A stretch of 64,000 nucleotides of DNA from Pseudomonadota bacterium. Its GTDB lineage: Bacteria > Pseudomonadota > Gammaproteobacteria > Steroidobacterales > Steroidobacteraceae. The notes beneath the pieces are model-generated. The model did not search any database. It was not told where the DNA came from and saw only the letters and a program-made list of their open reading frames with translations. The first letter of the stretch is position 1. Each line of letters starts with the position of its first letter. Below, one piece after another: positions 1-64,000 of this stretch. Location: contig JAJYUL010000013.1 in the NCBI GenBank assembly GCA_021792555.1, positions 1 to 64,000 on the forward strand, given 5' to 3'. Made by a program: the position numbers and the translations under genes.

Positions 1-2
1 AC

Positions 3-161
3 AGCTACATCAACAGCATCATCCAGCTGCAGTACGCCGCAGGCACCCTCACCCCCGCACAGGTCGAGACCATCAACCGCTGGCTCACCACCACCGTCAG
101 CGTCGCCCCAGAGGGCCAGATGACCCCAGAGGGCATGACTCCACCGCGGAGCGGGGGATGA
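3..161 (+). CDS. C-terminal fragment, probable outer-membrane efflux factor
   Basis: The window opens inside a reading frame that runs to a TGA at 159-161; about 52 C-terminal residues are visible. They begin SYINSIIQLQYAAGTLTPAQ, continue with VETINRWL, and end in a Pro/Gly-rich tail. A helical stretch of the 'SLIxLQxAAGTLT' kind near the C-terminus suits TolC-family outer-membrane factors. The two FtsX-like ABC permeases directly downstream make a tripartite MacAB-TolC-like exporter plausible. The identification rests on a short fragment and context, so it is tentative. Confidence 0.5.
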   Translation, partial: SYINSIIQLQYAAGTLTPAQVETINRWLTTTVSVAPEGQMTPEGMTPPRSGG

Positions 162-267
162 GAACGTTCGCAGCTGAGCGCCTGCAGCGACATGACAGGC
201 ACGGTAATTTTCGCCCGAATGAATCCCTGCCGGACAACACCTTAACCTCCTGAGTCGCGGAGAACAC

Positions 268-1596
268 ATGCTCGGCTACTACGTGCGGATGGCCTGGAAG
301 AGCTTTCAACGCACTCCCGGCCTCACTCTGCTGATGACCGTCGGCATCGGGCTTGGCATCTCCGCCTGCATCGTGACGCTCACGGTGTATCACGCCATGT
401 CGGGCAACCCGATCTGGTGGAAGAACAACGTGCTCTACGCCGTCACCATGGACCCGTGGGGCTCAAGCCGCAGGGCACACGTGAGCCGCGTGCCGCAGCA
501 GCTCACCTACCGGGATGCCACCTATCTCTACGGCTCGGATATTCCGAAAGAAAAGGCCCTGTTGACGCTTCTGGTGGGCGCGGTCACCGGCACACCCGGC
601 CAGAGCCGTCCGCTGCCGCTGTTCACGCGGGGCACCACCGCGGGATTCTTCCGCATGTTCGATGTGCCGTTCAAATACGGCGGTCCCTGGAGCGCGGCCG
701 CCGACCGGGGACCTGAGCCGGTCATCGTGCTCAGCCGGCGCGAGAACGAGAAGCTCTTCGGGGGTATCGACAGCGTCGGACGCACGCTGCTTTGGAACAA
801 GCATCGCTTCCGCGTGGTGGGCGTGCTGGATCACTGGGATCCGCAACCGCGATTCTACGATCTGACCCCCGGCGGCGGCGGCGCCTTCGCCAAGCCGGCG
901 CGCGCCTTCGTGCCCTTCAAATGGGGGCCGACCTTGCACATGTGGCCCGGCGGGCACATGGCCTGCGGGAACTCGAGCGCAGGTCACACCTACCGGGCGC
1001 TGCTGAACTCGAAGTGCACCTGGGTCGGCATGTGGGTGGACCTGCCCAGTGCGTCGGCTCGGCGGCGCTTCCTCGCCCTGATGAGCGCCTATGCGGCCGA
1101 ACAGCGCAGCACCGGGCGATTCGAGGGGCCGCTGAACACTCACCTGTGGAAAGTCAGCCAGTGGCTGCGCATGCACCACGTGGTCAGCGAGCGCAGCAGG
1201 CTGCTGGTGGAGCTCGCTTTCGCCCTGCTCACCGTCTGTCTCATCAACACGGTGGGCATCCTGCTCGCTAAATTCCTGCGCGGCGCGCCGATTGCCGGGG
1301 TGCGCAGGGCGCTGGGGGCGACCCGCCGGCACATCTTCATGCAACACCTCCTCGAGGCCGCGGCGCTGTCGGGACTCGGGGCCGCACTCGGTCTTGCGCT
1401 CGGCATCGCCGGACTGAGCGCTGTGCGCGCACTCTATGCCCACAGCAACAGCGCCTATGGACGCCTCGCGCACTTTGATCCGCTCGGCATCGCGTGGGCG
1501 CTCGGTCTTGCCGTCGTAGCAACGCTGGTCGCGGGAGTTTATCCGGCCTGGCGCTGCGGTCGCACGCCTCCCGCGCTGCATCTGAAGAGCCAGTAA
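268..1596 (+). CDS. MacB/FtsX-type ABC transporter permease
   Basis: This is a 442-aa integral membrane protein with the MacB architecture. It has an N-terminal transmembrane helix (about residues 20-42, TLLMTVGIGLGISACIVTLT), a large periplasmic MacB_PCD-like domain, and three C-terminal helices of the FtsX domain, with the usual 'GVRRALGATRRHI' cytoplasmic loop before the second of these. It has no ATPase domain, so it must pair with a separate ATP-binding subunit, presumably upstream of the window. The start ATG follows a GCGGAGAA ribosome-binding site. The next permease begins 26 bp downstream, so the two probably form a heterodimer. The family moves substrates out of the periplasm or inner membrane; the substrate here is unknown. 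Confidence 0.85.
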   Translation: MLGYYVRMAWKSFQRTPGLTLLMTVGIGLGISACIVTLTVYHAMSGNPIWWKNNVLYAVTMDPWGSSRRAHVSRVPQQLTYRDATYLYGSDIPKEKALLTLLVGAVTGTPGQSRPLPLFTRGTTAGFFRMFDVPFKYGGPWSAAADRGPEPVIVLSRRENEKLFGGIDSVGRTLLWNKHRFRVVGVLDHWDPQPRFYDLTPGGGGAFAKPARAFVPFKWGPTLHMWPGGHMACGNSSAGHTYRALLNSKCTWVGMWVDLPSASARRRFLALMSAYAAEQRSTGRFEGPLNTHLWKVSQWLRMHHVVSERSRLLVELAFALLTVCLINTVGILLAKFLRGAPIAGVRRALGATRRHIFMQHLLEAAALSGLGAALGLALGIAGLSAVRALYAHSNSAYGRLAHFDPLGIAWALGLAVVATLVAGVYPAWRCGRTPPALHLKSQ

Positions 1597-1622
1597 GTGC
1601 GCCACATCGAGTCGACGCGAAC

Positions 1623-2837
1623 ATGAGAGCCCATATGTTCCCCATGCTGTCGGCGCTGCGGCGCAACCCGATCGGCGCCGTCCTCGTCGCCCTGCAGATC
1701 GCCATCACGCTCGCGGTCCTGGTCAACGCCACCGCAATGGTCAGCCGCGCGGTACACAAGATCGAGCAGCCGACCGGCATCGACACGCGCGACACCTTCG
1801 AGCTGGTCATCGCCGCGCTCAGCAAGAAATTCGACGTCGCCAGCGCCGTTGAGGCGGATCTGAGCTACCTCAGGGCCCAACCGGATGTGGCCGCCGCGAC
1901 GGTGACTTTCGGAGTGCCCATGACCGACGACGGCAGTGGGATGTCGGTCGGGCGCACACCCGACGGACGCGGCGCGAGCGTGCTGAGCGGCGTCATGCCG
2001 GTCGATGAGGACGGCCTGCGGACGCTCGGCGTGCGGCTCATCGCCGGACGCAACTTCCGTGCGGATGAAATCACGACGCAATCCCCGGCCCACCCGCGCC
2101 AGGGAACCGCCGAGGTCATCGTGACTCGCTCGCTTGCCCATGCGCTCTTTCCGCACGGGCACGCGCTGGGAGGGACGGTGTACGTCGGCGGGCACACCCC
2201 GCTCACGATCATCGGGATCGCGCGAGATTTCATGGGGCCGACACTCGGCGCCTCCCCCTATGACACGGTCCTCATGCCCCAGATTCTCACCGAGTACGCC
2301 AATTACGACCTGCTGGTCCGCGCACGGCCCGGGGAACGCGCCGCGGTCCTGCGCGCGACGAAGCGTCACATCGGCGCCGCACATCAGGATGCCATCATCC
2401 TCTACGCGCCGACCCTCTCCAGCGCGCGGCGCCAGATGAACCTCGGATTGCGCAACACCGCGGTGTTCCTCACGGTGCTCACGGCAATCATGCTCATCTT
2501 CTGCTCGTTCGGGATCTTCGGACTCGTCACCTTCAACGTCGCCAGCCGCACCAGACAGATCGGGATCCGCCGGGCGGTCGGTGCCCGCAGACGCGACATC
2601 GTCGCGCAGTTCATGACCGAGAATGCACTTGTGCTCCTCGGCGGCATGGCGCTCGGCAGCGTGCTCGCGCTCGCCCTGGGGCAGTGGCTTTCCGACCACG
2701 ACGGCATCCCCCGCCTCGACCCGTGGTACCTGCTCGCCGGAGTCCTCTTGCTCGGCCTCGTGGCGCAGCTCGCCGCCTGGCAGCCGGCGCTTCGGGCTGC
2801 CCGCGTTGCGCCCTCGGTCGCGACCCGTACGGTGTGA
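1623..2837 (+). CDS. MacB/FtsX-type ABC transporter permease, second subunit
   Basis: This 404-aa protein is the partner of the preceding permease, with the same topology: an N-terminal helix (about residues 16-36, GAVLVALQIAITLAVLVNAT), a periplasmic MacB_PCD-like domain, and C-terminal FtsX helices with the loop 'IGIRRAVGARRRDIV'. The reading frame is open further upstream, but ATG 1623 leaves a 26-bp gap after the first permease and puts the N-terminal helix where the family has it. The response-regulator gene starts 24 bp downstream, so the transporter and the two-component system are likely co-transcribed. Substrate unknown. Confidence 0.85.
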   Translation: MRAHMFPMLSALRRNPIGAVLVALQIAITLAVLVNATAMVSRAVHKIEQPTGIDTRDTFELVIAALSKKFDVASAVEADLSYLRAQPDVAAATVTFGVPMTDDGSGMSVGRTPDGRGASVLSGVMPVDEDGLRTLGVRLIAGRNFRADEITTQSPAHPRQGTAEVIVTRSLAHALFPHGHALGGTVYVGGHTPLTIIGIARDFMGPTLGASPYDTVLMPQILTEYANYDLLVRARPGERAAVLRATKRHIGAAHQDAIILYAPTLSSARRQMNLGLRNTAVFLTVLTAIMLIFCSFGIFGLVTFNVASRTRQIGIRRAVGARRRDIVAQFMTENALVLLGGMALGSVLALALGQWLSDHDGIPRLDPWYLLAGVLLLGLVAQLAAWQPALRAARVAPSVATRTV

Positions 2838-2861
2838 AGCGTGTTCCGGTAACATCAACCC

Positions 2862-4225
<1,364 letters not shown>

Positions 4226-4229
<4 letters not shown>

Positions 4230-5548
4230 TCGGCACTCTGCGCGGCTCGCTCGCCGGCCGGATGGGTGTCGCGCTCGCGCTGATGGCGGTGCTCACCGCG
4301 GCACTCACCGCAGCGGCCGTGCACTGGCTGGGCGCGGGCCTGATCGGGCTCGCCGCGGCCCTCGCGCTCTGCCTGCCGCTGATGGCGTGGCTCGCCGTGC
4401 GCGCCACGCGTCCCTGGCGGCAGACCCTCGCGGCCGTGAGCGGCGGAATCGAGAGTCTGCGCGACCGCGACTTCAGTGTCAGCATCGCCGCTCCCGCCCC
4501 GCCCGAGTTGCGCGAGCTCGTCGAGGCGTACAACAGCCTCGGGGCGCTGCTGCGCCGCGAGCGGTTCGATCTGTATCAGCGCGAGCTGCTGCTCGACACG
4601 GTTCTGCAGACCACGCCCGTGGCGCTCGTGCTGAGCTCTGCTGCGGGGCGGATCGTCTTCGGCAATATCGCCGCGCGGCAGCTGCTGCGTGGCGGACGGC
4701 GGCTCGAGGGCCTGGACGCGCAGGCCCTGCTCGCCGCGCAGCCCGCCGAACTGCGCGCGGCCGTTGCCGCCACCGACGATACGCTCTTCACCCTCGGCGG
4801 CGGCCCGGAGAGCGAGGTCTACCGCTTCTCGCGGCGCAGTTTCCTGCTGAACGCACAGCCGCACCAGCTGTGGCTGCTCGAGCGGCTGACGCGTGAGCTC
4901 GCCGCGCAGGAAATCGCGGTGTGGAAGAAGGTCATCCGCGTCATTGCGCACGAGCTCAACAACTCCGTCGCTCCCATCAGCTCCCTGGTGCACTCGGGCA
5001 AGCTCCTCGCGGCCGAGGCCCAAGGGGCGGCGCTCGGCCCGCAGCTCGAGCGCATCTTCGCCACCATCGGGGAGCGCACGCAGCACCTCGCGGCCTTCAT
5101 CGAGGGGTATGCGCGCTTCGCCAAGCTCCCGCAGCCACGGCCGCAGCCGCTCCTGTGGGAGCCGTTCCTCACTCCGCTCGCCGCGACACTCGGCTTTCGG
5201 ATCGAGGGCGCATTGCCCGAGGAGGCGACCTGCGCCGATGCCGGGCAGCTCGAGCAGGTGATCATCAACCTCATCAAGAATGCCCGCGAATCCGGCTCCC
5301 CGCCCGATGCGATCACCCTCAGCGTGCACCCGCAGGCCCCGGGAGTGCGCCTCGAGGTGGCCGACCGGGGCACGGGCCTCACCGAGCAGGCGCTGCGCGA
5401 TGCGCTGGTGCCGTTCTTCTCGACCAAGTCCTCCGGCTCAGGTCTCGGGCTGACGCTGTGCCGCGAGATCATCGAGGCGCACGGCGGGCGGCTGACCCTC
5501 GCCAATCGGCCCGGCGGCGGGGCCGTCGTGACGGTGCATCTGCCATAA
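4226..5548 (+). CDS. sensor histidine kinase (NtrY-like) of the pair
   Basis: This 440-aa membrane kinase has two transmembrane helices in the first 60 residues (about 13-33 and 37-56) with almost no periplasmic loop between them. A HAMP-like linker, a PAS-like segment and a HisKA/HATPase module follow. The phosphorylated residue is His242 in VIAHELNNSVAPI. The N box is INLIKNARESG, and the G boxes are VADRGTGL and SGSGLGLTL. With little periplasmic sequence, the signal is probably sensed in the membrane or cytoplasm. ATG 4226 overlaps the regulator stop codon by four bases, which fixes the start and implies translational coupling. Confidence 0.92.
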
Positions 5549-5598
5549 TCGCCGCTGCGCCGTCGTCTCGCGTGCGGCGGAGGATCGGAGAGCTCCGG

Positions 5599-7695
5599 AT
5601 GCCGTCTGCCGTCACGTCTCTGCGTCAGAACATTCTCGCAACGCTGCTGCAGACCAAGCCCGCTCAGCTACCCTGGCGGGTGTTGCTGCGCAACACCGCC
5701 GCGGTCGTCCTGCCGCTCGCCTGGGGCATCGCGAGCGCTCAGCTGCTCGCGGGCATCGCCATCGCGGTGGGCGCGGTCGTGACGATGTACTCCGATCAGC
5801 CCGGCCCCTATCGGCAGCGCCTCGCGAGGCTGCTCGCGGTGTCGGCCGCCGGGGGGCTCGCGACCTTCCTCGGTCTGACGCTGAACCACCATCTGCCGGC
5901 GCTGCTCATCGCCAGTCTCGCCATCGGCTTTGCCGGCGCGCTGCTCGTGACCTTCGGCGATGCCATCGCCCGGGTGGGCATGACGGCGATGATTCTGCTC
6001 GTCATCGCCACCGACCTGCCCGCCCCGAACCTGCCGGCCGCCCTGCAGCTCACCGCCGAGGTCACCGCCGGGGGACTGCTGCTCGCGCTGTTCTCGATCG
6101 CCGCCTGGCCGCTGCAGCGCTACGGCCCGGAGCGCGAGGCCCTGGCGGCGGTGTATCGGGGACTCGCAGCGATGGCGCGCGGCGGCGTGCGCGACAGCGG
6201 CACGGCGCTCGAGCTCACCGACGGCATGACCGAGCTGCAACACACGCTGCTCGGGCCGCACCGCGCCCGTGGGGCGGTGATGGATCACTTCGGCGTGATG
6301 CTCGAGCTCGCCGAGCGCGCCCGCCTCGAGTTGACCGCGCTCGAGGCCTCCGATCCCGGCGCGATCATCGCCCCTGCAGTGCAGAACGAGAGCGCGGCGG
6401 TGTTCGATGCGATCGCCGCGGCGATCCGCGCGGGAGCCGATCCGCGCCAGAGCATGCCGCAGGCGCTCGAGCGCCTGCAGAGCGCGGAGCGGCGCGCGAG
6501 CGAGGCTGAGACGGCGCTACCGGAGGCGCCGTGGCGGCATTTCCAGGCGCTCTCGGGTCAGCTCGCCGCCGCGGTGCGCAACGCCGAGCGCGCCGGATCA
6601 CAGGGACTGCGCCGCACCGCCGAGGAGGACCTGCAGCTGCCGCGCGCGCTGCGTCCGCAGTCGCCGCTCGCCATCCTTGCGGCCAACCTCACGCCCCGCT
6701 CGGCCGCATTCCGTCACGCCGTGCGCAGCGCCGTGTGCTTCACGTTCGCGCTGTGGCTCGGGCGGGTACTGCCCGTCGAGCATGGCTACTGGATGCCGAT
6801 GACCGTCGCGATCGTGCTGCGCGCGGACTATGCGGCCACCTTCAGCTACGGCCTGCTGCGCGTGGTCGGCACCGTTCTCGGGCTGCTGCTCACCACCGCG
6901 CTGGTGCACGTTCTGCCGGCCAACGACTGGGTGCACCTGGCGGTGCTGGCGGTGTTGTGCGCGGGGTTCCGCTACTTCGGCAACGTGCACTACGGCATCG
7001 CGGTCGCATCCCTCACCGGCATGGTGGTGCTGCTGCTGGCGTTCGTCGGGGAAGCGCCGGAGCCGACCGTGCTCGCCCGTCTGATCGACACCATCGTCGG
7101 CAGCACGGTGGCGCTTGCAGCCTACGGACTGTGGCCCACGTGGGAGAAGGGACGCACTCGCGACACCCTGGCGCGCATGCTGCGCGCCTACGCGGACTAC
7201 CTCAGTGCCCTCGCCAGCGGCGGCGCCGGGGAGCGGCGCGATGGCCGCCAGGGTGCCCGGGTGGCGCGCGTCAACGCCGAGGCCTCCGTCAAACGGCTGC
7301 TCGCCGAGCCGGCGACCCCTGCGGCGCTCGCCGAGCTGGCCCACTCGCTGCTCACCAACGGCAATCGCCTGGCGCGTACGGTCATGACCCTCGAGGCGCT
7401 CCTCGGGCACGAGGAGCGCTCAGACCTGCGCACTCAGCTCGAGCCGTTCATGCGAGAAAGCGCCGCCGCGCTCGCGGAGACGGCCGAAGCCCTCAGTGCG
7501 CAGCGGGAGCCGAACGCGCTGCCGCCGATCCGCGCCGCGCAGCGGCAGCTCGCTCGCGAACTGGCCGCCGCCGGCACCGAGGCTCGCGCCGGGGAGATCA
7601 TCGGCGCCTGCGACCGGCTGGTCGACAACATCAACACTCTGGCGCACATCGTCGCGCGCGCCCCGGTGCAGCCGATGGTGGCCCAGCCGGCGTAG
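5599..7695 (+). CDS. FUSC-family membrane transporter (aromatic-acid-exporter-like)
   Basis: This 698-aa protein has the FUSC architecture: two hydrophobic bundles of about six helices each (residues about 25-170 and 365-520), each followed by a long soluble helical region. The segment 'EHGYWMPMTVAIVLRADYAATFS' at the start of the second bundle is typical of the YccS/AaeB group. Members export aromatic acids or sit uncharacterised in the inner membrane. ATG 5599 was chosen because a GGAG lies just upstream and the first helix follows at once. The gene converges on galU with 8 bp between the stop codons. It lies 50 bp after the kinase gene and could be read from the same transcript. Substrate unknown. 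Confidence 0.8.
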   Translation: MPSAVTSLRQNILATLLQTKPAQLPWRVLLRNTAAVVLPLAWGIASAQLLAGIAIAVGAVVTMYSDQPGPYRQRLARLLAVSAAGGLATFLGLTLNHHLPALLIASLAIGFAGALLVTFGDAIARVGMTAMILLVIATDLPAPNLPAALQLTAEVTAGGLLLALFSIAAWPLQRYGPEREALAAVYRGLAAMARGGVRDSGTALELTDGMTELQHTLLGPHRARGAVMDHFGVMLELAERARLELTALEASDPGAIIAPAVQNESAAVFDAIAAAIRAGADPRQSMPQALERLQSAERRASEAETALPEAPWRHFQALSGQLAAAVRNAERAGSQGLRRTAEEDLQLPRALRPQSPLAILAANLTPRSAAFRHAVRSAVCFTFALWLGRVLPVEHGYWMPMTVAIVLRADYAATFSYGLLRVVGTVLGLLLTTALVHVLPANDWVHLAVLAVLCAGFRYFGNVHYGIAVASLTGMVVLLLAFVGEAPEPTVLARLIDTIVGSTVALAAYGLWPTWEKGRTRDTLARMLRAYADYLSALASGGAGERRDGRQGARVARVNAEASVKRLLAEPATPAALAELAHSLLTNGNRLARTVMTLEALLGHEERSDLRTQLEPFMRESAAALAETAEALSAQREPNALPPIRAAQRQLARELAAAGTEARAGEIIGACDRLVDNINTLAHIVARAPVQPMVAQPA

Positions 7696-7703
7696 CGCCG
7701 AGT

Positions 7704-8678
7704 TCAGGCCGCAGATGCGGGCCGCTGCGTGCGCCGGCGCGAGCCGGAGCCGTTGGCCCGGCGCCGCGGGGCGGGCGCGGCGGCCCCGTGCATCTCGAGC
7801 TGCAGCTCGCGCAGGTAACGGCGGAAGTCCTTGCCGAGTACCGGATGGCCCAGGGCGTACTCGACGGTGGCCTGCAGGTAGCCGAGCTTGCTGCCGCAGT
7901 CGTAGCGGGTGCCGGAGAAGCGGTGGGCGTAAACCGCCTCCTCGCGCATCAGCGCCGCGATGCCGTCGGTGAGCTGAATCTCCCCGCCCGCCCCGCGGCC
8001 GAGCTTCTCCAGGTGCTCGAAGATCGAGGGCGCCAGCACGTAGCGGCCCACCACCGCGAGATTCGACGGCGCCACCTGCGGCTTGGGCTTCTCGACGATG
8101 CTGCGCACCCGGCTGGTGGCCGACTTGTCCGCCTCCACCGCCACGATGCCGTACTTGTCGGTGTCCGAGCGCGGCACGGCCTGCACGCCGAGCACGCTGG
8201 CGCGCTTCGCCTCGTACACCTCGGCCATCTGCGCCAGACAGGCCACCTCGCTGCGGATCAGGTCATCGGCGAGGTGCACGAAGAACGGCTCGGCGCCCAC
8301 CGCCGGCTGCGCGCAGAGCACCGCGTGGCCCAGACCGAGCGGCGCCGGCTGGCGGATGTAGATGCAGGAGGCGTAGGAGGGCAGCACGCTGCGGATCTGA
8401 TTGAGCAGGCTGCTCTTGCCCTGTCGCTCGAGCAGCTGCTCGAGCTCCTGGTCGGAGTCGAAATGATCCTCGATGGCGCGCTTGGCCGCACCGGTGATGA
8501 ACACCAGGCGGGTCGCGCCGGCGGCGAGCGCCTCCTCCACCGCGTACTGGATCAGCGGCTTGTCGACCACCGGCAGCATTTCCTTCGGGCTCGCCTTGGT
8601 CGCCGGCAGGAAGCGTGTGCCGCGGCCGGCCACCGGAAATACGGCCGTGCGTATGATCGACTTTGGAGCTGTCCGCAT
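7704..8678 (-). CDS. galU: UTP-glucose-1-phosphate uridylyltransferase
   Basis: GalU makes UDP-glucose from UTP and glucose-1-phosphate for envelope polysaccharide and LPS synthesis. The 324-aa protein carries the nucleotidyltransferase signature [20 protein letters not shown] near residue 12 followed by [10 protein letters not shown], and conserved FVHLADDLI and ALGHPVLG-type segments further on. Length matches the family. The ATG at 8678 is preceded by GGGAG with 6-nt spacing, although the frame stays open upstream. It has a short Arg-rich C-terminal tail. It lies downstream of lapB on the same strand, 58 bp away, with a small GC hairpin (CGGCCTC/GAGGCCG) in between. Confidence 0.96.
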
Positions 8679-8736
8679 GAGTCTCTCCCGAAAGGGTGTG
8701 TACCGGCCTCGCCGGAGGCCGCCAATTGAGCGTAGT

Positions 8737-9921
8737 TTAACGCCCGACCCGGCCCAAATCGCGCCGATCGTCCCGCGCCGGCCGCTCCTGCGCGCCGCGG
8801 CGCGCACCGAAGGCCGCCTCGGGCGGGCTCGCTTCCCACTTGAACGCCGCCGGGCGCATGCTGTCCCAGGCGCGGCATTTCGGGCAGCGCCAGTACCAGC
8901 CGACACTGAGCAGGCCGCACTCCTCGCACTGATAGCGCCCGCCGGCATCCCCGAGGCGCTGCAGCAGCAGAGCCAGCGAGTAGGCCTCCGCGGCCGCCTC
9001 GGTATGCGGCCCCTTCAGATCTGCGAGCCGCTGCAGCTGCTGGGGGGGCAGCGCGCTCGCAAGCAACACCGCGAGCTCGCGCGGGTTCGTCTGCCGCGCA
9101 CGCTGCAGGCGCGAGCACAGCGCCGCGAGCACGCGCTGCTCCTCGGCCCGCGGCGCAAGTGCGAGCGCGCGCGGAATCATCTCGATCGCGAGCGCGGGGT
9201 GCGCCTCGAGGATGCTCAGGTAGCGCTCGAGCGCCTCATCGTGCTCGCCGCCCGCCTCGGCGATGCGGGCCGCGAGCACTTCGGCGCGCGGCAGGTCCTG
9301 CGCCCGCGAGCGCGCCTGGCCGAGCAGCGTCCGGGCGCGCGGCGCATCGCCCTGGGTGAGCGCCTGCTCGGCGAGCTCGCAGAGGTAATGCGCCGCGATC
9401 CGCGCCCGCTCGGCCTGCACGTGCGCCGGCAGCGCGTGCAGGGTCTCAAGCGCGTTGGCCCAATCGCCCTGCGCCTCGTAGATGCGCAGCAGCTGATCGA
9501 GCGCCGTGTCGCGATACTCGCTCGAGGCGGTGAGCTCCTCGAACAGCTGCTCGGCGCGGTCCATCAGGCCTGCGCTCAGGTAATCGAGCGCGAGCGCGAA
9601 AGCCGCCTTGTGGCGCAGCGCCGAGCTGCCCTGCTCGCGCAGCCGGGTGTGGATCGCGATCGCGCGGTCCACCTCGCCGCGGCGGCGGAACAGACTCCCG
9701 AGCGCGAATTGGATCTCCGCGGCATCGCCCGCCTCGGCCATGCGCGCGAACACCTCGACGGCATGATCGAACCGATCGTTGATGAGATGATCAAGGCCGA
9801 CGTAATAATCGCGCGGCAGGCGCACGGTGCGGCGGTTGCCGGTCAGACGCCCGAGCAGCCACGCGGCGATACCGAGGGCAGCGAAGGCCAGCGCGAGAAG
9901 ATAGGCGGGCAGCGCGATCAC
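8737..9921 (-). CDS. lapB: lipopolysaccharide assembly protein LapB (YciM)
   Basis: LapB is an inner-membrane-anchored TPR protein that works with FtsH to control LpxC turnover and LPS synthesis. The 394-aa product has an N-terminal membrane anchor (residues 4-24), the family motif '[20 protein letters not shown]', a run of TPR helices, and a C-terminal rubredoxin-like zinc ribbon with Cys332, Cys335, Cys346 and Cys349. It follows ihfB by only 46 bp. In many gammaproteobacteria a small lapA gene lies between them; none fits here. Confidence 0.95.
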
Positions 9922-9967
9922 CGCTGCAATTTAACATGCGCCGCCGTACGCAGCGCGCGGCGCGAGA

Positions 9968-10270
9968 CTAGCCGCGGATCGGCTGCCCCGCGCCCTGGTT
10001 GACCCGCTCCCTCAGGTCCTTGCCGGCCTTGAAATGCGGCACGTGCTTGCCCGAAAGCGCCACCGCCTCGCCGGTCTTGGGATTGCGGCCCTGGCGGGGC
10101 GGACGGAAGTGCAGCGAGAAGCTGCCGAATCCGCGGATCTCGATGCGCTCGCCCTGGGCGAGCGCATCGCTCATGACCTCGAGGATCTGCTTCAAAGCGA
10201 GCTCGACATCCTTGGCCGGCAGATGCTTCTGCTTGGCTGCGATGATTTCGATGAGCTCAGATTTGGTCAT
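9968..10270 (-). CDS. ihfB: integration host factor beta subunit
   Basis: This 100-aa HU/IHF-family protein pairs with IHF-alpha to bend DNA sequence-specifically. It contains the DNA-bending arm with [24 protein letters not shown], including the Pro that intercalates at the kink, and begins [14 protein letters not shown] as IHF-beta does. The size is normal. It sits downstream of rpsA as in most gammaproteobacteria, 54 bp away, and is probably co-transcribed with it. IHF is a usual partner of sigma54 activation, such as the system at 2.9-5.5 kb, though nothing in the sequence ties them directly. Confidence 0.97.
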
Positions 10271-10324
10271 AGCGCAGGTCGAACCGCCGCCGCCCCCGGG
10301 GACGGGAGCGGCGGCGTTCAGGAC

Positions 10325-12001
10325 TCAGCCACGATCTCCGATATGCTCTTTGAGCAGATCACCCAGGCTCGTGCCCGTCGGCGCGGACTCCGAGGAGCGG
10401 TAATTCTGCACCGCCTCGGCTTCCTCGTGCGCCTCCTTGGCCTTGATCGACAGCGAAATGGTGCGCGACTTGCGGTCCACGCCCGTGAACTTCGCCTCGA
10501 TCTCCTCGCCGACCTTCAGCACCGTACGCGCATCCTCGATCCGGTCGCGGCCGAGTTCCGAGGCGCGCAGCTGGCCCTCGATCCCGTTGCCCAGATCGAT
10601 GACCGCACCGCGTGCGTCGAGCTCCTTGACCACGCCCTTGACGATGGTGCCCTTGGGGTTCTCGGCGATGTAGCTCGAGAACGGATCCTTGGCGAGCTGC
10701 TTGATGCCGAGGCTGATGCGCTCGCGCTCCGGGTCGATCGACAGCACCATGGCCTCGACCTGCTGGCCCTTCTGGTAGCTGCGCACCGCCTCCTCCCCCG
10801 GCATGTCCCAGGAGATGTCCGACAGGTGCACCAGACCGTCGATGTTGCCCGACAGGCCGATGAAGATGCCGAAGTCGGTGATCGACTTGATCTGCCCGCT
10901 CACGTGATCGCCGCGGTTGTAGTTCTCGGCGAACTCCTTCCACGGGTTGGCCTTGCACTGCTTCAGGCCGAGGGAGATGCGCCGACGGTCCTCGTCGACG
11001 TCGAGCACCATCACTTCCACTTCCTCGCCGGTGTGCACGACCTTGGCCGGATTGACGTTCTTGTTCGTCCAGTCCATCTCCGACACGTGCACCAGGCCCT
11101 CGACGCCGTCCTCGATCTCGACGAACGCGCCGTAGTCGGCGATGTTGGTGACCTTGCCGAACACGCGGGTGTTGGCCGGGTAGCGCCGCGCGATGTTCTC
11201 CCACGGATCGGCGCCGAGCTGCTTCAGTCCCAGGCTGACCCGCGAGCGCTCGCGGTCGAACTTCAGGATCCGCACCTCGATCTCATCGCCGACCTTGACG
11301 ACTTCGGAGGGATGCTTGACGCGCTTCCACGCCATGTCGGTGATGTGCAGCAGGCCGTCGATGCCGCCGAGGTCGACGAACGCGCCGTAGTCGGTGAGGT
11401 TCTTCACCGTGCCGCGCACGACCGAGCCTTCCTGCAGGTTCTCGAGCAGCGCGCTGCGCTCGGCGGAGAACTCCTGCTCCACGACCGCGCGGCGCGAGAC
11501 CACCACGTTGTTGCGCTTCTGGTCGAGCTTGATCACCTTGAACTCGAGCGGCTTGCCCTCGAGGTAGGCGGTGTCGCGCACCGGGCGCACATCGACCAGC
11601 GAGCCCGGCAGGAACGCCCGTACGTTCTCGATTTCCACCGTGAAGCCGCCCTTGACGCGGCCGGTGATGATGCCCGTGACGATCTCGGACTTGTTGAATG
11701 CCTCCTCGAGCCGAGTCCAGGTCCGCGCGCGCTTGGCCTTCTCGCGCGAGAGGCGCGTCTCGCCGTTGCCGTCCTCGACCGAGTCGAGGGCCACTTCCAC
11801 CTCGTCGCCGGCCTTGACCTCGATCTCGCCCCGCTCGTCCTTGAACTGCTCGACGGGGATGACCGCCTCGGACTTCAGGCCGACGTTGACCACGACCACA
11901 TCGGGGGTGACGTCGACCACCAGCCCCGTGAGGATCATTCCCGGGCGGATGCGTTGATTGGCGAGACTCTGCTCGAAGAGCTGTGCAAAACTTTCTGTCA
12001 T
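10325..12001 (-). CDS. rpsA: 30S ribosomal protein S1
   Basis: S1 binds mRNA on the 30S subunit and is needed to translate most leadered messages. The 558-aa protein has six S1 repeats, recognisable from recurring 'G..v.G.v..i.dyGaFVdl.g.dGLvHiSdmsw' units (for example [19 protein letters not shown] and [19 protein letters not shown]). Its length matches the six-repeat gammaproteobacterial form. It begins [13 protein letters not shown], as S1 does in this class. It lies between cmk (138 bp upstream on the transcript) and ihfB, the canonical arrangement. Confidence 0.98.
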
Positions 12002-12139
12002 ACCTTCACTCGCACGGTCCAGACGGATCCGTGCTCATTAACTGGCGCCCGTTGCGTCCGTAGGGCCCAGGCAGATGCGAAAAACGGCATGCGCTTCCCT
12101 GGCGCACACCAACCGGAAAACCTCATCGGCAGGGCCGCT

Positions 12140-12826
12140 TCACGCCCACAGCGCGCGACGCCGGCCCAACTCGATCACGCGTTCGATCACCGCCTCGATG
12201 CCCAGGCCGGTCGAATCGATCAGCGCGGCGTCGGCAGCTGGGACGAGCGGGGCCACCGCCCGGCTCGAGTCCCGCGCATCACGCTCGGCGATCTCGCGCG
12301 AAAGGGCCGAGAGGCTAGCACCAGACCCCTTTTCTTTCAACTGCTTATAGCGCCGCCGGGCCCGCTCCTCGGGGCTCGCGGTCAGAAAGATCTTCAATTG
12401 CGCCTGCGGGAAGACCACCGTGCCCATGTCCCGCCCGTCCGCGACCAGCCCGGGCGGCTCGGCAAAGGCCCTCTGGCGCTCCAGCAGCGCCTGGCGCACC
12501 GCCGGCCAGGCGGCCACCCGGGAGGCGCCCTGGCCCATCTCCTCGCTGCGGATGGCCCCGGTGACGTCGCGCCCCTCGAGCAGCACCTGCTCGGCGTCCG
12601 GCCCGGTCCCGAAGCGCACGCTCATGGCCGCGGCCAGCCGGGCATGGCCGGCCACATCGTCAAGCTCAAGCTTATGCTCCAGGCCGGCCAGCGCCACCAG
12701 CCGGTACAGCGCCCCGCTGTCGAGCAGATGCCACCCGGCGATGCGCGCCACGGCGCGGCTGATCGTGCCCTTGCCCGAGCCGCTCGGCCCGTCGATGGTG
12801 ACGATGGGCGCGCGCACGGCGCTCAC
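12140..12826 (-). CDS. cmk: cytidylate kinase
   Basis: Cmk phosphorylates CMP and dCMP to the diphosphates. The 228-aa protein has the P-loop GPSGSGKGT near its N-terminus ([19 protein letters not shown]), the DSGALYR CMP-binding segment and [13 protein letters not shown]. The frame is open upstream, but the GTG at 12826 overlaps the aroA stop codon (GTGA) and yields the family length, so the two genes are probably translationally coupled. The order aroA-cmk-rpsA is conserved in gammaproteobacteria. Confidence 0.95.
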
Positions 12827-14145
12827 AGCGCCTCGAGCCCCAGGCCCGCCGCGCGGGCGAGCTCGACAAAGCCCGGGAAGGAGGTCGCCACATTGGCGAC
12901 GTCGCGGATTTCGATCGGCGCGCGGGCCGCGAGGCCGGCGATCGCGAACGCCATGGCGATGCGGTGATCGCCGTGACTCTCGATGGTGCCGCCCCCGAAG
13001 CCGCTGCCGCCGCGGATCCACAGCCCGTCGTCGAGCAGGTGATTGTCCACCCCGAGGGTGGTGAGCCCCTCGGCCATGGCGGCCAGCCGGTCGCTCTCCT
13101 TCACGCGCAGCTCCTCCGCTCCGCGCACCGTGGTTTCCCCGTCGGCCAGCGCCGCGGCGATGAAGAAGATCGGGAACTCGTCGATCGCAAGCGGCACCAG
13201 CTCGCGCGGCACGTGGATGCCGCGCAGGCGGCTCTTGCGCACCTCGATGTCCGCCGTCGGCTCGACGGCCTCGCCGGCATGCGGGTGCAGCTGGATGTCC
13301 GCGCCCATGAGCTTGAGCATCTCGAGCAGCCCGGTGCGCGTGGGGTTCACGCCCACGTTGCGCAGCAGCAGTCCGCGCTGCGCTGCGATCAGGCCCGCGA
13401 CGATGAAGAACGCCGCGGAGGAGAAATCCGCCGGCACGTGCACCGAGGTGCCGCGCAGCCGCTGCCCGCCCTCGAGCGATACACGGGCCCCGTCGCGCTG
13501 CACCGTCACGCCGAACGCGCCCAGCATCCGCTCCGTGTGGTCGCGGGTGGGCGCCGGCTCGGTGACCCGGGTCCGGCCGCTCGCGCCGAGCCCGGCGAGC
13601 AGCAGCGCGGACTTCACCTGGGCGCTCGCGACCGGCAGATGGAAGTCGATGCCGTGCAGGCTCGGCGTGCCGCGGATGTGCACCGGCGGCCGGCCCTCGC
13701 GCGTCTCGATGCGCGCGCCCATCTGCCGCAGCGGCGCGGCCACGCGCTCCATGGGCCGGCGCATCAGCGACTCATCACCGATCAGCACCGAGTCGAACGG
13801 CTGCGGGGCGAGCAGCCCCATGAACAGGCGCATCGCCGTGCCGGCGTTGCCCATGTCGAGCGGCGCGCTCGAGCCGCTGAGCGCCGCGGCGCCCCGGCCG
13901 TGCACCACCACCTGCTCGGGCGAGGGCCGCTCGATGCGCACCCCGAGGGCCTCGAGCGCGCGCAGCGTCGAGAGGCAGTCCGCGCCGGCGAGAAAGCCGC
14001 TGATGTGCGTATCGCCCTCGGCGAGCCCGCCGAGCATCAGCGCGCGGTGCGAAATCGACTTGTCCCCGGGCACCGTCAGCTCCCCGCTGATGCTCCCGCC
14101 CCCTGCCACGCGCAGACGCGCGCGTGTGTCAGCCGCACTACTCAT
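12823..14145 (-). CDS. aroA: 3-phosphoshikimate 1-carboxyvinyltransferase (EPSP synthase)
   Basis: AroA joins shikimate-3-phosphate and phosphoenolpyruvate in the sixth step of the shikimate pathway. The 440-aa protein contains the substrate-binding motifs [38 protein letters not shown] and [12 protein letters not shown], and the C-terminal [16 protein letters not shown]. It is a stand-alone enzyme, not fused to prephenate dehydrogenase (TyrA) as in pseudomonads. It lies between pheA (10 bp) and cmk (4-bp overlap), so chorismate synthesis is linked to phenylalanine synthesis in one operon. Confidence 0.97.
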
Positions 14146-14155
14146 GTTCGTCTCT

Positions 14156-15283
14156 CTACAAAACGGCCCGCGGATACGACCCCAGCAACCGGAACAGCGA
14201 CGCGCGGCGCTTCAGCGAGGCCAGCGCACGGGCCACGTGCGGCTCCTCGGCGTGCCCGTCGATGTCGATGAAGAACACGTAATCCCATTTGCGCCGGTGC
14301 GAGGGGCGCGACTCGATGCGCGTCATGCTCACGCGGTGGCGCGCCAGCGGCTCGAGCAGCCGGTACAGCGCCCCGGGCGCATCGGTGTGTCCGACCGACA
14401 CCAGCAGCGTGCTGCGGTCCTCACCGCTCGGGGCGAGCAGCTTCCTGCCGAGCACGAGAAAGCGCGTGCTGTTGTCGGCGCGATCCTCGATCTGGCTCGA
14501 GAGCACCTTCAGTCCGTACACCTCCGCGGCGGTCTGCCCGGCGATCGCCGCCGTGCCGCGCTCATCGCGCGCGCGGCGCGCCGCCTCGCCGTTGCTCGCC
14601 ACGGCGATGAGCTCGACCTGCGGCAGATGCTCCTGCAGCCACAGGCGGCACTGCGCGAGGGACTGCGGATGCGAGCAGATGCGCACGATGCGTCCGAGGG
14701 CGTTCATGTTGCCCATCAGGTGGTGGTGGATGCGCAGCTCCACCTCCCCGCAGATCTTCAGCGGCGAGCTGAGGAACCGGTCGAGGGTGTGATTGACCGT
14801 TCCCTCGGTGGAGTTCTCGATCGGCACCACGCCGAAGTCGGCCGCGCCGGACTCGACCTCGTGGAACACCTCGTCGATCGAGCCGAGCGGCAGCGCCCGC
14901 ACCGAGTGCCCGAAGTGGGTGAGCACCGCGGTCTGGCTGAAGGTCGCCTCCGGACCCAGATAGGCCACCTTCAGCGGCTCCTGCTGCGCGAGGCACGCGG
15001 ACATGATCTCGCGGAACAGGCGCACCACTTCCTCGTCGCGCAGCGGGCCGCGGTTGCGCTCGCGCACCGCGCGCAGCACCTGCGCCTCGCGCTCGGGGCG
15101 GTAGAACTCCCCGCTCGTGCCGTCGCGGCTCTTGGTGAGCCCCACGCGCTGCGCGAGCAGCGCCCGCTCGTTGAGCAGACGCTGGATCTGCTGATCGACC
15201 CCATCGATGCGCTCGCGCACCGCCGCGAGCGTCTCGGCGGCCGGCGCGGCGCGGGGGCGACGGACGGGAGGTTTACGTGCCAT
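14156..15283 (-). CDS. pheA: bifunctional chorismate mutase / prephenate dehydratase
   Basis: This P-protein converts chorismate to prephenate and then to phenylpyruvate for phenylalanine synthesis. The 375-aa sequence has an N-terminal AroQ chorismate mutase helix set (about residues 17-105, VRERIDGVDQQIQRLLNERA), then the dehydratase domain (VAYLGPEATFSQTAV, GVVPIENSTEGTVNHTLDR), and a C-terminal ACT regulatory domain with GALYRLLEPLARHRVSMTRI followed by ESRPSHRRKWDYVFF, the phenylalanine-binding ESRP motif. The intact ESRP predicts feedback inhibition. It begins with a short basic extension. It is 12 bp after serA and 10 bp before aroA. Confidence 0.97.
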   Translation of the reverse strand: MARKPPVRRPRAAPAAETLAAVRERIDGVDQQIQRLLNERALLAQRVGLTKSRDGTSGEFYRPEREAQVLRAVRERNRGPLRDEEVVRLFREIMSACLAQQEPLKVAYLGPEATFSQTAVLTHFGHSVRALPLGSIDEVFHEVESGAADFGVVPIENSTEGTVNHTLDRFLSSPLKICGEVELRIHHHLMGNMNALGRIVRICSHPQSLAQCRLWLQEHLPQVELIAVASNGEAARRARDERGTAAIAGQTAAEVYGLKVLSSQIEDRADNSTRFLVLGRKLLAPSGEDRSTLLVSVGHTDAPGALYRLLEPLARHRVSMTRIESRPSHRRKWDYVFFIDIDGHAEEPHVARALASLKRRASLFRLLGSYPRAVL

Positions 15284-15295
15284 ACGAAAACGCTT

Positions 15296-16465
15296 TCAGA
15301 TCAAGTGGGCGGACAGCACGCCGCGGATGGCGCGCACGGCTTCGAGCAGCCGCGGCTCTAGCGTACCGTCCACATCGAGCAGCGTGTATGCGTACTCGCC
15401 ACGCGAGGCGTTCAGCAGCGCGGCGATGTTCAGCCCCGCGCCGGCGAGGTGCGTGGAGATCTGGCCGACCACGTTCGGCACGTTGCGGTTGGCGATCGCG
15501 AGCCGCGCGCTGCCCGGCAGGCGCGCGAGCTCGGCCTCGGGAAAGTTGGCACTGTTGCTGATGTTGCCGTTTTCCAGGAAATCGCGCAGCTGATCGGCGG
15601 CCATGATGGCGCAGTTGTCGGCCGCCTCCCCGGTGAGCGCCCCGAGATGCGGCAGGGTGATCACCCTGGGGTGATCCTTCAGCAGATTGCTCGGGAAGTC
15701 GCACACGTAGGCGTGCAGCCGCAGCGCATCGAGCGATGCGACCACCGCCGGATCATCGACGATGCCGGCGCGCGAGAAGTTCAGCAGCACCGCGCCTCTT
15801 TGCAGCAGCCGCACCCGATGCTCCCCGACGAGGCCGCGGGTCTGCTCGTTGAGCGGCACGTGCACCGTGACGAAGTCGGAGCGGGCAAAGAGGTCATCGA
15901 GCGAGAGGGCCTGCTCGACCCCGGAGGACAGCTGCCAGGCGCGCTGCACGGTGATCTGCGGATCGTAGCCGAGCACGCGCATGCCGAGCGCCTCGGCGGA
16001 ATTGGCCACCTCGACGCCGACCGCCCCGAGCCCGACGACCCCGAGGGTGCGCCCGGCGAGCTCGAACCCGGCGAACTCGCCGCGCCCGGCGTGCACCGCC
16101 GCCTCGATGGCGCGGTCATCGCCCTTGAGCGCGCGGGCGAAGCTCCAGGCCTGGCAGATGTTACGCGCCGCGAGGAACAGGCTCGCCAGCACCAGCTCCT
16201 TCACGGCGTTGGCATTGGCCCCGGGGGCGATGAACACCGGGATGCCGCGGCGGCTGAACTCCTCCACCGGAATGTTCTCGACCCCCGCCCCGGCGCGGGC
16301 CACCGCACGCACCGTGGCGGGCAGCTTCAGCCCGTGCATGTCCGCCGAGCGCACCAGCACCGCGTGCGGCTCGGCGATCTCGCCGGCCACCTCGTAGCGC
16401 TCGCGCGGCAGGCGCTCGAGGCCGCGCGGGCTGATGTCGTTCAACGTCAGGATCCGATAGCGCAT
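15296..16465 (-). CDS. serA: D-3-phosphoglycerate dehydrogenase
   Basis: SerA oxidises 3-phosphoglycerate, the first step of serine synthesis. The 389-aa protein has the D-2-hydroxyacid dehydrogenase fold: NAD-binding GRTLGVVGLGAVGVEVA, the catalytic Arg region LNFSRAGIVDD, and the catalytic His in ITLPHLGALTGEA. The short C-terminal ACT domain (VPNVVGQISTHLAGAGLNIA) suggests allosteric control. It resembles the shorter ACT-containing SerA type, without the long intervening domain. It is 6 bp downstream of serC, so two consecutive serine-pathway enzymes are made together. Confidence 0.93.
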   Translation of the reverse strand: MRYRILTLNDISPRGLERLPRERYEVAGEIAEPHAVLVRSADMHGLKLPATVRAVARAGAGVENIPVEEFSRRGIPVFIAPGANANAVKELVLASLFLAARNICQAWSFARALKGDDRAIEAAVHAGRGEFAGFELAGRTLGVVGLGAVGVEVANSAEALGMRVLGYDPQITVQRAWQLSSGVEQALSLDDLFARSDFVTVHVPLNEQTRGLVGEHRVRLLQRGAVLLNFSRAGIVDDPAVVASLDALRLHAYVCDFPSNLLKDHPRVITLPHLGALTGEAADNCAIMAADQLRDFLENGNISNSANFPEAELARLPGSARLAIANRNVPNVVGQISTHLAGAGLNIAALLNASRGEYAYTLLDVDGTLEPRLLEAVRAIRGVLSAHLI

Positions 16466-16471
16466 CGCGGC

Positions 16472-17554
16472 TCAGCCGTGCCGGCGCTCGAACTCGCGCA
16501 TGAACGCGGCAAGCGCCTCGACCGCCGCGAGCGGCACGGCGTTGTAGAGGCTCGCACGCAGCCCGCCGACCGAGCGGTGGCCTTCCAGATGCATCAGGCC
16601 CGCCGCGGCCGCCTCGCTGAGAAACAGCGGCTCGAGCTCCGGCCGCTCGAGCCGGAAGGGCACGTTCATCCACGAGCGGCACGCGCGCTCGACGGGATTG
16701 CGGTACAGCCCCGAGCCGTCGATCGTCCCGTAGAGCAGTTCGGCCTTGGCGCGGTTGAGCGCGGCCATGGCCGCCAGCCCCCCGCGCGCCTCGATCCACT
16801 GGAACACCAGGCCCGCGATGTACCAGGCGAAGGTCGGCGGGGTGTTGAGCATCGAGCCGTGCGCGGCCATGCGCGTGTAATCGAGGATCGCCGGGACGTC
16901 CTTGCGCGCGCGGGCGAGCAGCCCCTCGTGCACGATCACCAGGCACAGCCCCGAGGGGCCGATGTTCTTCTGCGCTCCGGCGTAGATCAGCCCGAAGCGG
17001 CTCACCTCGATCGGTCGCGACAGCAGCGTCGAGGACATGTCGGCGACGAGGGGCACCCCGGCGGTGTCGGGCACGTAGGGGAACTCCACCCCGCCGATGG
17101 TCTCATTCGGCGTGTAGTGCACGTAGGCGGCCCCGGCCGTCAGGCGCAGCGCCGACTGCGCCGGCGCGGTGGTGTACTTCGAGGCGGCCTCGTCCGCGGC
17201 GATGTTGACCTCGATCCCGAGGCGGCGGGCCTCCTCGATCGCCTTGGCCGACCACACCCCGGTGTTGAGGTAGTCCGCCGCGGCCCCGTGCGCGGCGAGG
17301 TTCAGCGGCACGGCGGCGAACTGGCCGGTGGCCCCGCCCTGCAGGAACAGCACCCGGTAGGCCGCGGGAATCGCGAGCAGCGCGCGCAGCCGCGCCTCGG
17401 TCTGCTCGGCGAGCGCGGTGAACGCCTTGCCGCGATGGCTCACCTCCATCACCGACATGCCGCTGCCGGCCCAGTCGGTCAGTTCCGCGCTGGCCTGCTC
17501 GAGAACTTCCAGCGGCAGGGCCGCCGGCCCCGCCGAGAAATTGAACACGCGCAC
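16472..17554 (-). CDS. serC: phosphoserine aminotransferase
   Basis: SerC transaminates 3-phosphohydroxypyruvate to phosphoserine and also serves pyridoxal-phosphate synthesis. The 360-aa protein begins VRVFNFSAGPAALP, the family N-terminus, and has the PLP-lysine segment IYAGAQKNIGPSGL and C-terminal HRSVGGLRASLYNAV. GTG 17554 was chosen over upstream in-frame starts because it gives the family length and N-terminus; AAGGA lies just before it. The neighbours serA and pheA make this an amino-acid synthesis operon that leads into aroA-cmk-rpsA. Confidence 0.96.
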   Translation of the reverse strand: MRVFNFSAGPAALPLEVLEQASAELTDWAGSGMSVMEVSHRGKAFTALAEQTEARLRALLAIPAAYRVLFLQGGATGQFAAVPLNLAAHGAAADYLNTGVWSAKAIEEARRLGIEVNIAADEAASKYTTAPAQSALRLTAGAAYVHYTPNETIGGVEFPYVPDTAGVPLVADMSSTLLSRPIEVSRFGLIYAGAQKNIGPSGLCLVIVHEGLLARARKDVPAILDYTRMAAHGSMLNTPPTFAWYIAGLVFQWIEARGGLAAMAALNRAKAELLYGTIDGSGLYRNPVERACRSWMNVPFRLERPELEPLFLSEAAAAGLMHLEGHRSVGGLRASLYNAVPLAAVEALAAFMREFERRHG

Positions 17555-17729
17555 TGTGTCCTTCCGGCCAAATGTGCAGAGGATGTGGGAAGCCCCGATA
17601 GTAGCAAGCGCCCGTGCGGCGTTCAGAACTTTTGCGCATGACGGCGGGCCGCGCGCGCCCCGGGGACGGGCCGTGCGCGCGAGGGCCTCACGCCCCGCTG
17701 CCCGGCCCGGCCCGTGCCGGACCGCAGCC

Positions 17730-20318
<2,589 letters not shown>

Positions 20319-20453
20319 CGGGCCCTGGGGATCTGCCAAAAGCGTAATGTTAGCACGGGGCGCGCATCGGGCGCTGCGCGCGCCGGGCAGATGAACGATA
20401 ATGGCTGTTGCCGCCGGCTCTCAGGCGGAGGGCCATCCGTTGAGCAGGTAATT

Positions 20454-21188
20454 ATGGCAACCGCAACCGACCACAACGCCGCGCCGGAACACGCTCCGAA
20501 CGTCGAGGACGGGGAGATCGGCAAGTTCGACGCGATCGCCGGGCGCTTCTGGGACGAGCACGGCCCGTTCCGCCCGCTGCACCAGCTGAACCCCGTGCGC
20601 GTGCGCTTCATCACCGAGCGCGCCAGCGTCGCCGGGGCGCGCGTGCTCGATGTCGGCTGCGGCGGGGGCCTGCTGTCCGAGGCGCTCGCGCGCGCCGGCG
20701 CTGCGGTCACCGGCATCGACCTCGCGAGCGGCATGATCGAGGTCGCCCGGCTGCACGCCGCGGCGCACGGCCTCGCCATCGACTACCGCACCGCCTCGGC
20801 CGAGGCGCTCGCCGCCGAGCAGCCCGGCGCGTTCGACATCGTCAGCTGCATGGAGATGCTCGAGCACGTGCCGGACCCCAAGGCGATGCTCGCGACGCTC
20901 GCGGCGCTCGTGCGCCCGGGCGGCTCGGTGTTCGTCTCGACGCTCAATCGCAACCTCAAGTCCTTCCTGGTGGCGATCGTCGGGGCCGAATACCTGCTCT
21001 CGCTACTGCCGCGCGGCACGCACGAGTACGAGCGGTTCATCCGCCCGAGCGAGATGACCCGCTGGGCGCGCCAGGCGGGGCTTGCGGCGCGCGCCATCTC
21101 CGGCATCGCGCTCGGTCCGCTCGGCGGGGCGCGCCTGAGCGCGCACCCCTCGGTCAACTACATCGCGCAGTTCGTGCGCGCGGGCTAG
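20454..21188 (+). CDS. ubiG: ubiquinone biosynthesis O-methyltransferase
   Basis: UbiG performs both O-methylations of ubiquinone synthesis using SAM. The 244-aa protein has the family start 'EIGKFDAIAGRFWDEHGPFRPLHQLNPVR', SAM motif I VLDVGCGGGLLSEALAR, post-I TGIDLAS, and EMLEHVPDP. The start ATG 20454 is placed after GAGCAGG; an upstream ATG would add 21 residues that the family lacks. The gyrA/ubiG divergent pair is common in gammaproteobacteria. rmuC begins 7 bp downstream. Confidence 0.96.
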   Translation: MATATDHNAAPEHAPNVEDGEIGKFDAIAGRFWDEHGPFRPLHQLNPVRVRFITERASVAGARVLDVGCGGGLLSEALARAGAAVTGIDLASGMIEVARLHAAAHGLAIDYRTASAEALAAEQPGAFDIVSCMEMLEHVPDPKAMLATLAALVRPGGSVFVSTLNRNLKSFLVAIVGAEYLLSLLPRGTHEYERFIRPSEMTRWARQAGLAARAISGIALGPLGGARLSAHPSVNYIAQFVRAG

Positions 21189-21195
21189 GGGCGCG

Positions 21196-22479
21196 ATGTC
21201 CGCCGCGCTACTCACCGCCGCGGCGCTCGCCTTCGGGGCGCTGCTCGGATTTCTCCTCGCGCAGCTGCGCGCGCTGAAGCAAAGCGGTGCGCTGCGCGCC
21301 GAGCTCGAGAGCGCCCGCGCCCAGCTCGAGGCCGAGCGGCGCGCGCAGGCCGAGCGCAGCGCGGCGCTCGCACAGGCCGAGCAGCGCCTGCGCGAGAGCT
21401 TCGAGGCGCTCGCCGCGCAGGCCCTGAAGAACAACAACGAGCTGTTCCTCGCCGTGGCCCGCGAGACCCTCGGGCGCGAGCAGGCGCTCGCCCAGAGCGG
21501 CCTGAAGGAGCGCGAGAGCGCCATCGCGCAGCTGATCCAGCCGCTGCGCTCGGCGCTGGAGAAGACCGAGCAGCAGGTGCAATCCCTCGAGCGCGAGCGG
21601 CGGGAGGCGTACGCGGCGCTGCGCACCCAGATCGAATCGCTCGCGAGCGGCCAGACTCAGCTGCAGCGCGAGACGCGCAACCTGGTCACCGCGCTGCGCC
21701 GGCCCGAGGTGCGCGGGCGCTGGGGCGAGGTCACGCTGCGCCGTCTGGTCGAGCTCGCCGGGCTCACCGAGCACTGCGATTTCACCGAGCAGGCGCACCT
21801 GGAGGGCCCGGACGGGGCGCTGCGCCCGGACCTGGTGGTGCACATGCCCGAATCGCGCGACCTGGTGATCGACGTGAAGACCCCGCTCGATGCCTATCTC
21901 GAGGCGCTCGAGGCCCCGAGCGAGGAGGCCCGTCAGAGCGCGCTGCGCCGCCACGCCCAGCAGCTCGAGGCGCGCATCCGCCAGCTCGCCTCCAAGGCCT
22001 ATTGGGCGCAGTTCGAGCACAGTCCGCAGTTCGCGGTGCTGTTCCTGCCCGGGGATCAGTTCCTCGCCGCCGCCCTCGCCGAGCGGCCGGACCTCATCGA
22101 GGCGGCGCTCAGGCAGAACATCATCATCGCCACGCCCTCGACGCTGATGGCGCTGCTGAAGACCGTGGCGTACGGCTGGGCTCAGAGCGCGATGGCCGAC
22201 AACGCCGCGCTCATCCGCGGGCTCGGCCAGGAGCTGCACCGGCGGCTCGGCAGCTTCATCTCGCATCTGCAGCGCATGGGGCAGCGGCTCGATGCCGCCG
22301 TCGACGCCTACAACTCTGCGGTGGGCTCGCTCGAGCGGCAGGTCCTGCCGCAGGCGCGGCGCTTCACCGAGCTCGGCGTGCCCGCCGAGGCGCCGATCGA
22401 GCCGCTCGAGCCGCTCGATCAGCCGGTGCGCACCCTCACCGCCCGCCCCCCCGGGGAGAGCTCATCCGGCCCGCCCTGA
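21196..22479 (+). CDS. rmuC: DNA recombination protein RmuC
   Basis: RmuC is a predicted nuclease-fold protein that limits inversions at short inverted repeats. The 427-aa protein has an N-terminal membrane anchor (residues 3-23), a long Ala/Glu/Arg-rich coiled coil (about 30-160), and the RmuC core with VRGRWGEVTLRRLVELAGL, DLVIDVKTPLDAYLEAL and QFAVLFLPGDQFLAAAL. The last 18 bp overlap, tail to tail, the minus-strand rluB-like gene. Confidence 0.93.
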   Translation: MSAALLTAAALAFGALLGFLLAQLRALKQSGALRAELESARAQLEAERRAQAERSAALAQAEQRLRESFEALAAQALKNNNELFLAVARETLGREQALAQSGLKERESAIAQLIQPLRSALEKTEQQVQSLERERREAYAALRTQIESLASGQTQLQRETRNLVTALRRPEVRGRWGEVTLRRLVELAGLTEHCDFTEQAHLEGPDGALRPDLVVHMPESRDLVIDVKTPLDAYLEALEAPSEEARQSALRRHAQQLEARIRQLASKAYWAQFEHSPQFAVLFLPGDQFLAAALAERPDLIEAALRQNIIIATPSTLMALLKTVAYGWAQSAMADNAALIRGLGQELHRRLGSFISHLQRMGQRLDAAVDAYNSAVGSLERQVLPQARRFTELGVPAEAPIEPLEPLDQPVRTLTARPPGESSSGPP

Positions 22480-23283
22480 GCCTGCGGCCTGCTCGGACGG
22501 CTGCGCCGTGAGCAGCGCCTCGAGCTCCTCGGAGGCGAGCGCCCGGAAGTGCCCGCGCGGCAGCGTGCGCTCGAGATTGAGCGTGCCGAGCTGAGTGCGC
22601 AGCACCCGGCTGACGCGCGCGCCCTGGCGCTCGAGGAGCTGGCGGATGTCCTTGCCGCTCGCCCCGCGCGCGCGCACCGCGTACCAGCGGTTGGTGCCCT
22701 CGCCCCCGGCGCTCTCGCACCCGAGCACCTCAAGGTGTACCCCGCTGTCGAGCGCCCCGCCGAGCACCCCCTCGCACTGCGACTCGGTGAGCTCACCGAT
22801 CACCCGCACGCTGAAGGCGCTCACCCACTGGCGCACCCGCCGCTGCAGGCGCGCGGCGTACTCTCCATCCCCGCACAGGAGCTCGAGTCCGCCGTCGATG
22901 CGCGGCATGGGGCTGATGACGATGAAGCGCCGCCCGGCACGGCGGGGCAGCCGCTGAAGCAGCGGCACGGCCTGCTCGCCCGATTCCTCGGGGGCCTGAT
23001 CGAGCCGCTCGCCGCTCGAGCGGTTGTAGATGAACGCCACGCCTGCGCCCGCCGGCTCGCGCTGGCGCACCAGGCGCCCGTCGAGGCGCACCTGATCGGC
23101 CGGCCCGACGCGCATCCCGAGACTCGCCGGCGCGCCGTTGACGGTCAGCCGCCCGGCCCGGATCCACTCCTCCGCCTCGCGCCGCGAGGCAAGGCCCGCC
23201 CGCGCGAGCACCTTCTGCAGCCGCTCGGGCGCAGCGCGCCGCTCGCCGCGCCCGGCGCTGCGGCGCCGCAGGTGACGGGGCAT
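22462..23283 (-). CDS. RluB/RsuA-family pseudouridine synthase with degenerate catalytic motifs
   Basis: The 273-aa product has the RluB domain order. An S4 RNA-binding domain (about residues 17-75, RLQKVLARAGLASRREAEEW) is followed by a pseudouridine synthase domain that ends VSRVLRTQLGTLNL and LPRGHFRALASEELEALL. In RsuA-class enzymes the catalytic loop is 'GRLDxxTxGLLLLTxDGEL'. Here the matching stretch is PRIDGGLELLCGDGEYA: the Asp may be kept but about three residues, including the Thr, are missing. The conserved 'EGRNREVRRL' motif reads RGASGKDIRQLL. It is therefore either an inactive or a re-specialised paralogue. Position just upstream of scpB is the usual place of rluB. The start at ATG 23283 matches the S4 domain border. 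Confidence 0.8.
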   Translation of the reverse strand: MPRHLRRRSAGRGERRAAPERLQKVLARAGLASRREAEEWIRAGRLTVNGAPASLGMRVGPADQVRLDGRLVRQREPAGAGVAFIYNRSSGERLDQAPEESGEQAVPLLQRLPRRAGRRFIVISPMPRIDGGLELLCGDGEYAARLQRRVRQWVSAFSVRVIGELTESQCEGVLGGALDSGVHLEVLGCESAGGEGTNRWYAVRARGASGKDIRQLLERQGARVSRVLRTQLGTLNLERTLPRGHFRALASEELEALLTAQPSEQAAGSGRAG

Positions 23284-23287
23284 GGCC

Positions 23288-24169
23288 TCAGCCGCTCTCG
23301 CCGTCCGAGGCGGCGCGCATCTGCCGGGGCGGGGAGTCCTCCTCCCCGGCAGACTCCTCGGCCGGCTCGGCCGGCGCATCGCCCGGCGCCCGCGCAAGCG
23401 GCTCGGCATCGCCATCGGCGGGCTCGGCGGCCTGATCCTCGAGGAGCGCCTCGCTCGCCTGCCCGGCCGCTTCAGGCTCGGGCGCAGGCCGATCCGATCC
23501 AGCGCCATCCGCCTGCAGGAGCTGCCCCGGTGCGCCCGCATCGCCCGCCTCGCCAGCGCCCCCGCCCTGCTGTGCGCCGGACTGCTCCTGCGCCGCCGCG
23601 GCGCCCTCGGGCAGATCGAGCGGCAGGTTCGGCTCGCTCAGCGCCTTCAGCTGCGCAAGCGGCGGCAGATCATCCAGACTCTTCAGACCGAAGTAATCCA
23701 GGAACTCGCGCGTGGTACCGAGCAGCTCCGGGCGCCCCGGCACGTCGCGCTGGCCGACCACGCGGATCCAGTTGCGCTCGAGCAGCGTCTTGATGATGTT
23801 GGGATTGACGGCCACGCCGCGCACCTGCTCGATCTCCCCGCGGGTGATCGGCTGGCGGTAGGCGATGAGCGCGAGCGTCTCGAGCAGCGCGCGCGAGTAG
23901 CGCGCCGGACGCTCGGGCCAGAGCCGCGAGACCTCGGCGGCGAACTCGCGGCGCACCTGGATGCGCCATCCCGAGGCGGTCTCGCGCAGCTCGATGCCCC
24001 GCTCGGCGTACTCAGCGCCGAGCTGCCCGAGCGCCGCGCCGAGGGCCGCCTCCTCGGGACGGGAGAGCTCATCGAACAGCTGGCCGAGCTCCGCGAGCGT
24101 GAGCGGCCGTCCGGCCGCGAGCAGCGCCGCTTCGATCACATTACGAACATAGGATTCAATCATCAGCAT
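23288..24169 (-). CDS. scpB: segregation and condensation protein B
   Basis: ScpB is the winged-helix kite subunit of the SMC-ScpAB condensin. The first ~185 residues carry the family signatures: SYVRNVIEAALLAAGRPLTL, ETLALIAYRQPITRGEIEQ and VRGVAVNPNIIKTLLERNWI. A tail of about 105 residues, rich in Ala, Pro, Glu and Gln, makes it longer (293 aa) than typical ScpB. The start overlaps scpA by 14 bp; Met3 (24163) is an alternative start. smc itself lies at 31.5-35 kb, so all three condensin subunits are encoded in this window. Confidence 0.94.
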   Translation of the reverse strand: MLMIESYVRNVIEAALLAAGRPLTLAELGQLFDELSRPEEAALGAALGQLGAEYAERGIELRETASGWRIQVRREFAAEVSRLWPERPARYSRALLETLALIAYRQPITRGEIEQVRGVAVNPNIIKTLLERNWIRVVGQRDVPGRPELLGTTREFLDYFGLKSLDDLPPLAQLKALSEPNLPLDLPEGAAAAQEQSGAQQGGGAGEAGDAGAPGQLLQADGAGSDRPAPEPEAAGQASEALLEDQAAEPADGDAEPLARAPGDAPAEPAEESAGEEDSPPRQMRAASDGESG

Positions 24170-25133
24170 TCTCTTCGGTGTCAGGCTGCGCGGCCTGCTC
24201 GCTCTGCGGCGCCGGCGCCGCAGACGGCTCCACCGCGCCTTGCACGTCCTGCCCCCCCACCACGCGCAGCGCCGGGGCCGGTTTGCCGGGACGCACGTGC
24301 AGCGGCGCGTAGGGCTCCGACTGCACGATGTCGATCAGGCCCTCGCGCACCAGTTCGAGGATCGCCATGAAGGTGACCGTCACCCCCATGCGCCCCTCCT
24401 CGGGCCGGAACAGGCGCACGAACTCGACGAAGCCGCCGCCCTCGAGCGAGGCGAGGATGTTGCCCATGCGCTCGCGCACCGACAACGGCTCGCGCTGGAT
24501 GTGGTGGTGCGCGAACATCTCCGAGCGCACCACGACCTCCTGGAAGGCGAGCAGCATCTCCTGCAGGGTGACCTGCGGCAGCACGCGCACCACCTGGCGC
24601 TCGGTGAGCTCGGCTGCGGCGCTGAAGTGATCGCGCTCGAGGCGCGGCAGCTCATCGATGCTCTCGGCGGCGCGCTTGAAGCGCTCGTACTCCTGCAGCC
24701 GGCGCACGAGCTCGGCGCGCGGATCCTCCTCGGTCTGCTCGGCGCTCTTCGGCCGCGGCAGCAGCATGCGCGATTTGATCTCCGCAAGAGTGGCGGCCAT
24801 CACCAGGTACTCCCCGGCGAGCTCGAGCTGCAGATCCTGCATCAGCTCGATGTAGCGCATGTACTGGCGGGTGATCTCCGCGAGCGGGATGTCCAGGATG
24901 TCGAGGTTCTGCCGGCGGATCAGGTACAGCAGCAGATCGAGCGGGCCCTCGAAGGCCTCGAGAAACACCTCGAGGGCCTGCGGCGGGATGTACAGGTCGC
25001 GCGGCAGCACGGTCACCGGCTCGCCGTTGACCACCGCGAAGGGCATCTCCACCTGCTCGGGCGCGGCCGGATGCGCCGCCTCGGACGGCGGCTCGCTCGG
25101 GACTACCGTCAGTTCGGGTTTCAGCTCGCTCAT
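24156..25133 (-). CDS. scpA: segregation and condensation protein A
   Basis: ScpA is the kleisin that bridges the SMC heads. The 325-aa protein contains the kleisin N-terminal motif FEGPLDLLLYLIRRQNLDIL followed by LAEITRQYM, and the C-terminal winged helix 'MGVTVTFMAILELVREGLIDI'. It carries an extra acidic N-terminal segment of about 45 residues. ATG 25133 is the first start compatible with an 8-bp spacing after trpS. It is translationally overlapped by scpB. Confidence 0.95.
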   Translation of the reverse strand: MSELKPELTVVPSEPPSEAAHPAAPEQVEMPFAVVNGEPVTVLPRDLYIPPQALEVFLEAFEGPLDLLLYLIRRQNLDILDIPLAEITRQYMRYIELMQDLQLELAGEYLVMAATLAEIKSRMLLPRPKSAEQTEEDPRAELVRRLQEYERFKRAAESIDELPRLERDHFSAAAELTERQVVRVLPQVTLQEMLLAFQEVVVRSEMFAHHHIQREPLSVRERMGNILASLEGGGFVEFVRLFRPEEGRMGVTVTFMAILELVREGLIDIVQSEPYAPLHVRPGKPAPALRVVGGQDVQGAVEPSAAPAPQSEQAAQPDTEENADD

Positions 25134-25141
25134 CGGCGCGA

Positions 25142-26356
25142 TCAGTCGGTGCGCAGGTGCATGGCCCGGCGCACTTCCTCGAGTGTCTCGCGGGCGGCAT
25201 CGCGCGCCTTCTCGGCCCCCTCGGCCACGATGTCGCGCAGCAGCTCCGGATTGTCGGTGTATTCCTGAGCGCGGCGGCGCATGCCGGTCACTTCCTCGAC
25301 GATCTTGTCGATCACCGGCTGCTTGCACTCGAGACAGCCGATGCCGGCCGAGCGGCAGCCCTCGGCGGCCCATTTGCGGATGTCCTCCCCGGAGTAGATC
25401 TTGTGCAGATCCCACACCGGGCAGCGCTCCGGCTCGCCCGGATCGGTGCGCCGCGCGCGCGCCGGATCGGTCTTCATCGCGCGCAGCTTGCGCGTGACGG
25501 ACTGCGGGTCCTCGCGCAGCTCGATGGTGTTGCCGTAGGACTTGGACATCTTGCGCCCGTCGAGCCCCGGCACCTTCGGGGTCTCGGTGAGCAGCGCCTG
25601 GGGCTCGGGCAGGATGCTCACTCCGGTGCCCTCGAGATACCCGAGCAGCCGGTCGCGGTCGGCCACCGTCAGGCGGCTCAGCCCGTTCACCAGCGCCCGG
25701 GCGCGCTCGAGCGCCTCGTGATCGCCGCTTTCCTGGAACTTGCGGCGCAGCTGCCGGTACAACGTGGTGTTGCGCCCGCCGAGAGCCTTGATCGCCCGCT
25801 CGACCTTCTCCTCGAAATCCGGCTCGCGCCCGTAGAGGTGGTTGAAGCGGCGCGCGGTCTCGCGGGTGAGCTCCACGTGCGCCACCTGGTCCTCCCCGAC
25901 CGGCACGTGCTGGGCGCGGTAGACCAGGATGTCGGCGCTTTGCAGCAGCGGATAGCCGAGAAACCCGTAGGTGGCGAGGTCGCGGTCCTTCAGCTGCTCC
26001 TGCTGGTCCTTGTAGCTCGGCACCCGCTCGAGCCAGCCGAGCGGGGTGATCATCGACAGCAGCAGGTGCAGCTCGGCGTGCTCGGGCACGTGCGACTGCA
26101 CGAACAGCGTCGCCACGCCCGGGTTCAGCCCCGCGGCCAGCCAGTCGATCAGCACCTCGTGCACGAACTCCGGCAGCCGGGCGGTGTCTTCATAGCCGGT
26201 GGTGAGCATGTGCCAGTCGGCGATGAAGAAGTAGCACTCGTACTCGTACTGCAGGCGCACCCAGTTGCGCAGCGCCCCGTGATAGTTGCCCAGATGCAGT
26301 CGGCCGGTCGGGCGCATGCCGGACAGAACGCGCCCGCCGGGGTTGGGAGTGCTCAT
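25142..26356 (-). CDS. trpS: tryptophanyl-tRNA synthetase
   Basis: TrpRS charges tRNA-Trp. The 404-aa class I synthetase has the HIGH-type motif TGRLHLGNYHGAL near residue 17 and GRKMSKSYGN as its KMSKS loop. It is longer than the ~335-residue E. coli enzyme because of an insertion with a GCLECKQPVIDKI segment near the C-terminus, as in several GC-rich gammaproteobacteria. It precedes scpA by 8 bp and follows yciO by 19 bp, all on one strand. Confidence 0.96.
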   Translation of the reverse strand: MSTPNPGGRVLSGMRPTGRLHLGNYHGALRNWVRLQYEYECYFFIADWHMLTTGYEDTARLPEFVHEVLIDWLAAGLNPGVATLFVQSHVPEHAELHLLLSMITPLGWLERVPSYKDQQEQLKDRDLATYGFLGYPLLQSADILVYRAQHVPVGEDQVAHVELTRETARRFNHLYGREPDFEEKVERAIKALGGRNTTLYRQLRRKFQESGDHEALERARALVNGLSRLTVADRDRLLGYLEGTGVSILPEPQALLTETPKVPGLDGRKMSKSYGNTIELREDPQSVTRKLRAMKTDPARARRTDPGEPERCPVWDLHKIYSGEDIRKWAAEGCRSAGIGCLECKQPVIDKIVEEVTGMRRRAQEYTDNPELLRDIVAEGAEKARDAARETLEEVRRAMHLRTD

Positions 26357-26375
26357 CGAACCTCGTCTCGTACCC

Positions 26376-27029
26376 TCAAACGGTCAGTATACCGTGTCCG
26401 GCCGCTCCCCCGAGGATGGGCGCGAGCGGTCCGCGGCCGGCGCGCACGACCGTCGGGGGGCTCACCGAAAGGTCCACCACCGTGGTCGGCACCACCCCGC
26501 AGTCCCCGCCGTCGAGCACCGCATCGATCTCGTGCTCCAGGCGCTGCTGGATCTGCCGCCCCGAGGTGAGCGGCGCGGGATCCTCCGGCAGCAGCAGCGT
26601 GCTGCTCATCAGCGGCTCGCCGAGCTCCTCGAGCAGCAGCTGCGGCACCGGATGGTCCGGGATGCGGATCCCGATGGTGCGCCGGCTGGGGTTCTGCAGC
26701 CGCCGCGGGGTCTCGCGGGTGGCCTTCACCAGAAACGTGTACGGCCCCGGCAGGCAGCTGCGCAGCATGCGGAACTGCCAGGTCTCCAGGCGCGCAAACC
26801 GGCCCACCTGTGCCAGATCGGCACATACCAGGGTGAAGTGATGATGGCGGTCGGCCCGGCGGATGCGCCGCACGCGCTCGATCGCCTTGACGTCCCCGAG
26901 GTGCCAGCCGAGCGCATAGCAGGAGTCGGTTGGATAGGCGACGATCCCGCCCTCGCGCACGATCTGCGCGGCGATGCGGATCAGGCGCGCCTGGGGCGTC
27001 ACCGGATGCAGCTCCAGGTACTCGCTCAC
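26376..27029 (-). CDS. YciO/Sua5/YrdC-family protein
   Basis: This 217-aa protein has the YrdC fold used for threonylcarbamoyl-AMP formation, but resembles YciO more than TsaC. It begins SEYLELHPVTPQARLIR, followed by GGIVAYPTDSCYALGWHLGD and HHHFTLVCADL, as in E. coli YciO. The biological role of YciO is not settled. The start is a GTG at 27029 with GGAGG nine bases upstream. It heads the yciO-trpS-scpA-scpB run and is divergent from bolA. Confidence 0.88.
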   Translation of the reverse strand: MSEYLELHPVTPQARLIRIAAQIVREGGIVAYPTDSCYALGWHLGDVKAIERVRRIRRADRHHHFTLVCADLAQVGRFARLETWQFRMLRSCLPGPYTFLVKATRETPRRLQNPSRRTIGIRIPDHPVPQLLLEELGEPLMSSTLLLPEDPAPLTSGRQIQQRLEHEIDAVLDGGDCGVVPTTVVDLSVSPPTVVRAGRGPLAPILGGAAGHGILTV

Positions 27030-27138
27030 GTGCTCCCGCCTCCTTACCGGCCGGTCGACGAACGCTCCCTTGGGAGCAACGGCGGTCGAGTGGGTTATGA
27101 TACGCACTTTAGGCACCGAAGCTGCGATCGCCCCCGGG

Positions 27139-27432
27139 ATGAACCCCACGCCCAAAGCCACCCTCGCCGAGATCCGCGCCGCTCTCGAGCGCTCGCTCGA
27201 ACCGGACTCGCTCGACATCCGCGACGACAGCGCGCGGCATGCCGGGCATGCCGGGGCGCGCTCCGGCGGTCATTACCAGGTGACGGTGGTGTCGGCGGCG
27301 TTCGCCGGACGCACGCCGCTCGAGCGGCACCGCATGGTCTACCAGGCCCTCGAGCCGCTGATGGGCCGAGGCATCCACGCGCTGAACATCACTGCGCGCG
27401 CGCCGCAGGGTGCGGACCGCCCCGGTACTTGA
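27139..27432 (+). CDS. BolA-family protein
   Basis: This 97-aa BolA-like protein (about residues 8-90: TLAEIRAALERSLEPDSLDI, then GGHYQVTVVSAAFAGRTPLE and RHRMVYQALEPLMGRGIHAL) has the class II KH-like fold. BolA proteins bind [2Fe-2S] together with monothiol glutaredoxins and affect iron homeostasis and cell shape. A His-rich insertion (RHAGHAGARSGGHY) sits in the loop that carries the cluster ligand in this family. The start ATG 27139 matches the domain border. A lipoprotein PPIase follows 56 bp downstream. Confidence 0.9.
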   Translation: MNPTPKATLAEIRAALERSLEPDSLDIRDDSARHAGHAGARSGGHYQVTVVSAAFAGRTPLERHRMVYQALEPLMGRGIHALNITARAPQGADRPGT

Positions 27433-27488
27433 GCCGGCCGGCGCGCCCGGCCAGACCCCCTCGCTTTCAACCACCCAACGAGAACCTC

Positions 27489-28424
27489 ATGAAGCATCTC
27501 AGGATCCTCCTCACCGCGCTCGCCGTGCTGGGCCTTGCCGCCTGCCACACGCAATCGACCCCGACCAGCGGCGCCTCGGCCGCGGTGGCGACCGTCAACG
27601 GCGTGCCGATCACCCAGCAGTTCTACGACTCCTACATCAAGATGATCTCCGGCGGGCGCACCCCGAGCGAGCTCACCCCGCAGCAGCGCGCGATGGTGCT
27701 CGATGGGCTGATCCGCGCCGAGGCCGTCGCGCAGGAGGCCGTCAAGCAGGGCCTGGACAAGCAGCCGCACACCGCGGCGATGCTCGAGCTGACGCGCCTG
27801 AACGTGCTCGAGCAGGCGCTCTCGGACAAGTATCTGGCCGGCCAGGAGCCGACCGATGCACAGCTGCAGACCGTCTACGACCAGCAGATCGCCAAGTTCC
27901 CCAAGCTCGAGTACCACGCACGGCACATCCTCGTGAAGAGCAAGGCGGAGGCGCAGAAGATCATCCAGGAGCTCGACCGCGACCATGGCCGCAACTTCGC
28001 CGCGCTCGCCAAAGCCGACTCGATCGACCCGTCGAAGGCCAACGGCGGGGATCTCGGCTGGTTCCCGCTGAGCAACATGGTGCCGTCCTTCTCCGCGGCG
28101 CTCGAGAAGCTCAAGCCCGGCCAGATCACCCAGACCCCGGTGCACACGCGCTTCGGCTGGCACGTGATCCAGCTGCTCGGCACCCGTCCGATGCACGCGC
28201 CGAGCTTCCAGGAGGTCAAGGCCCGTCTGAAGCAGGCGGTGGAGAACAACAAGTTCAACACCTACACCACCTCGCTGGTCAAGGGCGCGAAGGTCGAGAC
28301 CTACCTCGATCCGCAGACCGGTGAGCTCAACGCCAAGGGCACCGCGGGCATGCCGGCCATTCCGGGCGCCCCGGGCGCCCCGGCGGGCGGCGCGAGCGCC
28401 CCTGCCCCTGCCGCCGGGAACTGA
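27489..28424 (+). CDS. periplasmic peptidyl-prolyl isomerase lipoprotein (PpiC type)
   Basis: The 311-aa product starts with a lipoprotein signal (MKHLRILLTALAVLGLAAC, lipobox LAAC, Cys19 lipidated). A SurA/PrsA-like N-terminal helical region follows, then a parvulin PpiC domain (about residues 135-240) with HARHILVKSKAEAQKI, GGDLGWFPLSNMVPSFS and FGWHVIQL. It should help fold outer-membrane or periplasmic proteins. The last ~35 residues are a flexible Gly/Ala/Pro tail. A strong terminator follows 12 bp after the stop codon. Confidence 0.92.
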   Translation: MKHLRILLTALAVLGLAACHTQSTPTSGASAAVATVNGVPITQQFYDSYIKMISGGRTPSELTPQQRAMVLDGLIRAEAVAQEAVKQGLDKQPHTAAMLELTRLNVLEQALSDKYLAGQEPTDAQLQTVYDQQIAKFPKLEYHARHILVKSKAEAQKIIQELDRDHGRNFAALAKADSIDPSKANGGDLGWFPLSNMVPSFSAALEKLKPGQITQTPVHTRFGWHVIQLLGTRPMHAPSFQEVKARLKQAVENNKFNTYTTSLVKGAKVETYLDPQTGELNAKGTAGMPAIPGAPGAPAGGASAPAPAAGN

Positions 28425-28436
28425 CCGGCTGCAGCG

Positions 28437-28478
28437 CGCCCCCGGAGCGGCTGCGGCCGCTCCGGGGGCGTTTCGTTT

Positions 28479-28479
<1 letters not shown>
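28437..28479. terminator. intrinsic terminator between the PPIase gene and ligA
   Basis: A perfect 15-bp GC-rich stem (28437-28451 with 28456-28470, loop TGCG) is followed on + by TTTCGTTTT. It ends the bolA-PPIase transcript. It also lies directly at the ligA stop codon, but the T-tract favours + strand use. Confidence 0.92.
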
Positions 28480-34986
<6,507 letters not shown>

Positions 34987-35048
34987 CTGCGTTGTCTTCC
35001 GTTCTCTTCTCAATGGCCGCCGCAGCGAGGCGCGCTAGTGTAGAGTAA

Positions 35049-35444
35049 ATGGCCATGCCCTCACAGCCTGCCCAGCACATCGAGACCTTCCCCAATCCCC
35101 GTCCCGGGGCGGACTACACCATCCGTATGCGGATCCCGGAGTTCACCTGCCTGTGCCCGCGCACCGGCCAGCCGGACTTCGCCACGCTCGATCTGGCCTA
35201 TGTGCCCGATCAGCGCTGCGTGGAGCTGAAGTCGCTGAAGCTGTACATCTGGTCGTTCCGCGACCGCGGGGTGTTCCACGAGGCGGTCACCAACGAGATC
35301 GCCGATTACCTCACCGGGGAGCTCGCGCCGCGCTATCTGCGCCTGGAGGCGCGCTTCAAGGTGCGCGGCGGGATCTACACGCGGGTGATCGTCGAGCGGC
35401 GCGCGAGCGGCTGGCAGCCTCCCGCCCCGGTGCACCTGCCCTGA
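35049..35444 (+). CDS. queF: NADPH-dependent 7-cyano-7-deazaguanine reductase
   Basis: QueF reduces preQ0 to preQ1 in queuosine synthesis. The 131-aa product is the short, single-domain QueF type. It has the catalytic cysteine Cys36 in [14 protein letters not shown], catalytic Asp43, the substrate segment [15 protein letters not shown], and the FHE motif ([10 protein letters not shown]). No preQ1 riboswitch-like leader was recognised in the 62-bp upstream gap. Confidence 0.95.
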
Positions 35445-35540
35445 GGGGCCCCCGCCGGTGCGCACGCGGCGCTGTACAGGCCCTGGGGCGCCGGTATAAT
35501 CGCGCGTTCCGCAAAAGCCTCATATGCGTAGGAGCGAGTG

Positions 35541-36299
35541 ATGTCGGCCAAGAAACCCGCGCCAAAGACCGCGAAGGGTAAGAAGGCCGCGCCTGCGAAA
35601 ACCGCGGCGAAGAAACCGGCCGCGGTCAAGCGGCCGGCCGCGCGCAAGAGCGCCCGACCGGCGGCGCACAAGAGCGCCCCCGGCAAGTCCTCGCACGCGC
35701 ACGCGCACGCGCACGCGCCGAGCGCAGCCGAGCCCGAAGCGAAGCTCCAGACGGCCCGCGCCGCGGCGCTCCCCGAGGTGGCCGCGCCGGCCCCGCCGGT
35801 CCGCACGCGGGTGCTGCTCAGCGCCGAGAGCGACGAGGGCGAGGGGATCGAGCCCGGAAGCCTGCTCGCGGGCCCCCGCAACGTTCAGCCGTACATCCCC
35901 AAGCGCGGCGAGCAGTACATGAGCAAGGAGCAGCTCGATCACTTCCGCAACATCCTCAACAGCTGGAAGCGCGACCTGATGGTCGAGGTGGACCGCACCG
36001 TCTCGCACATGAAGGACGAGGCGGCGAACTTCCCGGACCCCTCGGACCGGGCCACCCAGGAAGAGGAGTTCAGCCTCGAGCTGCGCACCCGCGACCGCGA
36101 GCGCAAGCTGATCCGCAAGATCGACGAGGCGCTGAAGCGCATCGAGGACGGCACCTACGGGTACTGCCTCGAGACCGGCGAGGAAATCGGCATCAAGCGC
36201 CTGGAGGCGCGGCCCGTGGCCACGCTCAGCATCGAGGCCCAGGAGCGGCGCGAGCGGCGCGAGAAGCAGTACGGCGACCGCGACGACCGCTACCGCTAG
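35541..36299 (+). CDS. dksA: DksA-type transcription factor with a histone-like N-terminal tail
   Basis: DksA binds the RNA polymerase secondary channel and works with ppGpp. The C-terminal ~135 residues of this 252-aa protein match DksA: YMSKEQLDHFRNILNSWKRD, the acidic coiled-coil tip 'PDPSDRATQEEEFSLELRTRDRE', and GYCLETGEEIGIKRLEARP. Only one of the four zinc-finger cysteines of E. coli DksA is present, so it is the zinc-free type. The N-terminal ~115 residues are extra: a Lys/Ala/Pro-rich, histone H1-like stretch and a HAHAHAHA run coded by four CACGCG repeats (35694-35717). The start ATG 35541 follows AGGAG with 6-nt spacing. gluQ follows. Confidence 0.93.
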   Translation: MSAKKPAPKTAKGKKAAPAKTAAKKPAAVKRPAARKSARPAAHKSAPGKSSHAHAHAHAPSAAEPEAKLQTARAAALPEVAAPAPPVRTRVLLSAESDEGEGIEPGSLLAGPRNVQPYIPKRGEQYMSKEQLDHFRNILNSWKRDLMVEVDRTVSHMKDEAANFPDPSDRATQEEEFSLELRTRDRERKLIRKIDEALKRIEDGTYGYCLETGEEIGIKRLEARPVATLSIEAQERRERREKQYGDRDDRYR

Positions 36300-36300
36300 C

Positions 36301-37206
36301 CCCGCCCCGGGCGGCGCCGCCGACTGCGGACGCTTTGCCCCCTCGCCGAGCGGCCCGCTGCACCTCGGCTCGCTGCTCACTGCCACCGGCAGCTTCCTCG
36401 AGGCACGCTCGCACGGCGGGCGCTGGCTCGTACGCATGGAGGATCTGGACCCGCGCTGCATCGAGGGCTGCGCCGAAGAGCAGCTGCGCACGCTGGAGGC
36501 CTTCGGCTTCACCTGGGATGGCCCCGTCGAGTACCAGAGCCGGCGCACCGCGCACTACCAGGAGGCGCTCGAGCGGCTGCGCGCGGCGGGAGTGACTTTC
36601 GAGTGCAGCTGCTCGCGGCGCGAGCTCGCGAGCGAGGCGGCCGCCCTCGGGCGCTACCCCGGGACGTGCCGCACCGGCGCGCGCCATCCGGGACCGACCG
36701 CGACACGCCTGCGCATCGATGAAGGGCTCGCCCTCGCCGTCGAGGACCTCTTCCAGGGCCCGATTCAATGGCCGGCCGGCACCCTCGGGGACGTCATCAT
36801 CCGCCGCCGCGACGGGGTGTTCGCCTATCAGCTCGCCGTGGTGGTGGACGATGCGCTGCAGGGCGTCACCACCGTCGTGCGCGGCGCGGACCTGCTCGAG
36901 AGCACCGGCTGGCAGATCGCCCTCGGGCGCGCGCTCGGCCTGCCCGCCCCGCGCTACGGGCACCTGCCGCTGCTCACCGAGCCCGGCGGCGCCAAGCTCG
37001 CCAAATCCCGCCGCTCCCTCGCGCTCGAACCGCAGCGCGCCGGGGAGCAGCTGCTCACCGTGCTCACCCTGCTGCGCCAGGCGCCGCCGCGCGCCCTCGC
37101 GGGCGCCCCGGCCCGCGAGGTGCTGGCCTGGGCCCTCGAGCACTGGTCGAGCGCGCCGCTGCACGGGCTGCGGCAGATCGCCCTGCCCGCCTCCACCGGA
37201 CCCTGA
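36301..37206 (+). CDS. gluQ: glutamyl-Q tRNA(Asp) synthetase; no ordinary start codon
   Basis: GluQ loads glutamate onto the queuosine base of tRNA-Asp. The frame encodes GRFAPSPSGPLHLGSLLTAT (HIGH-type motif), WLVRMEDLDP, the zinc site CSCSRREL...YPGTC, and the KMSKS-like AKLAKSRRS. From dksA's stop codon the frame gives about 301 residues, the family length. Yet no ATG, GTG or TTG occurs in frame before the HIGH motif; the first ATG (36436) would delete it. The coordinates given start at the first in-frame codon after the dksA stop and are arbitrary. Initiation at a non-canonical codon, a frameshift from dksA, or an assembly error are possible. The dksA-gluQ pairing, and queF nearby, is typical. 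Confidence 0.85.
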   Translation, partial: PAPGGAADCGRFAPSPSGPLHLGSLLTATGSFLEARSHGGRWLVRMEDLDPRCIEGCAEEQLRTLEAFGFTWDGPVEYQSRRTAHYQEALERLRAAGVTFECSCSRRELASEAAALGRYPGTCRTGARHPGPTATRLRIDEGLALAVEDLFQGPIQWPAGTLGDVIIRRRDGVFAYQLAVVVDDALQGVTTVVRGADLLESTGWQIALGRALGLPAPRYGHLPLLTEPGGAKLAKSRRSLALEPQRAGEQLLTVLTLLRQAPPRALAGAPAREVLAWALEHWSSAPLHGLRQIALPASTGP

Positions 37207-37233
37207 GCGCGGGCGCGCCCTTGCATAACGAAC

Positions 37234-37263
37234 GGGGCCCGCTCCCTCGCGAGAGCGGGCCCC
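37234..37263 (-). terminator. probable intrinsic terminator after pnp
   Basis: A perfect 11-bp stem (GGGGCCCGCTC at 37234-37244 with its complement at 37253-37263, 8-nt loop) lies between the convergent gluQ and pnp genes. On the minus strand it is followed by GTTCGTTATG, only weakly T-rich. It could serve either gene. Confidence 0.65.
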
Positions 37264-37287
37264 GGCAGGCTCAGGCGCGCCGCGCGC

Positions 37288-39372
37288 TCAGGCGGCGTCG
37301 ACGTCGCGCATCGAGAGGCGGATGCGCCCCTGACGGTCGACCTCGAGCACCTTCACGCGGATGACGTCGCCTTCCTTGAGCTTGTCGCTCACGCGCTCGA
37401 CGCGCTCGTTGGAGATCTGCGAGATGTGCACCAGGCCATCGCGGCCCGGCAGGATGGTGACGAAAGCGCCGAAGTCCATCAGCCGCACCACCTTGCCCTC
37501 GTACACGCGTCCGACCTCCACATCGGCGGTGATCAGCTCGATGCGCCGCTGCGCCTCGCGGCCGGCCGTGCCGTTGACCGAGGCGATCTTGACCGTGCCG
37601 TCGCTCTCGATGTCGATGGTGGTGCCGGTCTCCTCGGTGATCTGGCGGATCACCGCACCGCCCTTGCCGATGACGTCGCGGATCTTCTCCGGATCGATCT
37701 TCAGCGTGATGATCGAGGGCGCCCACTCGGACATGTTGGCCCGCGGGGCGCTGATGACCTTGTTCATCTCGCCGAGGATGTGCAGACGGCCCTCGCGCGC
37801 CTGCTCGAGCGCGATCTTCATGATCTCGGGGGTGACCCCTTCGACCTTGATGTCCATCTGCAGCGCGGTCACGCCGTCTTTGGTGCCGGCGACCTTGAAG
37901 TCCATGTCGCCGAGGTGATCCTCGTCGCCGAGGATGTCGGTGAGCACCTTGAAGCGGCCGTTCTCGAGCACCAGGCCCATGGCGACGCCGGCCACCGGCG
38001 CCTTGATCGGCACGCCCGCGTCCATCATCGAGAGCGATGCGCCGCACACGCTCGCCATCGAGCTCGAGCCGTTCGACTCGAGGATCTCCGACACGACGCG
38101 GATCACGTACGGGAACTTGGCCATGTCCGGCATCATGGCGTTCACGCCGCGGCGGGCCAGGTTGCCGTGGCCGATCTCGCGGCGCTTCGGCGAGCCCATC
38201 ATGCCCGTCTCGCCCACCGAGAACGGCGGGAAGTTGTAATGCAGCATGAACGGCTCGCGCCGCTCGCCCTCGAGGGCATCGATGATCTGCGCATCGCGCG
38301 TGGTGCCGAGGGTCGTGACCACCAGCGCCTGGGTCTCACCGCGCGTGAACAGCGCCGAGCCGTGCGTACGCGGCAGTACGCCGACCTTGACGGTAATCGG
38401 CCGCACGGTCTTGCAGTCGCGCCCGTCGATGCGCGGCTCGCCGTTGAGGATGCGCTGGCGGACGATGTCGCTTTCGAGCTTGAACAGCGCCGCATCGACC
38501 TGCTCGGCGCTCCACTTGGCCGCCTCGCCCGCACTCAGCGCCGCGACGGTCTCGGCCTTGATCTCCCCGATGCGCGCATAGCGCTGCTGCTTCTCGGTGA
38601 TGGTGTACGCCTGCGCCAGCGCCTGGCGGGCCTTGGCGGCCACGGCGCCGGCGAGCTCGGCGCTCTCGGCCGGCGGCTGCCAGTCCCAGCGCGGCTTGCC
38701 CGCCTCGCGCGCGAGCTCGCGGATGGCGGCGATCGCGGTCTGCATCTGCTGGTGGCCGAACACCACCGCGCCGAGCATCTGCTCCTCGGTCAGGCCCTTG
38801 GCCTCCGACTCGACCATGAGCACGCCGTGCTCGGTGCCCGCGACCACCAGGTGCAGCTGCGAGTCGGCCAGCTCGCTCAGGGTCGGGTTGAGCAGGTACT
38901 CACCGGCCTTCCAGCCGACGCGCGCCGCGCCGATGGGCCCGTTGAACGGAATGCCCGAGAGGGCGAGCGCCGCGGAGGCGCCGAGGAGCGAGGCGATGTC
39001 AGGATCGATCTGCGGATCGAGTGAGACCACCGTGGCGACGACCTGCACATCGTTGTAGAAGCCGTCGGGGAACAACGGGCGGATCGGCCGATCGATCAGA
39101 CGCGAAGTCAGCGTCTCCTTCTCGCTCGGACGGCCCTCACGCTTGAAGAACCCGCCCGGAATGCGCCCGGCGGCGTAGGTCTTCTCGACGTAGTTGACGG
39201 TGAGGGGAAAGAAATCGCGGCCGGCGGCAGGGCTCTTCTGCGCGCACACGGTGACCAGCACGACGGTGTCGCCCATGGAAACGCGCACCGCACCGTCGGC
39301 CTGACGGGCCAGCTCGCCGGTCTCCAGCGTGACCGTATGGGAACCGTATTGGAATGACTTACTGACGCTCAA
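37288..39372 (-). CDS. pnp: polyribonucleotide nucleotidyltransferase (PNPase)
   Basis: PNPase degrades RNA phosphorolytically from the 3' end and is part of the degradosome. The 694-aa protein has two RNase PH domains, an intervening helical domain, a KH domain ([20 protein letters not shown]) and a C-terminal S1 domain ([20 protein letters not shown]). It follows rpsO by 94 bp on the same strand, the conserved rpsO-pnp order, with a terminator-like hairpin in between. Confidence 0.98.
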
Positions 39373-39421
39373 GGTCGAGTCCTCGAATTGGAAATAGGTT
39401 CAGCGGAAAACACCAGGGCGG

Positions 39422-39454
39422 AAAAAATGAAGGGCCGCGCGATCGTGCGGCCCT
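39422..39454 (-). terminator. rpsO-pnp intergenic terminator/hairpin
   Basis: On the minus strand an 8-bp stem AGGGCCGC/GCGGCCCT (39447-39454 with 39431-39438) is followed by TCATTTTTTC. This should terminate part of the rpsO transcript before pnp. In E. coli the same spacer holds the rpsO terminator; partial read-through to pnp is inferred by analogy. Confidence 0.8.
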
Positions 39455-39466
39455 CCTGGTGCGTGA

Positions 39467-39736
39467 TTAGCGGCGTAGCCCCAGACGCTCGACCAGTTCC
39501 TGGTAGGTCTGCGGCTTGGTCTGCTTGAGATAATCGAGGAGCTTGCGGCGCTGATTGACGAGCTTCACCAGGCCGCGCCGCGAGGCGTGATCGCCCTTGT
39601 GCGCGCCGAAGTGCTCGCCCAGGCCGTTGATGCGCTCGGAAAGAAGCGCAACCTGAACCTCGGGAGATCCCGTGTCCGCAGGACCGCGCTGAAATTGCGC
39701 CAGAATCCCGCTCTTTTTCTCGCTGGTTAAAGCCAT
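39467..39736 (-). CDS. rpsO: 30S ribosomal protein S15
   Basis: S15 is a primary 16S rRNA-binding protein of the platform. The 89-aa product has the family length and motifs: [57 protein letters not shown] and [20 protein letters not shown]. It is transcribed with pnp and is followed by a hairpin terminator. Confidence 0.98.
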
Positions 39737-39847
39737 TGCAAAACGGTCCTAAGTAGCTGTATCAAGTGCCCGTATAAGGAAGCCCGCAATTTTACCCGTC
39801 AAGTGGCCTTCGCCACAAGTTCGCTCCTGCGTTATGCTCGTGCGGCC

Positions 39848-40102
39848 ATGATCCGATCGCTTCTCATCGTCCTCGGCAGCGCGATCGCTCTGGCAGGATG
39901 CTCGAGCCTGCCGGCGCCCAAGGGCCCCGAGACCGCCGCGGCGGCCTCCTGTCCCAAGGACGCCCCGAAGGTCGGACCGCAGGCGTGCCGCCCGTTCTCC
40001 CGCACCTACAGCGGGCGCGAGCTGCGCCAGACCGGCCACACCAATCTGGCCCGGGCCCTGCAGGCGCTCGACCCGAGCGTGACCACCTCGGGTCCGCCGT
40101 AA
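39848..40102 (+). CDS. small lipoprotein with a TonB-plug-like segment
   Basis: This 84-aa product has a clean lipoprotein signal: MIRSLLIVLGSAIALAGC with lipobox LAGC (Cys18). A short region with two more cysteines follows, then YSGRELRQTGHTNLARALQ and ALDPSVTTS. That last stretch resembles the first helix of TonB-receptor plug domains ('LRxTGxTNLAxAL..LxPSVT'), but no barrel follows. Several gammaproteobacteria have small lipoproteins of this kind; no function is known to me. It is the only + strand gene between rpsO and truB and is divergent from rpsO. Confidence 0.7.
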   Translation: MIRSLLIVLGSAIALAGCSSLPAPKGPETAAAASCPKDAPKVGPQACRPFSRTYSGRELRQTGHTNLARALQALDPSVTTSGPP

Positions 40103-40153
40103 AGCGGCGGGCCCGGCGCTGCCTCAGAGCGGGGCCCTGCCCGAGCAGCCCCG

Positions 40154-41044
40154 TCAGGGTTTTTGCGTCGACTGCGCGAGCAGCCGCCGGGGCTGCACCG
40201 TTCCGGCAGCGAGCTCCCCGATGCCCATGAACGCGCCGCGCTCGTCGTACAGACGCGCCTTGCCCGCGGCCGTGCCGTCCCACGGCGCGGCCTGCCCGTG
40301 GCGGATGCGCTCGGCGCGCCCGCCATCCAGATGCACGGCCGGCAGATGGCCGAGCGGGCGGTCGGCGGGCAGCTCGAGCGAGCACGCATCGCCCTGCCCG
40401 CAGCGCTGCTCGAGCGCCTCGAGCGTGTGCATCGGGTCGTGCTCGAACGGCGCCACCCATTCGCGGCGCAGCGCCGCAACGTGCCCGCAGGTGCCGAGCG
40501 CCCGGGCGATGTCCTCGGCGAGCACCCGCACGTAAGTGCCCTTGGAGCACACGGTGGCGAGCTCGAGCCGCCCGTCCTGCTGCGCAAGCAGCGTCAGCTC
40601 GTACAGCTCGATCGGGCGCGCCTCGCGCTCGACCGACACGCCCGCGCGCGCCAGCTCGTACAGCGGCCGCCCGCCGCGCTTCAGCGCCGAGAACATCGGC
40701 GGAATCTGCCGCCCCGGACCGAGAAAGCGTCCGAGCGCCGCCTCGATCGAGGCGCGCGGCAGCTCGGGCACTGCGGCGCGCTCGAGGATCGGCCCCTCGG
40801 CATCCCCGCTTGCGGTGCGCGCCCCGAGGGCGAGGGTGAAGCGGTAGCGCTTGCGGCTCGAGAGGATTTCCCCTGCGATCTTGGTCGCCTCATCGAGACA
40901 GATCGGCAGCATGCCGGTGGCGAGCGGATCGAGGCTGCCGGCGTGGCCGGCCTTGCCCGCCCCGAACAGCCGCCGCACCCGCTGCAGCGCGGCATTCGAG
41001 GACAGCCCGGCGGGCTTGTCGAGCAGCACGATCCCGGTCGGCAT
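40154..41044 (-). CDS. truB: tRNA pseudouridine-55 synthase
   Basis: TruB makes the pseudouridine at position 55 of the tRNA T loop. The 296-aa protein begins MPTGIVLLDKPAGLSSNAAL and has the catalytic Asp39 in HAGSLDPLATGML, then KRYRFTLALGARTASGDAEG and CSKGTYVRVLAEDIARALG. It ends with a PUA-like domain. It follows rbfA by 4 bp in the rimP-nusA-infB-rbfA-truB operon. Confidence 0.97.
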   Translation of the reverse strand: MPTGIVLLDKPAGLSSNAALQRVRRLFGAGKAGHAGSLDPLATGMLPICLDEATKIAGEILSSRKRYRFTLALGARTASGDAEGPILERAAVPELPRASIEAALGRFLGPGRQIPPMFSALKRGGRPLYELARAGVSVEREARPIELYELTLLAQQDGRLELATVCSKGTYVRVLAEDIARALGTCGHVAALRREWVAPFEHDPMHTLEALEQRCGQGDACSLELPADRPLGHLPAVHLDGGRAERIRHGQAAPWDGTAAGKARLYDERGAFMGIGELAAGTVQPRRLLAQSTQKP

Positions 41045-41048
41045 CGGC

Positions 41049-41413
41049 TCAGTGCTTGGCCTGATCCTCGGCCCGGGCCCGGTCGATCAGTCCGCTCAGG
41101 CGGGCGGCCTTCTCGGCCGTGTCATCGAGGGCGAACTCCAGGCGCGGGGCATGCCGCAGGCCGAGCTCGCGGCCGGCCTGGCCGCGCAGAAACCCGCCCG
41201 CGTGCGTCAGTCCGCGCAGCACCTGCGCCGGATCGAGCCGCGAGGCGAACGGCGCGACGTAGACGCGCGCGAGGCCCATGTCGGCCGACAGCCGCACCGC
41301 CGTGATGGTGACGCTGCCCACCCGCGGGTCCTTGACCTCACGGGCGATCAGCTCCGCCAGCACCCGCTGCAGCTGCGACTCGATCTTGCGGACTCTCGCG
41401 CCGGCGGCACTCA

Positions 41414-41414
<1 letters not shown>
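41049..41414 (-). CDS. rbfA: 30S ribosome-binding factor A
   Basis: RbfA is a KH-type factor for late 30S maturation and 16S 5'-end processing. The 121-aa product shows the family sequence: VRKIESQLQRVLAELIAREV, KDPRVGSVTITAVRLSADMG, and LRHAPRLEFALDDTAEKAAR. ATG 41414 overlaps the infB stop by one base (TGATG), which sets the start and implies coupling. Confidence 0.96.
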
Positions 41415-44035
<2,621 letters not shown>

Positions 44036-44052
44036 ACGTCTTGCACCCCCGG

Positions 44053-45549
44053 TCAGTGGCTGGGCGCGAACCAGTGAGCCCGCGCGGTCATGATGAGCTT
44101 GCCCGCCTCTTCCGGCGCCAATCCCTCGATATCGTTCAGGTCGTCGATCGACTGTTCGGCCAGGTCCTCGCGCGTGCGCACACCGCGGCGGGCGAGCGCG
44201 AGCGCCAGATCCGGACTCATGCCCTCGAGCAGCAGCAGATCCTCGGCCGGCATCGCCTGATCGAGCGTCTCCTCGCTGGCGATCGCTTGCGTCAGCAGCA
44301 CGTCGCGCGCGCGATTGCGCAGCTCCTTGACGATCTCCTCGTCGAATTCCGCGATCGAGGCCAGCTCGCCCTGCGGCACGTAGGCGATCTCCTCGATGGT
44401 CGAGAAGCCCTCCTGCGCCAGGATGGTGGCCACGTCCTCATCGACGTCGAGCTGCTTCATGAACAGCTGCACCAGCGCCTTCGCCTCCGAGTCGCTCTTG
44501 GCCTCGGCGTCCGATTCGGTCATGACGTTCAGCTCCCAGCCGGTGAGCTGGCTGGCGAGGCGGATGTTCTGTCCGCCGCGGCCGATCGCCTGGGACAGTT
44601 TGTCCTCGGCCACCGCGATGTCCATGCTGTGGGAGTCCTCGTCGACGACGATCGAGAGCACCTCCGCGGGCGACATGGCGTTGATGACGAACTGCGCCGG
44701 GTTCTCGTCGAAGGGAATGATGTCCACGCGCTCCCCGGCGATCTCGTTCGAGACCGCCTGCACGCGCGAGCCGCGCATGCCGACGCAGGCGCCGACCGGA
44801 TCGATGCGCGGGTCGCTCGAGCGCACGGCGATCTTGGCGCGCACGCCCGGATCGCGCGCCGCGCCGAGGATCTGGATCAGCCCCTGGCCGACCTCGGGCA
44901 CCTCGAGCTTGAACAGCTCGATCAGGAATTCCGGAGCGGTGCGCGTGAGGAACAGCTGCGGCCCGCGCAGCTCCGAGCGCACCTCGCGCAGGTACGCCTT
45001 GATGCGGTCCTGCGCCTTGACCTGCTCGCGGGGGATCATGTCGCTGCGCGGCACGAAGCCCTCGGCGTTCGAGCCGAGATCGATGTAGATTCCGTTGCGG
45101 TCGACGCGCTTGACGACGCCGCTCACGAGCGTGCCGACGCGGTCCTGGTAGGCATCGACCACCTGCTGGCGCTCGGCCTCGCGCACCTTCTGCACGATGA
45201 CCTGCTTGGCCTGCTGCGCGGCGATGCGCCCGAAGGTGACCGACTCCATCGGCTGCTCGACGAACCCCTCGACCTGGGCATTCGGGTCGATGTCGAGCGC
45301 ATCCTCCAGGCGCAGCTCCCGGTCGGGGGCCTGCAGCTCCGTGGAATCATCGGCGAACACCTTCCAGCGCCGGAACGTCTCGTAATCGCCGCTGCGCCGG
45401 TCGATCGCCACGCGCACGTCCCACTCCTCGCCATGCTTGCGGCGCGTGGCGGCGGCGAGCGCGGCCTCGAGCGCCTCGAAAATCACTTCTTTGTCGACGC
45501 CCTTCTCGTTCGAGACGGCATCGACAACCATCAGGATTTCCTTGTTCAC
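44053..45549 (-). CDS. nusA: transcription termination/antitermination factor NusA
   Basis: NusA binds RNA polymerase and modulates pausing, termination and antitermination. From the GTG at 45549 the 498-aa product begins (M)[18 protein letters not shown], as other NusAs do; an upstream ATG would add 13 residues absent from the family. An S1 domain, two KH domains ([20 protein letters not shown] and [17 protein letters not shown]) and two acidic C-terminal repeats are present. It is 42 bp after rimP. Confidence 0.97.
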
Positions 45550-45591
45550 TACTGTCACCTCTGCAACTGTCGCCTTCAGCGCCCGCACTCA

Positions 45592-46044
45592 TCAACCGGC
45601 CAGTCTCGCCTTGGCCATCTCGGTAAATCCCACCGCCACACGCCCGCCGTCGACCTCGAGCTCGATGCCCGAGTCATGCACCGCAAGGAGCGTGCCCGTA
45701 TAGCGCCGCCGCCCCTCTCGCGGGGCGGAGAGCTCGACAAACACCCGCGCGCCCACGAAGCGCTCGAAATGCGCCCGTGTGCGCAGCACCCGGTCGAATC
45801 CCGGCGAGGACACCTCCAGCGTGTACGCCGTCGCAATCGGATCCTCGACATCGAGCAGCGCCGAGACCTCGCGGCTGACGCGCTCGCAGTCCTCGATCCC
45901 GACGCCCTCGGGCCGGTCGATGTACAGCCGCACCGTCGCGCTGCCGCGCCCGGCGCTGTACTCGAGGTCGACCAGCTCGTAGCCGAGCCGCCCGGCCAGG
46001 GGCTCAATGAGGGCGATCAGCCGCTCTCGCAATGTCCCCGCCAT
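45592..46044 (-). CDS. rimP: ribosome maturation factor RimP
   Basis: RimP assists 30S assembly. The 150-aa product has the family motifs LAGRLGYELVDLEYSAGRGS, LYIDRPEGVGIEDCERVSRE and YTLEVSSPGFDRVLRTRAHF. The frame is open far upstream, but ATG 46044 is preceded by GGGAGG with 5-nt spacing and gives the family N-terminus. It is the first gene of the nusA-infB operon and lies downstream of a leader that holds an intrinsic terminator. Confidence 0.95.
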   Translation of the reverse strand: MAGTLRERLIALIEPLAGRLGYELVDLEYSAGRGSATVRLYIDRPEGVGIEDCERVSREVSALLDVEDPIATAYTLEVSSPGFDRVLRTRAHFERFVGARVFVELSAPREGRRRYTGTLLAVHDSGIELEVDGGRVAVGFTEMAKARLAG

Positions 46045-46198
46045 CGATCCTCCCCGCCTGCCGAGCCCGAAAAAGGTCACGGGCCGTCCGGCCCGCCCGG
46101 CCGCCGCGCGCCGGCCGCCGCACTCCCCCGGTGCCGGCACCCGCCCCGGGCGCGCCTGCATCGAGACCGCCCGGCCGTGCCGGTCACCCAAAAAACAA

Positions 46199-46218
46199 AA
46201 AGCCCCTCGGGGGGCTTT
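46199..46218 (-). terminator. leader terminator/attenuator upstream of rimP
   Basis: On the minus strand an 8-bp stem AAAGCCCC/GGGGCTTT with a CCGA loop is followed by TTTTTGTTTTTT, a strong intrinsic terminator. It sits about 155 bp before the rimP start and downstream of the best promoter candidate. It would therefore attenuate the rimP-nusA-infB operon or end a short leader RNA. No tRNA gene is visible between promoter and terminator. Confidence 0.85.
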
Positions 46219-46297
46219 CGGTCTGTCACGCTGTCGGAGCCTCGCCCCGAGGGCGCAGCCACTCCGCTCCCCGCGGCCGAGGCCCGCGGAGACGCGC

Positions 46298-46326
46298 ATT
46301 GTACGCTGAAGCATACCCGCCGTGAA
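46298..46326 (-). promoter_or_regulatory. candidate sigma70 promoter of the rimP operon
   Basis: On the minus strand, TTCACG (46326-46321), a 17-bp spacer and TACAAT (46303-46298) form a good sigma70-type promoter pointing toward rimP. Together with the terminator at 46199-46218 this predicts a leader of about 245 nt. The 343-bp interval 46045-46387 otherwise shows only GC-rich potential stems and the short divergent region of hslR. Confidence 0.6.
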
Positions 46327-46387
46327 GGTCTTTATCGTCAATAGGTTCGGATGCCGGGGCCGGCGCCGGCCGCTACCATAGCCGCCC

Positions 46388-46795
46388 ATGAATGATCCGG
46401 GAAACCCCTCCGGCGGAGGGGCGGCGCGCATCGACCGCTGGCTCTTCGGGGTACGCCTGTTCAAGTCGCGCTCGCTCGCCACCGAGGCGGTCAACGGCGG
46501 GCGGGTGCACGTCAACGGCGCGCGCGTCAAGCCGGCCCACAGCGTCCGTCCGGGCGATCTCGTGCGCTTCGTGCGCGGCGCGGTGGAGTTCGAGTGCACG
46601 GTGCAGGAGATCCCCGCGCGGCGCGGCCCGGCCGCCCAGGCGGCCCGCTGTTACCTCGAGACCGAGGCCAGCCAGGCCCGGCGCACTGCCTTCGCCGAGC
46701 GCATGCGGCTCGCCGCCGCGTTCGCGCCCCGGCCCGAGGAGCGCCCCGACAAGCATGAGCGGCGCGCGCTGCGCCGCCTGCGCGGGCGCGACTGA
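46388..46795 (+). CDS. hslR: S4-domain ribosome-associated heat shock protein (Hsp15-like)
   Basis: This 135-aa protein has an S4 RNA-binding domain ([20 protein letters not shown] then [30 protein letters not shown]) and a basic C-terminal helix, as in Hsp15, which rescues 50S subunits that carry a nascent chain. Length matches. It is divergent from the rimP operon and 82 bp upstream of sdaA. Confidence 0.9.
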
Positions 46796-46877
46796 CTGCC
46801 AAGACGCGCGCGCTGCGCCCGTTGATAATACCGGCATTGGCGCCCGGCCCGCCCCGGCGCTTCACGAGGTTCAGTGC

Positions 46878-48242
46878 ATGTCGCTCAGTGTGTTTGACGT
46901 TTTCAAGATCGGCATCGGACCGTCGAGCTCGCACACGATGGGCCCGATGCGCGCGGCGCGCGAGTTCCTGCTGGAACTCGACCGCGAGGGGCTGCTCGAG
47001 CGGATCGAGTCGGTCACGGTGCGCCTGTACGGCTCGCTCGCGCTCACCGGCCTCGGGCACGGCACGGACCGGGCCGTGCTCATGGGTCTTATGGGCGCGG
47101 AGCCCGAAACGGTCGATCCGGACTCGATCACCCCCGCCCTCGAGCGCATCCGCGCAAGCGGCCGGCTCGCGCTGCTCGAGCGGCACGAGATCCCCTTCGA
47201 GCAGAAGAGCCACCTGCTGCTGCTGCGCAGCGAGCGGCTCCCCCAACACGCCAACGGCATGCGCTTTACCGCCGCCGCCGCGGGCGCCACGCTGCGCGAG
47301 CACGAGTACTACTCGATCGGCGGGGGGTTCATCGTGCGCGCCGGGGAGGACCGTGCGCGCGATGCGCACGCCCGCGCGCCGGCGCCGTATCCGTTCACGA
47401 GCGCCCGCGAGCTGCTCGCGCTGTGCCGGGAGAACGGCCTGGAGATCTTCGAGCTTGTGCTCGCCAACGAGCGCGCCTGGGCGAGCGAAGCGAGCGTGCG
47501 CGCCGGGGTGATGCGGATCTGGGAAGTCATGCAGGCGTGCGTCGAGCGCGGCTTTCGCCAGAACGGCGTGCTGCCCGGGCCCCTGAAGGTGCGCCGGCGC
47601 GCCCCGAAACTCTACCGCCAGCTCACCGAGAGCGGCGCGGCCCGCCCGCTCGAGGCGCTCGACTGGGTGGATGCCTTCGCGCTCGCGGTGAACGAGGAGA
47701 ACGCCGCCGGCGGCCGCGTGGTCACCGCCCCGACCAACGGCGCGGCGGGTATCGTGCCGGCGGTGCTGCATTACTACCGGCGCTTCGAGCCCGGCGCGTG
47801 CGACGACGGGGTGATCCGCTTTTTGCTCACCGCCGCAGCCATCGGCATGCTCTACAAGCAAAACGCCTCGATCTCCGGCGCCGAGATGGGCTGCCAGGGC
47901 GAGGTGGGCGTCGCCTGCTCCATGGCCGCCGGCGGGCTGGTGGCGGCGCTGCAGGGCAGCAACGAGCAGATCGAGAACGCCGCCGAGATCGGCATGGAGC
48001 ACAACCTCGGACTCACCTGCGATCCGGTCGGGGGGCTGGTGCAGATCCCGTGCATCGAACGCAACGCCATGGGCGCGGTGAAGGCGATCAACGCGGCGCG
48101 CCTGGCCATGCGCGGGGACGGCAGCCACAAAGTCTCCCTCGATCACGTGATCGTCACCATGCGCCAGACCGGCGAGGACATGTCGACGATCTACAAGGAG
48201 ACCTCCCAGGGCGGGCTTGCGGTCAACGTGACGGAGTGCTGA
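46878..48242 (+). CDS. sdaA: L-serine ammonia-lyase, iron-sulfur type
   Basis: SdaA converts serine to pyruvate and ammonia with an oxygen-labile [4Fe-4S] cluster. The 454-aa single-chain enzyme begins [20 protein letters not shown] (followed by MGPM) and contains [19 protein letters not shown]. The cluster cysteines lie in [19 protein letters not shown] and PCIERN. It is normal in length. It is the catabolic counterpart of serA-serC in this window. The upstream ORF frame is longer, but the family start is ATG 46878. Confidence 0.97.
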
Positions 48243-48248
48243 GTCCGC

Positions 48249-49277
48249 TCAGCGCTGCCTGAGCTCGGCGGCCAGCGCGACACGGTTGCGTCCGGCCGCC
48301 TTGGCATCGTAGAGCGCCGCATCGGCGCGGTGACGCAGAGTCTCGAGCGTATCGCCGGTGCGGCCGCAAGCCGCCCCGATCGACAGCGTCACCTCGCCGG
48401 CGAACTGCGCCCCGTCGGGATGCACGATGAGACTGCGCTGCGCCGAGGAGCGGATGCGCTCGCCGAGGGCCGCCGCCTGGCTGAGGGTCTTGCCGCGCAG
48501 CAGCACCACGAACTCATCCCCGCCGATGCGCGCGGCGACATCCTCCGGGGCGAGATGCTCGCCCAGGATCTTGGCGACCTTCATCAGTACCTTGTCGCCG
48601 ATCACGTGGCCGTGGGTGTCGTTGATGCGCTTGAAGTAATCGACGTCGACGGCGAGCAGCACCACCCGGGTGAGGTCGGCCGGATCATCCTGGCCATCAA
48701 GCGCGCGGCGAAAGCCGCCGAGATTAACGAGCCCGGTGAGCGGGTCGCGCAGCGGCTCGGTCTGCGCCCGCTCCAGGCGCTCGATGACCCCGGCCACCTC
48801 CTCGCGCTGCTTGGCGAGCTGTGCGTGCAGGGTGCGCAGGGTCGACTGCACCTGCGCGGCCTGCGAGAGCAGATTCCCGAGCAGCGCGCGCACCGAGTCG
48901 GTCGGCTCGCTCCTGAGCCGCTCGGTGGCGCCCTGCAGCGCATCGGTGAAGCGCTGCAGGGTCGTTTCGGCCTCGGCCGTATCCTGCTCGGTGCGGCCGA
49001 TCAGCTCGCGCAGCTCGCGCTGGGCAAGCTCGAACATCTCCACGTCGCGCGCCGCGATGTGCAGCGCATGCAGGCGGCAGATCTCCGCATCGGTGAGGGA
49101 ATTGGCGGCCGCGATGAGCTTCTCGAGGTCCTGACTGAGCGGCGGATTGAGCTGCCCGGCGTGCTCATACCAGACCGCATAGCTCAGCGGGTGGTACCCG
49201 GCCTCGTGCGGTGACATCAACTGCAACGCCCGCCGCAGGATCTCGGCGCTCTCTTCCCTCGACTGCTGGTAGCGCAT
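48249..49277 (-). CDS. diguanylate cyclase (GGDEF)
   Basis: The 342-aa cytoplasmic protein has an N-terminal helical region (about residues 1-165, with YAVWYEHAGQLNPPLSQDLE, a family-specific N-domain, and a coiled coil) and a C-terminal GGDEF domain with DPLTGLVNLGGFRRAL and the intact active site ARIGGDEFVVLL. An active cyclase making c-di-GMP is predicted. The RxxD inhibitory site five residues before GGDEF reads APED, so product inhibition through the I-site should be absent. It lies downstream of csrA on the same strand, after a palindrome. Confidence 0.93.
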   Translation of the reverse strand: MRYQQSREESAEILRRALQLMSPHEAGYHPLSYAVWYEHAGQLNPPLSQDLEKLIAAANSLTDAEICRLHALHIAARDVEMFELAQRELRELIGRTEQDTAEAETTLQRFTDALQGATERLRSEPTDSVRALLGNLLSQAAQVQSTLRTLHAQLAKQREEVAGVIERLERAQTEPLRDPLTGLVNLGGFRRALDGQDDPADLTRVVLLAVDVDYFKRINDTHGHVIGDKVLMKVAKILGEHLAPEDVAARIGGDEFVVLLRGKTLSQAAALGERIRSSAQRSLIVHPDGAQFAGEVTLSIGAACGRTGDTLETLRHRADAALYDAKAAGRNRVALAAELRQR

Positions 49278-49366
49278 GCGGCTCGACGGGACGACCCTTG
49301 TTTTTACTTATTGTTACAAATTGTAGCACTGCCGCCGCTGCCCTGCACCTGCGGTAACAGGACATC

Positions 49367-49397
49367 CGTCATCGCGGCCCAATGGGCCGCGATGACG
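49367..49397. repeat. perfect 14-bp inverted repeat between csrA and the GGDEF gene
   Basis: CGTCATCGCGGCCC (49367-49380) and its exact complement (49384-49397) are separated by the loop AAT. No T-tract follows on either strand, so it is not a standard intrinsic terminator. The 179-bp gap 49278-49456 otherwise holds no gene. It may be a csrA transcript-end hairpin, a REP-like element or an operator. Confidence 0.7.
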
Positions 49398-49456
49398 TTG
49401 CTCAGTAAACAGCTGACTCGCCGGCGGACCTGCCAGAGCGCTCGGCCCGCGCCGGC

Positions 49457-49687
49457 TCAGGCGCTCGGCGGTGCGAAGCTCGGCACCGACTTCGGCGCCT
49501 CGCCGTTGCCCGCTGCCGCGCGCTGCTCGCGCTTGATCCGCTCGTAGATCTCCTCGCGATGCACCGCGATGTGCTTCGGCGCATTGATGCCGATGCGTAC
49601 CTGATTGCCCTTGACGCCGAGCACCGTAATGGTCACCTCGTCCCCGATCATCACGGTCTCGCCGACTCGCCTTGTAAGAATGAGCAT
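49457..49687 (-). CDS. csrA: carbon storage regulator CsrA
   Basis: CsrA is a dimeric RNA-binding post-transcriptional regulator. The 76-aa product begins [20 protein letters not shown], followed by [20 protein letters not shown] and [14 protein letters not shown]; Arg44-type RNA-contact residues of VHREEIY are present. It is longer than the 61-residue E. coli form by a Pro/Ala-rich tail. It lies 54 bp downstream of fecR on the same strand, so the lasso-associated sigma/anti-sigma operon could read into csrA. Confidence 0.97.
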
Positions 49688-49741
49688 CTGCTGGTCCTCT
49701 CTAGATATTAATGGTCCAAATCACGATCCGATCCGCACGCT

Positions 49742-50779
49742 TCAACGGGGAACGCCCCTCCCCCCCGTGCCTGCGGATCGGTAGCCCAGAACGAGCTCCC
49801 CGTCCTCATGGGTGACGGTGATGGGCTCTATCCGGGCAATGCGGTCGAGCGTGGCGGTCACGTTCCGGGTGCTGAAGGCCCCGCCGACCTGCATGTGGGC
49901 CGCGCGCGGATCGGCAATGACGATGCGCTGCGGCGTGTAACGGCTCAGATTGCGCACGAACTGCGCCAGAGGCTCCCCCCGCGTCTCGATGATGCCCTGA
50001 CGCCAGCGGATCACGTTCGCCGCCAGAACCGGGTGCACGTCGCTGATCAGGCCGACCGGGGAGTATTCGATCTGCTCGTTGGCCGTCAGGCGGCGCATCC
50101 ACGACGGTTTCGCGCGCGCGCCCTCGCCGAGCCCCTCCACCGAGACCGTGCCGCTCACGACTGTCACGAGCACATCGCCGCCGCGCTTGCGGTACACGTC
50201 GAAGCGCGTGCCGAGCACCCGCACCTCGCTGTGCGCCAGCAGAATGCGGAACGGGCGCGTCGGCTCGTGCACCACCTCGAAGAAAGCCTCCCCGCGCAGC
50301 AGCCGCACGCGCCGGTTGCCGGGACTGCCCACCCAGCGCAGCCGGGTATCGGTGTTGAGGTAGGCCATGCTCCCGTCGGGCAGCACGACGCTCGCAGTCT
50401 GACCGACACCGGTCTGATACGTCCTCGGCAGGTACCCCTGGCCCCACAGCCACAATCCGCCCGCGCTCGCCGCCACCACCACCGCCGTTGCCGCCACGGC
50501 GGCCAGCCACAGCGTGCCGAGACTCGGCCGTTGCCGACTCGCTGCGGCCGCTACGCTTGCGGCGAGCATGGCGCGCGAGCCCCCTCTCAGCTCCGCAGCG
50601 ACATCGAGTATCGCGCGCAACTCGCTGAATTCTTTTGAATTAACGGGATCGTCCAGCCAATGCTCGAGCGCCCGCTGCCGCCCGGGCGTCAGCCCCTGAC
50701 CCATTCGCGTGAGCCACACGGCCGCCTGCGCGCGCGCGCGCCGCTCCCGCCGTCGTTCAAGGAATGCGCCGAGACTCAC
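49742..50779 (-). CDS. FecR-type anti-sigma factor/sensor
   Basis: This 345-aa inner-membrane protein has a cytoplasmic N-domain (DUF4880-like, VWLTRMGQGLTPGRQRALEH), one membrane helix near residues 88-112 (TLWLAAVAATAVVVAASAGG), and a periplasmic FecR domain (QTGVGQTASVVLPDGSMAYL, then RLLRGEAFFEVVHEPTRPFR). The C-terminus resembles the STN-like fold that contacts the receptor's signalling domain. FecR proteins relay occupancy of a TonB receptor to an ECF sigma factor. It overlaps the sigma gene by 4 bp; the receptor with an STN domain is 1 kb away. Confidence 0.93.
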   Translation of the reverse strand: MSLGAFLERRRERRARAQAAVWLTRMGQGLTPGRQRALEHWLDDPVNSKEFSELRAILDVAAELRGGSRAMLAASVAAAASRQRPSLGTLWLAAVAATAVVVAASAGGLWLWGQGYLPRTYQTGVGQTASVVLPDGSMAYLNTDTRLRWVGSPGNRRVRLLRGEAFFEVVHEPTRPFRILLAHSEVRVLGTRFDVYRKRGGDVLVTVVSGTVSVEGLGEGARAKPSWMRRLTANEQIEYSPVGLISDVHPVLAANVIRWRQGIIETRGEPLAQFVRNLSRYTPQRIVIADPRAAHMQVGGAFSTRNVTATLDRIARIEPITVTHEDGELVLGYRSAGTGGRGVPR

Positions 50780-51345
50780 TCGACCTCCGCCAAATCAATA
50801 CCTTGCGATGACAATTGCATCCGGCACTGCTTCAACGCGCGCGTCATGCGCTTATCGACCCGCCGCTCGGAAATCCCCAGACGGGCGGCGATTTCCTTGC
50901 GCGGCCTGCCCTGCACGTGCGCCATGACGAACACTGCGCGCAGCGGCGGACTCAAATCCTGGATGACCTGCGCCAGGCGCTGCGCGATCTGATCGGCCAT
51001 CACCTGCCGGTCAGGCCCGCCGCTGCGATCGGGCACCTCCTCCATGCCCGCAGGACCGCTGATCACCGCGCTCTCCACTCGGCGCCGGCGCAGCTGCATC
51101 AGCGCGTTGTTGGTGGCGACCTTGAAGAGCATCGCGCGCGGGAACAGCAGCTCCTCCGGCCGGTACGTACGGTGCAGCTGCTCGTAGGTGTCCTGGGCGA
51201 CCTCGCGCGCCAGGTCCACGCGGCCGAGCATTTGGGTGAGATAGGCGAGCAGCTGCGCCTCGTGTGCCCGGCACAGTTGCTCGAAGAAGGCGTCCGTCCC
51301 CCCCAGCCGGAGAAAGCGCCTGATCTCGCCCGAACGTTTGTCCAT
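50776..51345 (-). CDS. FecI-type ECF sigma factor
   Basis: The 189-aa product has sigma region 2 (LLAYLTQMLGRVDLAREVAQ, DTYEQLHRTY) and region 4 (LSPPLRAVFVMAHVQGRPRK, EIAARLGISERRVDKRMTRA) and nothing else, as ECF sigma factors do. Paired with FecR by a 4-bp overlap, it should direct transcription in response to the receptor at 51.7-54.7 kb. It is transcribed divergently from the lasso precursor gene across 175 bp. That intergenic region is the natural place for its target promoter, but no ECF consensus was identified. Confidence 0.93.
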   Translation of the reverse strand: MDKRSGEIRRFLRLGGTDAFFEQLCRAHEAQLLAYLTQMLGRVDLAREVAQDTYEQLHRTYRPEELLFPRAMLFKVATNNALMQLRRRRVESAVISGPAGMEEVPDRSGGPDRQVMADQIAQRLAQVIQDLSPPLRAVFVMAHVQGRPRKEIAARLGISERRVDKRMTRALKQCRMQLSSQGIDLAEVE

Positions 51346-51406
51346 TCCCTATTCCTTAACTCCTAGATGCGGCGGGGGCCGGTCCCCCCCCTGCCGATAC
51401 GAAAAA

Positions 51407-51435
51407 TTGGCATGCGGTGCGCCCCGCGCTAGCAT
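51407..51435 (+). promoter_or_regulatory. candidate promoter of lasso precursor 1
   Basis: TTGGCA (51407-51412), a 17-bp spacer and TAGCAT (51430-51435) form a reasonable sigma70-type promoter. It lies 85 bp upstream of the precursor start, which has AAGGAG (51508-51513) 7 nt before its ATG. A GC hairpin (51371-51393) lies on the sigma-gene side. Confidence 0.5.
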
Positions 51436-51520
51436 TGAACATAATCCACCCCGGGCGTCCCCTGGGGCACGACAGCGGCTTGCGATCCATCGTCGGTGCA
51501 CTCGAATAAGGAGTCACGGC

Positions 51521-51685
51521 ATGAACACTCCGACCCCTGCTGAACCTTGCCTGAGCGAGCCGGCCGAGGCGCCGGCGCCAGCCGATCCCCAGAGCGAACT
51601 CGTCGAGCTCGGGACGATCAGCGCGACCGAGGGCGGCATCCTCGGCCTGAAATACGACACGGGCGTCGGCTGGCAGTACTACTAG
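51521..51685 (+). CDS. lasso peptide precursor 1
   Basis: A 54-aa precursor. Residues 1-37 are an acidic, Pro/Ala-rich leader ending VELGTISATE, the 'LGxxSxxTx' pattern of proteobacterial lasso leaders with Thr at -2. The predicted core is residues 38-54, GGILGLKYDTGVGWQYY. Gly1 and Asp9 (Gly38, Asp46) would form a nine-residue isopeptide ring, and the eight-residue tail holds Trp14, Tyr16 and Tyr17 as possible plug residues. The start follows AAGGAG with 7-nt spacing; an upstream in-frame ATG (51338) lacks such support. It is convergent with the TonB receptor gene (28 bp) and opposite in strand to the B, C and D genes that should process it. The core is not one I recognise. Confidence 0.88.
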   Translation: MNTPTPAEPCLSEPAEAPAPADPQSELVELGTISATEGGILGLKYDTGVGWQYY

Positions 51686-51713
51686 CCGCTGCCCGACGGC
51701 GCGCCCTCGCCCC

Positions 51714-54713
51714 TTACCAGCGCTGGTCGAGTTCGAGACTGACGACGCGGCCGAGCGCCTGTACGTTGTAGATGTCATAGCCGAACTGGCTGTCGACAAA
51801 CGGCGGGTCGTGATTGAGCGCGTTCATCGCATTCAATGAGACGGTGGTCTGTCCCAGGCGCCCCGGCCTCAGCCGATAGCGCAGGTATACATCGAGCGTG
51901 CTCCAGGCCGCCACGACTGGCAGGAGCGTACTGCCGGGGTTGCGGTATGCGCCGGTGTAGTTGACCGTCAGAGCGCCTGCCCAGCCCGGCCGCCGCGCCC
52001 CATGGTCGCTCCAGCCGAGCGTGCCGCGCAGGCGCAGCGACAGCGGATTGCCCACGGTATCGAGAATGCTCACCGCCGGGGAGGCCGGCGTGACCGCCTG
52101 CGTGAAGGCGAGCACGTCGGTCCCGCGCAACTCGAACGCGAAATGTCCCCAGCGGTTCACCAGGTGATCGCGCGCCTCGAAGTCGATGCCGCGGGTGTGG
52201 GTCGTCGCGAGGTTCGCCAGACGCAGATCCACGATGGCCGCCGGCCGGCTCGCCAGACACGTCGAGACCGGCCCGATGTACTGCCGGCTCGTGCAGATCG
52301 CGGCGATCTCAGCTGCCGTCGGGTCGCGGTTGATGACCGCGGCCCATTCACTCTGATGCTGCAGGATGCCGAGCGGATCGTCGGAGGCCGGCTGCTCGAT
52401 CCGGTTCCAGTAATCGATGTCGTAATAGGTCAGCGACACCTGTGCGCCGCGCCACGGCGCGACGTCGAGACCTGCCGTCCACGTGCGCGCGGTTTCCTGG
52501 CGCAGATTGGGGTTCGAGCCCTGCTCGGCGAGCACGAGCGCCCGGCCGGTCGGGGAGCTCGGATCGGACAGCACCGCAAGACCGGCCACGTTCTGCGCGG
52601 TGTCGTACAGATCGTCGAGCTTCGGCGCGCGGTAGGAGCGGCCCCAGCTGGCGCGCAGCTTCAGCCACTGGGTCGCCGTCCACTGCAGGCGGGCCGTCGG
52701 ATTGAAGGTGCCGCCGAAATCGCTGTAATGATCGTAACGCCCCGCCAGATCGAGCGTCACCCTCGGTGAGGCACGCCGGTTGTCCGCGCTGCCGATGAGC
52801 GGCACGTGCAGCTGCGAGTAGGCCGACATCACCTGACGGCCGAAGTGCTGAGGCACGGGGGTGGCCAGCGGGCTGGCCGGATCCGGCACATCGATCTCGA
52901 GCGACTCGGTGCGCCGCTCGAACCCCACCGCGAGCTTCGCCTCCCCGGCCGGCAGCCGCAGCAGCGGTCCGTTCGCCACCAGATCCGTCGAGCGCATACC
53001 CGAGACCGAATGCAGCTGGAACGCGCGGCTGAGCGTGCTCAGCGTCGCCGGGGCGACAGCGGCGCTCGCGGCGAAGGGATCGAAGGCCGTGGCCGGATTC
53101 GGATCGGCGAGCGCCGCGGCGAGCGCCACCGGGTCGGTCACGCCGTACTCGGTGCTGCGCAGGAACTGCTTGCCGCTCGATTCGCTCACCGTCATCTGCC
53201 AGTGAGCCCCGAGGCGGATCGTGGCCCCCGCCGTGCCCGTAAACACGCGCGTCCTGCTCGCAAAGCGCGTCGGCCCGAGCAGCCGCAGAAAGTTGTATGC
53301 GACGAGGGTATAGGGAACCTGCGGATAGGGATTGATGTAAAACGGGTTGCTCGGAGGAACCTGCAGCACGGTGCTGTCGGGCAGCGAGCTGCGCGTGGTC
53401 CTGCGCTCGGCGTAGCGGCCCTGCGCGAACAGGTCCACGAACGTGCCGATGTGCTGGCTCACCGAACCGTAGAACTCGTGCGCCATGCGATCGGGGAAGA
53501 TCTGCAGCGCGCTGAAGGAGTTCTGCAGGTTGATGGCGGGACTGAGCCTCGCGGCGGTCAGCGTGCCGGTGTATCCGGCGGGAATGCCGTAGGCCGGCTG
53601 CAGGGTGAAGGGATTGAGGATGTTTCCGGGATTGGTGTAATAGGTGTCGTAATTGCTGCCGCCGTAGGGTGTCTTGTCGGTGTCGGCAGCGTATGGACGG
53701 GCGGCCGCATCGAGCGGCGTCGCATCCGAGTACTCATAATCAAACATCGCATGCCCGCTGCGCCAGCGCGTGCCGAGCAGCTGCGCGAACATCCATTCGG
53801 CCCGTCCGTCGGGCGCGCTCCCGTAGCGCACTTCCGACTGCGCTCCGGTGAAATCATCGCGCATGATGATGTTGACGACACCGGCCACGGCGTCCGCGCC
53901 GTACAGCGCCGATGCCCCATCGGGCAGCACCTCGATCCGCCGCACCGCGCTCCACGGAATGGTCGACACGTCCACGAAACCCCCGGTGAGCCCGCCGAAC
54001 GGCTGGCGGCGTCCGTCGACCAGCACGAGCGTGGCTCCGACGCCGAGTCCGCGCAGGTTGATACCTGCTCCGTACTGATCGTTGTCGTCGATGCCGAGGT
54101 CCTCGCGCGGTCCGTTGAGCGAGACCAGCGGCAGCGCGTACAGGGCCTGCTGCACGTTCGGATAGGCGGCCTGCTTGAGCTGCGCGTGCCGGATGTATAC
54201 GAGCGGCGCAATTGCCGAGCGCACTCCGCGAATGAGGCTGCCGGTGACTTCGACCGGCCGAAGCGCCACCGGGTTTATATCCGCTACCGGATGTGGCCTC
54301 AGGGGTGCGGGCAAAACGGCGGGCGCGAGCGGGGTGGCCCGCGCCGGCGGCTGCGGCATCGGCCGGATGATGACCGAGTGCGGGGAATCGAACGTGAAGG
54401 TGAGCCCCGTGCCCTCGAGCATCCGTGCGAGCGCGACCGAGCTCTCGAGCCGACCGGACACCGCGCGCGTCCTGAGTTTGCGCACCTCGGGCGTTGCGGC
54501 GTAAATGGCCTGCACACCGGACTGATGGTAGAAATCGAGAATGGCCTGCGGCAGCGCTTCGGCCGGCAGATCGAACTGCACCACCGGACCGTCGGCCCAG
54601 GCGGACGGCGTCATGCACAGCGATGCCAGCGCTATCCACGCCGTCGGGCCCGCACACCGCCTCACCCGACGCTCCAGAGTCCCGTTTCTGGATGCTTGCT
54701 TTGTTTGATCCAT
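51714..54713 (-). CDS. TonB-dependent receptor with STN signalling domain
   Basis: This 999-aa outer-membrane receptor has a signal peptide (AWIALASLCMTPSAWA), an N-terminal STN domain (about residues 45-117, VVQFDLPAEALPQAILDFYH), a TonB-box-like VEVTGS near 155, a plug (INLRGLGVGATLVLVDGRRQ, then IPWSAVRRIEVLPDGASALY) and a 22-strand-type barrel ending in an aromatic residue (LELDQRW). The STN domain predicts signalling through the neighbouring FecR and sigma factor. It is the last gene of the lasso biosynthesis operon, 12 bp after the C gene. Similar receptors accompany lasso clusters and import or sense the peptide; the ligand here is inferred. Confidence 0.93.
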   Translation of the reverse strand: MDQTKQASRNGTLERRVRRCAGPTAWIALASLCMTPSAWADGPVVQFDLPAEALPQAILDFYHQSGVQAIYAATPEVRKLRTRAVSGRLESSVALARMLEGTGLTFTFDSPHSVIIRPMPQPPARATPLAPAVLPAPLRPHPVADINPVALRPVEVTGSLIRGVRSAIAPLVYIRHAQLKQAAYPNVQQALYALPLVSLNGPREDLGIDDNDQYGAGINLRGLGVGATLVLVDGRRQPFGGLTGGFVDVSTIPWSAVRRIEVLPDGASALYGADAVAGVVNIIMRDDFTGAQSEVRYGSAPDGRAEWMFAQLLGTRWRSGHAMFDYEYSDATPLDAAARPYAADTDKTPYGGSNYDTYYTNPGNILNPFTLQPAYGIPAGYTGTLTAARLSPAINLQNSFSALQIFPDRMAHEFYGSVSQHIGTFVDLFAQGRYAERRTTRSSLPDSTVLQVPPSNPFYINPYPQVPYTLVAYNFLRLLGPTRFASRTRVFTGTAGATIRLGAHWQMTVSESSGKQFLRSTEYGVTDPVALAAALADPNPATAFDPFAASAAVAPATLSTLSRAFQLHSVSGMRSTDLVANGPLLRLPAGEAKLAVGFERRTESLEIDVPDPASPLATPVPQHFGRQVMSAYSQLHVPLIGSADNRRASPRVTLDLAGRYDHYSDFGGTFNPTARLQWTATQWLKLRASWGRSYRAPKLDDLYDTAQNVAGLAVLSDPSSPTGRALVLAEQGSNPNLRQETARTWTAGLDVAPWRGAQVSLTYYDIDYWNRIEQPASDDPLGILQHQSEWAAVINRDPTAAEIAAICTSRQYIGPVSTCLASRPAAIVDLRLANLATTHTRGIDFEARDHLVNRWGHFAFELRGTDVLAFTQAVTPASPAVSILDTVGNPLSLRLRGTLGWSDHGARRPGWAGALTVNYTGAYRNPGSTLLPVVAAWSTLDVYLRYRLRPGRLGQTTVSLNAMNALNHDPPFVDSQFGYDIYNVQALGRVVSLELDQRW

Positions 54714-54725
54714 GATCCCTGCCGC

Positions 54726-56570
54726 TTATGCGACAGTGTGCCACATGTTGGGCTGCCGTGACGAGTCCGGTCCTCGCCAACACCGCAGCCACGCCTCGAC
54801 AGAGGCGTATTCGAGCAACTCTCCAGACTGAGTCTTGATTTCGGCCCGGCCCGCGAGGGCCTGCTCGAGCGGCGCGCGCGCAAGCAGGCCGCAGCGCACC
54901 AGCTCGCCATCGAGCAGCAACTCGCGCAGCAGCGGCCGGTTGCGCTCGACAGTCAGGCGGGAATGGGCCTCGATGCCGCCTTTGTTGCGGCGGTTGCGGA
55001 TCTGCGCCGGCAGCGCCTCACGGAAGGCGCGCCGCGCGATCGCGCGGTCCCAGCCGCCCGCCGTGAGCACATCGACCGGGATGCGCAGACATAATTCGAT
55101 GAGCGGCTGCGAGAGGAGCGGCGCGATCCGCTCGGCATCACCCGGCGCGGCGAGCGGATCGTAGAAATCAAACGGCGCGAGGACCTGATGCGCATGCCAG
55201 CGTTTGCCGCTCGAGGCGCCGCTCTGTTGATGCACAAGCGGATGCAAACAGTACGCTTGGCGCACCGCGGCGCTCACCACGCCGGGAGCGAGCAGCGGCC
55301 GGGCGCGCCCGGCCTCATCGCGCGGACCCCAGCGCCGCCGGCCCAGCACTTCGCGTGCCGTGCGGCCGAGCACCCGCCAGAGCGAGAGTTGATCCATCCG
55401 CGCCGCATCGAGCAGCACCCCGAGCAGCGCCGGCGCGAGGCCGCGCCGCCGGACAAATTCCGCCGGCGCCCACTCGGCGCGCTCGGCATAGAAGAGCTGA
55501 TCGCCGCCGTAGCCGATGAAGAGCGTCCCCGCACCCTGCTCGCGCGCCAGCGCGGCCTCGCGCCGGCTGTGCTCCAGATAGAACAGATAGTTGGTCGGCT
55601 CGGCGCTCGCCGGCACGGCAAGCAGCGCTGCGAGCTCGAGACCGAGCGGCCGCTCGCGCTCGATGAGTGCGACGCCGGCGTGCGCCGCGGCGAGGCGCGC
55701 AAAGTGGCGCTCGTCCAGATCCGTGTGCGGGGGATAGTAGTGAAAACACGTCACGCGCGGCCCGGGCGGCGCCGCAAGACAGGCGAGCAGAATCGAGGAG
55801 TCGAGCCCGCCGGACAGCGACAGCAGCAGGCTGCGCGAGCTCGCACCCCAGGCGCGCACCACCTCGCGGGTGCAACGGCCGAGCGCCTCAGCGGCCGCCT
55901 GCGGCTCATCGATCGGAGCCGCTGCGGCGAGCGCGAGCGGATCCCACTCGTAGCTGCGAGTCACCCGCGCCTCGCGGTGCCGTACGCACTGCCCGCCGAG
56001 CACCTGCGAGACACCCCGCAGGCCGCTCGGAGCACTGTGCTCGCGCAGCAGACACAGACAGGCCGCGACGTAGGCCCAGTCGGGCTCGAACGGCCGCGCG
56101 CGCAGGGCACGCACGTCCTCGATCCGCGAGCAGTACACGTCAAGCTCGCCGATGCGCAGCGTATAGCACGGCAGCCCCGCTGACGGGTCCCGCAGGATTC
56201 GGACCTCCCGTGAGGCCGGATCGCGCAGTACGGCCACGTAACGGCCCCAGTACCGCTCGATGAGCCGCCGTCCGCCTGAGGCGACGATCGCGTGGCTTTC
56301 CGGGGCGTCGATCCGCGCGGGTGCGGCCAGGGAAGTCCCCTCCGTATCCCGTGCGAACAACTCGCCGAGTACCACGCCGCGACCGCCGCGGAGCCGGCGC
56401 GCCATGGCGCGGCCCGGCCGCTCGCCGGCGCAGCGCACTTGCAGGCCGGCTGCGCTGAACGCCGTGCGCCACGGCCCCTTGGGCGGCCGCGGTTCGGCGC
56501 ACAGTCGCGAGGCAACCGAGCGAGCCGCGGGCTCGGCATCATTCCAGACGAACACCACGTATCGGAACAT
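54726..56570 (-). CDS. lasso cyclase (C protein), asparagine-synthetase-like, locus 1
   Basis: The C protein adenylates the ring Asp/Glu side chain and forms the isopeptide bond with Gly1. The 614-aa product has an N-terminal glutaminase-like domain without the Cys2 nucleophile (it begins MFRYVVFVW), and an AsnB-like synthetase domain with the PP-loop SGGLDSS at residues 253-259 and IGYGGDQLFY further on. Loss of Cys2 is the rule in lasso C proteins, which need no glutamine hydrolysis. ATG 56570 lies 2 bp after the B stop codon, although the frame is open well into the B gene. The order B-C-receptor places it in one operon. Confidence 0.92.
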   Translation of the reverse strand: MFRYVVFVWNDAEPAARSVASRLCAEPRPPKGPWRTAFSAAGLQVRCAGERPGRAMARRLRGGRGVVLGELFARDTEGTSLAAPARIDAPESHAIVASGGRRLIERYWGRYVAVLRDPASREVRILRDPSAGLPCYTLRIGELDVYCSRIEDVRALRARPFEPDWAYVAACLCLLREHSAPSGLRGVSQVLGGQCVRHREARVTRSYEWDPLALAAAAPIDEPQAAAEALGRCTREVVRAWGASSRSLLLSLSGGLDSSILLACLAAPPGPRVTCFHYYPPHTDLDERHFARLAAAHAGVALIERERPLGLELAALLAVPASAEPTNYLFYLEHSRREAALAREQGAGTLFIGYGGDQLFYAERAEWAPAEFVRRRGLAPALLGVLLDAARMDQLSLWRVLGRTAREVLGRRRWGPRDEAGRARPLLAPGVVSAAVRQAYCLHPLVHQQSGASSGKRWHAHQVLAPFDFYDPLAAPGDAERIAPLLSQPLIELCLRIPVDVLTAGGWDRAIARRAFREALPAQIRNRRNKGGIEAHSRLTVERNRPLLRELLLDGELVRCGLLARAPLEQALAGRAEIKTQSGELLEYASVEAWLRCWRGPDSSRQPNMWHTVA

Positions 56571-56572
56571 GG

Positions 56573-57304
56573 TCAGATCCGCAGAATGGCCGAGTACTGG
56601 CGAACGTGGTCCGGCAGATCGTTGAACAGGACCGGCCCCAGCTGCACCCAGCAGTGCGCGTGAAACGGCGCCGTGCGCACTCCGAACACCCAGTCCGGGT
56701 ACAGTCCGTGGGCCTGCAGGAACAGCAGCAGGGTGAGCGAGTCGAGCAGACATGCCCCTCGCGCGGTGTAAAAAAGCGGCCGCAGATACACGAATCTGCC
56801 CACCAGCGCCTGCGCGTGCGTCCAGTCGAACTGCGCCTCGGATGACTCGCGGCCCGCCCGGCGCGCGCGCATCCGCTCGAGCACTGGGTGCATGGAGCGA
56901 AACTGCAGCGATGCCCGCGCGATGGCCCATGCCCACGCCATGCGCCGGAGATCGCGCCCGCGCGGCGCCGGGCGCTCCTCGAAGTCGAACTCGAGCAGCG
57001 ACCGGCGCGGCTCTGCAATCTCCACCGGCCTCGCAGGCCGGCCTGCGCGCAGGTCGCTGACCAGGGCCCCTTGCTGAAGCAGCTGCGCCAGTACGGCCGG
57101 AGGCGCGCCCTGCGCCGCGGCGGCCCCTGCCCCCCGCGCCGGCCATCCGGCCACCCATCCGGCGAGCCCCTCGGCAGGCTGCACGGCAAAGTAGCGGTTG
57201 CGCCGCTCGTCCATCAGCACCGCGTGGCGGCCACACAGGACCACGTGCACGTACCGCGCCAGCCAGTACGGCGGCGCATTCCCGAAATCCCGGCTACTGT
57301 CCAT
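56573..57304 (-). CDS. lasso leader-binding/protease (B protein), locus 1
   Basis: A single-chain B protein of 243 aa. Residues 1-90 form a PqqD-like leader-recognition domain (ARYVHVVLCGRHAVLMDERR, NRYFAVQP). The C-terminal part is the transglutaminase-like cysteine protease that removes the leader, with predicted triad Cys185 (ACLLDSLTL), His217 (HAHCWVQLG) and Asp229 (LFNDLPDH). The start ATG 57304 has AGGAGG just upstream and is preferred to the longer frame, whose extra 62 residues look non-coding. A 149-bp gap separates it from the exporter gene; I found no precursor-like ORF in it. Confidence 0.92.
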   Translation of the reverse strand: MDSSRDFGNAPPYWLARYVHVVLCGRHAVLMDERRNRYFAVQPAEGLAGWVAGWPARGAGAAAAQGAPPAVLAQLLQQGALVSDLRAGRPARPVEIAEPRRSLLEFDFEERPAPRGRDLRRMAWAWAIARASLQFRSMHPVLERMRARRAGRESSEAQFDWTHAQALVGRFVYLRPLFYTARGACLLDSLTLLLFLQAHGLYPDWVFGVRTAPFHAHCWVQLGPVLFNDLPDHVRQYSAILRI

Positions 57305-57453
57305 ATCCCTCCTCCTGCCAGAGCGAGGCCATCGATACGGTTCGTCCCGTGGCCTGTGCATCTGTACCATTGCGCGCCGAAGCCGCCCAGCGCGATTGGC
57401 GGCGAATTCGTGCACAAATGCGCCACCGAATTCAATCGGGTTCCCGGTAGGCC

Positions 57454-59220
57454 TCAGGCGGCCGCCTCGCCCATCTGCTGCGCCCGCCACAGCGCCGCGT
57501 ACTGCCCCTCAGCCCGCAGCAGCGCCTCGTGCGGGCCCGATTCGACCACCCGTCCCGCATGCAGCACGAATATGCGCTCGGCATGCGCCACACTCGCCAA
57601 GCGATGAGCGATGAGCAGAGTCGTTGCCGATCGCGACAGCGCCCGCAGGCTAAGGAGAATGGCCTGCTCGGTACGGCTGTCGAGCGCCGCGGTCGCCTCG
57701 TCGAACACATAGATGAGCGGCCGGCGCAGCACAGCACGGGCGATCGCGATCCGCTGCCGCTCGCCGCCCGAGAGCCGCACGCCGCGCTCGCCGATGACCG
57801 TGCCGTAGCCCCCGGGTAGCCGACGGATGAACTCCTGCAACTGCGCAACCTGCACCGCCCGCTCGATGTCCTGGTGCGTCGCCTGCGGCCAGCCGACCGC
57901 GATGTTATATTCGATCGAATCGTCGAACAGCACCACATCCTGCGGCACCACTGCAATCGCGGCACGCAGCGCCTGCGGCGCGATGTCCGCCAGAGGTATG
58001 CCATCGAGACGAATCTGCCCTGCATCCGGCTCGAGCAGCCGCAGCAGCAAGCGCACGATGCTCGATTTCCCCGACCCGCTCTGCCCCACGATCCCGAGCG
58101 TCGCTCCCGCCGGCAGCGTAAAACTTACCTCATCGAGCGCAGCGCGACCCGGACCGTAGAGGAGTGTCACGCGCTCGAACTCCAGTGTCCCCCTCGCGGT
58201 GCCGTCCAGCTGCACGCCGGTCGCCGGCTCCGGACGCTCGGCGAACAGCGCCAACGCCTTGTCGAGCAATGCCGAGCCATGTGAGAGTCCCTGGACCGCG
58301 AAGCCGAGCATCTCGGCGGGGCGCACCATCTGCAGCATGTACGTGTTGACCAGGACGAAGCCACCGACCGTCATCTGTCCGGCGCGTACGCTGTGCAGCG
58401 CAAATGCGAGCGTCGCGACCAGAACCAGGGCGAATACTCCAGCGACCGCAAGTCCGTTGGCGGTGTAGCGGCGATGAAAGGCGAGCCACGCCTGCTCGCT
58501 GCGCGTCAATGCCCGAGCAGCCTTGCCTGCCGTCAGCCCTTCGGCGCCGAAGGACTTTACGGCCTCATAATTGAGCAGGCCATCGGTCATGACCGCGCCG
58601 GCCGCGACCCGGGCCGCGGCCGCTTCCCGCGCCGACCCCGCGATCCGCGCCGCGGAGCGCCCGAACAGCAGTACGTAACATGCTGCCGCGACGGAAAACA
58701 TCAACAGAAAGACCGGCTGACCGGTCCGCGCGAGGACCACCGCAGCGACCGTCAGTTCAGCGCCCACCGGCAGAACCGTGAACACGAGGTGGTGCAGGAT
58801 CATCCGCATTCCCTCGAGCGCATTCTCGATCGTCTGACTGACCGCTCCGGTTTGACGGCTCAGGTGATACCGCAGCGGCAGCTGAAGCACGTGCGCGAAC
58901 ATCCGCTCACTCAAGGTGCGCAGGATGCGGCGCTCCGCCCGCGCGTACCGGAGCGCGCGAACTTCGGCGCCCGAGCGCGCCAGCCACTGACTCAAGACAT
59001 ACAAGCCAATCAGGATTCCCGCCGACAGCGGGACATCTCCCGGTCCGGTGAGCCCGTCGATGAGCCACTTCAGCGCAAGCGGCGCAAGCCCATTCATCAG
59101 CGCGCCGAACATCACGAGTAGCAGAACCTCTGCCAACCGCCCGCGGACATACGGCGTGATCTCGCGACGCAGCAGGCGCCACACGTCCCGCCAACGCTGC
59201 AGGCGGGACCTGAGATTCAC
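57454..59220 (-). CDS. lasso peptide ABC exporter (D protein)
   Basis: A 588-aa half-transporter with six transmembrane helices in the first ~310 residues and a C-terminal ATPase: Walker A GQSGSGKSSIVRLLL, signature LSGGERQRIAIARAVL, Walker B LIYVFDEATAALD, and the switch His in IAHRLASV. This is the McjD-like arrangement; such exporters secrete the lasso peptide and give self-immunity. Its GTG start overlaps the stop of the HUH-like gene (GTGA, 59217-59220), so the two are translationally coupled. Its substrate is inferred from context; it may also serve locus 2, which has no exporter. Confidence 0.92.
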   Translation of the reverse strand: MNLRSRLQRWRDVWRLLRREITPYVRGRLAEVLLLVMFGALMNGLAPLALKWLIDGLTGPGDVPLSAGILIGLYVLSQWLARSGAEVRALRYARAERRILRTLSERMFAHVLQLPLRYHLSRQTGAVSQTIENALEGMRMILHHLVFTVLPVGAELTVAAVVLARTGQPVFLLMFSVAAACYVLLFGRSAARIAGSAREAAAARVAAGAVMTDGLLNYEAVKSFGAEGLTAGKAARALTRSEQAWLAFHRRYTANGLAVAGVFALVLVATLAFALHSVRAGQMTVGGFVLVNTYMLQMVRPAEMLGFAVQGLSHGSALLDKALALFAERPEPATGVQLDGTARGTLEFERVTLLYGPGRAALDEVSFTLPAGATLGIVGQSGSGKSSIVRLLLRLLEPDAGQIRLDGIPLADIAPQALRAAIAVVPQDVVLFDDSIEYNIAVGWPQATHQDIERAVQVAQLQEFIRRLPGGYGTVIGERGVRLSGGERQRIAIARAVLRRPLIYVFDEATAALDSRTEQAILLSLRALSRSATTLLIAHRLASVAHAERIFVLHAGRVVESGPHEALLRAEGQYAALWRAQQMGEAAA

Positions 59221-60353
59221 TGATCCTCCTCAGAGGTATCCGGCGCATCGGGCACGGCCGCCTCCTCGGCCTCGCCATCCTCGGCGCTGCAACCCTCCCT
59301 GACTCCCGCGCGTGTGTGCAGATCTGCTTCCCCAAGTGCAGACTCGTCCGTCCCCATGGCCGCCAGAATCGCCTCTGCCGCGCTCAACAGGCCATCTGGG
59401 TCACGCGCGCGCAACCGTAACACCGACTCCTGCAAAGTGCTGCCGTCGCGGCCCAGCAGCGCCCCGATCATCGCGAGCGACACACCGCACCGCACCGCCA
59501 CCAGCGTCACCAGGCAGCGCGCGTGGCAGATACGTCGCGCCCGCGAGCGGCTCGCGAGCTCCAGCGCGCTGACCTCCTCACGCTCCGCCACGAACCGCAC
59601 CACTGAACGCAACAGGACACGCTGCCGCCGCTTGCGCAATGCCTGGGCCGGTCGCACCCGATGACGGATGTGCGGCAAGGTCGCCCGCGGCGAGGCGAAT
59701 GCCAGCGCCAGCTCCTCCTCCACCCCCCGGGCACGCAACGCCCGGTACTGCCGTCGCGCACCCGGTCCGCGCCCCAACTCCTCAAGCACCGCCGAAGCGT
59801 CCACCCACGGCATGCTCGCCGGATCGAGATAAGCATCATCCGCGGTCCATCCGCCGCCTTTCAGCGGACGGTGCAGCCAGAGTATGAAATCGGTGCGGAA
59901 TGCCCGCTGCAGCCGGTAAACCCGCATGGGGCGAAAGACCTGCCCCTCCCGGCTGCGGGCGCGATTGAAATGAAGCGCGTACGGTACGGTCACATAGCGC
60001 AGCATGTTGCCGAGCGGAACGAGTGCAGTCTCGATCGCCAGCTCCACACGGTCCGCTTCGCAGCGCAAGCCGAGAATTCGGCCTCCGCACCAGAACAGCA
60101 TCGTATCGATGCCGTCGGCCATCTTCCGCCAGTCGCCTTCTTCCCGGACGAGTGCCTCCGGTCGACAGCCGCGCAGCACCACATGAAACAACGCCGCGGG
60201 TTTGCTCGCCGCTCCCACTCGACCGCTCCTGGTCTTCATGTTGATCCCCCTTCGCGCGCAAATCGTCTCGCTCGCGGGCCGCTTCATTGCGCGCTCTTCG
60301 GCAACCGTACCGTCGCCGAACATCTCTGCGTCAGTACCGACAGAGGACAGCAT
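59217..60353 (-). CDS. domesticated RAYT/Y1_Tnp-like protein fused to a DnaA-domain-IV-like domain
   Basis: A 378-aa protein. Residues 50-210 follow the REP-associated tyrosine transposase pattern: AALFHVVLRGC, then LHFNRARSREGQVFRPMRVY, then DPASMPWVDA. Where active enzymes have the metal-binding HUH motif ('NHVHLL'), residues 101-105 read DRVEL, so both histidines are gone and transposase chemistry is not expected. Residues about 245-318 match the DnaA C-terminal DNA-binding domain (RSRARRICHARCLVTLVAVR, VSLAMIGALLGRDGSTLQES), including the GRD-ST signature. An acidic tail follows. ATG 60353 has GGGAGG 6 nt upstream; ATG 60239 (MKTRSGRV, Met39) also has a site and matches the family start. 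It heads the lasso-1 operon, coupled to the exporter, so a regulatory role is inferred. Confidence 0.85.
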   Translation of the reverse strand: MLSSVGTDAEMFGDGTVAEERAMKRPASETICARRGINMKTRSGRVGAASKPAALFHVVLRGCRPEALVREEGDWRKMADGIDTMLFWCGGRILGLRCEADRVELAIETALVPLGNMLRYVTVPYALHFNRARSREGQVFRPMRVYRLQRAFRTDFILWLHRPLKGGGWTADDAYLDPASMPWVDASAVLEELGRGPGARRQYRALRARGVEEELALAFASPRATLPHIRHRVRPAQALRKRRQRVLLRSVVRFVAEREEVSALELASRSRARRICHARCLVTLVAVRCGVSLAMIGALLGRDGSTLQESVLRLRARDPDGLLSAAEAILAAMGTDESALGEADLHTRAGVREGCSAEDGEAEEAAVPDAPDTSEEDQ

Positions 60354-60452
60354 CCCCTGCCTCCCTTCAAAAATACGTTACTCCGAGCTTTGCACCGATG
60401 CAACTTCGCGTTCGGCGGCGGATCAAGGATGTTGCACAGGAGCTTGGCGGAA

Positions 60453-60657
60453 TTCCCAACGTTCCCGCAGACACGATGTCACCATCGGCTCTGACTTCCC
60501 AACCTCTGATGATTTACGACGGGGATGCGGCACCCGAACAAACCCTGTACCGAGCGACTGAAAGCCAGGCGGAGCAGTTCCCAAGCTCCCCGCCCCTTTA
60601 CGGCGACACCAGACCTAAGTAGTTGATCGGACTGCTCTCCAGTTCCCAACCTCCCGC
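60453..60657 (+). repeat. four TTCCCAAS direct repeats between the two lasso operons
   Basis: Four copies of TTCCCAA(C/G) lie in the 505-bp gap between the HUH-like gene and lasso precursor 2: 60453, 60496, 60578 and 60643. Three extend to a longer shared element: TTCCCAACGTTCCCGC, TTCCCAAGCTCCCCGC and TTCCCAACCTCCCGC; the copy at 60496 keeps only the first part. Copies 1 and 3 are also preceded by GGCGGA. The rest of the gap shows no credible gene. They may be operators for the HUH/DnaA-like protein or REP-like remnants. Confidence 0.65.
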
Positions 60658-60752
60658 ATGTGAAGAATCGGAGCGGCCTCCGCTCTCGCGCCTTGCACAC
60701 TCCTTAGGTCGAAACGGGCCGCCTTGCGCGGGCGATTACATCGCGCTCGCTC

Positions 60753-60758
60753 TTGACA
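60753..60758 (+). promoter_or_regulatory. possible -35 element for locus 2
   Basis: A consensus TTGACA lies about 100 bp upstream of lasso precursor 2, but no good -10 box follows at 16-18 bp (TTCCGT at 17 bp). It could need an activator. Weak support. Confidence 0.3.
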
Positions 60759-60858
60759 GACCGCCAAAGCAGTTCTTCCGTGATCACGCCACCCCGGAAT
60801 CCGGCGCCAGTCCGGGCGTGGTGAGTTCAACCATCCACCTCCACTGAGGAGAATGACC

Positions 60859-60948
60859 ATGACGTACCACGGCAGTGTCTCTTACGACACCAAAGGTATC
60901 GACACGCAGCAGACCGAAAGCCTGGGCGTGCCCGGATACCAGTTCTAA
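60859..60948 (+). CDS. lasso peptide precursor 2, very short leader
   Basis: A 29-codon gene. The ATG at 60859 has AGGAG (60847-60851) 7 nt upstream; an ATG two codons earlier is too close to that site, and no other start codon exists in frame back to a stop at 60781. The leader is MTYHGSVSYDTK, with Gly at -8, Ser at -5, Thr at -2 and a break before Gly. The predicted core is GIDTQQTESLGVPGYQF: Gly1 and Glu8 (Glu20 of the precursor) would close an eight-residue ring, leaving a nine-residue tail. Its own B and C genes follow at 74 bp and 790 bp. A 12-residue leader is much shorter than the usual 20-40. The core is not one I recognise. Confidence 0.85.
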   Translation: MTYHGSVSYDTKGIDTQQTESLGVPGYQF

Positions 60949-60956
60949 AGGGACTC

Positions 60957-60984
60957 GCGATGCGCGGCTTCGGCCGCGCATCGC
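60957..60984 (+). promoter_or_regulatory. C(UUCG)G hairpin between lasso precursor 2 and its B gene
   Basis: A perfect 12-bp stem (60957-60968 with 60973-60984) capped by a TTCG tetraloop begins 8 nt after the precursor stop. No T-tract follows (CCCTTCTG), so it is more likely a 3'-end stabiliser or partial terminator than a full terminator. It would raise precursor mRNA relative to B and C. Confidence 0.8.
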
Positions 60985-61021
60985 CCTTCTGCAGAAATCC
61001 CCACTCCCAGGACACCCGACC

Positions 61022-61729
61022 ATGTACCAGCTGGCCCCGCATGTGTTTGCCTGCACCACTGGCCGCAACTGCATGTTTTTGGATCTGCGGCTCGATCGCT
61101 ATCTGTCCGTTCCACAAGAGCTAATGGACGAGCTCGCGCCACAGATTCACGACTGGCATCTGTCTGGCGTTGCGCAGCGGCGCAGCGGTTCCCCACAAGG
61201 CGAACTTACCCAGATCATCAACGACCTGACTGCGGCCGGCATACTGCGCCAGTATCGGCCAGAATTCCGCCCACGAAGGAATCCGCACCCGTCGGCCACA
61301 CGAGACATTACATCTCAGAGCAACCTCCAAGTCCAAGACATTCCGTCATTCCACCGCGTCACCGCATTTGCGGCGCTCGTGTCTGCGGACGTTGCACTGC
61401 GGACTCTGCATCTCTCTCGGATCATCGAGCGAATAGCCGGTCACACATCGTCCTCCGGAACAGTCGTTCACACAGAACGCATGAACACAGCATGCGCACT
61501 GACCGACCGCTTTGCGGCACTCCGCCCATGGTATCCACGGAACTACCTCTGCCTGTTCGACTCGCTCGCGCTTACCCTGTTCTTGATGCGCCACAACATA
61601 CGAGCCGAGTGGATTTTTGGCGTTCGCGAAGATCCCTTTGCCGCACACTGCTGGGTTCAATACGGTGCCGTTGTTCTAAACGATCACCTCGACAGAACAC
61701 GTCTATACACACCTATCATGACTGTCTGA
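61022..61729 (+). CDS. lasso leader-binding/protease (B protein), locus 2
   Basis: A 235-aa fused B protein. The N-terminal ~85 residues are a PqqD-like recognition domain (LAPHVFACTTGRNCMFLDLR, LDRYLSVP). The C-terminal protease has predicted triad Cys177 (LCLFDSLAL), His209 (FAAHCWVQY) and Asp221 (LNDHLDRT), with exactly the same spacing as in the locus-1 B protein. The two share little sequence in the N-terminal half, which suits recognition of different leaders. ATG 61022 gives the domain border; upstream in-frame starts would run through the hairpin. The C gene starts 9 bp downstream. Its GC content is visibly lower than that of locus 1. Confidence 0.92.
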   Translation: MYQLAPHVFACTTGRNCMFLDLRLDRYLSVPQELMDELAPQIHDWHLSGVAQRRSGSPQGELTQIINDLTAAGILRQYRPEFRPRRNPHPSATRDITSQSNLQVQDIPSFHRVTAFAALVSADVALRTLHLSRIIERIAGHTSSSGTVVHTERMNTACALTDRFAALRPWYPRNYLCLFDSLALTLFLMRHNIRAEWIFGVREDPFAAHCWVQYGAVVLNDHLDRTRLYTPIMTV

Positions 61730-61738
61730 GTCCACACT

Positions 61739-63631
61739 GTGGATTATCCCTTTCTTGCAGTCCTTTGGAACCCGCTAGATCCCGCGCAGGCCCCGGTCGC
61801 GACCCAATTTCTTGGCGCAATCCGCCTTCAGCCGTGGCGTATAGTGATTGAGCGCGACGGAATGACCGTCTACACACAGTCCTCTCCTATACCATATCTC
61901 GCTGCGCAGCCCCTTCGAAACGCTCGCGGCGTCGTCCTCGGGGTACTTTTCGACCGCAACACAAATCAACGGCCTTCGACGCAAGAGATCCGGGAAGATC
62001 CCCTTTTCGCCGAACCCGGTCTAGAAACCGTTCACAACCTCGCGCGGCATTATTGGGGCGGATATGTAGGACTCCTGGCGGGCCCCCGCGGCGATTGGTG
62101 TGTGTTTCGCGACTGCTCAGGCATGATTCCCTGCTACTACACAGCGGTTCGGGGCGTCACACTCATTTCCTCCGATGCACGTAACTTCTTTAGTTTTACT
62201 CGCCTGCCGGATCAACCTGGCCCGCCAGTACCGATAGAGATCAACTGGCGGTACATCGCTGGATTTCTGGCCCACAGCCAATTGCAGATACGCGAGACCG
62301 GCCTCAAGAACATCTACGAACTCCTCGCCGGTGAAACTCTCTATATCCGCCGAGGACGGCATTGCATCGAGACCACCTGGAACCCCTCGGCCTTTGCCGC
62401 CTTTGATTCCCGGGAGACCCTTGAGGCGCGCTGCGACGCGCTACGCACCACCGCTCAGGCCTGCATAGACGCGTGGGCGAGCGTCCACGATTGGGTCGTA
62501 CATAGTCTTTCAGGCGGGTTTGATTCCTCCCTGGTTCTCGCACTGCTGCGACACTCTCCAACTCGGCCCCATGTCGTCTGCATCAACCGATATTCCACGG
62601 GGCCTGGCGAAGACGAGCGCGAGTACGCCCGTATTGCCGCACGCGCTGCAGACACCCCACTCGTCGAATGGCCATGGAATTTTGGAAATCAGGCTCTCGA
62701 TCCCTCCTTACTCCAGCTCCCGTACAGCGCAAAGCCCTCCATTCCCGCGCTACTGAGCCCCTTGGAGGCCAACTTCTTCACTGCCTTAAGAGCCGCGCAC
62801 CCCTTCGATGCGATCTGGAACGGGGAAGGCGGTGACCACCTGTTTCTAGCCATGGCAACTGAACTCATCGTCACCGATTTCCTACGCGCAAAAGGACTCC
62901 GACCTCGCCTGCTCGACATCCTATGCGATGCCACCCGTCTGACCGGGCGCTCCATCCCCGGGTTGGCACTGCGCGCCATAAGATTCTCGAACCCAGCCAC
63001 AGTTCGGCATCCGGAATTTCCCCCTCTTACCCACTCCCTGCTTTCCCCTACCTGTTGCCACCGCGAGGATCTTTGCACTTACATTCAACATCCGTGGTCA
63101 AGTAGCAAAGACGACCTATTGCCCGGAAAACGCAGACAGATCACGCTGCTCGCCGACGTACTCCATCGTCTTCGTCCTCTTCCTGGGACACAACAGAGCG
63201 TCGAGCTTCAACCCCTCTTGTCGCAGCCCCTCATTGAGTATTGCATTGGAATTCCCTCGTACGATCTGCTTCACGGCGGCCGCACCCGCGGCCTCGCCAG
63301 ACGCGCATTCGCGAACAACCTGCCTGCTGAGATTATCAAACGCGAGACAAAGGGTCAGACTACCCATCACCTGCTGGGCCTCATGCGACGAAGCCTGCCA
63401 TTCCTCTCCGGAATCCTGCGCGACGGCACGCTCGCGCAGCAGAATCTGCTCAACGGACCCGCCCTGGAGCCGCTCCTCAATGAGACCCAGTCCGTCAGTG
63501 CAGAGAAACTCTTTGCATTACTTTCCTGCGTAGCCGCGGAAGTCTGGGTACGCTCGTGGTGCAATGCCGGCATTCCGCCACAGACCTCTTTGCGACTTCA
63601 GCGAGAGCCCTCGCGGTCCACCAACCTTTAG
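61739..63631 (+). CDS. lasso cyclase (C protein), asparagine-synthetase-like, locus 2
   Basis: A 630-aa product with a GTG start 9 bp after the B stop codon. It has a glutaminase-like N-domain lacking Cys2 (begins MDYPFLAVLWNP) and a synthetase domain with the PP-loop SGGFDSS (residues 258-264), then WNGEGGDHLFLAMATE and QPLLSQPLIEYCIGIPSYDL near the C-terminus. It should close the Gly1-Glu8 ring of precursor 2. Codon use is less GC-biased than in the surrounding genes, suggesting later acquisition. No exporter gene follows inside the window; a minus-strand ORF overlaps its 3' end. Confidence 0.92.
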   Translation: MDYPFLAVLWNPLDPAQAPVATQFLGAIRLQPWRIVIERDGMTVYTQSSPIPYLAAQPLRNARGVVLGVLFDRNTNQRPSTQEIREDPLFAEPGLETVHNLARHYWGGYVGLLAGPRGDWCVFRDCSGMIPCYYTAVRGVTLISSDARNFFSFTRLPDQPGPPVPIEINWRYIAGFLAHSQLQIRETGLKNIYELLAGETLYIRRGRHCIETTWNPSAFAAFDSRETLEARCDALRTTAQACIDAWASVHDWVVHSLSGGFDSSLVLALLRHSPTRPHVVCINRYSTGPGEDEREYARIAARAADTPLVEWPWNFGNQALDPSLLQLPYSAKPSIPALLSPLEANFFTALRAAHPFDAIWNGEGGDHLFLAMATELIVTDFLRAKGLRPRLLDILCDATRLTGRSIPGLALRAIRFSNPATVRHPEFPPLTHSLLSPTCCHREDLCTYIQHPWSSSKDDLLPGKRRQITLLADVLHRLRPLPGTQQSVELQPLLSQPLIEYCIGIPSYDLLHGGRTRGLARRAFANNLPAEIIKRETKGQTTHHLLGLMRRSLPFLSGILRDGTLAQQNLLNGPALEPLLNETQSVSAEKLFALLSCVAAEVWVRSWCNAGIPPQTSLRLQREPSRSTNL

Positions 63632-63935
63632 CCGGGACGGAGAGCCCAACACTTCGCAATTGGGCTGATGTTACCGATTGCGGACCGAGCAGGTTCAACT
63701 TTGCCCAATAGAAGTTTCGTAACCGGGAAATCCGCGCTTCCGCCGGCACATTGAGCCAATGGAAACTGTGACGGTATACAAAGGATTCCAGCTCTGCGCC
63801 CGCCGCACGCCACTCCTCGAGCAATTGTCCCGCCGCCGGATTCCGGCTCACGAATTCCACGAGAACTGGTCCGTGCGGCGGAAGACCGCTGCCTGCAGGA
63901 TCCATGTCGACGTAGTTCATGATAAAGTGCCGCAC
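63495..63935 (-). CDS. uncharacterised ORF convergent with the locus-2 cyclase
   Basis: A 146-codon minus-strand frame opens with a GTG at 63935 preceded by GGAGG at 7-nt spacing. Its first ~95 residues look protein-like (VLVEFVSRNPAAGQLLEEWR, then FHWLNVPAEARISRLRNFYW). The last 137 bp run antisense through the 3' end of the cyclase gene and are probably fortuitous, so the gene may be truncated or decayed. I recognise no family. The 65 bp from there to the window end show nothing. Confidence 0.35.
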   Translation of the reverse strand: MRHFIMNYVDMDPAGSGLPPHGPVLVEFVSRNPAAGQLLEEWRAAGAELESFVYRHSFHWLNVPAEARISRLRNFYWAKLNLLGPQSVTSAQLRSVGLSVPAKGWWTARALAEVAKRSVAECRHCTTSVPRLPRLRRKVMQRVSLH

Positions 63936-64000
63936 CGGAGGGCCTCCGAATCCCCATCGGGAGACAGTACGCCAAAGGCTGTTACCTAAGGAAAATTCGG

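Follow-up and report, generated by a model that had tools for sequence, protein, structure and literature searches.

A degenerate RAYT relative with a DnaA-like C-terminus as a candidate regulator of lasso peptide genes

In the window, as we call the whole 64,000-nucleotide stretch that was analysed, a RAYT relative with a DnaA-like C-terminal domain (DnaA_C) adjoins lasso peptide genes. From its sequence the protein would be nuclease-dead, and it has probably been exapted and maintained to regulate transcription of the lasso genes from within their cluster, binding to DNA and control of the genes being what we propose. The family of the protein, the loss of its catalytic residues, purifying selection on its gene, the linkage to lasso genes and an array of boxes nearby were all computed. 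The lost cutting residues, the DnaA-like end, the lasso neighbours and the row of repeats together point to a transposase that has apparently become the switch of a peptide gene cluster.

A degenerate Y1 domain with a DnaA-like end

An earlier sequence-only reading had placed the gene at 59217–60353 on the minus strand. While that open frame is real, translation of the conserved protein begins with the ATG at 60239, which has AAGGGGG ahead of it, giving a product of 340 residues encoded at 59217–60239 (minus). In relatives the frame changes, or a stop codon is met, a few codons above this methionine, for which reason 60240–60353 is rejected as coding, and leaves the extension to 60353 unsupported; these nucleotides are most likely the 5′ leader of the gene.

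Profile–profile alignment (hhalign) against 13 canonical relatives, every one of which scores Y1_Tnp, gave 5.7e-26 across residues 6–279; Pfam gave no Y1_Tnp match for the window protein at E ≤ 1. Together with the AF2 model and Foldseek this defines a degenerate Y1/HUH transposase domain at 59655–60197 (minus, residues about 15–195), bearing out the RAYT/Y1_Tnp-like fold proposed earlier. In the first AF2 model the N-terminal half was weak, with a mean pLDDT of 47.9, which rose to 74.6 when two distant RAYTs (L113 and L114) were added to the alignment, showing that the model of this half was helped by aligned homologues. Foldseek with the AF2 model matched 2f4f, 2vjv and 4er8 with a probability of 1.00 (E 3e-3 to 2.4e-2, none below 0.001); Thg1-like proteins also ranked high, with poor superposition. 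Structure prediction, which had been suggested as one check, returned a resemblance to both an IS200 transposase and DnaA domain IV, and the Y1 fold on which the earlier reading depended is present.

The former HUH site reads D63-R-V-E-L67 (60039–60053, minus), as had been noticed, at the position where the canonical relatives have N-H-V-H-L in the hhalign alignment, and Trp121 (59877–59879, minus), invariant in the ten orthologues, occupies the column of the catalytic tyrosine. Both HUH histidines, the tyrosine and the NP asparagine are absent in 10/10 orthologues, in which the HUH site is DRVEL or a variant of it and no Asn precedes the Pro of the Y---NP motif. With the HuH and Y---NP motifs lost, the protein is a degenerate RAYT descendant and not an active member, and it is predicted to have lost DNA cleavage. 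The gene is under purifying selection, with a dN/dS of 0.18–0.30 (8 pairs), close to the 0.16–0.24 of the exporter gene, and the ratio is well below 1 within the dead Y1 domain also.

Residues 212–272 (59424–59606, minus) form a helix-turn-helix like that of DnaA domain IV. This likeness, also proposed earlier, is seen by Pfam as Bac_DnaA_C (E 1.7e-5, 25.2 bits, under the curated cut-off of 31.5) and by Foldseek as a structural match to 3pvp and 1j1v. Of nine RAYT proteins from other lineages only three match Bac_DnaA_C in Pfam at E ≤ 0.001, and the frame of L121 stops before this part. The fusion is already published: TnpA-REP subclass 2.1.2, also RAYT group 1 or TIRYT, has a Y1 core followed by a C-terminal Bac_DnaA_C (PMC6006769), and the window protein is a descendant of this subclass. 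Flanking terminal inverted repeats, GGGG[AT][CG]A[CG], are another mark by which subclass 2.1.2 is defined. In the same study no adjoining REPs were found for subclass 2.1 genes, and the core sample, 722 of 924, was selected to retain HuH and Y (PMC6006769). In contrast to that sample the window protein has neither HuH nor Y, and its gene belongs with a lasso locus.

The lasso locus and its linkage to RAYT relatives

Downstream of the RAYT gene is that of a lasso ABC exporter (57454–59220, minus; Pfam/NCBIfam). The GTGA overlap claimed for the two genes is real, the RAYT stop at 59217–59219 running into the GTG start of the exporter at 59218–59220, and it recurs in 10/10 orthologues, as GTGA in nine and ATGA in one. 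The minus strand continues with a lasso RRE plus B2 protease (56573–57304; NF033537, 2.7e-20) and an Asn synthase-like B cyclase (54726–56570; Pfam/NCBIfam), the starts of both being picked by eye, a TonB-dependent receptor with an STN domain (51714–54713; Pfam), an ECF sigma factor of FecI type (50776–51345) and a FecR-type protein (49742–50779). No precursor was accepted for this B2/B pair in a pattern search of 20 loci or a by-eye search of 12; the sole pattern match, in L103, was judged unlikely.

The divergent plus-strand operon is a lasso operon by its B2, B and precursor with Gly1, Glu8 and a Thr at −2. The precursor (60859–60948) comprises the leader MTYHGSVSYDTK and the core GIDTQQTESLGVPGYQF, and its layout recurs in the 8/8 genomes that reach this point. 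The RRE plus B2 protease (61022–61729; NF033537, 2.7e-21) and B cyclase (61739–63631; Pfam/NCBIfam) follow. Proteobacterial lasso clusters with a TonB receptor and FecI/FecR have in common with the window B2, B, the receptor, the ECF sigma/FecR pair and a stem-loop after the precursor, whereas the window adds the dead RAYT, the exporter, two divergent B2-B sets and the 12-residue leader. The locus might be controlled chiefly by the ECF sigma/FecR pair, a possibility that counts against regulation by the RAYT-like protein.

The lasso link extends well past this genome. Lasso genes adjoin the RAYT in 10/10 orthologues, and a RAYT relative is present in 24/88 lasso loci fetched across the order (22/86 without two loci that lay outside the lasso search), the relatives being found by an alignment-based scan of genome contigs where a single-protein search gave no match. 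The gene-neighbourhood check proposed earlier thus came out in favour of the link, and homologues scattered without it, the outcome set against that reading, were not what emerged, although lasso-unlinked homologues exist too. All 24 lasso-linked RAYTs are without the NP asparagine and the first histidine of HUH, while 16 of the 21 unlinked RAYTs examined are intact and five degenerate. In the tree the lasso-linked RAYTs and these five make up one side of a branch with support of 65/94, and the window group sits on a long branch; a single origin of all lasso-linked RAYTs was neither established nor rejected (p-AU 0.222). One relative has LuxR, LuxI and RAYT in a row. No RAYT relative was found in the plasmids and viral contigs searched.

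A box array between the divergent operons

Four same-strand boxes resembling TTCCCAACCT lie between the divergent operons at spacings of 43, 82 and 65 bp: box a, TTCCCAACGT (60453–60462), box b, TTCCCAACCT (60496–60505), box c, TTCCCAAGCT (60578–60587), and box d, TTCCCAACCT again (60643–60652), all on the plus strand. The array is new here and goes beyond the earlier reading. The count of four was equalled in 0/300 shuffles, and related arrays occur in other orthologue loci. An untargeted 10-mer repeat test gave 0/100 for G000 and 8/100 for G070, the top word in the other seven genomes being a different one or ordinary; in G006 a limit of ≤ 1 mismatch gave a single box, equalled by 21/300 shuffles. 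A 100-bp stretch with at least two boxes on one strand was present in 6/10 orthologue loci and in 0/64 RAYT-less lasso loci, a comparison that is not independent evidence because the RAYT-less loci are without the homologous region. At spacing-matched positions the boxes were 87.5% identical, a value inflated by motif-based picking, compared with 32% for the flanks (24 comparisons).

No such array was found near the RAYTs of other lineages, which confines the pairing of box with protein to a single orthologue group. A repeat-word search of 23 stretches from 12 of those loci (L121 and L156 outside it; some stretches overlap genes) brought out two, a tandem repeat of 13 bp in L128 and, in L151, a word mostly inside the luxI gene, each at 0/30 shuffles and unlike the box.

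DNA binding by the RAYT-like protein at the 60453–60652 repeats is plausible from the sequence. Shared with DnaA domain IV and DnaA-box arrays are the helix-turn-helix fold (3pvp, 1j1v) and several boxes of about 10 bp in a row. Unlike DnaA the window protein has no ATPase domain, TTCCCAACCT differs from TTWTNCACA, and the column of a box-contacting His of DnaA holds Gly, Glu, Asp or Ala in the RAYT-like proteins here. By eye, a putative promoter of the RAYT operon, TTGCAT-N17-TAACGT, lies at 60375–60403 (minus), with similar sequence in some relatives, and a putative −35 element of the plus lasso operon, TTGACA, at 60753–60758 (plus), present in the 7/7 regions that reach it.

Discussion

Some other factor might recognise the boxes, with the dead RAYT employed otherwise in the cluster, for example as an accessory to export or maturation. 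The constant overlap with the ABC gene would suit this, as would the ABC_D-like exporters near the RAYT in L101, L173, L162, L128, L148 and L151 and the lack of an array in other RAYT lineages. We consider it unlikely: the C-terminus is a DNA-binding fold, and in eight loci (L121, L140, L141, L142, L149, L152, L155 and L156) the RAYT is near lasso B2 with no match to the window-type ABC in the fetched stretch. Somewhat less likely again is that the dead Y1 fold binds the hairpin behind the precursor gene (60957–60984, plus), as RNA or single-stranded DNA, and so sets the ratio of precursor to enzyme. TnpA-REP proteins bind REP hairpins, and this hairpin is kept in 7/7 with three pairs changed on both sides (0/500 shuffles for the covariation score, 56/500 for the changed-pair count). 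It is present once per genome in 3/3 genomes searched at ≤ 3 mismatches, which rules it out as a REP. A stem-loop after the precursor is, however, common in lasso clusters without any RAYT, and the DnaA_C part and the box array would be left unexplained.

That a dead element inserted in the lasso locus and is simply decaying as it is carried along is now disfavoured and seems quite improbable. Loss of the catalytic residues, the in-frame loss of some 50 residues in the G024 orthologue and the short L121 copy would fit decay, but the low dN/dS, in the dead domain too, and the presence of RAYT relatives in 24/88 lasso loci argue against it. Moreover, the RAYT is retained where the neighbouring B2/B pair is in pieces (G030, G008, G067), and in G006 and G070, where no minus B2/B pair was seen, RAYT and exporter are retained next to the plus lasso operon. 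Continued activity as an HUH transposase has only family membership in its favour and, with both histidines, the tyrosine and the asparagine gone, can be practically dismissed.

In the regulator reading, which we prefer, a DnaA_C-bearing RAYT that lost DNA cleavage would have been retained as a transcription regulator of the lasso cluster, its helix-turn-helix binding the TTCCCAACCT row between the two operons. The dead Y1 fold would be a scaffold, perhaps for cooperative self-association between boxes; the published description of E. coli TnpA-REP as monomeric counts against this. Since each of the two predicted promoters has the boxes upstream of it, with no overlap of the core promoter, the likeliest output would be control of the exporter and precursor operons by upstream activation or looping, the sign being presumed. 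Autoregulation and a signal would also belong to the model.

RAYTs are called domesticated transposases. TldR proteins have a dead nuclease, as is proposed for the protein here. TldR, derived from TnpB, is a transposon-derived protein working as a transcription factor (PMC13418256), the use that is proposed here. TldR is RNA-guided and of another protein family, whereas the window protein is related to Y1 TnpA and carries a helix-turn-helix; if the reading is true, exaptation from transposon enzyme to regulator, known for TnpB, would reach the Y1 TnpA family as well. A role undescribed for lasso clusters had been suggested, and no RAYT–lasso link appears among the literature matches listed, while the fusion itself, as noted, was known. 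No stated role for the DnaA_C-bearing subclass was found in the portions of the literature available.

It is a more tentative proposal, with a little under an even chance, that dead RAYT-DnaA_C proteins of one bacterial family are a new class of cluster-situated transcription factor, serving many lasso clusters in five sampled genera, at least one with LuxR and LuxI in a row with the RAYT, and that in the window lineage the array ties a pair of lasso operons to a single exporter; Pfam's blindness to DnaA_C in most other-lineage proteins lowers the odds of such a class. Were regulation true, regulator and boxes would offer a handle by which silent lasso clusters could be activated. The catalysis-dead, selected, lasso-adjoining set makes the role of the DnaA_C-bearing subclass testable, and the lasso-linked (24/24 degenerate) and unlinked (5/21 degenerate) RAYTs are a ready comparison.

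A non-catalytic RAYT fused to a DnaA-like domain

The window's RAYT has nine orthologues, all from one genus and, by record title, all from metagenome-assembled genomes. They were sought in 60 relatives, in 58 genus genomes and in a contig scan of 84,980 species with two peptide patterns, where the remaining matches were only distant relatives (L019, L020 and L113). Aligned by hhalign, the ten orthologues matched 13 canonical RAYTs from the same order at 5.7e-26 over residues 6-279, with 25% identity. The HUH site is indeed degenerate, as the sequence-only reading had it: the canonical N-H-V-H-L has become D-R-V-E-L. Relative to the canonical proteins, the catalytic tyrosine column is occupied by Trp121 and the asparagine of the Y---NP motif is absent. 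At E <= 0.01 Y1_Tnp is found in 13/13 canonical proteins and Bac_DnaA_C in 9/13. In the window's protein the sole Pfam match is to Bac_DnaA_C (E 1.7e-5, below the curated cut-off); Pfam does not detect Y1_Tnp there, nor did a Y1_Tnp search of the window's own genome give a match.

A second AF2 model, built with 12 sequences, reached a mean pLDDT of 74.6 and a pTM of 0.61, and its strands and helices follow the order of Y1 transposases. Both folds proposed for the protein, TnpA-type and DnaA domain IV, were matched by this model in Foldseek, with IS200/IS605 transposases (2f4f, TMt 0.61; 2vjv, 0.68), the RAYT 4er8 (0.50) and DnaA DNA-binding domains (3pvp, 0.78-0.80; 1j1v, 0.77) each at probability 1.00, although with E values of 3.1e-3 or weaker and none below 0.001. 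Thg1-like proteins were also among the matches, at an rmsd of about 16. Such a fusion has already been published: in PMC6006769, TnpA-REP subclass 2.1.2 carries Bac_DnaA_C and is probably the TIRYT, 291 of 292 RAYT group 1 sequences match subclass 2.1, and no REP-like sequences were found beside subclass 2.1 genes.

The frame assigned to the gene, 59217-60353 on the minus strand, exists, but the conserved protein begins at the methionine coded at 60239. This start is indicated by translations of seven orthologues and two distant relatives, and of two more orthologues. Since the relatives have frame shifts or a stop codon upstream of it, and AAGGGGG lies 5' of the methionine codon, the protein is 340 residues long. 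The reported overlap of its stop with the GTG start of the ABC exporter recurs, the junction reading GTGA in nine of the ten orthologues and ATGA in the other. The non-catalytic protein is kept by selection. In eight of the 36 possible pairs among nine orthologues (G024 left out), the RAYT had a dN/dS of 0.18-0.30 and the exporter one of 0.16-0.24; by part, pN/pS was 0.14-0.39 in the dead domain, 0.17-0.44 in the DnaA part and up to 0.82 in the acidic tail. In the G024 orthologue about 50 residues are missing from the interior of the protein, and the reading frame is kept.

Lasso genes adjoin the RAYT, and the exporter follows it, at all ten orthologue loci. The divergent B2-B set is present in the seven that reach far enough (G000, the window's genome, and G030, G026, G006, G023, G020 and G070); the other three contigs end before it, the plus side of G067 lying on a separate contig, L099. 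RAYT and exporter are kept in G006 and G070 though the minus B2/B pair is not seen, and they remain in G030, G008 and G067, where that pair is only in pieces. No lasso precursor was recognised for the window's minus-strand pair (54726-57304), nor upstream of comparable pairs in the genus's RAYT-less clusters. The plus-strand precursor (60859-60948) combines a short, 12-residue leader (MxxxGxVSxxTK) with a core running Gly1...Glu8, a layout found in 8/8 genomes reaching the gene, with varying core sequences. Behind it a strong hairpin (60957-60984) shows some covariation and is single-copy in each of three genomes searched.

Degenerate RAYTs at lasso loci

Stretches around lasso B2 matches were fetched from the 58 genus and 396 order genomes. 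The resulting 88 loci include the window and two orthologue contigs found through the RAYT alone (L013, L084), and exclude G305 contig 101 (above the cut-off) and 11 of 12 below-cut-off matches. The lasso link extends beyond the window's genome: an HMM combining canonical, orthologue and degenerate proteins, that of L101 included, found a RAYT family protein at 24 of the 88 (22/86 without L013 and L084), and a canonical-only HMM recovered the identical 24. These are the ten of the window group and 14 others (L101, L121, L128, L140, L141, L142, L148, L149, L151, L152, L155, L156, L162 and L173), of which L128, L148, L149, L155 and L156 belong to a single genus and are close copies of one another. 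Judged from handles, they fall in five genera, all of the window's family; counted likewise, none of 16 lasso loci from the order's other families has a RAYT. The canonical profile matched in 175/396 order genomes (scoring no more than six candidates in each), and at six per genome we estimate a chance expectation of about one RAYT in the 1.24 Mb of lasso loci. Outside the order, one of 14 lasso loci (13 genomes) has a RAYT, L187, with HUH and tyrosine intact.

Degeneration goes with lasso linkage. In the alignment the first HUH histidine and the NP asparagine are lost in 24/24 lasso-linked proteins, the second histidine in 16 and the tyrosine in 17, whereas 16 of 21 RAYTs away from lasso B2, chosen as most like the window's profile rather than at random, are intact. 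The five degenerate ones (L019, L020, L066, L067, L070) lie in other chromosomal contexts, in genomes with lasso B2 elsewhere. Lasso-linked RAYTs are not uniform, as Pfam and a short frame tell: among nine other-lineage proteins scanned, Bac_DnaA_C (E <= 0.001) was found in L151, L152 and L155, Y1_Tnp in L155 (above the Pfam cut-off) and L152 (below), neither in L101, L140, L142, L162 and L173, and other helix-turn-helix families instead in L141, while the 237-residue frame of L121 stops short of the DnaA_C part. A tree of 44 proteins, which omits L121 for its short length, joins 13 lasso-linked RAYTs with the five degenerate ones away from lasso genes at 94/87, just under the tool's good-support mark, and places the window group on a long branch. 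All 28 lasso-linked or degenerate proteins form one side of a branch at 65/94, so that a single origin is possible only. Degenerate RAYT-DnaA_C genes outside lasso loci (L175, L176, L177, L019, L020) are further exaptation candidates; L019 and L020 resemble each other in their neighbouring genes, and so do L175 and L177.

A conserved repeat array and its possible role

Between the RAYT start and the precursor (60240-60858) are four plus-strand boxes, TTCCCAACCT with at most one mismatch, starting at 60453, 60496, 60578 and 60643 (spacing 43, 82 and 65). Four copies were reached in 0/300 dinucleotide shuffles, and four of any 10-mer in 0/100. Elsewhere the targeted test gave 0/300 in seven genomes and 21/300 in G006; the untargeted test gave 8/100 in G070, and for the remaining seven genomes the leading word was a different one (G030, 2/100; G024, an A run, 0/100) or ordinary (24-100/100). 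At one mismatch, at least two boxes occur in eight of nine regions and one in G006; a spacing of 42-43 or 65-66 recurs in all nine, counting two-mismatch boxes, if not at every pair. Box identity between groups averaged 87.5%, a figure inflated by picking boxes by motif, against 32% in 60-bp flanks (24 comparisons, spacing-matched positions).

At least two same-strand boxes within 100 bp occur at 6/10 orthologue loci, 0/14 other RAYT loci and 0/64 RAYT-less lasso loci. The strict word TYCCCAACCT is single-copy in three of these 64 (L143, L165 and L099, the last being G067's own other contig), and a looser word has one to three scattered copies in several. Counted over the whole genome, the strict word stays close to background (six matches in G000, two of them in the array; reversed control, two). 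A repeat-word search near other lineages' RAYTs found no array that stood out, as would be expected of lineage-specific boxes but also of boxes bound by a different protein. A second repeat around GTTCGTCCC, with the near-palindrome GACGAGTTCGTC, lies mid-region or, inverted, near the plus promoter. Four relatives have two copies of it at a distance of 21 bp (L012:7796 and 7817; L084:216 and 237; L014:7512 and 7533; L016:9493 and 9514); it occurs singly at L015:9402 and L017:7460, and is absent from the regions of the window and G070. In L128 (9494-9671), ten copies of a 13-bp tandem repeat around AGATCATCGA lie between the lasso B2 and ABC genes.

The window's RAYT is thus non-catalytic, has a DnaA-like end, is tied to lasso genes and adjoins a conserved array, which lies upstream of both promoters predicted by eye (60375-60403, minus; TTGACA at 60753, plus). 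We suggest that the DnaA-like end would bind the boxes and that the complex would switch both the operon of the exporter and that of the precursor, most likely acting as an upstream activator. That the Y1 fold might mediate self-association is a guess: IS200 TnpA works as a dimer, but E. coli TnpA-REP appears monomeric in PMC6006769. Among the matches listed from open-licence PubMed Central, none linked, in its title or the opening of its abstract, a RAYT or Y1 protein to a lasso cluster or described there a RAYT transcription factor; the link may be new to the literature, subscription papers and preprints lying largely outside that search.

In some lineages quorum sensing may feed into RAYT control, judging by gene order: LuxR, LuxI and RAYT are consecutive in L151, and LuxI is upstream of the RAYT in L101. 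LuxI had no match in the window at 47001-64000. It lies within the fetched stretch at 11/88 lasso loci (L101, L135, L136, L146, L151, L152, L153, L159, L164, L165, L173), ten of them with LuxR, a pattern that suggests a connection between quorum sensing and lasso peptides across the order. As LuxI occurs at 7/64 RAYT-less and 4/24 RAYT-bearing loci, it goes with lasso clusters more than with the RAYT. In L101 a ParB/SopB-like protein (1633-2490; SoPB_HTH, 6.7e-7) is encoded between LuxI and the dead RAYT.
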